Origin: Amphibalanus amphitrite
Lineage: Eukaryota > Arthropoda > Thecostraca > Balanomorpha > Balanidae
Reading direction: 5' to 3'
Length of the DNA: 64,000 bases
Assembly (NCBI RefSeq): GCF_019059575.1
Contig: NW_024882029.1
Span: 124,001 to 188,000 of the forward strand
Under the pieces are notes generated by a model. The model did no database searches. It had not been told where the DNA came from and saw only the letters and a list, made by a program, of their open reading frames with translations. The translations under genes were made by a program, and so were the position numbers. Below, piece after piece: positions 1 through 64,000 of the stretch; within the stretch, counting starts at the first letter, position 1, and the number at the start of each line of letters is the position of its first letter.

Positions 1-253
1 AATTCAAGAGCATCCGTTCATTGCGGGAATCGGCGACTCAATAGCTGAGAACAAACTCTAAGAGCTAATCGGACCTGCTAAACACTCATCGGCACGTCGT
101 CAAAGACGCCTTTAGCCAGCAATGTTTGGGTGAAAGGACGAGTAGATCCTGAACCCGGAGCTACAGCGCTTTATTGACTTATCCAGGGCCTTGACTTATC
201 AAGTGTTCGAGGTGCTGCCACCAATAAAGGCCTCTATGTAGTTGCGATGGGTG
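1..253. other. Unassigned sequence
   Basis: No convincing coding frame, transposon end or RNA gene is visible in this stretch at the start of the window. Confidence 0.4.
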
Positions 254-310
254 CGAGGACTCACCGGACGAGAATGAGTCGCAACACGCTCACCATGACA
301 ATGGACAATA
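254..310 (-). pseudogene. Decayed copy of the GPCR TM3 exon end
   Basis: Over about 55 bases this matches the 3' end of the GPCR exon at 2342-2531 at most positions, on the same strand, and it keeps the exon-intron junction with its GTGAGT donor. Read on the minus strand it gives a short peptide ending RLILVR, where the real exon ends RLILIR. The glutamate of the E/DRY motif is replaced by leucine. Similarity stops abruptly on the upstream (higher-coordinate) side, so the rest of the exon is absent. I infer a partial duplication or a dead paralogous exon. A second receptor gene running off the left edge of the window is an alternative, but the missing E makes function unlikely. Confidence 0.6.
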
Positions 311-452
311 GGGTTCTGCGACACCTGAGCGAGCGTCATTTCAGTGAACGACATTTGAGCGAAGCCTTTTCAGCGATTATCAATTTAAGCGATTGACTTT
401 TTCAGCGATTGTCAAGTCGGCGAATTCAATCACAGCGATTATCAAATGCCAG
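311..452. repeat. Degenerate AGCGATT-type short repeats
   Basis: The motif TCAGCGATTATCAA and variants recur about five times at irregular spacing of roughly 20-30 bases. No gene is visible. Confidence 0.4.
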
Positions 453-1320
453 TTAAAGGTAGTGTGCCAGCTTTCTTGGACCGTATGGAGTTAATGGCCC
501 AGATAAGGAGAACCGGATTTTTAGAACTTATCCATACCTTCAAAACTCATTGAAACGTCTTAAATTCTTCAAATTTTGAGTACCTCAGTGTGAAATTCGC
601 CCCGACGGGTTGTCGGTCGTACCCCAACCACATTTCACACCACTATGAACAATAAATGCACACACTGAAATCGCTATTACCGATATGCTCATCCAATCAA
701 GTTTCGATAAACCCGTTCATCATCATCTCCTGCGGTTTCGAACACGCCTGTTAGGTGGCTTCTGATGCTCGTCGAGGTCGGAATTTCCAAATACGCGTGG
801 TGCGTCGGGCCGCGCGCTCTGACTTCGGCCAAGAAAAATGCGTCAGCTGATCATTGTCATTTCTGCCACTTGCGTGTGGTGAAATGGGGTCATAACTTAT
901 AAGACGGCTTTTTCATATCAATTATTTTACATAAAATCATATTTCAAACCATAAATAATGTTCGACAGCCAAATAAAAGAAACAATACCAATACGGGCTT
1001 ACAGTTTAAGGCTCGACATTGTGTTGTCTACGATTAGACAGCTGATAACTCATTCCCGTACGTCGTATGGTCGTAACACTATAATGACCTTTGCTTATTG
1101 TCACAAGTGCGCCGCATTCGCGATTGTTGCCCGACGCCTGTTTGCAGGTGAGCCCACTACAGTTGTTATACATATCTAAAAACCGAAAAACTTTTAGGCG
1201 AAAAAGGCACTATTCCAGGCCCATTTTTGATTTTTTTTGCGATATTAGGTAAAAACAGAAGCTTCTTATCCTAGGAAAAATAAAATGGGAAATCTTTCAA
1301 AGGTGGCACACTACCTTTAA
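453..1320. mobile_element. AG-1: TTAA-flanked MITE (AGG-end family)
   Basis: An 868-bp element bounded by TTAA on both sides. The left end reads TTAAAGGTAGTGTGCCA and the right end is its inverse, GGCACACTACCTTTAA, with a short CTTT/AAAG continuation inside. No transposase frame is present, so it is non-autonomous. Two more complete members, AG-2 at 23241 and AG-3 at 55222, have related ends. TTAA target duplication is typical of piggyBac-type transposases, but because TTAA is itself palindromic the exact border with the inverted repeat is ambiguous. Confidence 0.75.
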
Positions 1321-1411
1321 TGGTAACGCCGCATCCTTGCTCAAACGGGTATCCGCGGTTGGCCTCTAGAGCCGCGCCGGCCGGCACTGTCGAGCGGTGA
1401 TCCGACCTGGA

Positions 1412-1626
1412 CCTCGTTTCATAAAGCGAGTCCGTAACTTACGCCGTTTTTTGGGCTTGTATTGCAAGCGCTTGTGAAGCGATAAGTTTATTTGCTCTTC
1501 TCCCTTCTGTTGTTGCTTGCAAGATTAATAAATTTAACGATTCAAACTATCGTCATCGCTTCACATGCGCTTGCAATACAAGACCAAAAACCCCCGTAAG
1601 TTACGGACTTGCTTTATGAAACGAGG
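1412..1626. mobile_element. Palindromic (hairpin) MITE
   Basis: The two ends are near-perfect inverted copies of about 55-60 bases. The left starts CCTCGTTTCATAAAGCGAG and the right ends with its complement, ACTTGCTTTATGAAACGAGG. A central spacer of about 100 bases holds shorter inverted fragments. There is no coding capacity, and no clear target duplication was found. It is probably a fold-back or MITE. Confidence 0.75.
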
Positions 1627-1697
1627 CCCTGACCTCGCCGGAGGGTTCGTGACGTCACCAGCGGACCGCCGCGCCGTGAGTGGGGCGGCTGAGGTCC

Positions 1698-2053
1698 ACT
1701 CAACGCGGCATCACCGTTCCATGCTTCTATCCTCAGGATACTGAAATCCTTCTCCTCCACACCGCCACCCCCCTCCGGGCTGGACAGGCAACTTTATCTC
1801 ATGCGGGCTGCTCCCTTGGAGCGGCACCGCTGCTCCCGAGGGAGCGCACCCCGTAGCCGGGTGCAGTGAGTGCCTTGGGGCTGGGAGGCCTGTCCTCGGA
1901 CGGGCTCAGCCCCGGCGACTCACTAGGGTGCCTGCCCAGACCAATGTCTCCCCCTAAATCCTATCATCCTCCCGGCTCTGAAATGGTCTTACTGGACCGA
2001 AAGGGCCTAACCCAACAAAACAAAAACAAACAAACAAACAAACTCAACGCGGC
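1698..2053 (+). mobile_element. Short retroposon insertion with target-site duplication
   Basis: The 12-base direct repeat ACTCAACGCGGC at 1698-1709 and 2042-2053 flanks a 332-base insert. The insert ends in an A-rich AAAC-type tail at about 2008-2041. This is the signature of target-primed reverse transcription. The body has no open frame of note and I see no tRNA-like A or B box, so a 5'-truncated LINE 3' end is more likely than a SINE. Orientation follows the tail. Confidence 0.75.
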
Positions 2054-2341
2054 CCGGGCGAGTGAAGCGGACCAGCAGCGGTCGCTGCTGAGCACGTTTT
2101 CCTCCACCCAACCCTCCAACCATCTGCGTTGGTTTTACTTACCTTCATTTCCTTACCTCGTCGACCGTCTCCTCTCTCTCTTTTAACGATCGCCTGGAAG
2201 GTGAATAGGATATAAGGGAGAGAGAGACGGCCGGCCGATAAACAGCCAACACATGAGTATGGAGCATACGATGCCGAAGCGTTAAGGGATTAACTAAAGA
2301 TAACGCCAGTTATCTTAGTTGCTATGGAGACAAGGACTCAC
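2054..2341. other. Unassigned; GPCR intron side
   Basis: On the minus strand this lies immediately downstream of the GPCR exon donor, so it should be intron. A short pyrimidine-rich run occurs at about 2165-2184. Nothing else is recognised. Confidence 0.35.
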
Positions 2342-2531
2342 CGTATGAGAATGAGTCGCTCCACGGTCACCATGACGATGGTTGCTATGGAGACGGTGGT
2401 GGAGATGGAGCCGATGCCCAGGTAGAAGTACACCTCGAACACCTGCCACCAGAAGCTGGCGGCGGCCGCCCCCTTGGCGATACCGCTAAAGAACACCAGC
2501 AGACATGTGACCAGATCCGCCACTGCCAGCG
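2342..2531 (-). CDS. Class A GPCR exon, TM2 to end of TM3
   Basis: A 190-nt internal exon encoding about 63 residues of a rhodopsin-like receptor. It begins with LAVADL, the TM2 LAxAD motif. It then has a hydrophobic TM2, a first extracellular loop with FWWQ, and TM3 ending TVERLILIR, where ER stands for the E/DRY motif that couples to G protein. The acceptor is at 2533-2532 after TTGTTTTC and the donor GTGAGT starts at 2341. Its phase joins exactly to the exon at 4189-4360. The TM1/TM2 wording resembles FMRFamide-receptor-like peptide receptors; that is a family-level guess. Oddity: no cysteine is present at the usual TM3-start position (3.25). Exons for TM4-TM7 are not found and may lie beyond the left edge. 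Confidence 0.8.
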
Positions 2532-4188
2532 CTGAAAACAACGAGAATTTTGTTATCAGCCAAGAGTCGCATCTTCGCCTGTCAGGTCAAAGGGTTGAAA
2601 TGAAAAATTGCTCAAGTTATCATTAATCTGTACAAAGTCAAAGAATTCCTTAATTTCATCCCGGAAGAACAGTCTTAAAAGGAAATCTTATTATAACTTT
2701 GGTCTTAAAACTGATGAGCAGTTTCACTTTGAGCTGAAAATAGCATAGTTCAGGAGTTTTTACGGCCCACGGTTAATATCACCAAAGACATAAGAACTTT
2801 AGATCGATGTTGTCTTTTCTAACCATGTGACTAAAATATATTTTGTCGAGACTGACTACTTACAAATTCTGATGAAGCAAATAATAATTATGCGAAAATA
2901 AAACAAGCCATCTATAAACCCGATTATAAGACCCATTAGGTCGGCACAGCACGTACTAAACCAGTCCAAAATACGCCACTGCACTATCTATTGACCCAGT
3001 CGATGTCAGAGGGAGTAGGCCATGTGACGGGTCGCCACCCACCCGTCGCGCGGCGGGTCGCCCCGATAAGCTCGGCTGTGGCTAATCGACGGCTCTGGCG
3101 GCGGTAAACAAGGGCTCGGCTGCGCCGGTAATCACCCACTGACCGTATACACCCACATCCGCCCTCTCCGTGATGGGAGAGCCGGGTCGGCGTGATGGGA
3201 GAGCGGCGGTAGTCAGGGGAGAGGACCTTAGCACAACAGAGGTGGCTTGATCCGCCTGGAGCTCGCGTAGGTTCTAATTCATGTGTTTTTGTGTCGATTG
3301 ACATAATGTTTCTGAGAGTCTGATCAGCTTCCTTTCGCTTTGTGTTAAAATTTTGTCCTCAGGTCATGGCAATTGAGGTCACCATGCTTATCATGGTTAG
3401 GTATGTGACCTGCTGAAGGGAGACTGACGCATTGTGATCTTGACCTACGTTGATATTTCGACCGACTCTTTCGGAATTTCCACGATGGCATAAGTCCATC
3501 GGATATCTTTTTTAAATTGTAGTTCAACAAGGCCTGTTCAAGGCCCGTGGAAACCAATTTCAAACACCGCTCCAACTTCTAAACTGCGCAGCGCTGTCTG
3601 GAGCTAATGCAACGAGCTGTCTTCTTCGCAACGAGACGAGAAATAAATGAAGATTACCGCCAGCACGGTGTGATGCATTGAGAGGATGTCCTGACTCCTG
3701 AATTTGAACTTCGGTGTTTAATGTAACAACTAAAGGTAAGCCTTGTAGTTTTTCTTGTGGGATAAGCTGGACTTCCATCATTGCCACTGTTCTACAAAAT
3801 GCTCATTAACCAACTGTGCTGAAAAGAACCCGTGTAGTGATTTAGAAAGTCAGGTAATTGCCACTGAACAACATACTTTTACAGCCGCGTTATGGAGGTC
3901 AAGTGAAAAGTTTACGTATCTCTTGGAACTCCCAATTGTTAAACTTTTGCTAGTTTGTTTGCTAAACTGCGGCTCTCGCCCGAGGTAATGAAATTGCTTC
4001 AAGATTGATGAGTGCAAAAGGAGAGAATATGGCAAGACAAATCACCTACAAGCACCAACCATCTTCCTACCTTCCGCCATGATAAGAGAGCCTCCTATAT
4101 GTGAAAGTGCCAGCATCATAACAGTTAATAAGGGTGACAAATTTCCCCCGGTCGCTAAAACTCCCCACATTCCTGTCAGCGGACTCAC
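2532..4188 (-). other. GPCR intron, with unassigned content
   Basis: A 1,657-bp intron between the two receptor exons, with GTGAGT at 4188 and TTTTCAG ending at 2532. It contains several small open frames on both strands, for example at 3000-3300 and 3345-3790. None has a recognisable domain, and I treat them as chance. Confidence 0.6.
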
Positions 4189-4360
4189 TAGTGAAGTAGA
4201 TGTAGATGGGCGCCTTCATCTGTCCCCGGGTGAGCACCAGCAGGTTGAGGATGTTGCCCAGCACGCCGCACGCCGATACCGTCGGCACGATGATGTTGTA
4301 CGCCACGTACTCCATGAAGAGGATGTCCGATATCGGCTCCGTGGTGCCATTGTAGGTCAT
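4189..4360 (-). CDS. Class A GPCR first coding exon, N-terminus and TM1
   Basis: Encodes 57 residues plus one base and pairs in phase with the exon at 2342-2531. The start ATG at 4360 gives a short extracellular N-terminus with an N-glycosylation site (NGT). TM1 follows, with the class A GN motif in GVLGNILNLLVL. Then comes an intracellular loop with MKAPIYIYF, a wording shared with FMRFamide-type receptors (MKSPIY in insects, from family knowledge). The frame stays open upstream to 4420 without another ATG, so 4360 is the best start. No signal peptide is seen, as is usual for this class. The donor is A|GTGAGT at 4189/4188. A 5' UTR exon may lie upstream. Ligand and G protein cannot be inferred. 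Confidence 0.78.
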
Positions 4361-6240
4361 TGCGTCGGCCCGATGACCCGAGGTCGTCACCGTGGGGTGG
4401 TGAGAGGGAGAAAGATTCAAATATGGTTAGGACGCTACGGAGATTGCAGGGCGAAAAGGTTATGTCATGGTGATGGTGGGTTACTTTCAGTGCCAGTGAG
4501 ACTTTGTAACTCGGTGGTTGGGTTATCTGGGGTGCTGAGGGAACGGGTGCTGGCGGATTCTGGTCGTAAAGCTGAGTTGTGGGCTTATTAAACCTGAAAA
4601 GTAGATATATGGTGGTTGTAATTTTACATTACGATATAAAACAGCAGCTGTTAGGCGCCAGAGCACAGCTGAATGTTACCTGCGGATTGCTGTGGCCAGC
4701 TTCGAACAGTGAAAACAAATGCCAGTTTAAACTGAACAACAGCTGCAATTATCTTTCAAATCTGGTAGCAATTAACTGGTCTTACTCTTGTATAAAACAC
4801 ATCACCCATGCTTTGCATGGAAGGGTTTAAGATCAAATGAAATAATTACTTCATATTTGTGATAATTATTAATCATTGCTCATTAGCTTGTGGATAATGG
4901 TCGGCAATAAGGTAAAATAATCGTTTAGTTACCAAAAAACAGAAGCAGAAACCTAAACACAGTTAACACGTCAGAAGCAATCGTCTGATCGGCCGATTAT
5001 CCGATCAATTGTCGATCCCTTTTATCTGTTTTTGGATATCTATATCTGATTGTTGGGGCTGTGTGTTTCGTACTCTGCCTAAGCGGCAGACTCTGAGAGT
5101 AGCTGTTGGTCTTCCGGCCACGATGTGTTTGCGTGTACAGTTGCAGTTGTGCGTGCATCTGTGTGCACGCTGCATATGAAGGGCCCCAGTCTCTCCGGCG
5201 CTAAAACCTGTTTTCGCTGTCAGGCGAGTCGTTTTTGGCGTGACTCTGAGTTCGTTGTATAAATGTGCTAAAGTAATGAGTTACAGAAATGATAAATGCT
5301 CGACGTTTTGACACGAATGCTGAAACCAATTGGTAAAACTGAAGAGAAAACAGCAAAGTAAAGATATTGAAAAGGAAGCGGTTTGCAATTACGCAGCTCT
5401 CCGCTTGAAGCTCGACAATCCATTCATTTCAAGTATCCCATGGGACACGGATTAGGTGCGGCATAGCCTCATGATGTAGCCGTTTGTCATTTTTTTCCTT
5501 ATATTGAACTAACAATCACATAGTAGTTAATTGCGATGATATTGTATCGAACGCTAAATCTATTCACGGGGCTGCTTCCGCTATCCCCTATATCATACCA
5601 CCCTACCATAAATTACACAACCGAGGTAGAGCCGCCAACCATGACGTTATAGGTGACGTAAGCGGCCTTGGGTCGTTTGGGGAGGGATTCGATCGGCCCC
5701 ATAATTAAGTGCGTTATCAGGGGCGTGCGTTGTGCGTCCGGTCGGCTGGCGCTCATCGCATCGGTCGAAGATATACGCACCAGCTGCTAGGCAATCTGCT
5801 GGAGATCTATGAAAAAGCTGCAGGCTCAGCGAGACGACGCTGGATCAGCTATGGGAAGCTCGTGTGCTACCGGTACAATACGATCCGATGACCGGAAAAA
5901 AAGCATTGGGTCCCATCTGAAAAAAAAGTTCACAAAGGTTTTCCTTGCTTTGGCTTTGCCAAAATCAAGACAAACGCAGAACGTATACAAGCCTAAGTCA
6001 CAGCCAGTGCATGAGAAGATCGTAGTTAGTTTTTAATTTGCTTCTGGATTTCGTCCATCTTGTAGTGCAATAGTGCCGGGTTTGTTTTCGGATAATTGCT
6101 AATGACTTCGTAAAGCAGCATTATTCAAGCATTCATTATGACCTCATTGCACGTGCAGTTCTGGCAGCTACCTTCGTCATACGGCGGCCGCGCGACTAGC
6201 GTCTCCCGTCAGTTCTGGAATTGAATTCCCCGCCGACGTG
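4361..6240. other. Unassigned; GPCR upstream region
   Basis: Moderately AT-rich. Small open frames such as 4579-4830 and 5709-6036 show no known domain. No transposon ends were recognised. It may hold the receptor's promoter or 5' UTR. Confidence 0.35.
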
Positions 6241-7195
<955 letters not shown>

Positions 7196-7606
7196 ATAGC
7201 GTCCCGAAGGCCATCGCCTGGACACTGGGCGACGCCCTGGATATATTCCTCAACGATGGCGATGGTCCTGGTGCTGTGGTGGCCGGCGGCACTGTCTTCA
7301 TCGATGGAGTAGAGCCTAGAGGTGGCGGAAGTGACAGCGAGGGACACTCTCCTCGTATGGGTCGTGGCCCTCTTCGTCTTCTCTCTCAAATACCCCACGG
7401 GCTCTCGGTCCACCTGGCGCTATCTGTCGTATCATGTCTTGGGCGTCGAAGACGAGGCGCCCAAAAACAGAGTCAGGCAGCGCTTCCATGGTGAAGTCAT
7501 GAAGCACATGCTGTTTCTCGCCGTGAGCGTGGCCCTGAAGGGTGGCGCCGGTGCGGCGGCCCGGCAAAGTACGGGTAGCCGCCGGCGTGGCATTGTTTGC
7601 AGCTAG
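7196..7606 (+). CDS. Possible terminal exon, product unknown
   Basis: GC-rich segment after a good acceptor (CTCTTTTCAG ending 7195) and followed by an AATAAA at 7766-7771, which favours the plus strand. Codon-like composition changes register. One frame looks coding to about 7312 (beginning SVPKAIAWTLGD). A second frame looks coding from 7316 to the TAG at 7604 and contains the hydrophobic stretch TLLVWVVALFVFSL. An ATG at 7256 opens the second frame with a leader-like hydrophobic peptide but meets a TAG at 7313. Possible readings are a frameshifted pseudogene, an unrecognised small intron, or a non-coding exon. The minus strand is also open here. I do not recognise the product. Confidence 0.25.
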
Positions 7607-7765
7607 TCCAGAGACCGCGTTTTTTTCTTCTGGCATAGAGCCAGACCGCGTAACATGGCAGGCATGATGTGGAAAACTGGTGTGATAACATTTCCTGTCA
7701 TTCGTGTGTAATGAGCTCATGGAAAACTACGCTCGGAAATGTTATTTAGCGTTTTTTTTTTTTTT

Positions 7766-7771
7766 AATAAA
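7766..7771 (+). terminator. Polyadenylation signal AATAAA (candidate)
   Basis: Canonical AATAAA about 160 bases after the candidate exon at 7196-7606, preceded by a run of T. Confidence 0.35.
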
Positions 7772-7779
7772 TGATCTGG

Positions 7780-8577
7780 AAATCAAACTCTTATCTTTTT
7801 TAAGCTTTGGTCGAGAGGCGCAACGGAATATCGTACCTATGTGAAGTGGGTGGGAGGGGGGGGGGGTGAGGGAAGGGGGTTAGTACCAGGCTAGTGAATA
7901 CCTGGTATTTGGGTTGGTAAGCTCGCTGTATTGACTTGGTACAGATATTGTACATCATAAGTATAAACCTTGCACAGACATGATAGTGGGTTAGTTGGAG
8001 AATGCGCAACTGTTAGTTGTACCTTTGGTGGCATTGCGAAGTGTATGCTAAGCATTGGTTATTCTATTGTTTTCCAGTTGTTTCCCTTTGGTTCCTGTAA
8101 TGCCTAGCACTAGTACACGCGTTGTTGTGGCTTGGTTACTGAGTGCTCGCTGGTTTTGGGTTGGTTAAATGACAAATATTTTGGAACGCAAAGTTTTCCC
8201 TTGACATGACTTCGTTTATTAGGTCGTAGTTAGTCAATATTTTTTTCAGTGGCGAGGATACACACTGCTCAGTGCTGAATCTAAGGAAGGTATTTAGGAC
8301 TACCGTTTCCCTCGCTTCAAAGAAAGTTAAACATTTGGAAGGAAGTTTGCAATATCTAGGTCAATGGAGACGAAATCCATGGCCTGCTATTTGTAAAATG
8401 CACTTATTTGACCGAAATAGCATGGCAGCGTCCATGAATCTCACCTTTACTGTCGCATCATCCAATTTCACCATTATACTGACCCACCAGTGGGCCTACA
8501 ATTTTCGTTCATGGTCTGTGCTCTGCAGGTTGACGCAATGGCTGTGCCTGGACTGGAGTGTCTCACGCCACGTCCAA
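7780..8577. other. Unassigned
   Basis: Contains a G-run at about 7855-7866. No supported gene or transposon end. Confidence 0.35.
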
Positions 8578-8670
8578 TAGGGACAATCTGCTACAAAACA
8601 CAATAGCGACAATCGTGTGTTGAACAGACACAATAGGAACGATCTTGTGCTGAGCAGACAGCGTGAGAAA
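8578..8670 (+). repeat. Imperfect direct repeat, about 30 bp
   Basis: Roughly three diverged copies of a unit containing ACAATnnnnACAATC and GTGnTGAnCAGAC. It is short and degenerate. Confidence 0.4.
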
Positions 8671-8934
8671 GCCTGGCATTGGCAATAGCCGGGTAAAGAA
8701 GTGCGGCCTTCCAAACATAATAGCTATCCCGCTGATCGCGTCTGGCTGGCCCAAACGAAAAGCCTTTGCTGTCAGTGAATAATGTCGAAAAGGGATGTAA
8801 TTTCTGATGCTGCAAGAGCAGGAGTTGAGCGAAAAGGATCAAAATGTTGCTTCAAAATTCAGATGTCCAAAATATACGGTAGTGAATTAATAATTATATT
8901 ATACATAATGCATAGAATGTATGATGTTTCTGTG
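8671..8934. other. Unassigned
   Basis: Nothing recognised. Confidence 0.3.
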
Positions 8935-9850
8935 TGATAGGGTGAATAGGTCAAAAACGCCCCCATTAAGCGCGAAACCTTCTGACACTCAACCCAACCC
9001 AGATTACTCAAACCTTTGGGCACCATCATGTAGCTCATTCTTTTTACTACGCTTTGAGACCAAGAAAAGACACTTGCGTGTGGTATTTAACCCCCCAAAA
9101 AGGTTTCCGCATACCCTTACAAAAGGGCGTTTTGCCCCACACCCTGGGTAATACGCCCACACCCATGTGCAAAGCGCCCCCACCCCATCCATCAACAGAA
9201 AATGATGAACATGGCAGAACTTGACGTCATTCTGACGTCATTTGTGGTTAACCTATCATAGCCTTTGGAATAAAATGTTGTTGCAATGTGTAAAATGGAT
9301 GCCCGGAGGAGTCCTGAAAGTTTGGTGACGATATCTGCAGTCGTTTAGGATATATCAGCAAAAAAGGACAGGGAGAGGCCTTTTCGGCCCCGACCTACAG
9401 GGCGCTACCCTGCACTCTCACCACCGTGCAAAACGCCCCCCTTTCAGAAAACTGGGGGCGTCTTGCCCCATGCATCGAGTAGGCGTCTTTCCCCATCCAC
9501 TCCATTTCCGGTCAACAGAATATTGACAAAAAACGCGCCACTAACGCCGTAGCATAATAAATTCAACAGAATGACAATAAAACGCAGTTTTGAGTGATGT
9601 GCACAATAGCAAGTTTTGTGATATAAAGAGGGCATCAAAAGCTTAGGAATCTTCTGTAAAAACAACAAAAACAACACCCAAAACCAACATCAGCACCTAC
9701 CTACGCTGCTCCTCAAGACGCAGAACCGAAAATAGAGAACTACGTAAACAAGCAGCTGACTGTTCTGAAAGACAGGATAAAACACCTATCCGCCGATAAG
9801 ATCTACGATTTTTTTAGGGGAGGCGTTTAACCCAGGGGTGCGTTTTCCCC
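8935..9850. repeat. Repeat region with GGCGTnTTGCCCC motifs
   Basis: The motif GGGCGTTTTGCCCCA and close variants occur at about 9124, 9460, 9480 and 9830, along with several AAACGCCCCC words. Positions about 9212-9310, with paired TGACGTCA-like sites and ACCTATCATAGCCT, are also found in the same orientation at about 60815-60915. This is therefore part of a dispersed element. Its ends are not clear. Confidence 0.5.
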
Positions 9851-9942
9851 ACAGTTACCCTAACAATTAAATCATGGCGTCGACAATCAGCGATTATTTG
9901 TTGAAACGCGTGCTTTAAAATTTAACCTGTCATTAGTCAATA

Positions 9943-10219
9943 GCCGTTTTCACGACGGCCATCTGGTACACATTTGGTGCACATTTGGTGCAGATTAGGT
10001 GCATATTTGGTCAAATTAGGTTCAGTGTATCTTTAGTAGCTATTAGCTAGGGTTGCGCTAATTGCTTATATTACCTGCTTTGTCATGTATTATCAGAGAG
10101 TATCATCGATTAAAACACTGAAATGAATTCATTAAATGAAGATATTTGCTGTAAAAGAGATTAGGTGCAGATTTGGTCAAATTAGGTGCATTTGCCGGAT
10201 AGCCCGTCGTGAAAACAGC
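9943..10219. mobile_element. TA-flanked MITE, copy 1
   Basis: 277 bp with inverted ends. The left end is GCCGTTTTCACGACGG and the right end is the complement of GCTGTTTTCACGACGG. Each end is flanked by TA, as for Tc1/mariner-type insertions. Sub-terminal words GGTGCAGATTTGGTCAAATT repeat near both ends. No coding capacity. A second copy is at 27161-27432. Confidence 0.8.
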
Positions 10220-10328
10220 TAATATGTATCATTTCATGGAATATTTACTCACAAAAAAACAAAAGCTGACTGCTGAAGCGCTGATAAAAATTCTGAAATG
10301 ATAATTTAACAGACTTCTGCCCTGCGTT

Positions 10329-11549
10329 TTAACCCGGCACCGCCTGGGCTATTTCCGTACCCACATCAGCCTGGGGGGGTCGGATCCGACCCCCCCCCTG
10401 TTATCTCGAGAACCAATGGTCGTATCGAGCCCCGCGAGGCGGCGTTCGAAAGGTCTCTACGAGACCTTCCCAAAGCACTCTTAAGATTTTAAGATTGAGG
10501 TCAACTTTCGGGTCAAGGTCAGGTCAAAGGTCAAATTCAGGGGTTTTGCATGATTAGGCTTACGGACAGCGGAATCGATAGCTGCTGCTCGAAACTCACC
10601 ACAAATGACCTCAAAGACCTAGTGAAGGTACCATGTGCGTATAGGGGTCATACTAAGTACGGGTCAAGGTCAGGTCAGGTCACGAAAGGTCACGGTTTTC
10701 ACTTTCTGCTACATGGGCGTGCGACACATGTTTTATGGCTTATTTTTGACGCCAAATCCGATGGTAATGGTTATATGTGACCCCAAGTCACTGTGCTGGT
10801 GATAAGTGTGCATTGAAAGCATAAAAAATCGTTTATACCATACATAACTAAACGAGGGCTAAGAAAAAAAGTCAATTTTTCAACTTATTATTTTTGACAT
10901 AAAAATGCACTTTTCTAGACCAGCTTTGTCCCAGGAATCTAGTGGTGCCATTTGTTTTCACATGCGATGTTCAGAAGTGCCTCTAATTCGCGAAAATGCT
11001 GATGACGTCACCATGCCCTATGCATGTTGGAGCTATTTTTTACAATTTGGGGGTCAAAAATCAAGATAGAAAGTTGAAATTTGGGACATCTAATGTTCTA
11101 ATAGAGCTCTATAACATATATTCCGGTTTTTTGGAAATTCTCAAAATTTTGGATTTTATTAGCTGTTTTCCAAAAAATATAGTTTTTTGAATTTTTAGGG
11201 GTGAAAAACGCATTTTATGGAAAATCCGAGATAGCCATTTTAAAGAACTCGTTGAGCTGCGTCTTTTCATGTCCTTAATTTGCAATTTGCTTAAAACCTC
11301 GATTTTTGGCGATTTTTTAAACATTTACCATTTTTTGACTGAAAACGCCATGTAGTTACATCACTAAAATCGATATATCTCAGAAATTTTTGAAATTTTT
11401 TTCTTAAAAATTGCACAGGAGACGTCAAATTGATGGGGCAGAAGGTATGCGCAGTTTCAAGTTGATAGCGCAAGCGGTTCATGAGTTATTCAAGAAAAAC
11501 GGAGGGGGGGGGGTCGGATCCGACCCCCCCCCAGGCGGTCGCGGGTTAA
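10329..11549. mobile_element. GT-1: TTAA-flanked element with G-run palindromes
   Basis: 1,221 bp including TTAA at both ends. The right end, read inward, is CCCGCGACCGCCTGG followed by a G-run, the palindromic core TCGGATCCGA and a C-run. The left end has the same parts, but about 20 extra bases separate the CCTGGG from the G-run. The interior at 10500-10540 is a tight cluster of AGGTCA half-sites including AGGTCAAAGGTCA. There is no transposase frame. The TTAA target and CCC start suggest piggyBac-type mobilisation; this is inference. Confidence 0.82.
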
Positions 11550-13249
11550 TGGTGACATACCGACTTATTTCGAATGATTTACTGGCGTAAGGTGTAAAAT
11601 TTTACAGCAAATGGGAGCGGAGCACCTAAATAAGGATTACTGATCATGGTAGCCAAAATTGGGCAAGGATACCAAGGTGCAGAGTAAGCTCAGTTGGTCA
11701 CTATAGATGCTTATTGGTTATTGGCTATTGAATATATGTTATCGTAAGGTCGTGGCTAAGTGGATCACATTGACAGAGACGTATGACGTATGCTTCGTAG
11801 ACAGCTAAATTTCAGAGAGTGTCAGAGTTTTACCTCTACGGCTACGTTACGTTCTTCGTCAGCTTTATATATTTTTATTTAAATTTATTTGCGCAATCGA
11901 CGTACAAATCGCTTATTGTAAACAGGACCTCGGATTTTTTTCTTTATAACCTTTCTATCAAGCCACAGTGCTGATTTTTCCACTCGAGTTGTTGTAGCGC
12001 ATGACGCATCAAAGCCTTCCCGGGACGTAAAACCCAGAAAACGAGATCGTACATAAACAAGCCATTTCAGCGTCAGACATGCAATGCTTGTCGAGACGTC
12101 GTGTTGTCGCCCATCACTTACCTCTGCCACTCCCGCGCCGTATAATAATGTAAGTCTCGAATTCTAGGGTACCGCTGGTCGTCGGCTCTGCTGCGCGTGT
12201 CACACAGTGGCCCTCCGGCTCCAGACTGCGGTGCCGCCTCTGCCGCCAGAGCTCGTGCGTAAACCATCGGCACCGACGGCGTCGGCCCGTCGGCCCGTTG
12301 GTCCATCGCCCCGTCGGCCCGTCAGCCCATCGGCCCGCGTCGGTCGCGCTGGGAGGAGAGGTCACACCCGAACGAACACAGACGGAGGGAGTTATTGGCC
12401 TTCGATGTCAGAGTGCGGACATTAAGTGTCCGAGAACTGACATTTGATACACAGAGAGGGTATTGGCTCGCGCCTGTTTGTTGTTGTCTCCGTCCCTTAC
12501 GTTTTCTTTTGGAAGCACCGACGCACAGGTAATCACCATTGCCAATCTACTCATACTTGCATGACCCTGCCCCCTCAAATGGATTCTTTACATTTTGTTC
12601 CGCATATTAGGCGATTTGAGAAGAGCTGGGGTCCAAACTCGTATGTATATCGGTATGACGGTGCATTTGTTTTTGTCTACTTTGTAATTGCTTTGTAGAA
12701 TAGTTACTGGTTAGGAGAAAGAGCTGTTGCGCATATATTTTTGATGTGGATAAAACACGCGTGTAGCACCATATCATCGCCGAACTTGCTGCAATACGCA
12801 ATACGCATACATACAACAACCACTTCCCTGAACGGTGCCAATCAGTCCCTATAGGTACCTACTCCGTAAAAAGGTAATATCGCAACAAAAAGTCCTCAGC
12901 AAAACCACTGAGAATTATGTCCTCAGCTTTCAAAAATAAGAAATTGAAGTTTGAATTATTAGCTTTTCAGTAACATTTACCCGATGACTGCAGTTGTGTG
13001 AAATGTCGGTGCCAAACTAACCTGTTGGCTGCACAGTCGTGGAAACACCAGCGCCCTCTCCTGGTACTCGATGCCAACGCCATCTCTACAGCTGCGTTAC
13101 ATCCTTCTCGGTCTTCACATCTTACTTTACCTGACCTGCAGTGCGTCTTCGTCGGTCTCGTTTACCCAAATATAACGTCTATCCTCATCCTTCGTCGCAC
13201 TCCACCCGAGGAGCTTTCACAGAGAGATGAAACTTACATTACCTAGCAT
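11550..13249. other. Unassigned, with a small GGCCCGT-type repeat
   Basis: At 12283-12345 the word CGGCCCGT(C/T) repeats about seven times in a GC-rich patch. The rest shows no supported gene. Small open frames at 12114-12425 are shadows of the GC-rich repeat. Confidence 0.4.
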
Positions 13250-14860
13250 CCTCGAGAGGTCTCACAACATGTATATCTCGGATTTTTCTTAAGGGTCACC
13301 TGAGGTCAGGTGGCTCACGTGACATCACCATTCACCATTATAAAGCAATGGGGGAAATTTGGAAACTGTTAGTTTGGCACGGGAACGATCTAAAACTATA
13401 TCAAATACACGGAATCGTGAGCTCATGTACTCCTTGCAAACAGCGATGATTTCCTTTTACATTCTTGACCTTTCGTGACGTCATTTATGACGTCACTAAG
13501 GTCGTGTGAGTTTTTCGTCAAAAACTCCCGATCATATTGATCTAGAGAATCGGAAAAGTCATCAATGGACTCGGGAAGACCCGCTAAATCGAATGATATG
13601 TGCTAAGACCTTTTTCGACCAACTTCGTGACCTGAGGGACTCTAACCCGAGGTCAACATCTTAAATTGACCACATCCGAACAAGTAGTGTACCTACTATT
13701 CGACGCGCCGGGGCTAAGCGAGTACGATTATGCCAACATCGCGGTTATGCGACCATTTTTGGCGAAGTTATTTACCAGTAAAACGCCTTTTGGGCGAAGA
13801 ACGAGCGAGCGAGATAGTGAGCCCTGCACGTGCAGAAGGGCGGGAGGGTACTTCCAACGGGCTTGTGCAAAGCACCCTTCTAACCGGTCGCTAGCGGTGT
13901 ACCAAATTTGAACGCAATCGGCCCAGCCGTTCCTGAGATCTGGAAGCGGCATTCTGCACGTGCGCACGTGCAGACGGGGTCCAAAATGACTTTTGCACGG
14001 CACCCTACTAACCGGTCCCCAACCGTGTACCAAATTTGAGCGCAATCGGCCCAGCCGTTCTCGAGATCTGGAAACGCCCCCTGCACGTGCGCACGTGCAG
14101 TAGCACCCTAACCGCAACACATGGGAATGCATTGCCTGGTGGGTGCCTACCTGTATGCCAAGTTTCAGCGAAATCGCCCCAGTAATTACCGAGTTACTGA
14201 AATGGGAACAAATTTGGCACCTCTTATTGTTGTATTTTGCACGTGCAGTGGGGGTCACTCACATAGATGAAGAGTATCCGACCTTTGGTAGAAGGGATGC
14301 AGCTACCCTATAAAAATGACCGCAAGACAATCGCTCAAGCCGCTGCGGAGATATGGGCCTCTCAAAATCATTACTTTTGCAAAACTGCTTGAACACCCTT
14401 GACTTTTCACGTGGCACGTGCCACGGCGCGGCGGTCACTGAGATGTATCAAAAGTAGTCAATTACGGGGTAGAAGGGATGGGGCTACCCAACAAAAAAGA
14501 CCGCAGGCCATTCGGTCCAGCGGTTGCTGAGATATAAGCCTCTCAAAAGCGTTACAGGCCGGGCCGGGCCGGGCCGGGCCGGGCCGGGCCGCTCATACTG
14601 AGATTTTTCCGTTATATTGAAAAGACTCACTTCGCTCGCTGCGCTCGCTCGCTCGTAACCAGAAACCGAACTCGCGCCTTGGGCCACTTGACCTACCATC
14701 AGAGGTCACCGCTTGACCTGAGACCTTTAAATTGGGTACCGATCGCTAGGTCTTGTAACGGCGCAAACGCTCGTTTTTCCGAGATGCTCTAGCCCTATTA
14801 CGAACAAAACGGCGAGGGGGTCGCCCCCCCCCCACGGCCAGGGCGCATGTAGGCAACCAA
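13250..14860 (+). mobile_element. CACGTG-box repeat element, copy 1
   Basis: A dispersed element sharing long similarity, in inverted orientation, with about 59.5-60.86 kb. At 13880-14100 a unit of about 127 bp is tandemly repeated. Each unit ends in the perfect 20-base palindrome CTGCACGTGCGCACGTGCAG (13954-13973 and 14081-14100). The early part (13270-13370) resembles GT-4, with AGGTCA sites and a CATTATAAnnCAATGGG stretch. The far end (14800-14850) has a G-run/C-run palindrome but no TTAA. The two diagnostic TTAA ends are not both present, so borders are approximate. Confidence 0.65.
14557..14592. repeat. (GGGCC)n tandem repeat
   Basis: About seven copies of the 5-base unit GGGCC inside the CACGTG-box element. 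The inverted partner copy near 60090 has a 4-base GGCC version instead. Confidence 0.9.
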
Positions 14861-15073
14861 AAGGTCCGTCGAGCATTTAATTTGACGATCACTGCACCAC
14901 ACAGCCGATGGAAGGCATGACTAGAAAGAGACGCATCCCTCCAGCGGTCGATTTAATAAAAGGGCGTAAAATACGACTCACGCAGTTCATTCCATGCTGC
15001 ATTTTACGCCCAAGCGGTTACAAAAAGGGATTGAGGATAAAATCAATGTCGATAAATGATATCAACTAGGTAT

Positions 15074-16060
15074 TTAACCCGCGTCCCACGGGGGGGGGGG
15101 GGCGGGCTATTCATAGCCCTCTACCGTTTTTCTGCAATAACTTCCAAACCGCTTGACGTATCGACGCCAAACTTTCAGTACCTTTGTCTGCATCAATTTG
15201 ACACCTTGTGTCAAATTATGAACTTCGTAGCTACCATAGGTCGGCCGGAAATGACGTCAGAGTGACGTCATGTTCGCCCGATTTCGACGCAAAACATTGA
15301 ACCACGGCAATCGCTCCCAAGAGCTCAGTTTGTAAGCTAGATCCAATTTCTTTGCATGAGAATATGACTCAGAATAGACTGCGCTATCAAACTGCTATCT
15401 CGAATTTTCAAAATTTCGAAAATTTCGAAAATATTATAGAATAAAATTCAAAATTTATCATTTTATATTTTTCAGAAAGTTTTTGCCTTTTCGAAAAAAC
15501 CGGAATATATGTGATAGAAAGCATGTTTATGACTAACATAGCAAGTTTCAGCTAAGTATTTTCAAAAATGGCTAAGTTAGTAAGTTATAGGTACGCATTA
15601 TTGCAAAAAAATTCACAATTATTTTATTAATTTTTCAAATCAATTTTTCAGCACGTATTTGACATCGCACACCAATATAAATAGCACTATCGTGTTCCTG
15701 AGCTCAAACTGCATCCAATAGACACCTTTTTTGTTGAAAAATTTTAACGTCAAAATTTGACTTTTTTGACCTGAAAGTGACCTGACCTAAGCTAAATTCG
15801 ACTCAAAATGACCTCGAATGACACAGACGACATCAAATTCGAAATTTATGGCCTAAATGGAACATAAACATGTGTCACGTGACCGACGCATGATATAATA
15901 TTTCCGTGACCTGTGATGACCTGACCCTGACCTGAAAATCAAAGAACAAGTTTGGTACCCTCGGGGTATCTAGAACATCTGTTCACGAGTAAGGATAAAC
16001 CAAAAATGAGCCTGATCTGACTTGTACCGCAGGGATTTATGTGTAGGTATTAGGGAAAAT
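15074..16060. mobile_element. GT-2: left part of a GT element
   Basis: It begins TTAACCCGCGTCCCACG followed by a run of G, at a TTAA. It is homologous to GT-7 through the interior: paired TGACGTCA at about 15250, the low-complexity AAATTTCGAAAATTTCG stretch at 15410-15430, and TGACCTGACC words at 15770-15940. No matching right end is found, so it is truncated near 16.06 kb; the border is approximate. Confidence 0.65.
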
Positions 16061-17478
16061 GAGCTGAGCACATATAGCAGAAATTACAATTCAGAAAAAC
16101 TCAAAATTACGTCTCGAGAGAAAGGGTCCTAAAAAACTATTCTTCACTTGCAGGCTATAATTGAGAATGAGAGCCGGCCTAAAAGTTGTAACTCTCACGG
16201 CCAATACTCGGGTGCAAATGTGCGACTAGTTAACAGAAAAGGACAGGCGTGATAACTTCACAAGGCAAATACTATCTAATGGTTGTCAGACTCAGCAAAG
16301 ATTGGTGCCTAGTCTTGTCCAAACAAACATTTTTTTTTTGTGTGTGTCTAAGTGATTATCGATCGACCTAACGCGCAGTGCAATTATCACGTAGTGAGCT
16401 TTAAAAATACGCTAACTTCCATCTAAATTTATTTGTCAGAGGACAAACACATCAATGAACAGTCACGACAGTCGGTAAGCGTTTTGGACGGGACTATCCT
16501 CAGATTCGCAATGAGCGCTTCCCCGCGACAATCACAATGGCACACTTGAAATGGAAGCTCGCTCATCGACCTCACCTTTTCTCACATCGCTATCTCGCAT
16601 ACACACAGACAAACTTACATACATTCACGCCAAGAACAGATCTCACGTACACCCACATCACGTCGAACACAATGGCACTGGAATACCCTTGGCACAATGG
16701 TTGGGAAATCCGTTTGATTTGTGGTGCAGTTCGGATCCGCATCAATATTCCATTGGCCTCAGGTTGAGAGAATACTGATGTCCGAGCCATGAGCACGGTA
16801 TCGGACATTGTTCAGCAGGCGCGGATTTCAACCAATCACAGGACGCCGTGCAAATCGGCAGTGACTAGCGCTGAACACGCACTCGCACATGCACTCAAGG
16901 CCATACTTCACTCGCAGCGCTCAGATCTATCATCACATACTCATGAATCGAAAACACGCTGCTGTCAAACATAATTCAAACTTCAATGCTCTCACACTTG
17001 ATCAATCACGACAGGCTGACTGGAAGTATTCTCACGACACATCATTTCAGTCGCATGTTTCGGAATTACATGCGTGCAAACACGGCACAACCGTCTCGTT
17101 CGCACCTTTCTCACGAGTCACAGCTGCAGGGCGAGCCGACAAACTTCCTTGATTGGATTCAAAGAATGTCAATAGGCGACAAAAAGTGCGTCCTGAATTG
17201 GATGTCACGCAATGGCGCTTTCAATGTAATGTGCGTAGTGATTCACTAGTCTGAGATTGAAGAAATATCGTTATGTTGAACATGATGCACTTCTGTGTGA
17301 GTATTAACAGGTGCAAATTTGATTCAATATCAACAAAAGTATTATGTGAACATATCATTCCCAAACACACCAAACGCTCTTTCTCAATCAGAATCACTCC
17401 TGAGCGACCCGCAAACCACCGTCCACCATTCATCTCACGCTCACCAGTCCAAGTGACACCGCTCTCAGTGCTCGTCGC
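16061..17478. other. Unassigned; downstream of the clip-like gene
   Basis: AT-rich, with small open frames at 16537-17250 that have no known domain. On the minus strand this is the 3' side of the gene ending at 17479. No clear polyadenylation signal was seen within 400 bases of its stop. Confidence 0.35.
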
Positions 17479-18738
17479 TTAGAACGGCAGCGCGAACTCG
17501 ATGTTGATGTCCTCGGAGCGCTCCTCAGGGCTGCCGTACTCGGCTGAGGGCGGCAGGTAGGCGCCGTTGGCCACGATCTCGAAGATGTTGTCGCTGCCAC
17601 TGTCGGCTACCTCCGGCTGGGGCAGCTTGCGCGTGGTGGTGCGGTAGGTGGTGGTGGTCGGCCGGTAGGTGGTGGTCGGCGGACGGTAGGGCGCCGGCGT
17701 GGTACGCGGCCTATACGTGGTCTGCACCGTGGTACGGTACGTGGGCCGGGTAGTACGCGGGCGGTAGGTGGGCCGCCGAGTCGGCCGGTACGTCGGCTGG
17801 GGAGCAGGGGCGTAGGTGGGCTGGGGAGCAGGGGCGTAAGTGGGACGACGAGTGGGGGCGTAGGTGGGGCGACGGGGAGCGTAGGTCGGACGCGGGGCAG
17901 GGGCGTACGTGGGACGGGGAGCCGGAGCGTAGGTGGGGCGCGGAGAGGGGGCGTAGGTCGGGCGCTGGGTGGGCGGCTGGGTGGGCCGCGAGTAGCTGGG
18001 CCGCTGCTCGCTGGGCTCCTGCGGAGGCTCGGGCCTCAGGATGGACGGCTGCGGGCTGGAGCCGTCGCTCAGGTAGTCGAGGCACCGGTTCTGGCCCAGG
18101 TAGCACGGCTCCAGAGGACCGAACGACGAGATATCGAACGGCGACGCGCCGAAGAAGCGCGAGCAGCCCTTGGCGATGGAGCAAGGCGCGTTGATGGTCA
18201 GGTTGGTGACCTGGTAGTTGGGCCACGGATCGTCGAGGAAGCAGCACGTCTCGAAGCCGGCCAGACAGCCGATGTCGCGGCCGGTCGACTTGGTCGAGTA
18301 CCGTCCCGGGCAGGTGCCGGCCGTGTAGCAGCCGCACGGCGGGTTCGGGTTAGCGATGCCGTTCGCAATATCACGCTTCAGCTTCTCCTGCTTGGCCTTG
18401 AAGTCCTGGATCTCGGCCTCAGTGGATCCGCTCAGCAGCAGCGCCTGGTGGACGGCCTCGGCCTCGGTGTCCACCTGCTCGGGGAAGTACTGCACGTGCT
18501 GGTCGGGATCGAAGCCCTCGGGGATGTTGAACGCCGAGCAGCAGCGCACCAGGCTCTCGTCCTTGCAGACGGGCACCTGGCCGAAGATCTGGACGTCGTC
18601 GTAGAAACTGTAGCGTCCGTAGTAGTTCGGGCAGGCGGTGGCCGTCCGGCAGGGACACCAGGCCGAGTAGAAGTCGGGGTCGGCCGAGGCGACCGAGGCG
18701 CCCACTAGCAGCAGCGCCCACGATACGGGCGACACCAT
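17479..18738 (-). CDS. Secreted clip-like protein with Pro-Thr-Tyr repeat tail
   Basis: 419 residues. Residues 1-19 form a signal peptide (hydrophobic core ALLLVGASVASA). Three cysteine modules follow. Module 1 has Cys 28, 30, 36, 58, 66, 67. Module 2 has Cys 135, 137, 143, 158, 165, 166. Both have the pattern C-x-C-x5-C...C-x6/7-CC, close to clip or disulfide-knot domains of arthropod proteases and of masquerade-like proteins. Module 3 has only Cys 186, 192, 212, 219. Residues about 240-385 are a repeat of PTYAP/PTYRP with Arg, Gln and Thr, and the C-terminus is acidic. There is no protease domain, so it is not an enzyme as written. The start ATG lies two bases after a CTGTTTCAG acceptor, so a non-coding 5' exon is likely. 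A role in extracellular matrix, cuticle, adhesion or protease-cascade regulation is possible but unproven. Confidence 0.85.
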   Translation of the reverse strand: MVSPVSWALLLVGASVASADPDFYSAWCPCRTATACPNYYGRYSFYDDVQIFGQVPVCKDESLVRCCSAFNIPEGFDPDQHVQYFPEQVDTEAEAVHQALLLSGSTEAEIQDFKAKQEKLKRDIANGIANPNPPCGCYTAGTCPGRYSTKSTGRDIGCLAGFETCCFLDDPWPNYQVTNLTINAPCSIAKGCSRFFGASPFDISSFGPLEPCYLGQNRCLDYLSDGSSPQPSILRPEPPQEPSEQRPSYSRPTQPPTQRPTYAPSPRPTYAPAPRPTYAPAPRPTYAPRRPTYAPTRRPTYAPAPQPTYAPAPQPTYRPTRRPTYRPRTTRPTYRTTVQTTYRPRTTPAPYRPPTTTYRPTTTTYRTTTRKLPQPEVADSGSDNIFEIVANGAYLPPSAEYGSPEERSEDINIEFALPF

Positions 18739-18750
18739 CCTGAAACAGGG
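18739..18750 (-). promoter_or_regulatory. Splice acceptor just before the start codon
   Basis: Read on the minus strand, CCCTGTTTCAG is followed by G and then ATG. This places an intron in the 5' UTR, with a first non-coding exon somewhere above 18.75 kb. Confidence 0.6.
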
Positions 18751-20690
18751 AGCGCCACCGAACGGTTAGTGGGGAGGCCAGAGTCCGACTGTGGTGCGGA
18801 GCCGTGGAGCGATACACTGCACTGGTAGACTGTGCCGCCGGGCGTCAGCGGGCATGGAGAAAATAGCGGAGCGGCGGTAGGTAAACACTGGATACTGTAA
18901 GCGAAATCGGGGTCTGGGAGTAAGCTCTAGCTTTCTAAAAACTGTAACACTGCTGATAATATTTATTTGGAAGCCCTGTTTCAAATGAGGCTAAAATTGT
19001 ATGGAAATGCGTGGACACTTCTGTGAACAAAATATTTTGGCAAGAATAACAGTCCACACTCCTGATCGGATTCTTCTGAAGCATTAATTTTTGCATGAGT
19101 ACAGCGTTCTCAATATTCCCGGTCCCTAACGCTGTAACATTGTATTGCAATTACTGACATTTTATTATAATGGAGTTCAGTTTAATTGCGTTAACAGTTT
19201 CTACAAAATGTGCATACAATCAGAAACCATCTGTTACCCTCAGTGCTCCATATCACTCGAACAATAGCCAATCTGTTACCAGTTCCATGTTCACTGTTCA
19301 CCAATACAGCTGAATAATGAATATTGTTAGCAACGGGCAAACACTGCATGCAAAGCCAAGGTCAGAGCTGAGTGTTGGCTGCTATGCTAAAAAAGGATTT
19401 GTCTATTTGTCCGACCCGGTAAACCCATCCCTGGACACTCTCTGCCCACTCCTCTGCCTGGAGTGCTGAGTGCTGAGTGCTGAGTGCTGAGTGCTGAGTG
19501 GAGCACGTCAGCGTCTGAGGAGGCCACCGCACGTTGCCCATCAGCGCCGAGGGTCGCGGTTTCCCGTCACGTTCAGAATCGCATCAGGCCGGCCACTCGG
19601 GCCCGCTCCAGAGTTCCACAGAACCTTGGGTCCATCACCACACCTCAGACGCGGCTGGGGTGACAGTGCGCCGCCTGGACCGTCCTCTATGCCATATTCA
19701 ACTGGGAATGTGCAGTGTCCTTTGTCCTGGAGGGCTGTGCCGGCTACTCAGAGAATACTAAAAGCACGGTTGCATCATTGTAATGGGGTGCAGTTTTCAG
19801 CTGATGCATGTAGTCAATACAGAAAACCAATTTGCTCAAGCCGTGCTGCATGTGGAATTTATGCGATGGCGATAAAATGGAACACGGTGTGATGGCATCG
19901 GGCCTGCAGTTGACCATGATACATGGCACAGGCATGCAGTTACTAGCCTGGCACATGGCGTGCAGATTAAACAAAATGAAGCTGTGCGACGTTCCGAAAG
20001 CGCCGGTGAGTAAATGTGAAACAAAAAATAAGCTGACAAAAAAAAAGCAGTATAGGCAAATGAACGGTAAATGGCCTCTTTATGAGCTTGGTACAAAAGA
20101 GGGATGGGTAAAAAGGCAAATCATGTTCTACAAAGTTAAAGATCACACCAACTGACCGATGTAGACCGTTTTTGGTTTCGTCCTTATTTTATGTGAAGCA
20201 ATTCACTTAATAAGTTTATGATAAGCATAAACAACTTATTACTCCCTGATTTTAATTGAAGTACCGAAATTGATACCGCCTGAGCTGACTTTTGAATAAG
20301 TCTTCTGCCTGTTTTTTTATATGGTTTAGCAATTCATTAGTATCTGCATGACCAAATTTCTCTGTCTTTGGTAATCTGTCTTTCTTCTTTGGTGATTGAT
20401 GGTCCCTGCAGATATGCTTCGGATCGAAAGATTCAGTGTGAAGAGAACAAATTTAATGAACATTCATCAACTAAAATAGACTTTTAAGCGTACGATTATA
20501 TTGTTAAATGCGATGGATCACTTGCTTTTAACTCATCTTTCTGCTACGCATATGTAAGGTAGCTGATGTATTACCGTATATTCACTCAAGCTCTCAGGAT
20601 CAGAGGTAGCTAATAGCTTCAAAGCCACTCGTTTATCTTCTGATTTATTCCCACGGCTGTAGCCAGATTTCAGATTGGCTCAGCTGATGT
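18751..20690. other. Unassigned; upstream of the clip-like gene
   Basis: Probably contains the 5' UTR exon and promoter of the clip-like gene on the minus strand. Open frames at 19491-20155 carry no known domain. Confidence 0.35.
19461..19499 (+). repeat. (TGAGTGC)n 7-bp tandem repeat
   Basis: About five perfect copies of GAGTGCT/TGAGTGC in a row. Confidence 0.92.
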
Positions 20691-21440
20691 TCAGTGACTG
20701 TCTCATATTTCCATTTGCGGCGGTCGGCCGGCGGCGCTCGGCGCCGTCTGGCTCTCCCGGCTGACCTGAGACCCCATCCATCGGTCGCGCGCCGTGCAGC
20801 CGCGTCAGGGGAGGGGGGGGGGGCAGAGTGGGACAGTGACAAGGCCACAGAGCCGTCCAGCGACCTTGCAGAAGGTGTCGCACTGTCGCGCAGGTGTCTG
20901 CCGGCGGGGGGCGGTCGTCTGCCGCGCCGGCCCGCCGGTTCCGTATCCGCACGCGGCGCTGCCCTTTGACATAGTAACTGCTGTCGGCTGCGGCAGGTCC
21001 CCTCGGTGCAGGAGACCACACGTGTGGTCAATGGTCGTGTCTGGCGGGCCTACAGACGAACCCGTGTCCTCCGAGCCTTGTTCCCGGGCCGACAGGACCA
21101 GGAGGGGGAGGGGAGGGGCGGGCTCGATAGTGGACGCCCGGTTACGGCGGTCAGTAATTTAGTGGAGGTCCACACCCGGCCGACCGTTTCGCAAAGCGCC
21201 CTACATCCCTGCCCCTCCCTGGGGCGGGGCGGCCACCTTACGTCACGTGACCCGGCGCCGGACGACCGGACGGCATCACGTGACCGTCCGACGGGCCGGG
21301 GTCGGGCCTGTTGCTCAATCAGACCCTATCTAGGCGGGGATCTGCGTCTCCGAAACGCGACCACCGCGCCGCGCCGGACCGTGGGGGGCAGACGACCTTG
21401 AACTCATCAGCACCGGGGCGAAAATGGAGGCCAGCTCGCC
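20690..21440. other. GC-rich island with TCACGTGA boxes
   Basis: High GC with many CpG. It holds two perfect TCACGTGA palindromes (21243-21250 and 21276-21283), which are E-boxes of the USF/MITF type. Open frames exist on both strands but have no recognised domain. It could be a promoter or CpG island of an unseen transcript; low confidence. Confidence 0.3.
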
Positions 21441-23240
21441 GGTGAAGACATTCAGGACCGCCGGCGGTGGAATTTATGCAGCCTATGTGAGGTCGAGCGG
21501 TGTTGGGAAATGGATGACCACACGACGCGAGATGCCCAGGTGGTATTCATGAGATGAATAGGCGGTGGGCGACAGTCAATTAAATGAGGCATATTGTTGA
21601 AGCGCAGTGAAAACCGCTGATTGAAAGCAGGATTTATGGTAGCATTATTGGAATAGAAAAGATGGTATAACACTCTGAGCATAGTTGAGCACTTATGCGA
21701 GTACATCAGCAGATAATGCAAGTTCTGGGCTCTCGGCAATATCTGTCACGTCGAATGAAAACTGAGCCTGGCGACAGGTCTTACGCGAACCGGACGGCCG
21801 TTATTGGGTTCGCCTTTCTAATTCGGCGTGGTCGGCCGAGACGATATGGCCCCTGACGCAAGCTCTGAGGTGCACCGCGCCCTGCAGCCGTGCGGTCGAG
21901 AGTGCGGACCCTCTCATCCACCTCCCACGCACCATTTGTCCATTCACTGAGCGCGACCGTTCTCCACTCCGCTGCGTCACTTCAGAGCGGTCAAACACGG
22001 CGGCGCGCCGGGCCCGGCGACTGAGGAGCTGCCGGGCGACGGCACCTCTCCAGTGACCCGACCCAGCCCCCCCCCCCCGCGGACAGTGAAGGGTAATTGG
22101 TGTAACTGCTGGTCATCGTGGCACAATCAACTGATGGTAGCCGCGTGTCGCAACCTACAAGCCTGAGTGACTTGACGGACCAATGAACGATGGCAGCCGA
22201 TAAAATACGGATGATTGTGTAACTAAGCGCGGATAAATGCTGATCAGAGAGATGGGAAGGGCTTCCGTCCGCTGCCCATGACAGTTACTCAAATGATTGA
22301 GTGATGTCGATGGCTGAGCCTGAGCAACTGAATAGAGACGGCTCAGGATGGTCGCTACTCGTTAGCTAATTTAGGGAGCCCTTCTTCTTTGAGCCTACTC
22401 ATTGTTTGTTCACTTGGCGTTATAATAATTCTGAGCTTATTATTATTTTTCTTGATATTACGTTCTATGTATGTCATATTCCTTTTCATTTTGAGACCTA
22501 CAATTTTGATAATAATTTGTGGGAGGTTCATTCATTGACCCACTGCAACTAGATTTACTTTAAAGTAAATCTAGGTGCAGAATTGAACTCTCTGATCCTT
22601 TGAAGCATTGGCATCTGTGTTTTGTTTACGAAACACTTCAATAAGAAATGTATGTCATTTATCAGTCATTTGTTCATCCTATTGCGTAAAAAACAAACTT
22701 TTCATAAACTATTAAAAACGTTTTTTGATCAAAATCGATTTGAGCTATACAAATCCAACTACATCCATGCCGCGGCTGAAGGCGTCAGCGTCAGCTAAAG
22801 TGTCGATAGATTTTGAATGAACGAATTTAAAGCCGGAACAATTCTAACCTCGGGCGAAAATTGATCAGGTGGCTGTTCTGGCCGTCGGTAGAGTTCCGTC
22901 CGATTCAATGTGATTTTGGTCCGGGGAGCCGCGCCGGCAGACGGTATTGAGCGCCGTGCCAGACGGGCCTTTTGAACGCGGCGGCCGCCGACGCCGGCTG
23001 ATTTGTGCTGATTGGACACTAATCAAATGTGAGCTCAGACGCGGCCGGGCCGACAAATTGACACTGTAAAATGGCATGGCCAAACTACTGCCGGCTGATC
23101 GCAAAAATTAGGCCCAGAGCTCTGGCAATGGAAGGCAGCTTGGTGTTGATATATGTGAGATACGATAATAATTTAAGCCCAGTTTTTAAACACAGTGACA
23201 GTGCTAGCGCGATAAAGTACCTACCTATTTATGATTGTGA
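21441..23240. other. Unassigned, with one perfect palindrome
   Basis: No supported gene. A perfect 26-base palindrome built on CTAGATTTACTTT and its complement lies at 22549-22574. GC-rich patches occur at 21790-22080 and 22880-23060. Confidence 0.4.
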
Positions 23241-23715
23241 TTAAAGGGACCCTCCCACCTTAACATTAGTTTTGAGTTGAGATAGCCAAGTTTGCGGCCA
23301 GGCTCAGAAACCACCATTTATCCTGGTCGCAACCCCCGCAGCTTTATGGTGTTCAAGAAATTTCTTCCCTTTACTTGCAGGGTGGGACCAGCGTGGTCCC
23401 TATCTCTTAACCATTACGGGAATCTGATGACGTCATCAGGCTTTCGAACGTCCGTTAAATGTTTGACTAAAACGTTTTGTAGCACGCGGTGGTATATGCT
23501 GCTTTGCGCGCAACAAATGCCGCACTTTCAAATAAAGTCGCTAGGAACAGCGGAGACCCCAAAAAGTAAACAAAAGTAAAAGTCTAATATCTTGAAAACC
23601 GGTGAATATTTTTCGATGAAATTTGGTAGATATTCGTTTTTGCTCTTTCTGAACCGAGCGACATCACTTTCATGCCAATTCATTAACTTTTTTGAAGGTG
23701 GGAGGGTCCCTTTAA
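23241..23715. mobile_element. AG-2: TTAA-flanked MITE
   Basis: 475 bp. The left end is TTAAAGGGACCCTCCCACCT and the right end is its exact complement. Flanks are TTAA. The interior carries the 16-base palindrome CTGATGACGTCATCAG (23424-23439). No coding capacity. A diverged fragment of the same element, in the opposite orientation, is at 58581-58830. Confidence 0.88.
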
Positions 23716-23982
23716 AAGACACTCATCACAAGCACTTCAGTTGTCGTATGCAAACATGACAATCAGGTTTATGGGCTGAAAGTTTACTTAGTTTGCAATG
23801 AAGCATAATTTCGCTCGGCCTTTGTATAAGCGAATACTATCATGAAGATGTCATGAAATGTTCATTATACAAGGCATTTATTCGTCGTTATGGCGCACCC
23901 TCCAGAGCCACAAGGAACCAGTAAATCGCCCCTAGATCTGAAGAAGAAACGTATCTAATTAAATTTCACGGCAAGACTTGCA
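23716..23982. other. Spacer between AG-2 and GT-3
   Basis: Nothing recognised. Confidence 0.3.
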
Positions 23983-24876
23983 TTAACCCTCGCATGTGTA
24001 GGGGGGGGGGGTCGGATGGACCCCCCCCCCATGGTTTTTCGCAAATAACTCGCGTAAAAAGCGGCCGATCGCGACGAAACTTTCAGTACCCTCGCATTGA
24101 TCAATTTTACACCTACCCTGAAAATTTCATGACCCTGACCCAAATGACCTTTGACCTGTGACCTCTTTTCCGAGACCATGTTTGGCCGGAATCGCGATTT
24201 CGCGTATGTCGGCTGGCACTAGCCGCGTGTTTGCAAGCTTTTCGTGGTTTCAAACGTTCAAACATGTGATTTGATGTTACTCCCGTGTGTGTCAAGGTCA
24301 CCTGAAGGTCAGGTCAGGTCATTGACCTTTGGTGACCTCGGGTGACCTCGGTTCACTTTTTCGAGTTTTACATGTTTCTAGGCTAGTTTTTGGAGCTGAA
24401 TTCGAATTTAGCAACCATTTGAACATTTACGAAGTAGTTTTGGTGACTTCGTAACATGTTACGAAGCTGTCAGAGGCGGTTGACACGTACTACGAATACC
24501 CGTCACGACGCCTACTGGTTGACCTGACCTGACCTGACCCGACCTGGTCTAAATGCTTCAAGACATCATCTGTGATCAAAACTAACACGATATTCGTGAT
24601 CAGCACCCCGAAAAACCCCTTAGCAGCCACACTTTACGACTTTCTAACAGGTCCCGATTTTCCCGACTTTGGGTCATTGACCTGACCTGGAAGGTCAACC
24701 AATGACCTAGGACCTTAAAATTGGGTATCATCGGCTTCCTCTCGTCACGGGCAACACGCTCGTTTTTTTCGCGAAGCTCTAGCTCGATCAGGGGCCAAAC
24801 GGCAAGGGGGGGTCCAACCGACCCCCCCCCCCTACACATTAGAAGCTGGCAAACGCCGCACACATGCGAGGGTTAA
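23983..24876. mobile_element. GT-3: TTAA-flanked element with G-run palindromes
   Basis: 894 bp. It starts TTAACCCTCGCATGTGTA plus a G-run and ends with a C-run, then ACACATGCGAGGGTTAA. The 13-base end CCCTCGCATGTGT is perfect. The right end has an extra segment of about 24 bases containing a second partial copy of the end, ACACATTAG. The core between G- and C-runs is TCGGATGGA on the left and TCCAACCGA on the right, inverse at 8 of 9 positions. Interior TGACCT/AGGTCA words are dense at 24120-24160, 24290-24350 and 24515-24545. No transposase. Confidence 0.88.
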
Positions 24877-25479
24877 ACATAGTGGTAAAATGTGACCAGC
24901 GATTTATATGTACATGCAGTTTGATTTTTTAGTTGCTTTTTAGATGGTTTCTTATTTTAAGTTAAACACCAAATTGAATCATTTGACTATTTATATGTGT
25001 GTACAGCGAACAAGTACCACTGTAACATTATCTCAAGTGAAGTCATATGTAGGTCTTTGCGCGGATTCGCGAACATCATTGGATGAATTTTACAATAAAT
25101 CATAAAAGAGTTCAAAAATCCGGGTGCTAGAGAAATTCAAAATTGAACAAGGACTACCATTTTTTTTAATTCAACTATTTCATCTTGAATCAGTGTGTAA
25201 AGGACTGTCCGTTTAGACCCTCCCAACCCCCATGCCTCAGCAGCGGCTCCGCTGGCACCACACCGGTCTCTGCGGGGCTCACCTGGCGATTGTTGGCGAA
25301 CGGCGCGGTCGGACGGGCTCTGCTGGCTGACCTTTCCACACTGAGACGGCACACCTACTGACACGGGTCACGGCGAGCGCCACGCTTTAACACGTGTCGC
25401 CGCTGACGTCACGTACTGCACGTGGTGGCCGCGCCCTGCCGCCGGCGACGCGACGCGGTCGAGCGGGACGTCGCGGCCG
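24877..25479. other. Unassigned
   Basis: AT-rich, then GC-rich from about 25200. No supported gene. Confidence 0.3.
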
Positions 25480-25850
25480 GCAGACGGGTGTGACCTGCCT
25501 GAGGGGTGTGACCTGCCTGAGGGGTGTGACCTGCCTGGGGGACAGAGGGGTGTGACCTGCCAGTGGGGTGTGACCTGCACGATGGGACAGACGGATGTGA
25601 CCTGCCTGAGGCGGCCGGCAGAGGCATGTGACCTGCCCGAGGGATGTGACTTACGCGGGGGGGGGGGGGGACAGAGGGATGTGACCTGCCTGAGGGCTAT
25701 GACCTGCCCGAGGGAATCGGCAGAGGGGTGTGACCTGCCTGAGAGGACAGAGGGATGTGACCTGCCTGAGGGCTATGACCTGCCCGAGGGAAATGGATTG
25801 TAACCTGCTCGAGGGAAATGGATTGTGACCTGCCCAGGAGGACTACCAGC
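25480..25850 (+). repeat. Minisatellite of TGTGACCTGCC(T/C)GAGGG
   Basis: About 15-17 variable-length units built on GGTGTGACCTGCCTGAGG, with interspersed GGACAGAGGGA and a G-run at 25659-25670. Every unit contains TGACCT, the complement of AGGTCA. Open frames through it are artefacts. Confidence 0.92.
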
Positions 25851-27160
25851 CGTCAGGGGGATGTCCATCTACCTCCTATTTTTATCTGCGTGTTCGCTTT
25901 TGAACACTTACCTGAGAGCATAATTTATTTATTATTTATTTATTTTTCGGTTCACCCGACAACCACAAACAAGTGGGCATTACGACGTGAACTGAAAAAG
26001 CACAGATAAAAACACTGCCTCGCGCAGTTCGCACATTTCATATCATAATATTGTTAATTAAAGGGATGCAACCTCCATATCAATAATCATAACCTCCATA
26101 TCATATCAATAATCAAACTTAAAGGGATGCAGCCTCCCGGATGGGACTGCCAGGGATTGTCACGAGGACTATTTGTCTCAAATAGACTTCACATCCTCGC
26201 CTTTTGTCTGATGATGATGCAAAATGCATCTTTATCAATTAGACGCTGATCTAAATGTCATTACTTGTTTACACCTCTCCACGTAAGGAACTAAATCGAT
26301 CATGTAGAATGCAAATGATATTAAGGACGCGAATAAAAGGGAACGCATAAAGTTCCTCAGCGTTATTATTCCAAGGTGGAATCAGAAATGAATCGATCAT
26401 TCATTTGCATTCCAAACTGGCGATTCTTAGCAAACTCTGCCGTTCGAGGCTCGTCGGCCGCGGACGCATTTTTCAGCCACTGATTGATAAAATGGTTTCG
26501 GCGCCCTGCAGCAGCTCACGTCAGCAAAGATTTGTCACGGCTGTTGGGTGTCTTCCCGACGTGTTATGTGGCGCTTATCGTTCTGCTTATCCCCAGCGCA
26601 TACTCGCCGCGGCATTATGCCGAGCACCGGGTTCGGATTAGTGAGGAGAGGATTAGCATCCCTCCCTGACCTGCACCAAAACCTGCTCCAGCCAGTGTCG
26701 TCCCATGAGCAGACCAGAGGTCAGTGTCCCTTGCATATATGTTTGGATGACAACCCGTTCGGTTTACATCAACATCCGTGCTGCTCTCCGGCTTCGCTTG
26801 GTCGTTGACTGGGAAGACATTCAATTATTCATTGGAAGTGAGATTTTTAACAGCTGATTTGCAAGAGTGGTGCTCGTATGATATGTGGTTTGACGATAGG
26901 CTGAAAATGTCATGCAACCGACGAGTACATTAGGATTCGTTACACAAAAATACTTCTTTATTCGTGTTTTATTTACTCTACGCACTGTTTTATAATATGT
27001 GACCAGAGCACTCTAAATGAACCTGAAACTGAAAGATTGGGGCTATCACTGAAGGGTCACTGTCAATATCTTCATATCATAAATTTATTTCAGGGTTGTA
27101 TTAGAAAATAATGTATGAAGAGGCTTTGCAGCGCAAACGGACAACTTCTAAGAAACACAA
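25851..27160. other. Unassigned, with a short direct duplication
   Basis: TTAAAGGGATGCAnCCTCC occurs twice (about 26057 and 26120). It resembles the AG-family terminus but lacks the rest. No supported gene. Confidence 0.35.
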
Positions 27161-27432
27161 GCCGTTTTCACGACGGCCATCTGGTACACATTTGGGTGCA
27201 GATTTGGTGCATATTTGGTCAAACTAAGTTCATTGCGTTTCTTAAAAGTTATCACTTGGGTTGCATTAGTTGCTTATATGCCTGATTTTTTCAAATATTA
27301 GACATTATTTTCGATTAAAACACTGAAATAAATTCGTGATATAAAGACATTCATTCTAAAAGAGATTTAGTGCAGATTTGGTCAAATTAGGATATTCGCC
27401 AGATGTAAACATTGATTCACCGTGAAAACGGC
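27161..27432. mobile_element. TA-flanked MITE, copy 2
   Basis: 272 bp. It shares both ends and the interior with the copy at 9943-10219, including GCCGTTTTCACGACGGCCAT at the left. The right end is followed by TA, while the left TA has mutated to AA. A further inverted scrap of the same interior (TTTGACCAAATCTGCAC) follows at 27440-27470. Confidence 0.8.
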
Positions 27433-27472
27433 TACAATGAAACTAATTTGACCAAATCTGCACATAATCATT

Positions 27473-28090
27473 TATACGCGTTGGAATCATGTAGGTATGT
27501 CGAGATATGGAGAAACAAGCGTCTAGCGCCCTCCTGTGCTGGTCAATCAATAAGGCAACCTGCATAGCGGTTATCACTTTTTCGCGTTGATCCCAACTGC
27601 TCTAAATATTCGTAGAAAAGTGAGTAGACCGCCTACCAGGAGACGAGGCCAACTGTGCCCAATCGCCTTGTCTCGGGTCAACCGATGAGTTAAGAGGTTT
27701 GTTCAAAATATCTTAGAAGACTTCGAAAAGAGATACAGTAATCATCATTAAAGGTGTTTTTGCTTACAGCTACTTGCCAGCTTACGTGAAGGTAAAAAAC
27801 GAAGCTAACTATTTGCTTGACTAGCGCAACCTGAGTGTCGGTTCATTGTATAATCATATTTTATCTTTATTGTTTTCTTGTATCTCATCTTAGTCTTTCT
27901 TATCCTAGTCTCCGAATCTCGACAGAAGTTAAGCCCCGAAAAGTCTTTTATTTTAAAAGCTACATCAGTACGGAAATGTGCAGATACAACCCCCACACAT
28001 TCACACCTCCCTTCACCGCAGCTCCTGTAATACGGCGCAATATCAACCAACCATGTCCTATTAGCACCCAACGCCCGCTCAGTGGCTAGC
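27473..28090. other. Unassigned
   Basis: No supported gene. Confidence 0.3.
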
Positions 28091-28610
28091 TTATGTGCAA
28101 AGTGTTGCGGTGTTTATGTGGTAACTCGGCGTGTCCATCTCAAGTTGCAAGTTGGAGCATTACATCGCGGACGTTTTCCGGCTCCCACGTGAACCCCCTC
28201 CCTCCCGTCGACCGCCGAGTTACCCACGATCGGACCGTCGCCGGCCGCCGGCGCCGGCGCCCCCAGCCATCACCGACCGCCGTCTCCAGGTGTGGTCTCG
28301 CGTGCGGTCCCGTATCTGCCGATCGGCCCGGCTGAGTTTGCCGTGGTGCAACTACCTGGCGTTGCAGCTGTGCGGTCATCGAGCCCGGTGCTCCACTGTA
28401 GCCGTATACCGGCGGCAGAGCGGAGGGCCGGGACTGGCGCTCCAGATCAGCCAGAGCTGTTGCGTCATCGGCCACCGCCCGCGGCTATGGACGAGGCGTG
28501 ACGTCACGCCGGTCAGTCCGGTGGGGAACACCTTGAGTGGGGATGAAGGACGGGGGCACGGGGGTGGGGGAGCGGGTCACCCGATTGGGACAGCGCAGAC
28601 GGCCTAGAAC
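28091..28610. other. GC-rich patch, unassigned
   Basis: GC-rich with overlapping open frames on both strands (up to 158 codons) that have no domain and arise from composition. Confidence 0.3.
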
Positions 28611-30520
28611 GACCTTCAGTCCGGGTGCTTAAAAGTGTTCGGCGCACATTTCCTCCTCTTGTCTCTGTGTGACCTATCGTTTGTGGCTTATTCCTAACGG
28701 GAAAACTCACTATCCTTGGTTCTGCGCGTTTATAACGAGGAAAAAGAGATGTCCTTAAGTGTTCAAAATCATATATCACAAAATATCTAGGCATATCTTC
28801 TCAGCATAAACCTTTTTTTGTCGGGGAATGGCAATGCAGCTGAAGAACATGAAAAGGCATTAGTGGGATCACATGGATATGTCATTCATGGAGTCATGGT
28901 GAGATGGCGGGAAAATGAAGTGCAGTTTTCATTGGAAGATGATGATCCGTGATCATGTCGCTGGATGCTCTTTGCTCATCGCTCATGGTTTGTAAAACAT
29001 ATCGAAATGTAAAGCAAAAAAAAACGAGAAATTGTAGGTAGGATTTACCCGAGTGTAAAACTTTTTTTACTTCCAATTCAAATCAAAGTTATACCTATGA
29101 CACGAATCTTGAGTAAAACTGAACACTTACCATCATCAACCCAATGCAACTATTTGCGGAAAACGATGCAATGGCCTTTGGCAGCCTAGTAACAGCGTTT
29201 TCACGGCACCCACGTCGGGCAGTGCCCATCTCCGCGTGACCCGACCTCGCAGCCGCCCCTGAACACCATCACCCAGAAACAAGACCGGTCTCTTTCGCCA
29301 TACGAACCATTATCGAGCGGCATTCCACGTTCCGTGTGGCCAGGATTCCAGGCCACGGTTTATTGTAGACGGCTCCGCCACCCTATCCTTCATCGGTGGC
29401 TCCCTTGGTTTGACCACGAGCTCCCGTAAGCTCGACAGCAGCCGGCTGTCGATAAGTTGCACCCGTAAATTTGCGTGATGAGCCATCTCCATGCGAATGT
29501 GTCACGATACACCTTCCCGTTAGCTTGCCGTGAGCCATGGCCCCTGAGTTTAGACGGCCGATAGAGCCGCTCAGACATCCCGTTCCGTTACAGTTTTGTG
29601 TGAGGGGTGGGCGAGGTGAGGGCTGGGCCTTTGTGAATAACGAGCGACGAGCCATGTTGATGAAAGAACTGGGGAGAGTTTGTCGCCACTTGGTCAAGGG
29701 CGACAAGTCCCACCCAGCTGGCGGCGTTCCACAGTGGCACATTACACCCCAACAACTCCTCGTGAAGGGGAGAAAAGACGCCCGATTCCGGCTCACATTT
29801 AGTTCATTGTGTCCTGGATGGGGGTATTTTGGTGGTCAAAGTGTCTCCTTTATTCTCTTGATTGCACCATGGGGGAAATGAAAGCACGCTCACTATTTTT
29901 AACGGATAAGTCTGCTGTTATTTTATAGACTTTAACACATAGCTCGGCACATACCTCGGGGCTTTAACACTTATATTTCATGGTTATTGTGTCCAAGGAA
30001 GTTCGTTGTAGAATGTCACACAGTGCTACATGCGAGGAACGTGTCAGGCATACCTAGCTTTTGGATGCCGCAACACTGCCTTGCATGAATCCTTGGAAGC
30101 CTGATTTAAGTGTGTCTCCCCAGTTCTCGTCATCGTGTATTTCTCCAATGGTCAGTTTCTTTCATGAATGGGGAGTCCTTACCTTCTTCAGTTTTATTTC
30201 TTTTAAACGACCGAGGTATTCAAGTCAGCACTTAATGCCTGCACTGCAGACATTAGAGCGAAGTGAATGCTTATGTATTACATGCCTTGGTATTATCTTG
30301 CGAATCATGTTTAAGACAAAGTCGTTTTGAAGTGCGTTTAGCTACTTCTTCAATTTCAGTACATTGAACCTTAGGTAGGAAGATCGAACCATTGAGATGT
30401 GACTGTATGTCTTTGGCATTCTTGATAATGAAGATCGACGCTACGGTAACTATAACGCATGATATTTGCCATGTTGACTAGATGATCTAATTTATCATGG
30501 ATAGAGGTCAAAGTGGGCAA
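28611..30520. other. Unassigned
   Basis: Mixed composition. Open frames at 29383-29881 occur on both strands and are not supported. No transposon ends recognised. Confidence 0.3.
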
Positions 30521-30524
30521 CTTA

Positions 30525-32580
30525 GGCCGGGGGGATCCAAGGCGTCGCAAGTCCATTTACGACACGTCGCAAGTTACGACACATGTCCCGTCGCAAGTTG
30601 TGTCGTAGCGAAAAAGGAGGGATGTTGAGGAAAGAGGGGTTTGTCGGAGGATACGACAGAACGTAGCTGCGACAAGGTTTAAATACCCGCTTTACTCGAG
30701 AATTTAAAAGGCTACACGATCAGCTGATCCCGTAGTAAGCGTCAGCAAGGTCGAAAACTCTATCAAGCATAAAGGAACATTCGCCCTTCTGGTTTGCGAG
30801 CTTATGAGACAGCCAGTTCAAGCATGTTCTCTGATTCTGAAGCTTTGTCTCAACTGGGTGACTTGTGGTTGCTAACGCTCACGTGAGTTGCCATGAATTT
30901 TGGGATCGATCACAGGAGATTCGTGGCGCTATAGGGCATCTAGAAGCGATGCTTTAGAAGAAATGAGTTAAGAGAGTATGAGGTCACAGAGAGTTAGTAG
31001 AGTTGGAGGTTGAGGTCACAATTGGAAGTTACAGAGGTCATCTGGGACACTTCAGGTCACGGAGGTCAACTTGGGGTCATCACAGAGCTCAATTGGAGAC
31101 CACGGAAGTAATCTGAGACGCGTCAGGTCACAGAAGGCAACTTGGGGGCTCGTCAGGTTACAGAGGTCAACTCGGGGTCATCACAGAGCTCAATTGGGGG
31201 TCATCTGGGACACGCCAGGTCACAGAGGTCAGCTTGAGGTCATCAAAGAGCTCAATTGGAGGTCACGGAGGTCATCTGGGACACGTCAAGTCACAGAGGT
31301 CAACTTGGGGTCATCACAGAGCTCAATTAAAGGTCATGGCGGTTATCTGGGGCACATCAGGTCAGATAGGTCAGCTTGGAGTCATCAGAGGGGTCACTTA
31401 GAGGTTACAGAGGTCATATGGGACACGTCAGGTCGCAGAGGTCAACTTGAGATCATCACAGAGCTCAATTGGAGGTCACGGAGGTCATCTGGGACACGTC
31501 AGGTTACAGAGGTCAACTTGGGGTCATCACAGAGCTCAATTGGAGGTCATCTGGGACACGTCAGGTCACAGAGGTCAACTTGGGGTCACCACAGAGCTCT
31601 ATTGGAGATCACGCAGGTCATCTGTGACACGTCAGGCTACAGAGGTCAACTTGGGGTCATCACAGAGCTCAATTGGAGGTCATCTGGGACACATCAGGTC
31701 ACAGAGGTCAGCTTGGAGTCATCAGAGAGCTCAATTGGAGGTCACGGAGGTCATCTGGGACACTTCAGGTAACAGAGGTCAACTTGGGGTCATCACAGAG
31801 CTCTATTGGAGGTCATGGGGGTCATCAAGGGACACGTCAGGTCACAGAGGTCAACTTGGGGTCATCACAGAGCTCTATTGGAGGTCACGGAGGTCATCTG
31901 GGACACGTCAGGTTACAGAGGTCAACTTGGGGTCATCACAAAGCTCAATTGGAGGTCATCTGGGACACGTCAGGTCACAGAGGTCAACTTGGGGTCATCA
32001 CAGAGATCAATTCGAGGTCATGGGGGTCATCTGGGACACATCGTTTTTAGAATTTGGAGAATCTTTTGGGGGATGCCCCTCGCAACGTCCACGACCGCCT
32101 TTCTGGATTCGCCAGTAGTTGCTGGAATGGTGTTAGGCTACTTCATATCCATGAATACCCCAATAAATGTGAATATAACATATTATGCACCATGTTCAAC
32201 ACTCTCGCTGGCGCGGATTGAGGCCTCATAGACGAACCGTTGGTCCTTGCTTTATAACTCGCGTTAGCGGCAACGGATTGCAACGAAATTTTCAGGATCT
32301 CAAGTTTCAACAATTTTCCACGTACCATGCAAATTTCGTGACCATGACCCCAATGACCTGTGACCTGTGACCTCTCCCTCAAGGCCATATTAACTTGCGA
32401 CACAACTTACGACTGCTATTTCAAATTCGTAAGTTGTGTCGTAAATCAGGCACTTTGCGATAGACTTTACTTCTTAAGTAACGCTACTCATCAATTGATC
32501 CCTCCAAAAACGACTTACTACACAACTTGCGACACGTCGCAGCTGCGACGAGGCTTACGACGCTCTGGATCCCCCCAGCC
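30525..32580. mobile_element. Harbinger-like element carrying a minisatellite
   Basis: 2,056 bp with inverted ends. The left end is GGCCGGGGGGATCCA and the right end is the complement of GGCTGGGGGGATCCA. Flanks are TTA on both sides (or CTTAG if the ends are read two bases shorter). Sub-terminal words GTCGCAAG, GTCGTAAG and TTGTGTCGTA repeat in both orientations within about 90 bases of each end. A 3-bp TTA/TAA target is typical of PIF/Harbinger. No transposase is present. The interior has the AGGTCA minisatellite, then at 32230-32390 a piece similar to the GT-3 interior. Confidence 0.65.
31010..32045 (+). repeat. AGGTCA minisatellite, 60-75 bp unit
   Basis: About 14 units built on TCACAGAGGTCAACTTGGGG, then ATCACAGAGCTCAATTGG, then AGGTCATCTGGGACACGTC. 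Some units add ACGGAGGTC. It is repeatedly open in several frames, so it yields long false proteins. Each unit carries several AGGTCA or GGGTCA words, often as AGGTCA-nnn-AGGTCA. Confidence 0.95.
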
Positions 32581-33129
32581 TTAGTTTGTCATTTCACTGC
32601 CTAATTTGCATATTCTTGTAAGCAACCGGCGTCCTCATTCTTTCCACGATCGATTTGATGATTTATGAACTGATATTGCACGGCCCCATTTCGATTTTGT
32701 GTCACCAGCGAAGAAGCACTTTCCTTCAGATATGGAGGCTCTATTCTTCCTTTGACGTCACATTCTTTATGCAGCTAGATTGCGACGTTGATATAGGGCT
32801 GCCGGCGGGGCCAGTCTGGGCACTGACAAGGCCCGACATGCCGTGAAGTGGCCCAAATCCAGTAACTTACCGGGCCATTGTTACCCTGGACATGCTCCTT
32901 AGCTGTCTATCTACAGATTATTCGGGTCGCACTGGATAATGTGCTAATGACAAACCACAAAGACTTCGAATTGGCCTCACACTATATGATGCAATGATTG
33001 AAGTCTTTGGTTAGCGATAATTTTAGCATTACCTACTGGCCCTGACCCTAGTTCCTGTTCCCTGCATCTCCAGCTTTCCCAGCATATATTTTATTCGTTC
33101 GAATTCGTTCAATTATTCGTTCATTCGTT
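32581..33129. other. Unassigned
   Basis: No supported gene or element end. Confidence 0.3.
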
Positions 33130-33372
33130 CGAACTTTCGCGAGTCGAGGTGGCACGTATTTGTAGGAAGCCGACCTGCACTAGCCGTGACTCAGTGCAAT
33201 ACTTTCTTTGTTTTTATTTTATCCCATGTGTCAGTGTGTTATTGTATGTATGTATGTATAGTTGTATTTTGACAAGCGCTGCGCTGGTTTTATGTCGTGA
33301 CTGCACCTATTATTGGGCACGATGCCTGTTGGTGTTCTGGTGAATAAACATAAACATAAACATAAACATTTT
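33130..33372 (+). mobile_element. Probable LINE 3' end with (ATAAAC)n tail
   Basis: A stretch ending GGTGAATAAACATAAACATA and further ATAAAC units. Such short tandem tails mark the 3' ends of several non-LTR retrotransposons. No reverse transcriptase remains, and no target duplication was found. Confidence 0.45.
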
Positions 33373-35313
33373 TTCCAATTTTCACATCACACATGCTGAG
33401 GCATCCCTACTTGCTTCAGAAATGAAACTGAACATTGAGAGTATGCAACACATTACGCCATCTCAAATTAAACTTGAATACGTTTAGGGGAGGCGGTTCA
33501 TAAGTAAGTGATACCAATGTCAACTTCCCTTTGAATTAGGTGCTGATGGAAAGTAATTCGCATCAACTCTGACCCGAAACTGGCTGACCGTTTCCTTCAG
33601 AGTACGCATCAAATTTCATATTGCATTATATTTGATTGTCAGCTTCATCTCACCGATGTGGCGCCCGTTTTAAGTGCGTTTATCCAGAGCGCAGGGAACC
33701 AGCCCCCGCCCTGGTCTGGGTCGGCGCGTTCTGAGAAGGGTGGTTCCATCCGTTATGCCGCTCCCCGTGTGACCCTGACATGGAAGAAAGAGGGGCGAAT
33801 AAGCGGGCCATCCCTTCTCCGTGCTGAGTGCCGACCGGTGTTCGCTGATATACTGATCACGACCTTTGAACTGATCGTTGACTACTGAGCTGGCTCTGGC
33901 GGCCTAACTCTGACCGAACTGCCTCGGTGAGCGCTGATGGCTGGCCGCTAATCGTTAGCTTCCGAGACGCCTGGCTGCCTGCAATTGTGAATTTCACCAA
34001 TACACACCACCGACCGCCGACCGGTAGTGCCTTTTGCTGGTGCGTCCGTGCCGTCGTGTGACCCGGGTGACCTCTCGCCTGCGGTCTCTTCGTGGGGGGG
34101 GGGGCAGTCACGGCTGACCGCCACGGACCGGTGGCCTCGTGACAGTGCCGTGAGCGATCAGTTTCGCCAGCGAGCGCGGCCAGACTGCCCAGCGCTGCAA
34201 GGAAGATGTATGGCGTCTGCAAGCTTTGTTAGCGGTTCTATTTCTTAGCGGGAGCGAGCACGATCTGCTCAAGGTTATTGGATGTATAGAAGAACTGGCA
34301 ATATCCTTTCATACCTGTCCGCTATGGAGCCTGGCATTTAATATCCCCTGGCCCTTTTAAGCGTCACAAGGACTCTCCGGGGCTGGTCTCGGTATTTTGG
34401 GAAGCGTAAAATTGTTAGCCATGATAAAAATGTACTGTATAAAATTTCTTGCTATGATATACATACTTAGGCGCTGTATGTATATGGGACGAATTTGGTG
34501 ATTATTTGTAGTGCTCAAATCTAATCATTGATCAGCGTCGCCCTGCCACCACTCGTTCATGGCTTATTTAGCATAAAAAAATTGACGCCCGGCTCAAGAC
34601 ATGTCGGCACAACGGATCGAACGTCATGATAAATTACGTGTAGAACGGGATAATCCGAATGTGCGAAAGGCCATGCACGTTGCAAAATGCGTAGTCTCTC
34701 GCGAATCATAGCTCAAAGATGTGTTTGCGTGGAGTTCCTCCATTTAAAACTTTTAAGCCTCTTTATTAACTTCCCTTCCAGCTTCCCTTCCCTTCCATGT
34801 TACAATGACACGCAAAACTTATTTGTTGGCCAAATACAAACTTTCGCTGCGCCTACTGCCTACCTATAACTCCACTCTGACTTGTTATATGCTGCCTAGC
34901 TGAAATTATAACTAAGAAGCTTATGACATAATATAAACCACTAGGGTCGGTTGTAAAATAGCAAAATTGTAATTTGTAATACATGCAAACAACGTCTGAA
35001 TGCCAAATTACACATTACCATGCATTCCTAACATTTGGTTACCTTTCGCAGGCCGATTATTGGAGGGCACTATTGCGCTGAAATATGCACACTGTTGGCC
35101 CCGGCTGGTCGCCATTAATATGGATAAAATCGAAGGCCTGGACGGTCCGTCAGGCGATGATCGAGCCGTTGAGCACAGGGCTGGCGGCGCTGTGCCGAAA
35201 GGGGTCCAATGTCCATACCTGCAGGGACCCCATGAGTGGATGATTCAGAGGAGCTGCGCACGATTCATGCAGTATTAAGCAACAAATGCAAACATTTTGT
35301 ATTTTATTATATA
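33373..35313. other. Unassigned
   Basis: GC-rich at 33650-34240 with open frames on both strands, none recognisable. AT-rich after that. Confidence 0.3.
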
Positions 35314-36111
35314 CCGGGTGGCCCAAAAAAAACGTTCCGAACTTTGGAGGCCTATATCTCAAATTCGAGTGCAAATAACGAGCCAAAATTTTCATCAAGG
35401 GTGCGTCACTTCTTTGCGCATTGTTATGCCAAATTATAACACTGTACCATCATTTTCAATCCAGCCATCTTATGTTGAATTGAGTAAGACGTTTTTGCTT
35501 TTTTTGCCGATGTTGAACGGTAGTGATGATTGGCTTAGACGTACCAAGTGAGAAAAAATGGAAAAAGAGAACACGTGAATGAAACCAGCAAGTGTGTTGT
35601 TAGTTTAAATATTTTTGTCCCACTTATGTACCAAATATTCAAATACTGAGCCAAAATGGTGTTAATGGATGCCATTCGTTTTAACAAGTCCTGTTTCGAG
35701 CAGACGGAGTGGCACGGTGCATGGGTTACTGCTGATTGCCCTCCCTTCACGAAGATCAAACAGTAAATCGACCGAATAAGGAAAAAAGCTAGAGGGAATG
35801 TGTCACCCTGAGGCCTGAACTATCAATGAGACTAGTTGCCAGTAGCAGTCATGGCTGAAGGCTGTGGTGCCGAGATGGAAGTGGCCCGTTCACTCACATT
35901 TTTTAGTAAACATCTGAGCAAAAAAGTAATTTTTACATGGCATGCTAGAAACACAAACCGTTTAAAAAGTGATTGACCGAATAACATAAAAAGCATACCA
36001 TTTACTGTAAATGCATGCTGCATTGACTATTGGAAGTTTCAATGTTGTGTCTCTATCACTTTCTGAGAAATATTGATTTAAAGTTGGGAACGTTTTTTCT
36101 GGGCCACCCGG
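35314..36111. mobile_element. Tc1/mariner-like non-autonomous element
   Basis: 798 bp, flanked by TA on both sides. The inverted ends match at 30 of 32 positions and start CCGGGTGGCCCA. No intact transposase frame is present, so it is a deleted or MITE-type derivative. Confidence 0.85.
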
Positions 36112-37094
36112 TATTTTGCAATAAAAATTTGTAACTGCACTGCACAACAACTAGGCCTTGCGTTCTAGGTGACATGCAGTGACATTAAGTCATAGTATCG
36201 GTGCTTCTGCAATAGTGGCGACAGCAGCAAGACCCCTGAACACAATGAACACCCCTCCGTACCACCGTACCTTTAGCACCCTATCCGCACCTCCCCCTCG
36301 CCCCAGCTGTTGCCCTGATATCGTGACCGGGGCCCGTCTGACGCTGCCGGCAGCGGGTGTGGTCGGCCGCTCTGCAGTCTGCAGACTGCACACTGCACAG
36401 TCACCCGCCAGACAAACTGGAGCCCCGGCGGCCGGCGCTTCCAACGGCAGCGATCATGATTCCTGGCATCGGCTGGCGGCGGCGGGCTGGCCACCTGTGG
36501 GAGCGGCCGGCCGGAGGCAGCAGCAGCGGGCCGCACACCCGCCAGCGCCCGCTGACCCACACACAGACAGACTTTTACTTTCGGCACCTGCAGGCGGCAG
36601 ACCGAGTGGGGCTGGCCGCCCGGGACGGCCCCGTCCAAGGTCAGGAGCGAGCCGGGGCGGCGGCACCGGCCGGCGCCCGTAGGACACCGCCCCGGGGCAC
36701 GGCCGGCCGGCGCCGGATGGTACCGAGATGGTCAAGGTCAGCCACGTCCGCGGCCGGACGCACTGAGTGTGCGGGGAGTGGCGCAGGGGCATCTGCCTGG
36801 GTGACTGTCTGGTGTGTGTGTGGGGGGGGGAGGGGGAGTAACATGCCAGGGATTTCCCACGCATTAAGAGCATTGATCGTTAGCAATTTGCGCCAATTAT
36901 CACTTTATTTTATCAGCTTTTGGAGTAGTGTTGTCGACAGTCAACTTTATTCGATCGATCGCTTCCATGAGCTCGATTAGAAGTCTGTTATCTTTTGATA
37001 TGCATCATAAATGGTCGGAATAATCACCAGATGCGTTGCATCATCCAATGATTAATATATGTTTCGTATTCCCCGTCCACGAGCCAGTATTTGT
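36112..37094. other. Unassigned, GC-rich; contains 5' target repeat
   Basis: GC-rich at 36280-36830 with overlapping open frames on both strands, none with a domain. Positions 37082-37094 are the left copy of the 13-base target duplication of the retrotransposon that follows. Confidence 0.4.
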
Positions 37095-39351
37095 TCAGGT
37101 TGGCTTCAGAGAGAAGCGGGGTGTGGAGGATGCCATCGCTCGTCTAACCCAACAAGTTCAGGACGGATGGCAGCTGAAGCCGTGCCCCCCATCCCGGAGA
37201 CAGCTGCCGGACGGTGAGTCGGCGCAGAGATTCGTCCTCGTTGCGTACGACTTCGCACGAGCGTACGATAAGGTGGACCATCGCCTCCTGCGTGCCCGGC
37301 TCGCTGAGATGGGAGTACCGGCGTGCTTCAACTCCTGGGTGTGGAGCTTCCTCAGAGACCGGCGGGCTTGTGTCGAGCTCAACGGAGCAAGGAGCGGCGA
37401 GCGCGTCTACAGGGCAGGGCTGCCCCAGGGCAGTGTTCTGTCCCCGACCTTGTTTTTGTTGTGGTCGGCTCCACTAGCGTCAACCCTCCGAGCCCTGCCG
37501 GGCACTACTCCGTACATGTTTGCGGACGACACCTCCACACTGTGCTCGGGTAACACGATTGAAGTCGCGCGGGAGCGGGCACAACGAGCGGCCGATACCC
37601 TGGTCAAGTGGGCCCGGGAGAACAAGATGGAGGTGGCGGGCCAGAAAACCCAGCTTCTAGTTCTGTCTCAGAGCCACCGGGACGCCGTCGGTTGCCGCAT
37701 CCGTGTGGCGGGCCAGACGGTGGAAGGAGGCCCTGAACTGAAGTTACTCGGCGTAACGCTGGACAGGACTCTGGGGTTCGGCCCCCACTGCAGGAACCTC
37801 CGCCGCCGCGTCCGCCCTCGCATCTCTCAACTACGACGAATCACCGGTCGCAGCTGGGGCCTGGAGGAGAGACAACTCCGAGCCGTCGCCAACGGCTACG
37901 TTAGGGGAGCCATCGAACATGCGGCGGCCGCCTGGATGCCGGCGGCCGCCAGGACTAACATTGAAGTTCTGGAACGCGAGATGCGTGCCGCGGCCCGAGT
38001 CATAACGGGCTGCATCGGGTCGGCCCCCATCCACGGAGTAATGGCCGAAGCCGGCGTGGCCCCGGTCGCGGCGCGCCGCACAGCACTGGCGGCGAGGATG
38101 CTGGCGAAGGCCATGGCACTGCCCGAGGAGGACCCGCTACACCGACTGGCCGTGGCGGACCCACCGCGGCGCCTCAAGACCGTCTGCGGATGGCGCCAGT
38201 TGTGTCGGGAGGTGTGGCGGACCCTTGGAGTGGAGCCACCGGTGGAGCCGTTGCTCCCCGTGCGCCCCCCGCCCTGGCAACCGACCGGCACGATCAGCTT
38301 TAACCTGGACATCGGAGCGGGGCTCCCAGCCGGAGCTGCCGCCTCCACGAAGAAGGAAGCCGCCCTACACCACCTGGCGTCCCTGACCCAATGTGCGACC
38401 TGGGTGTGGACCGACGGGTCGGCGACTGGAGGCGTTCTCTGTGGAGGGGCCGGCGCGCTGGTCGTCCACGCCGATGATGACCGCACTGAGCTGAAGAGGC
38501 CCGCAGGAGCGCTCTGTTCCAGCTTCAGGGCGGAGATGCTGGCCATCGCAATGACCCTGGAACATCTGGCGACACACCCTCGTGACGACACATTGCCAAT
38601 AATAATCTGTACCGACTCACAGTCTGCCCTGGCTGCACTGAGAGAGGGGCCTTCGGCCCAGAGGACGGTCCAGGGGGCGGAGATATGGAGCCGCCTGCTG
38701 GAAATCGCCACACCGGACCGCCACGTGACGCTGCAGTGGGTCCCATCGCATTGTGGGATCCCAGGCAACGAGGCGGCGGACGTGCTGGCGGGGGAGGCGG
38801 CGGCGCTGGATCAAGAAATCGCCTCCATCGACGTCAACACCGTCTACAAGGCTGCGGCCCGTCTAGCCAGGGACCAGGCGGCCAGGGACAGACCGTCATA
38901 CCCAGACCCGACACGCAGAGCGGCGACCGGCTGGTACCGGGAGCTGATGGGTACGAGATACCCGCCCCCGGTCTCCGGCCTGGATCGGCGGACAGCCATC
39001 GATGTCCACCAGATCCGGACTGGCCACTGGAGTGGATCAACCCAGTTCCTGCACTCCATCGGCCGGAGCCCCTCAGCCGCCTGCGCCCAATGCCGGGACC
39101 TGCTATGCGAGGCCGCCCGGTGCCCGCTGTGCGGCGAAGAGGCGGACACCCCCCGGCACATCCTGCTCACGTGCCCGGGCCTGATGGGTGTTCGCCTCAA
39201 AATCCCGGCCGTAGGGAACATCCTACCAACACCCGACGAGGTCTGGCGCAGTGACGTGGTGGCGGCCCTGGTGGCCGCCTTCAGGGCCCTCCAGAGCCGA
39301 TGAGGCTACGCCGCGGGGCCACCCGCGGCCGGAGGGAAAATCAACAACAAC
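37095..39351 (+). mobile_element. 5'-truncated non-LTR retrotransposon with target duplication
   Basis: 2,257 bp, bounded by the perfect 13-base direct repeat AGCCAGTATTTGT (37082-37094 and 39352-39364). It carries the end of ORF2, a 3' UTR of about 48 bases and a tail of TCAACAACAAC. ORF1, the endonuclease and the start of the reverse transcriptase are missing, as expected when reverse transcription stops early. The uninterrupted frame and unmutated target repeat indicate a recent insertion. Its GC content is well above that of the flanks. Confidence 0.92.
37096..39303 (+). CDS. Truncated ORF2: reverse transcriptase, RNase H, zinc motif
   Basis: About 735 codons belong to the element; the frame is open further upstream only by chance. 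It starts at the conserved QxGFR region of the reverse transcriptase. It then has YDFARAYDKVDH with the first catalytic Asp, LPQGSVLSP, and FADD with the catalytic pair. A complete RNase H domain follows with its acidic residues: D in TDGS, E in FRAEM, D in TDSQSA, D in GNEAAD. The C-terminus has a zinc-type motif C-x2-C-x8-H-x4-C. RNase H plus a C-terminal CCHC points to the I-like group of non-LTR elements rather than Jockey; the clade is a guess. It cannot move by itself because the endonuclease and ORF1 are lost. There is no frameshift or internal stop. Confidence 0.93.
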   Translation, partial: QVGFREKRGVEDAIARLTQQVQDGWQLKPCPPSRRQLPDGESAQRFVLVAYDFARAYDKVDHRLLRARLAEMGVPACFNSWVWSFLRDRRACVELNGARSGERVYRAGLPQGSVLSPTLFLLWSAPLASTLRALPGTTPYMFADDTSTLCSGNTIEVARERAQRAADTLVKWARENKMEVAGQKTQLLVLSQSHRDAVGCRIRVAGQTVEGGPELKLLGVTLDRTLGFGPHCRNLRRRVRPRISQLRRITGRSWGLEERQLRAVANGYVRGAIEHAAAAWMPAAARTNIEVLEREMRAAARVITGCIGSAPIHGVMAEAGVAPVAARRTALAARMLAKAMALPEEDPLHRLAVADPPRRLKTVCGWRQLCREVWRTLGVEPPVEPLLPVRPPPWQPTGTISFNLDIGAGLPAGAAASTKKEAALHHLASLTQCATWVWTDGSATGGVLCGGAGALVVHADDDRTELKRPAGALCSSFRAEMLAIAMTLEHLATHPRDDTLPIIICTDSQSALAALREGPSAQRTVQGAEIWSRLLEIATPDRHVTLQWVPSHCGIPGNEAADVLAGEAAALDQEIASIDVNTVYKAAARLARDQAARDRPSYPDPTRRAATGWYRELMGTRYPPPVSGLDRRTAIDVHQIRTGHWSGSTQFLHSIGRSPSAACAQCRDLLCEAARCPLCGEEADTPRHILLTCPGLMGVRLKIPAVGNILPTPDEVWRSDVVAALVAAFRALQSR

Positions 39352-39364
39352 AGCCAGTATTTGT

Positions 39365-41800
39365 GTATGTGTAATGGCATGCGTCAATCGTTCATCGCTA
39401 TTTCAGCAATAGCTCCTGACTAGCCCTCTAATGTTTCGTCCTCTCCAAGCCTTTTCCTTCTGTTAAATTACTATGCTACATTCCCGTGGTCATGAAGGTC
39501 ATCGATGCACGGGATCCTATGGAGCAGTCGGAGCCCAAGGGTGCCGTAACTGAATTCCAGTTGTCGGTTCAGGTGGCACGGGGCAGGGCGTCCTTCCTCT
39601 GCTCCGGCCGAGTCTGCTGTGCTCCCGTGGGTACAGGTCGAGTCTGATAGACGGGCGGGAAGGGCATCCTGAGCTCCCGTGGGAGGGCCAGGTCGGGCGG
39701 GGCGCCCTCGCTGTGCCCCCGTCTCAGCTGGAGGTAAACCATTGGCAAATCTCAGCTCCGCGGGCGCCTCCGCTCACCCGACTCAGCTCAGCGCTCAGCG
39801 CTCATCGGCTCAGCTACCGAAAGCAGTTTTACACACCGCAGGCCGCCGGTGACCTCTGAGGTAACGCAGCTTGGGACCGTCAGCGGGCGGACGGTCGCCG
39901 CCGGCCCCCGCTATCGGTAATTAATGCCCGCCCGCCGGACAGCGCTAATGACAGGTCCAGCTGAGCAGACCACCGTCACCTGTCGAGCCACGCAAACGTG
40001 AAAAATGGCGGCCAATCAATCACCGGGAACTATAATAATAGTGGTATTTTGATCACTGGAGATAGTTGTAACAGAGTCACCTGATGGACAATGGGTCAGG
40101 GGTCGCGACGATGATGTTTCTTTCAGCGAGAGGCTTTGGCGATAGAGGATATTGAATGTTGCTCTTTCTGAGTGACCGCTGATCGGGCGCACGGTTGTGT
40201 GACCGCCGTTCTAAGCGCCCTTTAAGTGCTCTTTGTCGATCGGAGTTTTATATCCCAACGCTCGTGAATAAAACATGGCCATCAAGTGAGTTACAGCCCG
40301 CTGCTTTCCTTCAGAGATATAAGATCGAAAGATGTCTAAAAAACCTTTTCTAGGCTTTTCACGTGGATTTCATAAAGCCGATAGCGCACCCGAATTAAAA
40401 TATTTTGCCTTGGGTTAGCATATAAAATATCTTACCTAGACATCAACTAGTCGTCAAAATATACGTTTTAAAGAAAGCTGTTTTCGAAAATGGCTTTTAT
40501 TGCTGGTCAACAATCCTTGATTAGCAGACTCACTAAAGTCCACAGTTGCCTAAACGTGACCGTTTCGTTTCACACAAGAACACAAAATGCTTTAATGAAA
40601 TAAGCAGGGTAAAGTTCTTCCATTATTAATAAGTCAGCCTGCAATAACGATATATTCTTCTACGTAAGCGCACCATGCTAACGCTGCACTCCAGCCACTT
40701 AGCATAACGAGCTTAACCGATACAAATAGCGCTGCCTTTTCGAGCACCTTTATTAATCGTGTGTCTGGTGCCGGGTCTAGCTGAATCAGCTCTACAGAGA
40801 GCCTTGCCTCGGCTTGAATGGCATGGCCCGCGTTTGCCATTCATCACGATGAACTCGATTGTAACATATTGCTGTTAACGGCGTCATATATACTCCGAAG
40901 AGACAAACATAATTGCATCGAGTAATAAGTCTGTCGCAAGAATAGTGCCGAATCGCCTGTAGGCATTGTTACCGTATATTTCAACACATCACTATCAGAT
41001 GGGTATTAAAGTTGTTCTCTGTCTTGCGAAACGATGTAGCTTTGTATGGCAAGGATGCATACATAACTGTGCACCATGCTATAAGATACCTGCTAGGTAA
41101 CAATGCCACACTTAATTCAAGGGTCTCGTATCGAAGTCAAAACCTTGAAAAGCTATAGTTTATTCACTGGTGAGTCCAGAATTGATGACGCACTTGGGAT
41201 AGTGTCTTAGGATAAGCTCCAAAGTAGTTATCCGATTTAGCAACGCACACACATGTAACCGGGCAGTCTTTAAACGAGTGTTTAACTCTTTTTTACTACA
41301 CCATCAAGCTGAGCCTGGATGCACATGAACAAGTCAGTTCGTCATATCGCAAGTGCCATGAAAACGCGCAGAAGTGTTTCAGCTCTGGTCGTCAGTGTAA
41401 CGACTGTAATCTTTTACAGCCACATAACTGACACACCTGGCAATATTGTTGCTTGTGGCTAACAATGGTGTTGGCAATCACGACGTCGTATTTCACCACT
41501 GGTTTAGTTGGGGGCCGAGGTAAGCATTGAGCTGCGTTTTCACTTAGGAAGGCTGCCATATTCTCCATCTGGCTCAAGAATGACATTGCTTTCCAAAAAA
41601 AAAATGCTGGTAATGATAGATTTTTTTAAATCGAGCGTCTTGAATAACAGGCGAAATGTTCCGAACGTTCGGCACATATCTTTTTCAAGGGCTAGGTAAA
41701 GGTGTTAAGGAAAAATTATAAAAAGCATCGGTGCTAGTATGCAACCTTTTACCTGTATAAAAATCGATGTATTTTTATCCAACCATAGAATTCCGGCCAG
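39365..41800. other. Unassigned
   Basis: GC-rich at 39560-39980, then AT-rich. No supported gene. An AATAAA at 40267 has no associated exon. Confidence 0.3.
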
Positions 41801-44080
41801 TTCACCAAACGAACCTCTAACCCGGCGACCGTTACGGTCACAAGTCTCCTCTAGACACCATCCTCCACCCAGCACTGTGGTCGCCGCCGCCGTCCATCCG
41901 CGGCCAGTTGGCGGTGGCGAAATGCGGCCAATGTTCCATGACCGACCCGTCGCCTCAGGACATAGGGGCGACACGGCGGCTGCTGTGCACGATTTGCACA
42001 CGCCATATCGAGCGGCGGCTCGGCTGCAGTTGGCCCGCGGTCAATATAGCAGCCGTCAGCTATGTCCTGTGAAGAGTTCGCCACGGCATCAAATGTCGCG
42101 CGGCGCTAACCGACCGAGACGGCCGGGTAAATGGAACCCTGGCCAGTCGATTAATCGATGGCAGTCCATACAGCCGGCCGTGGCTCGTATAGCGGTGATG
42201 GAGCCGGCATGGAGCGGACTGCAGGGATGACCGATAGGATAAATCGGTGACTTGTCAGATCACGGGCTGATGAAAATTGCGAACGAATTCAGCAAAATGA
42301 TCGAGTGCATGAAGTCTCCTTTTCTTTCTCAAAATGAAGGAGTTGCGCCTTATATCTTCTCAGTCTGCAGTCCCACGCAGAGCAAAATCACAGCACCTAT
42401 TGTAAAGCGGGACCCGGGTCCATCTTTCAGATACATTTCTCTCCTGTTTGCAATCACTTTGGAACAATTTCAATGACGCATCCACCTGATCGCAACATCA
42501 ACCACTTTTCAAGACCTGGGCTCTCTGTGTGTCCCGTCTGAGAGTTCCTGTTCCCACCTGCACTGCAGCAACTGCAAGCTCTGGGGATGGGTGTGCTCTG
42601 CCGAATACCTATGTGTTTTATGCAACCGGAAGGGAGTTCTTTGGTGCGCAGAATAATAAGATGCGCCGAGCAGGATCCATGTGAAATATGCCTCGATGTA
42701 ACGCAGGTACACTGTTTTGTGGTTAAGGATTATTTATGACCGGATTGTTTTATCTATATGGTTTTGCAGGCGTATTGAAAGCTATCCACCGAATGTTTCT
42801 CGATTTAGCTTGAACTACGCAATAAAACACGAAATGCCATAACTTATTTCATATTCCGTAAAGTCCTTATTCCATGGAGATGCAACATTGACATCGCCGA
42901 TGCATAAATATAGCATTGTAAAATGTTAACTTAAATCCTAAGAGCTGACAGTTTTCCTGTACTAAAATCAGCACCAAGCCCCGACCCAAACTCAAAGCGT
43001 TCCGCCAAGGTCGCAAAGTAACTAGTTTCCCATTTGCTTGATGTTCCAACACCTTCTCAATGCTTACAAATAGCGCTTTATCCAACCAATGGCTGAAAAA
43101 TGGGCTCCCAAGAGGTCATCTATTTTTCCATGTCAAATGCTGCAGCCCGACCAAGGTACTTCCGTCGGAGCTCGGAGCCTCTGCAGTTTGACTTGCAGAA
43201 TGACAAATGTGCCGGCGATACGCAGCTAGCATTGATCGCGGAGGCTGTTGGGGAGTGGTGCCCCAGCGGCTACCTCGCCGCTCGGAGCCGCATTGTCCTC
43301 AGCCGACCGAGAGCGTCTCCGGGCCTGCTCTCCGCGCCGCAGCGTATCCTGTCCCGTCCTAAAGGTGCTGTGCCGAAAATGACAATTACGCGATTGGATA
43401 GCCTAATCCCGTTATGCGGCAGTGGGTCAGGCGTCACCTCTTCGTCTCGTTACCAATAACCCGTCATCAGGAGTCATGCCTGTTTTGTGCGCAGATTGCC
43501 TACATGGAGTAACCGGCCGACGCGAGATACAAAGCGGATGCATGATTCCGCAACGCCACGCCCGGCCGCCTTGATCTCCTTTCTCCGGGACTTTCCTGGC
43601 CGTGTGATTGGCGCGCGGGTCAGCGGGAGGTGCAGGGAGGGAGGGGGGTTGAGGGGGGAGGTCGCGGCCCTGCAGGGTTGGGCGCGGCTCGACGGGCCAT
43701 CCCACGTCTGCCGCCCCCGCCAGGCCAGCCACAATGTGCAATATGCATACAATGTGTCCGGCCGGGGCGTCCGAGCTCACGCAGCCATTTGACGATTGAC
43801 ATGAGCTGTCGGCACGGAGGGTGCGGCTCTGAGATGAGAGGAAGAATGGAACATGCAACGGGCTCGGCCCGGCGCCATTCGCAGGTAAACATCAAAGTGT
43901 GACGCGTCAGATGGTCAGTCAAACAATTCGCAGTGACCTTTAGTCATGCAGCGCTAGATTCGCTTTGCATTTATAGTCACTGTCAACAAGTCAGATGCTG
44001 CAGTTGGTAAAGCACACCCAGCGGCCCGCGGCTATAACCGTATTTAGTGTGGCTAAAGCTCCAACCGCTCGCCCGCTCCA
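41801..44080. other. Unassigned, GC-rich patches
   Basis: Open frames on both strands at 41705-42230 and 43100-43920 reflect composition. No domain or transposon ends seen. Confidence 0.3.
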
Positions 44081-46458
44081 CACTCAAGATGAGTCGACTC
44101 TGTTGTTGTTATTGCTTCATCCTGGCTGCTATCACTCTAAAGCCACGCGGCTTTGGAAATCTTAATGGCGGGTGACGGAAGCCATTTGGTATTCTGGCGC
44201 CAGTGTCGGGGTGGCGCCGCCGCGGTGGCCGCTGGGACCACACCTCTAAAGTGCAGCGCCGCTCTCCACTCTGAGCAGACTCAGTTCCGAGGCACGGTCA
44301 GGGGCGGGGACAATCCTGCACCAGCTGACTGTAATCTGTATAGATAGTGAATACGGCCGGGCATTTCCGCGCACCGTCTCCGCCCCGTGTCCGGCGGGGC
44401 GGGGCCACTCCCCTCCCCCCATGTCGTTTCCGTCTCCTCTGACACATCACTGGTCACACTATCCCCCTCGTGTCCCCCTCCCCCCTCCGGCTGAGGGTGG
44501 AAGCGGAGCCGAGTTCTCAGCCTTAGTGAGCGGCTCTCTCGCTCTGCTGCCGTCGGACAATGGTGACCGGGAGGAGCGGCCGGCGCCCCCGCCCTATGAC
44601 ACAGCCGACCACTCGGCCCGGCCCGCCCCAGTTGGGTAATCCGCCCGACCCACCGCGCCGGCCGCTCCGCCCTCCAGACGGCGGCGGGAGGTGACCGACA
44701 GCTGCCGATGGGTAACGTGTTAGCTGCCTCAGTGACTGTGTCTGGGCAAACCGGACCCATGGTCTGTGATTTTGTGCTGTCTGCGCTGTGGGCGATTTTG
44801 TGTTGCATGTAATATGGCTTGTTATGCATTGATAAAAAGGCATGAGTTTATTCTTAGGGGTTGTTGCAGAGGGCAGGCAGGTAGTCGTTCGTCACTAAAA
44901 TGTGTGTAAAAATACTCTGGCACATACAGTTCAAGTTAGCTTTTAACTACATTTCAAGCATAAGTATCATGACGGTTCGCTGTTCTTCAGGATACAGGCT
45001 ACAGTTCATGATGTCACCAGCCAATAGAGATGATACGCACTTAATTTGCGATCCTGCTGTCGGCATTTCAGCTGTAGCTCTCCTGTCAGAATGATGCGTG
45101 TTTGATGTGAAGAGCTTCGAAAATGGATTGGGTTCGGAGAAGACGCGTGTTTACGTCTCGTCAACAACTTTGATGCTGCCAAGAAAAGAATCCATTGAAT
45201 GGAGGTAATACTAGAAAATCCATTTGAGTGCGCCGTTATTCAAAAAGAGCATGATAAAACCTCAAGCAATTCCCATTTTAAGCGGATAAGAAGCAATGGA
45301 ACTCAGGAGCAATCAGAATTTTATCAAGGTACCGACTGCTTATTTGTCTCAAGAGTAGTGAAAATGAGCTTACTCGGCAAGGTATTGAAGGACACCATGC
45401 TCTGAATGGCGACAGTGGACGTTCGGTCACCAGCATTGTGTCATCTATGGGTTTCTTTATTCGTTAAATTATTTATCTGAAGGGTGACACTGGTTCCTTT
45501 TACACTTGAACACAACTTTGTCTTACGCCACACTCAGTGATGCATCAGTAGATCACAAACGCGCGTAATGGGTACATCATCCACCATCTGTTGTCCCCTG
45601 ACTGTTGATCATCAAGGTCAACAGACTCCTGACCCGGAGCTGACTGACTGAAGAGAGTGGGTCTTCAGAAGCCTGCAGGTATCATTGGCAGCCTCTCGCC
45701 GAGTCATCGAGCACGGGAGCAGGCAAATTCCGCCTCGTCACCGGCCGCCTGTTGCGGAGAGGGGACCGGCTGAATTATTGTCGCTGACCTTGCCAGTGAT
45801 ATGTGCGCCGCCTTCTAACGCGCCGCTGACCAGCCCGAGGTCCGCACAATCAGCATGCAGCGGCTGGACGGAACCCATGCGAGGATTAGCGAACACTTCC
45901 GTCCAGTGGTGGTGCATGCAGCCGGCACACGCTGTTGGGGAGGTGTGAGCGTAGCGCGCCACTCTGCCGTGCCGTGTCGTGTCTAGTCAGGCGCTTGATG
46001 TGCGACATGGACCTGAACAGGCTGAGGCAGATTACAGGCGCGCCGCTGCGCCGGTGTCCTCCACGGGACCATCTCGGCGCCATGTCGAGCGTTCATGAAA
46101 AGTCTGATAGAATTTGTGGGCGGTAATCGCTGTAAATGTACACTAAGTTTGTTCCGTGTCTAGATAACTGTGATGTTAGATGCTGCTTTCAATATTTATT
46201 GTTTTAGCTTTGTTTCCAACACGTTTGAGTGAGCGTCGAAATGTCCCTTCACCGCCGGGAACGATATCAACGGTCCAGGCATCCAGCCAAGCCCCGACGC
46301 TCTGTGAGCCAATTTCGAGACGGGGCATATGCAGCGATAGCGGAGCCTATGTTATCAAGAGCCAACGGATTTCGAGCGTGAAATATGAATGTCACAGGCA
46401 CATTACGTAGCGTGTGTGATTCAACTTGCTGGATTGAATAGCCGGCTACACAGAGGCA
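44081..46458. other. Unassigned, GC-rich patches
   Basis: GC-rich at 44190-44720 and 45680-46090. No domain recognised. Confidence 0.3.
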
Positions 46459-46464
46459 TTTATT
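46459..46464 (-). terminator. Candidate polyadenylation signal AATAAA
   Basis: Read on the minus strand this is AATAAA, about 890 bases after the stop of the calcium-sensor exon. It would give a long, GC-rich 3' UTR (46.46-47.35 kb), whose open frames on both strands are therefore probably not genes. Confidence 0.3.
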
Positions 46465-47349
46465 CGAAAACTCCAGGATGTTCAACTTTACAGGGAGATT
46501 ACATAGGCATATGAATGATGTGAGGAACATAAATGCACACTAAGCAGAGCTTGGCTAGTATAGCAGGAATAGACGTCAAAGTTTAGCTACTGGCACGCAC
46601 AAGATATATACTCTGGATTGCGCTTCTCAGAAGCTCACTCAGAACAACCTCTCGTTATCGCTCCGGTCACACCCTGTCTGTATGTCTGTCTGTCTGTTTG
46701 CCTTTGGCCGCCACTACACCTCGGTTTCTCGGCTGGGTCGGGAGGCTCGCTCGCAGACCCGGCCGTCGACAGGTCTGCCGTGTACAGCGGCTGTGCCGCC
46801 ACCCGCGCCTGGCACAGATCTCTGAGCCGCCGCAGCTGATGCCCTGGCACCCTGTGACGGCCTCTGAGTCGAGGTACCGGTGTCAGTCGAGGGTAGACGC
46901 TGCAGGTGTGGGTGGTTCGTCTCCTGATACGTCTGGTGAATATCTTCCCGAAAAGTGTTCGGTGCGGCGCTGGAGAGTGTCGCTGAAGACCTGGACAAAC
47001 TCTCTCGGTGATCGCATCCCTTCGTTGGCGAAAAAGCGCTATTGGTGCCCGAGTTACCGCACCCTCCGCCTTCCCGACTACGGCTTCCGCATCCGTCATG
47101 ACCCTGACATTGACAGGGGCGATACTCTTTACCAGGGACTCTACTCTCCGGGACCGCATCCCGAAGTTGTCCTTCTGCCGCACCACCGACCTCTCTGCAC
47201 TCCTCGGGGGCACGTCCGTCCTCCTCCAGTGGCGGGCCCGCTCCGTCTCGCTCCGCGCGCTCCGTCTGTCCTGCAGAGGCGATCCCCGTGTGCTGCGAGT
47301 GAGCGTGGCCGCCCGGCGCCGCCCCCGGCCCGGCCGGCCACTGCTCCAG

Positions 47350-47460
47350 TCATAGCACCGTGTCCAGCATGTGCAGCGAGCGCAGGAAGTCTGGGTCGCG
47401 ACCACACCAGCGTCTCATCTCCTCCAGGGTGACCAGGCCGTCCCGGTCGGCGTCCATTTG
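47350..47460 (-). CDS. Last exon of a KChIP-like EF-hand calcium sensor
   Basis: 111 nt encoding 36 residues and a TGA. The exon begins in phase 0 after a GTCCCGCAG acceptor (AG at 47462-47461). It holds one canonical EF-hand loop, DADRDGLVTLEE, with Asp at positions 1, 3 and 5, Gly at 6 and Glu at 12. A C-terminal helix follows and ends MLDTVL. The spacing from EF-hand to C-terminus and the SLHMLDTVL ending match the fourth EF-hand and tail of Kv-channel-interacting proteins (KChIPs), and differ from the myristoylated frequenin-type tail. KChIPs bind A-type potassium channel subunits in a calcium-dependent way. I could not find the upstream exons on the minus strand, which may lie far away or beyond the window. 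Confidence 0.75.
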   Translation of the reverse strand, partial: QMDADRDGLVTLEEMRRWCGRDPDFLRSLHMLDTVL

Positions 47461-47830
47461 CTGCGGGACACACCGGCACACAGTCAGATGGGTTCAGCAC
47501 TGAGACAAAGTCAGCAGTCAAACCACAAGGTCGGCGTCCACCTGCTGCACGGGACCGGAGCACAGTCAGATGTTAGAACACAGTCAGTGGCACATAACAT
47601 AATCAGTTTCAGCACACAGTGAGAGGTCCACAGTCAGCTGTCAGAGACCCAGTCATCGGCAGACAGTCAGCATGGTCAGCACATCACACAGCAGCACACA
47701 GTCAGAAGTCAGTGTCACAGAGTCAACGACAGAGTCAGTCGTAAGTGGTACATAATCAATGACACACACTGTCAGCATAGTTAGCACTCAATCAGTAGTC
47801 ACCACACATTCAACGTGCGGTCAGCGTGGT
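47461..47830 (-). repeat. Degenerate CACAGTCAG array in the intron, with exon-start duplication
   Basis: The word CACAGTCAG or AGTCAG recurs about 20 times. At 47522-47560 there is also a second copy of the splice acceptor and first bases of the adjoining exon (GTCGGCGTCCA...CTGC...GGGAC in plus sense). The copied exon start meets a stop within three codons after the copied part, so it is not a usable exon. Confidence 0.65.
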
Positions 47831-48500
47831 CATCCCAATTCGCTGGATCACCATTCTTGATGCATAGAACCGCCAGGCATTTCACGGTAGTCAAAGTCCC
47901 CCCCCCCCCGAAAGTCATCAATGGAGTAAGAGCAAGTTTTTTTTCAGAAGTCGTCACGAGCCACGTTATCACGGTGGAAGAGGCGCAACCTACGATGTTA
48001 TCTATGAGTCACAGAGTCATATGACGGTGTCGTGACTCACAGCTCTCGGTCAGAGTCACGGTCGTGCTGGTGCAATGGGCTTTATGAGTCATGGGTGACA
48101 CTGACTCGAGCCGTAGGAGATATAACTTGGATTGCAATTGCGTGAGCCAAACTCAGCCAACCACCGCTGTTGGAGGAAATATGTAGATAGTACGGACTTT
48201 CGAATAAGAAAATATTCCCCATTAAGTTTTAGTGGCTTACATTATCAATGGACAGCTAGAAATGGCTTAATCAACGCAATGCTTGAACGACACGTTCGCC
48301 ATTTACATATAGCCTACGTAACGGCTGTTTTGCAGCCGCTGGTAATTTTTTATAAGCATACACTTTTAAGTTTTTTTCTGGTGAATAATATTAGATTTAG
48401 CTAACGCCAACACCTTCTCACATTACGGTAGCTTTCAGTAATTTCTCTGTTTCGTTTAGCGGCGGATTTAAAGCGGGTTTAAACGCGGGGCTCAAAACGC
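47831..48500. other. Unassigned
   Basis: Has an 11-base C-run near 47900 and several GAGTCA/AGTCAC words. No gene. Confidence 0.3.
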
Positions 48501-48808
48501 ATTGATAAAAAACAGCCATGAAAGATAGTGTGAAACGAATGTATAAGCCAAAAGGACGCCTTGAGTTGGCTAGAGTTTTTGACTTCTGACGTCACTGTGA
48601 CGTCATTTCAAATGGGATCGACACCAAATTTGGACACAATCTTGGCTAGGTGTTCAGAAAGATGTGTGCAAAGCTTCGCTTCTCTATCTCTTCGCGTTGC
48701 GACGATATCGTCGCAGAAGTAAAGAGGGGCAACTATATATATGCCCCCCCCCCCCCCTCCCAGCGGCCGGCGGGTTGCGCAGAGGCCCTGCAGCGGCCGC
48801 CGGGTTAA
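48500..48808. mobile_element. Right-end fragment of another GT-type element
   Basis: Paired GACGTCA sites at 48588-48606, a long C-run at 48744-48758, then GGCCGGCGGG, GCGGCCGCCGGG and TTAA at 48805-48808. The order matches the right ends of other GT elements. The TTAA is shared with the left end of GT-4. Confidence 0.55.
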
Positions 48809-50003
48809 CCCGCGCCCTGCTGGGGGGGGGGTGTTTGAACACCCCCCCCTTGTGGTTTTTCGCGAATATCTCAAAAAAGGCGGCGCGGAGCGCCGCCGTT
48901 TTTGGTACACCTTATCATACATCAATTCTACACATGTTGTTAAAATTTCAGACCAAGGTCAATCAAGGTCAGGTCACCAGGTCACTTGAAGTGACCTCAC
49001 CTCATAAAAAGTTTCAATGTCTGTCATAGCTACACCGAGTGACCGATCGCTTTGAAACTTTCAGCGATTGCTAAGAGCAATAGCATGTACAAAATGTATA
49101 TCTCAGAATTTCGATATCGATGACCTAAGGTCAGGTCAATTTTGCGACCTCCCCATTATAAGTCAATGGGAGAAAATTGAAATGCGCCTCTTTTGGACGA
49201 AAGACATTATAAACACTCCCAAACACCGAATTACAAGTGGTTTAGACACACAGAACATGAAAATGGTGTCCGTGACCCTTGTTTATGCCCTGAGGTCATC
49301 TTAGGTCACGAATGGTATCTAACAGTTTTTCGCAAATAACTTTTGATAGAGGCATGCTAGAGCGATGAAAACGCCTTAGATGTGTTCAGCTCGACGATAC
49401 GGATCGACTGATATGCAACATGACCCTTTCCGGTCAGGTCATGACCTTGACCTGAGGTCAAATTTTCAAGTTGACCTTTCAAGGTCAACTTATAGTTCAT
49501 TCGATGCGTCTTGACGAGAGGAACACGATGCCGGTAAAAGTAAGCTCGTACAAGGCTTGGGTCAAAAGTTATTGCAGAAAAACTATTGCCGAAAAAATCG
49601 GCTATTTTTGCAGTTTTTGCCCCCTGCAGGCAAAACCGTTGACGTTAGGTCAAATCTGAGAGAATTACTCAGAAAGGGCGTTAATAGGGCTATCGAATGC
49701 GCTTTTCCGCGGCGCTGTAGCTCTATTGGTTCCCGAGTTATGCGTTAGCTTCTTAGAAATTTTCGACATTCGACCTGGAAATCGGCGAAATTTTGCCTTC
49801 TATGACCTCTGGTGACCTGACCTTTGACCTGACCAAAAAATTGACTGAAGTGATTTCCTCATTATTTTTGACGCTCTTTCGAACGCCGCCTTCCGCGTAT
49901 CGCTACGTGGTCCAGGAGCCGAGTTACAAGGGGGGGGGTGTTCAAACACCCCCCCCCCCAGCAGGGCGTGGAAATCCAGGACCCCCAGCCGGGCGCGGGT
50001 TAA
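48805..50003. mobile_element. GT-4: TTAA-flanked element with G-run palindromes
   Basis: 1,199 bp. It starts TTAACCCGCGCCCTGCTGG plus a G-run, with core TGTTTGAACA and a C-run. It ends with a G-run, TGTTCAAACA, a C-run, CAGCAGGGCG, then a second copy of the end (CAGCCGGGCGCGGGTTAA). The interior is rich in AGGTCA (48956-48990, 49120-49140, 49430-49500) and has a GCCGCGCC inverted patch at 48884-48898. GT-6 is a diverged relative. No transposase. Confidence 0.87.
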
Positions 50004-50589
50004 AGGGATATGTTCATGTCTAACATGGGGAATGGAGTTGAGATAGCAGTTTTGCTCGTTATACGCTAAAACCACATAATCCGGAGCCATTCGACTCGAA
50101 AATATAAATTGACAGCGCTAGAGAGCAATTTCGACATGGTCTTTACCAGATCGCCAAGGTCTTTACCAGACATGACCAGAGGTGTATGACGTCAGCAAAA
50201 AAAACTAGATTTCAAGCTAACGGGGACAGATTCGCCTAATGGATTGGCGTTTTTTAAAATTGTGTTCAAAATTGTCCGCAAGCAGGATGTTGAGACGACA
50301 CGCGGGCAGATGCATGGCGTGAATCGTCGTAAAGCTCTTCAGAATGCTTGCTTCTGATTGGGTAATCTTCTTTGACATTTCAAGCTGAGAACTCAACAAC
50401 GCTTTCCTCATACATTTTGCGCGTTTTTTTTTTTTTTTTGCTGGTTGTCAAGGCAAATAAACAAAAAACCAAGATACCAATAAGAAACCGAAAAATCATT
50501 TACGTGGTTACGGAAACAGTCCAGTTGTTATCTTTAAAAAAAAAGTTCCTGATGAGCTCGCGTGCAGTGTGATATTTGTAATCATATCC
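50004..50589. other. Upstream region of the ten-cysteine-module gene
   Basis: AT-rich with a T-run at 50427-50440. It should contain proximal promoter elements, but none is recognised besides the TATA box. Confidence 0.35.
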
Positions 50590-50597
50590 TATAAAAG
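50590..50597 (+). promoter_or_regulatory. TATA box TATAAAAG
   Basis: Perfect consensus TATAAAAG, followed about 30 bases later by the likely start of transcription near 50620. The first in-frame signal-peptide ATG is at 50849, giving a 5' UTR of about 230 bases if unspliced. An upstream ATG at 50626 opens a frame that overlaps the main start. Confidence 0.55.
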
Positions 50598-50848
50598 GTG
50601 AAAGTTGAGCACTGCGGAATGCAGCATGCCACAGTTGCAGAATGCCTACATATGTCAGTGGAGACTAAGCAGACCGCCGCGGCATACCCAACACGAGCCC
50701 CCCTCAGCAGGCGCGTGTTTTGTAAGGGGAGCAGCGGCAGCTGGTTCGCTGCAGTGTGGGTCCCGGCCCAGCCTCAGCAGCAGCTCTGCTCAGCACCTCA
50801 GCTCCGACCCCAGCCTCGGCACCAGCTCAGCCCGACCTCACGGCTCCG

Positions 50849-50891
50849 ATGGCCCTATCGGCGCTGATCCTTTGTTGCGCCTGCCTGGCTG
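50849..50891 (+). CDS. Exon 1 (signal peptide) of ten-cysteine-module protein
   Basis: Encodes MALSALILCCACLA plus the first base of a Gly codon, then a strong donor G|GTGAGT at 50891/50892. The hydrophobic peptide is a typical signal sequence. The phase (one base carried over) and the residues around the junction (LA-G-ASVPP) fit the acceptor at 61575 exactly. The frame otherwise has no plausible continuation. It belongs with 61576-63902. Confidence 0.72.
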
Positions 50892-50938
50892 GTGAGTGAC
50901 TTATATAGTTTGCTGCCAATGCGGAGCAATGCCGAACG

Positions 50939-51888
50939 TTAACCCTCGCACGACCAGGCCATTTCTCATAACACGAACGACCAGGGGGGGGGGGTTGTTA
51001 CGACCCCCCCTGGCGTTTCGAAACGGAAGGTCGTAGAGCTTAGCGGAAAAAACCAACGGATTGCTCTCAACGAGATCTCGCGATTGGTGGTATATTTTTT
51101 GGTCCTAGGTCAACATTTGACCTACTTATGACCGGTCAAAGGTCAAATTTTCCGAAAAAATCAAACTTTTTCAACTTTCCGCGGCGATTGCGGCAAAACG
51201 GTGGGAGATATCGACTTGAAACCTTCACTATCGTGTTCCTTGATCAATTCTCTATCGTTTGGTATGTATTTCGTTTCCCTAGCTCTAAAAATGGCGCGTT
51301 GGGAGCGCCGGAAGTCGGCAAGGTCACAGTCGGCGGCAGAAATTCGAAAAATCAAAATTTAAATTTTTGAAATCTGATTGTATTTTTGGATTTGGGAGGT
51401 CCATTTGCTCCCTATAGAAGCTAATATTGCTGCATATTCCCATTGAGGTGACAAGAATTAGCAAAATAGTGGTTCGGGCGCTTTTCAAAAATAGTACCGG
51501 ACGCTGTTCCTCTTGTGACGTCATAGCTCCGTGACCTGACCTGACCCGGTCAATTTTCTTGCACCACACGATAGCCAATGCTTGCCCCAACATGCATGGG
51601 AAGTTTCATCATGATCCATCAAACAATGTGGGTATCACCGGCAGAAAACCTAGGGATTCGGCGCACACGTTTGGTAACTGTCGGCCGGAGGCTGTACCTC
51701 TTATGACGTCATAACTCCGTGACCTGACATGACCCGATCAATTTTTTTTCGGCAAAAGATGCGCAAAGGTTGCCCCAGAGGGTATTGAAAATTTCAGCCC
51801 GCTACGACAAGCCGTTTAGCGTGCACTTCGAAAAAACCTCAGGGGGGGTTGATACAACCCCCCCCCCCCCTAGGCGTTCTAGGGTTAA
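50939..51888. mobile_element. GT-5: TTAA-flanked element, 47 bp inside the intron
   Basis: 950 bp. The left end is TTAACCCTCGCACGACCAGG and the right end is TAGGCGTTCTAGGGTTAA. G-run/core/C-run units have cores TTGTTACGA and TTGATACAA. The interior has TGACCTGACC words at 51533-51547 and 51720-51735 and duplicated wording around them: each copy has a CTCTTGTGACGTCATAGCTCCG or CTTATGACGTCATAACTCCG type stretch. Ends are less similar than in other members, suggesting age. Confidence 0.78.
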
Positions 51889-52154
51889 AGGGACCTTCCC
51901 ACCTTCAAAAAAGTTAATGGGAATAGCTCACTTTCCTGAAATTCTTTTTTTTACAATGGATTTATGATTTTTTCTGCTAAAATTATCGGAAAATAAAACA
52001 AAACTTTTTATTAGACGGATTATTTTCTATATTCTAATATAGGAAGAACTATATTCTTGTCTGAATTGCTGTTAGCACTGTTTTGAGAGACATGCTTAAA
52101 CATATATCAAGTAAAGTAACCGTACTCTTATAGTTTATATCGAAAATCGTAAGA
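51885..52154. mobile_element. AG-4: left end only of an AG element
   Basis: It starts TTAAAGGGACCTTCCCACCT and uses the same TTAA that ends GT-5. The complementary right end is not found within 2 kb, so it is truncated or interrupted. The right border given is approximate. Confidence 0.5.
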
Positions 52155-52316
52155 AAAAGGCCTGATAATTCCGAGGAGCTTTCGGCTTACGCCTTCTTCA
52201 ACTCGCTCTACTTTATTTTCCTTTTTAAATGTGTTTGCGCCAAAAAGGAAAATAAAGTAGAGCGAGTTGAAGAAGGTGTAATCCGAAAGCTCCTCGGAAT
52301 TATAAGACTTTTTATC
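52155..52316. repeat. Near-perfect hairpin (fold-back)
   Basis: Arms of about 60-70 bases. The left arm includes AATTCCGAGGAGCTTTCGG and CTCGCTCTACTTTATTTTCC, and the right arm is their complement with only a few mismatches. The loop is about 15 bases (AATGTGTTTGCGCC region). It would form a long, stable RNA hairpin if transcribed within the intron. Confidence 0.93.
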
Positions 52317-53385
52317 AGATCATTATCTAAGAACTATATTCCATATAAAATAACGTTTGACGCGGAAGCTTATTAGGAGTGTTGGCCAATGATATTACGT
52401 ATTTCAAACATACGCATGCTGTAAGTACCTATTGGCTGTGAGCAGCATGATGATTGCCAATTGGCTGACAATGACGTGGCTGCATTCCTCAGCAAGGCAC
52501 TCTTTACGGAACGAAAAAATTAATATCTTCGTCTACGGTGATCGTTGGGCCGTAAAAGCTTCTGATTTGTGCTAGTTTCAGCTCTACATCTTTTCACTCT
52601 CTATTTAAAAAAGCTGAAGTTCGAATTAAAAAGCTGTATTGCAAATTAAAAAGCTGTGATGCAAATTAAAAAGCTGTGATATAATTTAAAAATGATGCGA
52701 TGCAATTGAAAAAAGATGAAATTCGAATTTAAAAAAAGCCGAAGATCGTATAAAAAAACCAAGTAAAAATACGGATTCGGGTTGCGAATAAGGCTGTATT
52801 GTGTGAATGTAGGTACCTAATTCACGTAGTTATGTACCTATACTTTCGTTTTGTGCCCCCTTCACAAAAATGTCGTTCACGTCTCAAAATCTGTATTCAA
52901 TACATACAAGTATGCCTATGTATGAAGGTAAACAAAACACGAAATGGTGCAGCAGACCTGCAACATTGAAAACCTGCGGAACCTGATAACGCAATATTGC
53001 CATCATGCACACGCACGGCCAAGAACTTCTGCACTCAGTCTCAGTCACGCATGTGTTATGTCATGCATCATGCATGTGCTACTACGTATGTTGAGTTCCA
53101 CACTTCATCCCCGTAGCAAGATCTTCCAGGGCCATGCATCGCGGGAAGTGCCGCTGCACACGGTTGCAGCACCCGCATGTTCTATGGGTTCCGTATCAGT
53201 ATCGGCAAAATCAGACATGTTATCTCGTAGGTATATCTACGAAATAATACATGACAGCAGGCGTTGAAACTTTTTGTTCTTACTCCAATACCAGCTTCAG
53301 TGAAACTGCTCCAAATTGCTCGGGTGATTATCTTCCTCAATTGCGTAGGTATTGTTGATTACATATGTTACGGGTCATATGCTAA

Positions 53386-53533
53386 CTTGGGCAGTATGCA
53401 AACTGCCCGGGCAGTATGCAAACTACCCAACAACCCGGGCAGTATGCATACCGCCCGGGTAGTATGCATACTACCCGACCCCTTGGGCAGTATGCATACC
53501 GCCCAAAAGCTTGGGCAGTTTGCATACTGCCCG
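53386..53533 (+). repeat. Array of GGGCAGTATGCATACTGCCC palindromes, left
   Basis: Seven to eight half or full units of GGGCAGTATGCA and TGCATACTGCCC with variants (GTAGTATGC, CAGTTTGC). They are separated by CCCGGG, ACAACCCG and CTTGGG. Confidence 0.9.
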
Positions 53534-53867
53534 CCTCTCGTCTTGAAGTTGTGTATTCCATGTCCATTTTAAAAATAAAAATGGATCTCTAAGGAAAATA
53601 GCTTAACTACGAAGTCTGTTTTGCCGTCAAGTGCGTTTTATCGATTGAAGGATGGAATAAGAATTAGAATATACAGACTTAAATTTTTCACCCGAATTTC
53701 ATTGTTTATTAGCCAGCGGCCAACAAGTCATTTTCATCTGAAATGACGACAGATCTATAGCATCATCACTCGATGGCTTTGGTTTGGCATCTGGACCTGT
53801 AGAGGGCGTAAGTACAGTTTCAATAGCTAATGCTGCATGAAACCATTTGCATGTAAGGCGTAACAAC

Positions 53868-54927
53868 TAACAAGTTATGGTCAGGTAACTGCAGGGCAGA
53901 TCAAGTGAGTTGACCTTACCTCAGAAAAGGTTTGAACTTGTTCGCCATAGTTACCCCGACTGAACGATCGCTTTGAAACTTTCAGCGATCAAAAGCAGTA
54001 AAAGCATGTATAAAATACATGCATTGGAACTTTGATGTCGCAACCGATGACCTAAGGTCAGGCCAATTTTGCAGTCTCTTAGAAGTTGACAGGAGAAAGT
54101 TGAAAGACGCCTTTTTGGATAAACGCCCTTCTAAACGGTCTCAAATATCGGGTTCCATGTGAACACAACACACTGAATCGGCAAATTGCACTTGCGGTGA
54201 CCCCTCTTTATGACCATGAGGTCATGTCAGGTCATAACAGATCTGCAGTAGTTTTTCTACGATTACCTACTTTTTATGGAGACGTATTCGAGCAATGGAA
54301 ATAACCTTAGATGTCTTTAAGTCGACGATAAGGATCGTCTGATAACCAACATGACCTTTTCATGTCAGGCCATGACCTTGACCTTAGGTCAAATTTCAAA
54401 GTGGTCTTAAAAACCAAATTATAGTTAACTCGACGCGTCTCGACGAGAGGAATATGATGTCGGCAAACGCAATGTCGTGCCTATCTAAGGTAAACTAATT
54501 TTGCCGTAAAATATATAAATCGTCAAAACAGCTATTTTAGGCGTTGTTGCCCTCTGGACGCTACACCGTTGAGCTTAGGTCAACTTTGAGGGCTTATTCC
54601 AGAAAGCGTTAGAAGAGCTACTGAATGCGTATCTCTGCGGTGCTTTAGCTCTATTAGTTTCCGAGCTTGTGGGCCGATTTGTAAAAAAGTTAAAAAGGTG
54701 AAAATTGACCTTTGATGACCTCTGGTGACCTGATCTTTGGTGTGACCTAAAACATAACTGGAGTTTTTTTCCATGATTTGTTATGTTATTTAGAATGCCG
54801 CTTACCGCATCTTACATGCAGCTTACTCCTGTGCCGCTAAGTGACACAGGAGTCGAGTTAGGGTGTTCAATCCCCCTCCTAAAAAAACCGGCACGGCTGG
54901 TGCCGAGCGCGGCCCCGCGCGGGTTAA
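53868..54927. mobile_element. GT-6: truncated, diverged relative of GT-4
   Basis: Similar to GT-4 from about 48960 onward, for example both contain CGATCGCTTTGAAACTTTCA. It ends CCCCGCGCGGGTTAA with TTAA at 54924-54927. The left end is missing. The G-run palindrome on the right is eroded (GTTCAATCCCCCTCC). Confidence 0.7.
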
Positions 54928-55221
54928 AAAGTCTGCCATTGACATAGTATGCAAGCTATTGCATTAAAGGGAGATAATGACCTTTTTCCACAAAATCTGA
55001 GTTAGGACCATTTTCTGACAAAACACAACAAGTTATAATGTAAATTAAAACCATTTTGCTCAATTCGGTACCTTGCCGCAAATATCTCAACTTGAAGTCA
55101 CGTTAGCGGGGAGCGCTGAAAATGACCGTTGAATAAGTACTTACATCACTTTTTGGTACTTGCATGTAATTTTGTAAAATGAGCGTATTCCTTACATTTG
55201 ATCTTCATCACATCTAGTTAG
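54928..55221. other. Unassigned
   Basis: AT-rich filler between GT-6 and AG-3. Confidence 0.3.
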
Positions 55222-56000
55222 TTAAAGGAAGGGTGCCACCTTTTGGACACAACGCAGTTTTTACAAGATTAGCCTCACATGAACCTAAAAACCGGCTTCA
55301 CTTACCTATGCTCGAGACGGTCAGCATTGAATCCGCACGTGAAGTTATCATTTGCGAGTTTTGCTGCCAGCATTCGGGCAGGCAAAAATCTTCAGCACTA
55401 TTTCCTCGTCGTGTTAAGGGTATTTTATAAAACATGAAATCAGCAAAGGTATGTATAAAAGTTATACTTTTGAAGCATGTTTTATCATTTTGAAAGGGTA
55501 TATTTTTTCTTTATGGTATACACTTAAGTTTTAAAATTTTAATTGGGAAGTTTTTCTAGTAAGTTGCATGCGGGTGAAGGGTTCCATAGATCTCTTAAGC
55601 ATTGTAAAGGAAAAACCTTTACTCGACTTATTTGATGTTCTTTAACTGTTGGCAAATATGGCCAACAGTTACCTACTTGGTTACCTACAACTTAGTTCAA
55701 ATCATGTTATCTTCTTCCTTTTTATTTGTTCATCTTTTTGTCTCAGTTGCGCCATCAATGCAAATGGCAGAATGATATGTTGCCATGACAACAGGATATG
55801 CCAGCCGTCCTAGCTGCCACATCAAACGACCTTGAGTTGTAGTGGTGATATAAACAACGATCTTTTTTTTTTGGCCAATGTATTAAATGCAATGTTTCGG
55901 TTTTTTGTATATTGTGGACGCGCTAACCACGTCTAAAAATTCAAATAAGTAAAATAGATTCATAAAACAAAAATTTCGGAAGGTGGCACCCTTCCTTTAA
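55222..56000. mobile_element. AG-3: TTAA-flanked MITE
   Basis: 779 bp. The left end is TTAAAGGAAGGGTGCCACCT and the right end is its complement. Flanked by TTAA. A TGTTGGC...GCCAACA hairpin lies at 55638-55669. A 65-codon open frame near the left end has no domain. Confidence 0.85.
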
Positions 56001-56776
56001 TGGTCGTCTATAGTGCCTTCAAAAGATATTCATGGTTTGGGGGTGGTTTATGTCTAAATTTACGCAACTATTTTTTCCTGTTCATCATCTGACGCCATAT
56101 GCTGCTATTTTAGTAGCAACGACTCAATTTTGAATCGGTCCCGCCGACTGCACAATAAAAGAAGATAGATACAACACTTTTGCGGCATCACTGAAAAACT
56201 TATGCAGTACTGTTATCAAAATTCTCATAACACCGTTCGACAAACCTGAAGTCTTTTTGAAATAAATATGCTTGTATTTTTCGCTTCAGGCTCTGACGCC
56301 AAAATAATGAATTTCGTAGTCGCAATCGCAAGATTTGGCTGCGTTTCTGGCGCATGCCGTTCATTTGTGGCGCAAAATAATACTTGGAAACAAAGAAGAG
56401 TAGGTACTATGTACCCCCGAATTAGAATCTAATTAATTCTAAACCGAATTAACTCTTATTCAAATTAGAATCCTTACAACCAAGCAACGACAAGGCGATA
56501 ACATAAACAAAAACCCAAGCGTCGCTGTTTGAAACAAAAGCGCCATATACTGCGACTTTTTTATAGAGAAGGACAACGCATTTCGGTGGGTGTTACAAGT
56601 ACTGCAAGTACTGCTTCTTTTTTGCAAAAATAAAAACCTTTTTTCACATACGAAAATGTGCTGGGAAATTTTCATATTTTATAGAAACTACAGTAGAAAT
56701 AGTATAGATGTCGAGTATTTTTTATTTAAGAAAAAAGAAAGCTCATTATCTCCCTTTAACTAGCCTCACGAGCCAC
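56001..56776. other. Unassigned, AT-rich
   Basis: Several AATTAGAATC-type inverted words at 56420-56470. No gene. Confidence 0.3.
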
Positions 56777-57005
56777 GGTCAGCATACTGCCCGAGTAAAC
56801 ATCCTGCCCGTGAGATGAAAGGTGGGTAGTATGCATACTACCCGGGCAGTATGCAAACTACCCGGGCGGTATGCATACTGCCCAAGCGGTCGGGTGTATG
56901 CATACTACCCGGGCGGTATGCATACTGCCCGGGCTGTTGGGTAGTTTGCATACTGCCCGGGTAGTTTGCATACTACCCGAGTTAGCATATGGCCCGTAAC
57001 ACATA
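56777..57005 (-). repeat. Array of GGGCAGTATGCATACTGCCC palindromes, right
   Basis: Inverted copy of the array at 53386-53533, with two or three additional units and the same flank GGTCATATGCTAAC / GTTAGCATATGGCC. Confidence 0.9.
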
Positions 57006-57398
57006 CATTTTGTATTTTCCACGTTAACGCCATACGCTCTACATTTCGAGGGGTCCTACAATTTTGCCATGGAAAGGAGGGGCTAAACTTTGGGCGCAAA
57101 TTGATCTTTTACGTTGGCGCGCTCTAAAACCCCAATAAACAAACAAAGAGGGGTTCAAAATAAACTTTTTTAGACTGAACTTCAACTTCTTTAATTCGAA
57201 CTTCATGGTTTTTTTTAAACTGTATCGCAGCTTTTTAAAATTGTTTCACAGCTTTTTTAAATTGCATCACATCTTTTTTAATTTGCATTACAGCTTTTTA
57301 TATTTAAACTTCAGCTTTTTTAGATTGAGGTTGAAAAGGTGTAGTTACTAAACTGCTATTCCAGTTAAAAAGCCCGTGTTAAAAGTGAACCATTTCCT

Positions 57399-58583
57399 TT
57401 AAACCGCGCGGGGCTGGGGGGGTAAATTTTACCCCCCTCGCGAATTTTTGCAATATCTCAAAAACGGCGGCGCGCAGCGCCGCCAAATTTTCAGTACCTT
57501 TTCTTACATCAATTTGACACGTTCCCTGAAAATTTGAGCGAAATCTGTCAGAAAATTTTGGAGAAATTGACGTTTTAGTGACGTCATGTTCGCCATTTTC
57601 GCCTCAAAAACGGCAAAATTTCAAACGCCACTAACATCTTCATTTTTAAAGGAATCAAGACGTAACAAAAAAGGTTATACGTAATTTTACTTTGTCTATC
57701 AAATGGCTATCTCGGTTTTTTGAAATTTTTGGATTTTGGCCCAAATTTTTCCAAAAAACTGACTTTTGGGGGATAATAATTATAAAATCAAAAATTTTGA
57801 GTTTATCGAAAAACCGGAATACATGTCAGAGAGGTGGTCTATGTGCACCTACATATCAATTTTTAGATGAATCGGTTCAAAAATGTGGGGTTATTAAACA
57901 TTTTATGACGTCACGACACACAAAAAAATTGAAAAATGATTTTTTTGGAAGTTTTAGACCTTGTACGGAAACAAAATTAGCACCATTCGATTCGCCGTGA
58001 AAAACTTCATCAGATAGCCACCTTTTTAGGCCTTAACAACCAATTTCAAAATTTGACCTCACTTGACCTGGCCTTGACCTGACCTCGACCTGAAATTCAT
58101 CCAGAGGTGGTCCATATCACTTATTGAGTGTGCCTATTGAATTCTATGAGTGAAATGACCCATAAAACATGTGTCGCGCATGATGCCCTTTTCTATATTT
58201 TGTTTTTGGTGACCTGACCTGACCTGACCTGACCTTGACCTTGACCTCTGAATGATATTGTATGCAACGAATATTGTCTTGGTAGCCTAAGAACACGTTT
58301 TGGGCAATCAGTCTCAGTTCATGACTCCATTCATCGGCAACTACGGTGCAAGGCCGATACTGTAGGAACTTGCAATTTGTACCCTTGACCTGACCTTGAC
58401 CTTGACCTCAAACTTTAAATAAAGTACATGTTTTTAGTTGTTCGTGATGAGATCTTTGATTGGCGTTTGAATTTTCCAAATCGGACCATTAGTTCGGGAG
58501 ATAACAGGGGTGGGGGGGTAAAATTTACCCCCCCCCCCCAGCCCCGCGCGTTCGGCTGGAGACCCCAGCCCCGCGCGGGTTAA
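57399..58583. mobile_element. GT-7: TTAA-flanked element with G-run palindromes
   Basis: 1,185 bp. The left end is TTAAACCGCGCGGGGCTGGG and the right end is the complement of TTAACCCGCGCGGGGCTGGG. The G-run/C-run core is TAAATTTTA on the left and TAAAATTTA on the right. The right end carries a second partial copy of the terminus (CAGCCCCGCGCGTTCGGCTGG), as in GT-3 and GT-4. Interior TGACCTGACC arrays lie at 58060-58090, 58210-58245 and 58385-58410. Confidence 0.88.
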
Positions 58584-58850
58584 TGAATTGGCATACAAGT
58601 GGTGTCGCATGGTCCACTCCACAGTGAGCAAAAATAAATATCTACCAAATTTCACTCAAAAATATTAACCGTTTTTCAGACATTAGACAATTACTTTGGT
58701 GTATTTTTCGGAGCCTTCGCTGTTCCTACGAAGCCATTTGTAAGCAATAATTTGGTATCTTAAAAGTGCGGCAGATGTTGCGCGCAAACAGCATATACCA
58801 CCACTGCTTCAAAAGATGTTAGTACCTATAACATTGTATAATCGATAGAT
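58584..58850 (-). mobile_element. AG-5: fragment of an AG-2-like element
   Basis: From TTAATGAATTGGCAT to the GCGCGCAAACAGCATATACC region it matches the right half of AG-2 in reverse orientation. The terminal inverted repeat that should precede it is missing where GT-7 abuts. Confidence 0.6.
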
Positions 58851-59480
58851 CTGCGCTGACGTCACGATTTCAGATGGGCATTTAAATGCATTAGCCCCTC
58901 TGAATAAAAAAAAAAAAATGACCAACACAAAAAAGGCGCGGTGTCTGTGTGCGTCTCAGTTACTTTGCACATTTGAAACTGCGACATAATAGTGGCAAAT
59001 ATGAAAGCGTCACGCCAGCAGGCACATTGACACCCCTCACTTTGTCCTTCGCACCCCATAGCAGGGGATCTTATTTCTGTGGCGAAACTCGCAGAGTTAC
59101 AGCCACTTCAGACCTTTGTCTAGCATGCTGAACGTTTCCTCTTGTCCGAAATATCATAAATATGCGATTGTCACTGAGCTAAAAACCTTTAATTTGTACT
59201 TAGAGAGCCATAAGTGTCTTCTCCGGTATATATCAGTAATTGTCCTTCAGATTGGCGAAGATTACTCGGAACCGTTGCATGCTTAACGTCCTCCTGGCGA
59301 CTGACCGTGGGATGCGGTGGGATGTCATGTTTTCATTTTGTGTGTTTAACATTCGCAAAAGATTAGTCTTTTATCATGTGAATTATGCATATCATGTGTT
59401 ACCATTAAAGGTGCGTATCAACTCCTTAGAAATTGTTCTCATTATTTAGTAGACACTCGTTATTTTGCTATTTGATGTCA
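58851..59480. other. Unassigned
   Basis: Includes an A-run at 58909-58918. No gene or element end. Confidence 0.3.
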
Positions 59481-61404
59481 CTGATAGCAGGCTAGGTCAC
59501 AGAGGCCGGATCACTGAGGGTCACAATATGAAAGTGTCGTGAGATACATGTTGTGTGGTCCATTTTCAACGTCAAATGCGATTAGGTGAGTCAGGCAACC
59601 TTTGGGGCCAGTTTAGATGATGTTCTGGTGAAGGTCAGGTCAAGGTCAGGTCAAATTTGGTCAAAGTTCGAAGTTTATATTTTTGCATAAAACGGAAATT
59701 GAATCGATGCAGCTCGTCACCGGGAGACTAGTGGTGGTATTTGTTTTGCGCTACGTGGTCTAGAACTGCTAAAAATTGAGTTCGAAAATTTGACTTCATC
59801 AATTTTGAACAATTTTTCCCAATAACACGGCCAAAAAAGAGTTAACGATCTCAAAGTTGGATGTGGATAAAAGACGCTGGGGACTATCATATATGTTCCA
59901 GCTTTTCGAAATTCGATAAACCTTTGGGATTTTTTGGCTATTAAATATACAAAAAACTACGTTTTTGATTTTTAAGGCTCAAAAACCGAAATATCAAAAC
60001 TCCAAGATATCAGTATTACAGCCCTGTTAATTACGGAGCGAGCGAAGCGAGCGGAGTCTTACGTAGAATAGCGGAAATTTCTCAGTATGAGCGGCCGGCC
60101 GGCCGTGGTCACGCTTTTGCGACGCTTTTATCTCAGCAACCATGCTTGACCGATTTACATGCGGTAATTTTTGTAGGGTAGCTTCATTCCTTCTACCAAG
60201 TATTGGACTATTCCCGATGCATGTGGGTGACCCTCTTATGCACGTGCCACTTGCAAAACGAAGAGGTGTCAGTTTTGTGACAATTGCAATATCTCGGTAA
60301 CTACTGGGCCGATTGCGCTGAAACTTGGCATGTAGGGCACCCACTATAGGCAATGCATTTGCATGTGCCACAGTTGGGGTGCTGCTGCACGTGCGTACAT
60401 GCAGGGGTCGATTCCAATCTCGAGAACGGCTGGACCGATTGCGCTCAAATTTGGTACGCGGTTAGGGACCGGTTGGTAGGGTGCAGTGCAAAAGTCAGTT
60501 GGGGCCCATTTTGCACGTGCGCACGTGCAGGGTACCGCTTCCAGATCTTGAGAACGGCCAGGCCGATTGTGCTGAAATTTGGCACATCGCTAGAGACCAA
60601 TCAGTAGGGTGCCGTGCACAAGTCAGTGGGAGGTACCACCTCGCAATTTCGCACGTGCAAGGCCCACCCTCTCGCTCGCTCCGTTGGTCGCCCCAAAAGG
60701 CGTTTTACTGGTTTTACCTACATCTTTTATGTCCACAATATTTTTATATATCTTCAAAACTGTAGGCCTGACAGCTCTTTCCGCGAAACCTTTTTTGGGT
60801 CGAAAATGGCAGAACATGATATCATTCTGACGTCATCTGTGGCCAACCTATCATAGCCTCTGGAATTTTTATCACAATGTGTAAAATTGATGTCCAAAAC
60901 TGCAGGGCTGTCCTGAGATTTACTGAGCTCACAGATCTACATATCACTGTGATTTGGTAACGTTTACACTGAATGCTATCACAAGTTATCACTGACCTTT
61001 AATACAACCAAAAAGCAGAGTTGAACAGTCTGGCTTTACGTAAAAGTCAAACAAAATGTCAGCATACCTCTGTATCGAATTCAATAATCACAACAGCTCG
61101 TAGAGTGGAACCACACCACTCAGTTCGTCTGGAATGTCTGGACGGTGGCGATACTGCATGTGATTCAAGTGTAACTGAAAGAGCTCGCCAACCAAACACC
61201 GCGGTATGTTTAGACCGCTTGTCGCTCGGTGAAAATGTTTACAACGGCGAGCCTTACAGCAGCGCAGTCCAGGCTAAGATCAGTGTTTGGGCCTCGCCAG
61301 AGCCCACTTGCGGATTAATTGATTATTTAATCAGGAAATATTACAGAAAAATGGGAGGGGCTCTGTAGAGCCCCTTTCCCACACCCCAGTCACGCACGGG
61401 TTAA
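59480..61404. mobile_element. Composite GT / CACGTG-box region (GT-8)
   Basis: It begins with GT-type interior (AGGTCA cluster at 59634-59680 and text similar to GT-1 at 59860-59990). From about 60020 to 60810 it is the inverted copy of the element at 13.25-14.86 kb, including TTGCACGTGCGCACGTGCAG at 60511-60530. About 60815-60915 matches 9212-9310. It ends with the hairpin GGGGCTCTGTAGAGCCCC and CACGCACGGGTTAA (TTAA 61401-61404), a GT-style right end. The left end is not found. Confidence 0.6.
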
Positions 61405-61575
61405 AATATAGTACCTATGTGTATGAAAATGCCAAGATATCTTACAATTAGTGTGCTAAAAGAAATCACTGACATCCCTATTCGTCAATCAATTCTTATA
61501 AGTTATAGGAAGCAACTGACAAATTCATTATGCTGCATCACTCAGTATAGTTGTTATTGTTTCCTCTGTTGACAG

Positions 61576-63902
61576 GCGCCTCCGTCCCTCCGGCCATTGA
61601 GGACGTGACACCGCCCTCTACTGAAGCAGAGGGGGATACTTTCTCAGCCAATCAAACAGAATCTCAGCTCAAATCGCTCACGCCGAGGACGCCGGAAGCC
61701 TGTGTGGTACTGTACACAGAGACAGGGGACTTGATAGAAGAAGGCTGCGTCGATATCTCGGAACAATGCAACGAGACCAGCTGTGCTCCTGGAACCGTCT
61801 GTGGACTGAATCTAGACCAAGAAGTCGAGTGTTTCGACGAATCTGCCATTGATATACAGAATTGTGAATCAGCAGAGAGCAGACTCGCTCGGCCATGCCC
61901 TGAGCACACTGAAATATTGGGCTTCGGGATGGGATGCACATTTTGTGTTGAAGATGCCCTGCTCGATCATGGGGATCGTGCATGCATCGTCATTCCGATG
62001 GACATTGGAGAGGAAAAACAAGAATGCGTCGATATTTCAGAACGATGCGCCGAGCTTAGTTGCGAAAATGAAACAGTATGTGGCTTGAATTTGAATGAAA
62101 TCCCACAATGTTTTCCCAGTAATGTCACAGAGCTTCAGACTTGCGAATCAGAACAGGACAGACTGAATGAGCCCTGCCCTTACGGCACCAGTGTCCAAGG
62201 CTTTGGACAAGGATGCACCTTCTGCAAAGTCGATGAGCCAGATGAGATGAGAGTCTGTTTTTTGGACCCCAGTGAGCTCATGATCGAGTGTGTAGACATA
62301 TCTAAGGAATGTGAGCTTCTGGATTGCGAATTGCCAGGTATGTGCGTGTTAAACTTAAACAAAACACCAGAATGTCTGCGGAACTCTTCCGATTTGTACG
62401 AGAACTGCGATACGGAAGAATTCAGACTTGCCCAGCCGTGTCCAATTGACTTCTCAATTGTGGGATTCGGGGAGATATGCACATACTGCAGTAGTAGCTC
62501 AGATGGTCCCGAACCGACTGCCCCCACTAGTGTCAGCCCGTCAGTCATAATCCCAACAACGATGGCGCCCTTATCGGCACGCAGCTCCCCTTCTTTCACC
62601 TGTTATATCGGGGTGTACCAAGGCAAGCTCACTTTTCCATGCAAGGACTTCAGCGCAACGTGCCGAAGGTGCTCGAGGAGGGGCAAGATCTGTGTTCGGA
62701 ACATGTATCAAGAGATGAAATGTGTGACCAAGCAGGACCTGGAGCAGTATCATGCCGTGTGTGGTTCCCGGCGGAAGCGCGAGTTCCGCAGATGTCCCGA
62801 CGATTTTGAGCCAGCGGGCTACAGTGCCGGCTGCACATATTGCTGGCAGCTCTCGCCGAAACGCGTTTGTCGAGTCACGGACGGTCAGGCCAGGTGTTCT
62901 CCTCTGCCGCGGTGGTGTCAGAACTGTCCCGACAGCACCACCTGCGTCCTGGACACTGATGGCAGGGCGTGGTGCGCCACCTTCCAGATTCTATCTCACT
63001 ACAGCAGCAGCCCCAAAACGGAGCAGGTGCGGCTACTGGTACCCTGCCCGCCGGGCCAGGTGGCAGAGGCGTTCGGAGCCGGTCGCAACTACTGCCGACC
63101 GCGGGTTGGACCACGCGCCTGCCTGGTCTCACGCCACGGCGGCCGCTGCCAAGACATTGGACGCCTGTGTCAACGGCAGGGATGTGGCCGCACACAGACC
63201 TGCGTGGTTGGTACTGACGAGAAGGTGCGCTGTGTGGACCCGAATGTCCTGCAGATGCTGTACAGGAAGAACTGTGGCTCGGAGTTGCAGGGCCTCCTGC
63301 GGCCGTGCGCCGATGGCGGCGCTGTCGAGGCTTTCGGTCAGCGATGCACCTATTGTCGGCCTCGCCCCACTCGTCCAGCGGTAGCGAAAAAACGAGCATG
63401 TTTTCCAAACCGGGCAGGACCAATGTGTGTCGATATTTCAGTAGCATGCATGCGAATGGGCTGCAGTGCGATATCCAAAGGCACCTCGAAACTGTGTGTA
63501 CGGGATAGCAATACAGCCAACGTCAAGTGTGTGGACCCTCGGGTGCTGCGGCAGCACAAGAAACACTGCGGCAGCGAGCTGGAGCGGCTGACATCACCGT
63601 GTCCCAGGGGCAGCGTACCGGCCCTCTTCGGAGCCGGCTGCAACTACTGCAGCGTCTGTATCGCCATCATCAACGGCCAGTGTGTGACTGTTGACATGAT
63701 AGAGAAGGGCTGCGGGCGAATTCATTGTCGCAGAGGAACCCAGTGCGTCCTGCAGCGCTTCAGCGGCACATTCTCGTGCAAGTCGATGGCGCGGCGGATC
63801 CCCGCTTGTGGCACGCCGAGCGAGAGAAAGGACAAGCCCTGCACCCGGAGATTCTCCTTCAAAGCACCACTGGCGTTCGGTGTGAACTGCAACTACTGCT
63901 GA
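61576..63902 (+). CDS. Exon 2: secreted protein of eight ten-cysteine modules
   Basis: With exon 1 it gives about 789 residues. Upstream the frame closes at a TAG (61548), and a TTTCCTCTGTTGACAG acceptor ends at 61575, so the frame is entered by splicing. Eight modules start near residues 57, 151, 242, 357, 446, 530, 623 and 709. Each has ten Cys, except module 5 with eight. Cys 7-8 spacing is always 10, Cys 9-10 always 2, and Cys 8-9 is 12 (15 in module 8). Most modules have DI after Cys 2, PC at Cys 8, and GxGCxYC or GxGCTFC at the end. The middle (C-x4-C-x4/5-C-x8-C) resembles the follistatin N-terminal EGF-like fold; this is only a resemblance. A Ser/Thr/Pro linker follows module 3. Modules 1-3 are acidic and 4-8 basic. 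The protein stops right after the last Cys. No known family name is assigned; it is extracellular by signal peptide. Confidence 0.85.
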
Positions 63903-64000
63903 AAGGCTCATGGTGTTGGTATCTCTTTCTATAGAATCATAGATATCGCTATGGTTGAAATGAGTTGGTTATGTGTAAACTGAGCAGTTTGGGGTGTGGT
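63903..64000 (+). other. 3' UTR start of the ten-cysteine-module gene
   Basis: No polyadenylation signal before the window ends. Confidence 0.5.

Follow-up and report, generated by a model that had tools for sequence, protein, structure and literature searches.

The window, that is, the whole stretch of Amphibalanus amphitrite DNA analyzed here (64,000 nucleotides), contains on its forward strand a two-exon gene for which the coding join of positions 50849-50891 and 61576-63902 yields, upon translation of the spliced frame, an uninterrupted protein of 789 amino acids. This result agrees with the original prediction of a 43-nt signal-peptide exon and a 2.3-kb terminal exon with matching phases and splice signals. 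The coding part of exon 1 (50849..50891, 43 nt, + strand) encodes the signal peptide MALSALILCCACLA, assigned by hydrophobicity alone; the exon closes in phase 1 with a strong donor site (G/GTGAGT). It is followed by a putative 10.7-kb phase-1 intron with GT...AG boundaries (50892..61575, + strand), which is recognized by its splice signals and has a counterpart of similar layout (about 12 kb) in a paralogous 6-module gene. The terminal exon 2 (61576..63902, + strand), assigned from its frame and acceptor, begins after a pyrimidine-rich acceptor (TTTCCTCTGTTGACAG, with G as the first exonic base) and encompasses modules 1 to 8 and the stop codon; the stop-to-stop frame that contains it extends over 783 codons. 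The 50891/61576 junction is predicted from the sequence and from the paralogous layout. A TATA-box-like element, TATAAAAGG (50590..50598, + strand), with TATAAA at 50590, lies about 250 nt 5' of the ATG and might serve as the promoter, and an AATAAA signal is located about 121 nt 3' of the stop codon, just past the end of the window. No second allele of this gene was found in the assembly.

The predicted protein contains eight consecutive cysteine-rich modules, each delimited here from its first to its last cysteine and all encoded on the + strand. The three acidic modules with 10 cysteines each, namely module 1 (61701..61946), module 2 (61983..62225) and module 3 (62256..62489), are separated by a Ser/Thr/Pro-rich linker of 35 residues (62490..62594) from the basic half, which includes module 4 (62601..62843), module 5 (62868..63095), module 6 (63120..63356), module 7 (63399..63650) and module 8 (63657..63899), the most diverged of the eight. 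Of the 81 cysteines in the protein, 3 belong to the signal peptide, and the other 78, which follow it, all fall within the modules, with an even count in each (10, 10, 10, 10, 8, 10, 10 and 10 for modules 1 to 8). Accordingly, the eight predicted modules were recovered, with ten cysteines in seven of them and eight in module 5; the prediction that the protein ends on the last cysteine of module 8 is correct, Cys789 being the C-terminus. The spacing of Cys7 to Cys10, described as near-invariant, is exactly 11/13/3 in 6 of the 8 modules, so that this description is fair, the exceptions being module 8 (11/16/3) and module 5, in which Cys7 and Cys9 are both replaced. Because module 5 is missing exactly these two residues, we suggest that Cys7 pairs with Cys9 in the other modules. 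The predicted GxGCxYC ending mostly takes the form G-x-G-C-[TN]-[FY]-C, with phenylalanine as well as tyrosine in the penultimate position. Pairwise identity between the modules ranges from 23 to 50%, and the loop between Cys1 and Cys2 is the most variable stretch, in both sequence and length. The simultaneous absence of Cys7 and Cys9 from module 5 had no place in the original prediction, and neither did the paralogues, the charge split and the single-module member with a GPI-like tail described below.

The genome assembly agrees with A. amphitrite or a very close relative as the source: the gene-specific 20 nt of a published forward primer for the A. amphitrite cement gene Aacp114k (PMC4619306) have a single exact match in it, at the ATG of a frame that bears a signal peptide, plus one site with one mismatch, and the reversed control has none; the reverse primer is absent from the 3,020 bases around the forward site. 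A six-frame search of this 807.55-Mb assembly (2,644 contigs, with the window on contig C532), for which the queries were one paralogous module and the complete exon-2 protein, and which provides lower bounds on counts, located three loci. The single-module query produced at least 42 matches at E <= 10, of which 40 belong to these loci (the two remaining matches, with E-values of 2.06 and 5.86, were taken as noise), and the whole exon-2 protein located the same three. Besides the window gene, these are locus A, which consists of contig C94 and its near-copy C130, and locus B, consisting of C15 and its near-copy C478. Since the near-copies are approximately 83-98% identical among the listed stretches of more than 300 bases outside internal repeats, in an incomplete alignment, each pair looks like two alleles of a heterozygous animal. 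Among the window modules, the single paralogous module missed modules 4 and 8 and matched the other six, in one case at no better than E = 0.079; a profile built from 30 paralogous module rows, with both alleles included, recovered all eight, with E-values from 6e-29 to 0.003. Locus A encompasses a 904-residue frame with nine modules and a separate one-module exon, and locus B a six-module frame of 731 or 732 residues and a separate one-module gene, which brings the count to 8 + 10 + 7 = 25 modules per haploid set. The exon starts that could be placed (the array and the one-module exon of locus A and the one-module exon of locus B) follow an AG and are entered in phase 1. In the tree of the modules, only 3 of the 22 inner branches are well supported, and we therefore draw no branching order beyond one near-identical pair.

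Across the 25 modules, seven of the cysteine columns are occupied in 25/25 and three in 24/25, and the most frequent pattern is C-x(7-14)-C-x6-C-x4-C-x5-C-x9-C-x(9-13)-C-x10-C-x12-C-x2-C, accompanied by the motifs PCP and FG.GC[TN][FY]C. The window modules fit this definition of the ten-cysteine module family, which was drawn from the same rows, with deviating spacings in modules 4, 5, 7 and 8. In a leave-one-out analysis, in which each window module was scored against a profile of the other seven, the real modules obtained 28.7-79.6 bits, and the best of 500 shuffles per module with the cysteines held in place obtained 14.0-30.8 bits; in all eight tests, 0 of 500 shuffles reached the score of the real module, a comparison that slightly favors the left-out module because a single alignment of all eight had supplied the rows.

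The assignment of exon 1 draws on a paralogous locus as well as on the window. A strict scan of the + strand (positions 1-61575) for phase-1 signal-peptide exons returned the exon at 50849-50891 as its sole match, and the same scan over an equal length of the minus strand returned no candidates. Given that 40 Markov controls average 0.43 matches, the strict scan is not significant by itself; a looser scan gave 12 candidates vs 5.9 in the controls. The assignment is supported, however, by the same layout in paralogous locus B, together with the TATAAA at 50590 and the AATAAA on the 3' side. In 26 kb of C15, a fairly loose scan detected two candidate phase-1 signal-peptide exons, both with scores that pass the strict threshold, approximately 1 kb and 12 kb upstream of the first module of their respective genes, one per gene; in the allelic contig C478, a 28-kb stretch contained this pair of candidates again and nothing further, and because the two contigs are near-copies these are not two independent observations. 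Locus B thus copies the arrangement of the window gene, with a phase-1 signal-peptide exon, a long intron and a single array exon. For locus A, no signal exon common to C94 and C130 was found within 40 kb of each, and loose settings yielded two candidates in C94 and none in C130.

In the four pairs of window modules that were compared, out of 28 possible, pS (0.75-0.98, near saturation) far exceeds pN (0.33-0.41), as would be expected of a protein maintained by selection. Comparison of alleles shows purifying selection on both paralogous arrays, with dN/dS of 0.154 for array A and 0.177 for array B, calculated on frames trimmed at the start, the exact start of the array B exon not having been pinned down; for the single-module exon, the allelic dN/dS is 0.63, a value derived from only about 12 changes. 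It could still be the case that exon 2 is spliced to a different first exon or that the array is a pseudogene, given that the signal-exon scan alone is not significant and that the junction is a prediction. Such an error in the gene model is, in our estimate, very unlikely in view of the 783-codon open frame, the excess of pS over pN, the constraint on the paralogous arrays, the repetition of the layout in locus B and the presence of both TATA and poly(A) signals. Most likely, the gene is real and complete, and encodes a secreted protein of the beads-on-a-string type.

No Pfam family matched the complete window protein even at E <= 10. We additionally scanned 18 single modules, 8 from the window and 10 paralogous ones, and none of the models seen for the window protein or for these modules reached its Pfam cut-off. 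The best single-module match was to TILa (PF12714; E = 0.0015, 19.1 bits vs a cut-off of 27), a domain that matched 3 of the 18 modules, one of them from the window, and at best covered 29 of 83 residues; there was accordingly no strong match of a single module to a named domain. The spacing from Cys2 to Cys6 resembles the C-terminal half of TILa, but the remaining cysteines of the module are not covered and there is no TIL domain among the matches. The original prediction had also pointed to spacing shared with follistatin-type N-terminal segments, and the middle of the module, C-x4-C-x5-C-x9-C, is presumably comparable to the N-terminal EGF-like segment of follistatin, FOLN (PF09289). This link did not hold up: FOLN was matched by one paralogue only, over 12 residues (E = 0.29, 11.8 vs 21.1 bits), there was no Kazal match for the modules, and the fold comparison was insignificant. 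A search of PDB sequences produced no convincing match. In the PDB profile search, COX assembly factor 6 came up at E = 0.041 at best; this match and a ketosynthase with E = 0.52 were dismissed as cysteine-pattern or chance matches, and the follistatin/FOLN, TILa, EGF-like and colipase-like leads all stayed under the cut-off. Scans restricted by pattern returned 29 stretches from a viral and 314 from a prokaryotic collection, with no confirmed relatives in either; the one eukaryotic genome searched was the window's own, and the predicted arthropod-specific range is therefore conjectural.

The structure of a single module, the prediction of which had been proposed as a check, was modeled with confidence by AlphaFold for module 2 (pLDDT 88.3, pTM 0.77), and the two-module model was weak (pLDDT 70.6, pTM 0.44). 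A Foldseek search with the single-module model returned no match at E <= 0.001 and did not recover a follistatin-type fold over the whole module, follistatin appearing at rank 4 (E = 2.4, TM 0.24) and Fstl1 at rank 35 (E = 7.4, TM 0.30). These insignificant rows, along with the weak matches to TILa and FOLN in the Cys2-Cys6 region, are what could be expected if the module were a diverged version of a known cysteine-rich fold (follistatin/FOLN, TILa/VWC-like or EGF-like) that is missed by current profiles. We consider this explanation quite unlikely, and the partial TILa match would allow for a distant relationship to one of the known cysteine-rich modules. As far as Pfam, the PDB and the fold libraries reach, the ten-cysteine module is undescribed, and the characterization of the protein as an extracellular repeat protein with an unrecognized domain is upheld. 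In those parts of the literature on barnacle adhesives and cysteine-rich modules that were consulted we found no account of the module, which does not imply its absence from print, and it may well be present in UniProt, InterPro, AlphaFold DB or other crustacean genomes under the label 'uncharacterized protein'. We hold it to be highly probable that the module is a unit of roughly 82 residues with ten cysteines that belongs to a family undescribed in the libraries searched. The secreted, tandem cysteine-rich architecture is of an already known kind.

Among named systems, the Ly6/uPAR (LU) domains, which are about 80 residues long, contain ten cysteines and in some members are GPI-anchored, invite comparison. 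The module is similar in size, likewise has ten cysteines, and has one member with a GPI-like tail; however, its ending, C-x12-C-x2-C, differs from the usual LU ending. There is no LU family among the Pfam matches at E <= 10 and no LU chain among the best 50 Foldseek rows. The member in question is the product of the one-module gene of locus B, which ends in a short hydrophobic tail preceded by small residues, kept in both alleles, that we judge by eye to be a putative GPI-type anchor. The module of this gene and module 4 of the adjoining 6-module gene are almost identical. A GPI-anchored single-module receptor accompanied by secreted multi-module forms would be compatible with a recognition or ligand-binding family (immune, pheromone or growth-factor), an interpretation that these two features favor but that depends on an anchor signal identified by eye; we regard it as unlikely, if well short of far-fetched.

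The window protein itself is sharply divided by charge, with a net charge of -50 over residues 18-355 and +41 over residues 356-789. None of 100,000 permutations was as extreme, in a test for which the cut was picked post hoc and the residues were treated as independent. The computed pI is 4.05 for each of modules 1-3, the equal values probably representing the minimum of the program, and ranges from 8.2 to 9.5 for modules 4-8. All six N-glycosylation sequons are located within the acidic half, in modules 1-3, and this half probably carries N-glycans.

Based on these features, we propose that the protein is a secreted chain of undescribed modules and most likely a structural part of an extracellular matrix or secretion rather than an enzyme, with a probability of about 0.5. 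Each module would fold rigidly, held by as many as five disulfides and containing several strand pairs, and the protein would be secreted as a chain of disulfide-held beads in which the acidic, probably glycosylated modules 1-3 and the basic modules 4-8 are joined by the Ser/Thr/Pro linker. The opposite charges could cause molecules to pair head to tail or to bridge charged surfaces, the likely setting being the cuticle, mantle, shell matrix or adhesive. Secretion is suggested by the signal peptide, rigidity by the cysteine pattern together with the model, and association by charge alone; the matrix or adhesive mechanism, which is derived from the architecture alone, is one that we put at somewhat below even odds. 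Tandem cysteine-rich modules of this size are frequently inhibitors, and the window protein might accordingly be a multi-headed protease inhibitor with one reactive loop per ten-cysteine module, as in Kazal, WAP or pacifastin arrays. The strong variability of the Cys1-Cys2 loop in sequence and length would be in line with this possibility, as would the protease inhibitors that two papers report from the adhesive of barnacles and the matrix of their base plate (PMC5099703, PMC11293433). However, the peak of variability falls on a hairpin turn of the model, where variation is to be expected in any case, the modules of array A have stayed similar instead of diversifying, and no Pfam inhibitor family, Kazal, WAP and pacifastin included, is among the matches, so that an inhibitor appears rather improbable.

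Returning to the structural reading, if the findings are confirmed, the module would define a candidate domain family whose fold, predicted with confidence, is unmatched by the PDB entries compared here, and the three loci would represent a barnacle gene family that extends from a lone module bearing a GPI-like tail to single-exon arrays of six to nine modules. The charge-split eight-module protein would then stand as a specific candidate component of an underwater matrix. A far more specific scenario, which we consider doubtful as a whole, would have the module adopt a new fold absent from the PDB, the family arise or expand in barnacles or a wider crustacean group, the anchored module and the secreted arrays share a common ancestry, and the window protein assemble electrostatically in sea water, through its acidic glycosylated head and basic tail, at an adhesive or shell/cuticle interface. 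In one study, only one of the cyprid cement-gland proteins showed database homology (PMC8639568); with so few homologies on record there, structure and binding become open to direct testing once a module of 82 residues has been defined. The A. amphitrite adhesive proteome is reported to contain a cysteine-rich cluster, CrCP, which is a composition cluster that groups cysteine and lysine together (PMC8371367). Like the barnacle cement proteins and CrCP, some of which are cysteine-rich (PMC8371367), the window protein is a predicted barnacle secreted protein, but, compared with CrCP by description only, it is rich in cysteine (10.1% of the mature protein) and poor in lysine (27 of 772 residues).

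The single-module paralogue found on two contigs of the same assembly that are near-copies of each other (C15:1751865-1752359, positions 1866-2360 of the extracted piece L031; C478, L036:1203-1706) ends, as read from its sequence, in a GPI-like tail at the C-terminus. The module it carries and module 4 of the six-module gene, located about 15 kb away, are nearly identical, which suggests a recent duplication or gene conversion. At the other paralogous locus, the nine-module frame (C94:630234-632945, L027:6235-8946; C130, L029:4332-7043) looks like a three-module higher-order repeat with a unit of about 300 residues.

Within the window, a single open frame on the plus strand (37024-39300) encodes both reverse transcriptase and RNase H domains: it is a retrotransposon. 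Two further frames, at 48601-49029 (plus strand) and 49800-50117 (minus strand), have in common the peptide stretch TRA..LLGGG and are probably copies of a single dispersed repeat. An open frame of 427 codons on the minus strand (17485-18765) has a cysteine-rich start that resembles a signal peptide; a Pfam search at E <= 0.01 assigned it to no family.

The mitochondrial contig (C2644, 15,683 bases; pieces L041 and L042) contains a repeated stretch inside the ND4 frame that may be an assembly error.
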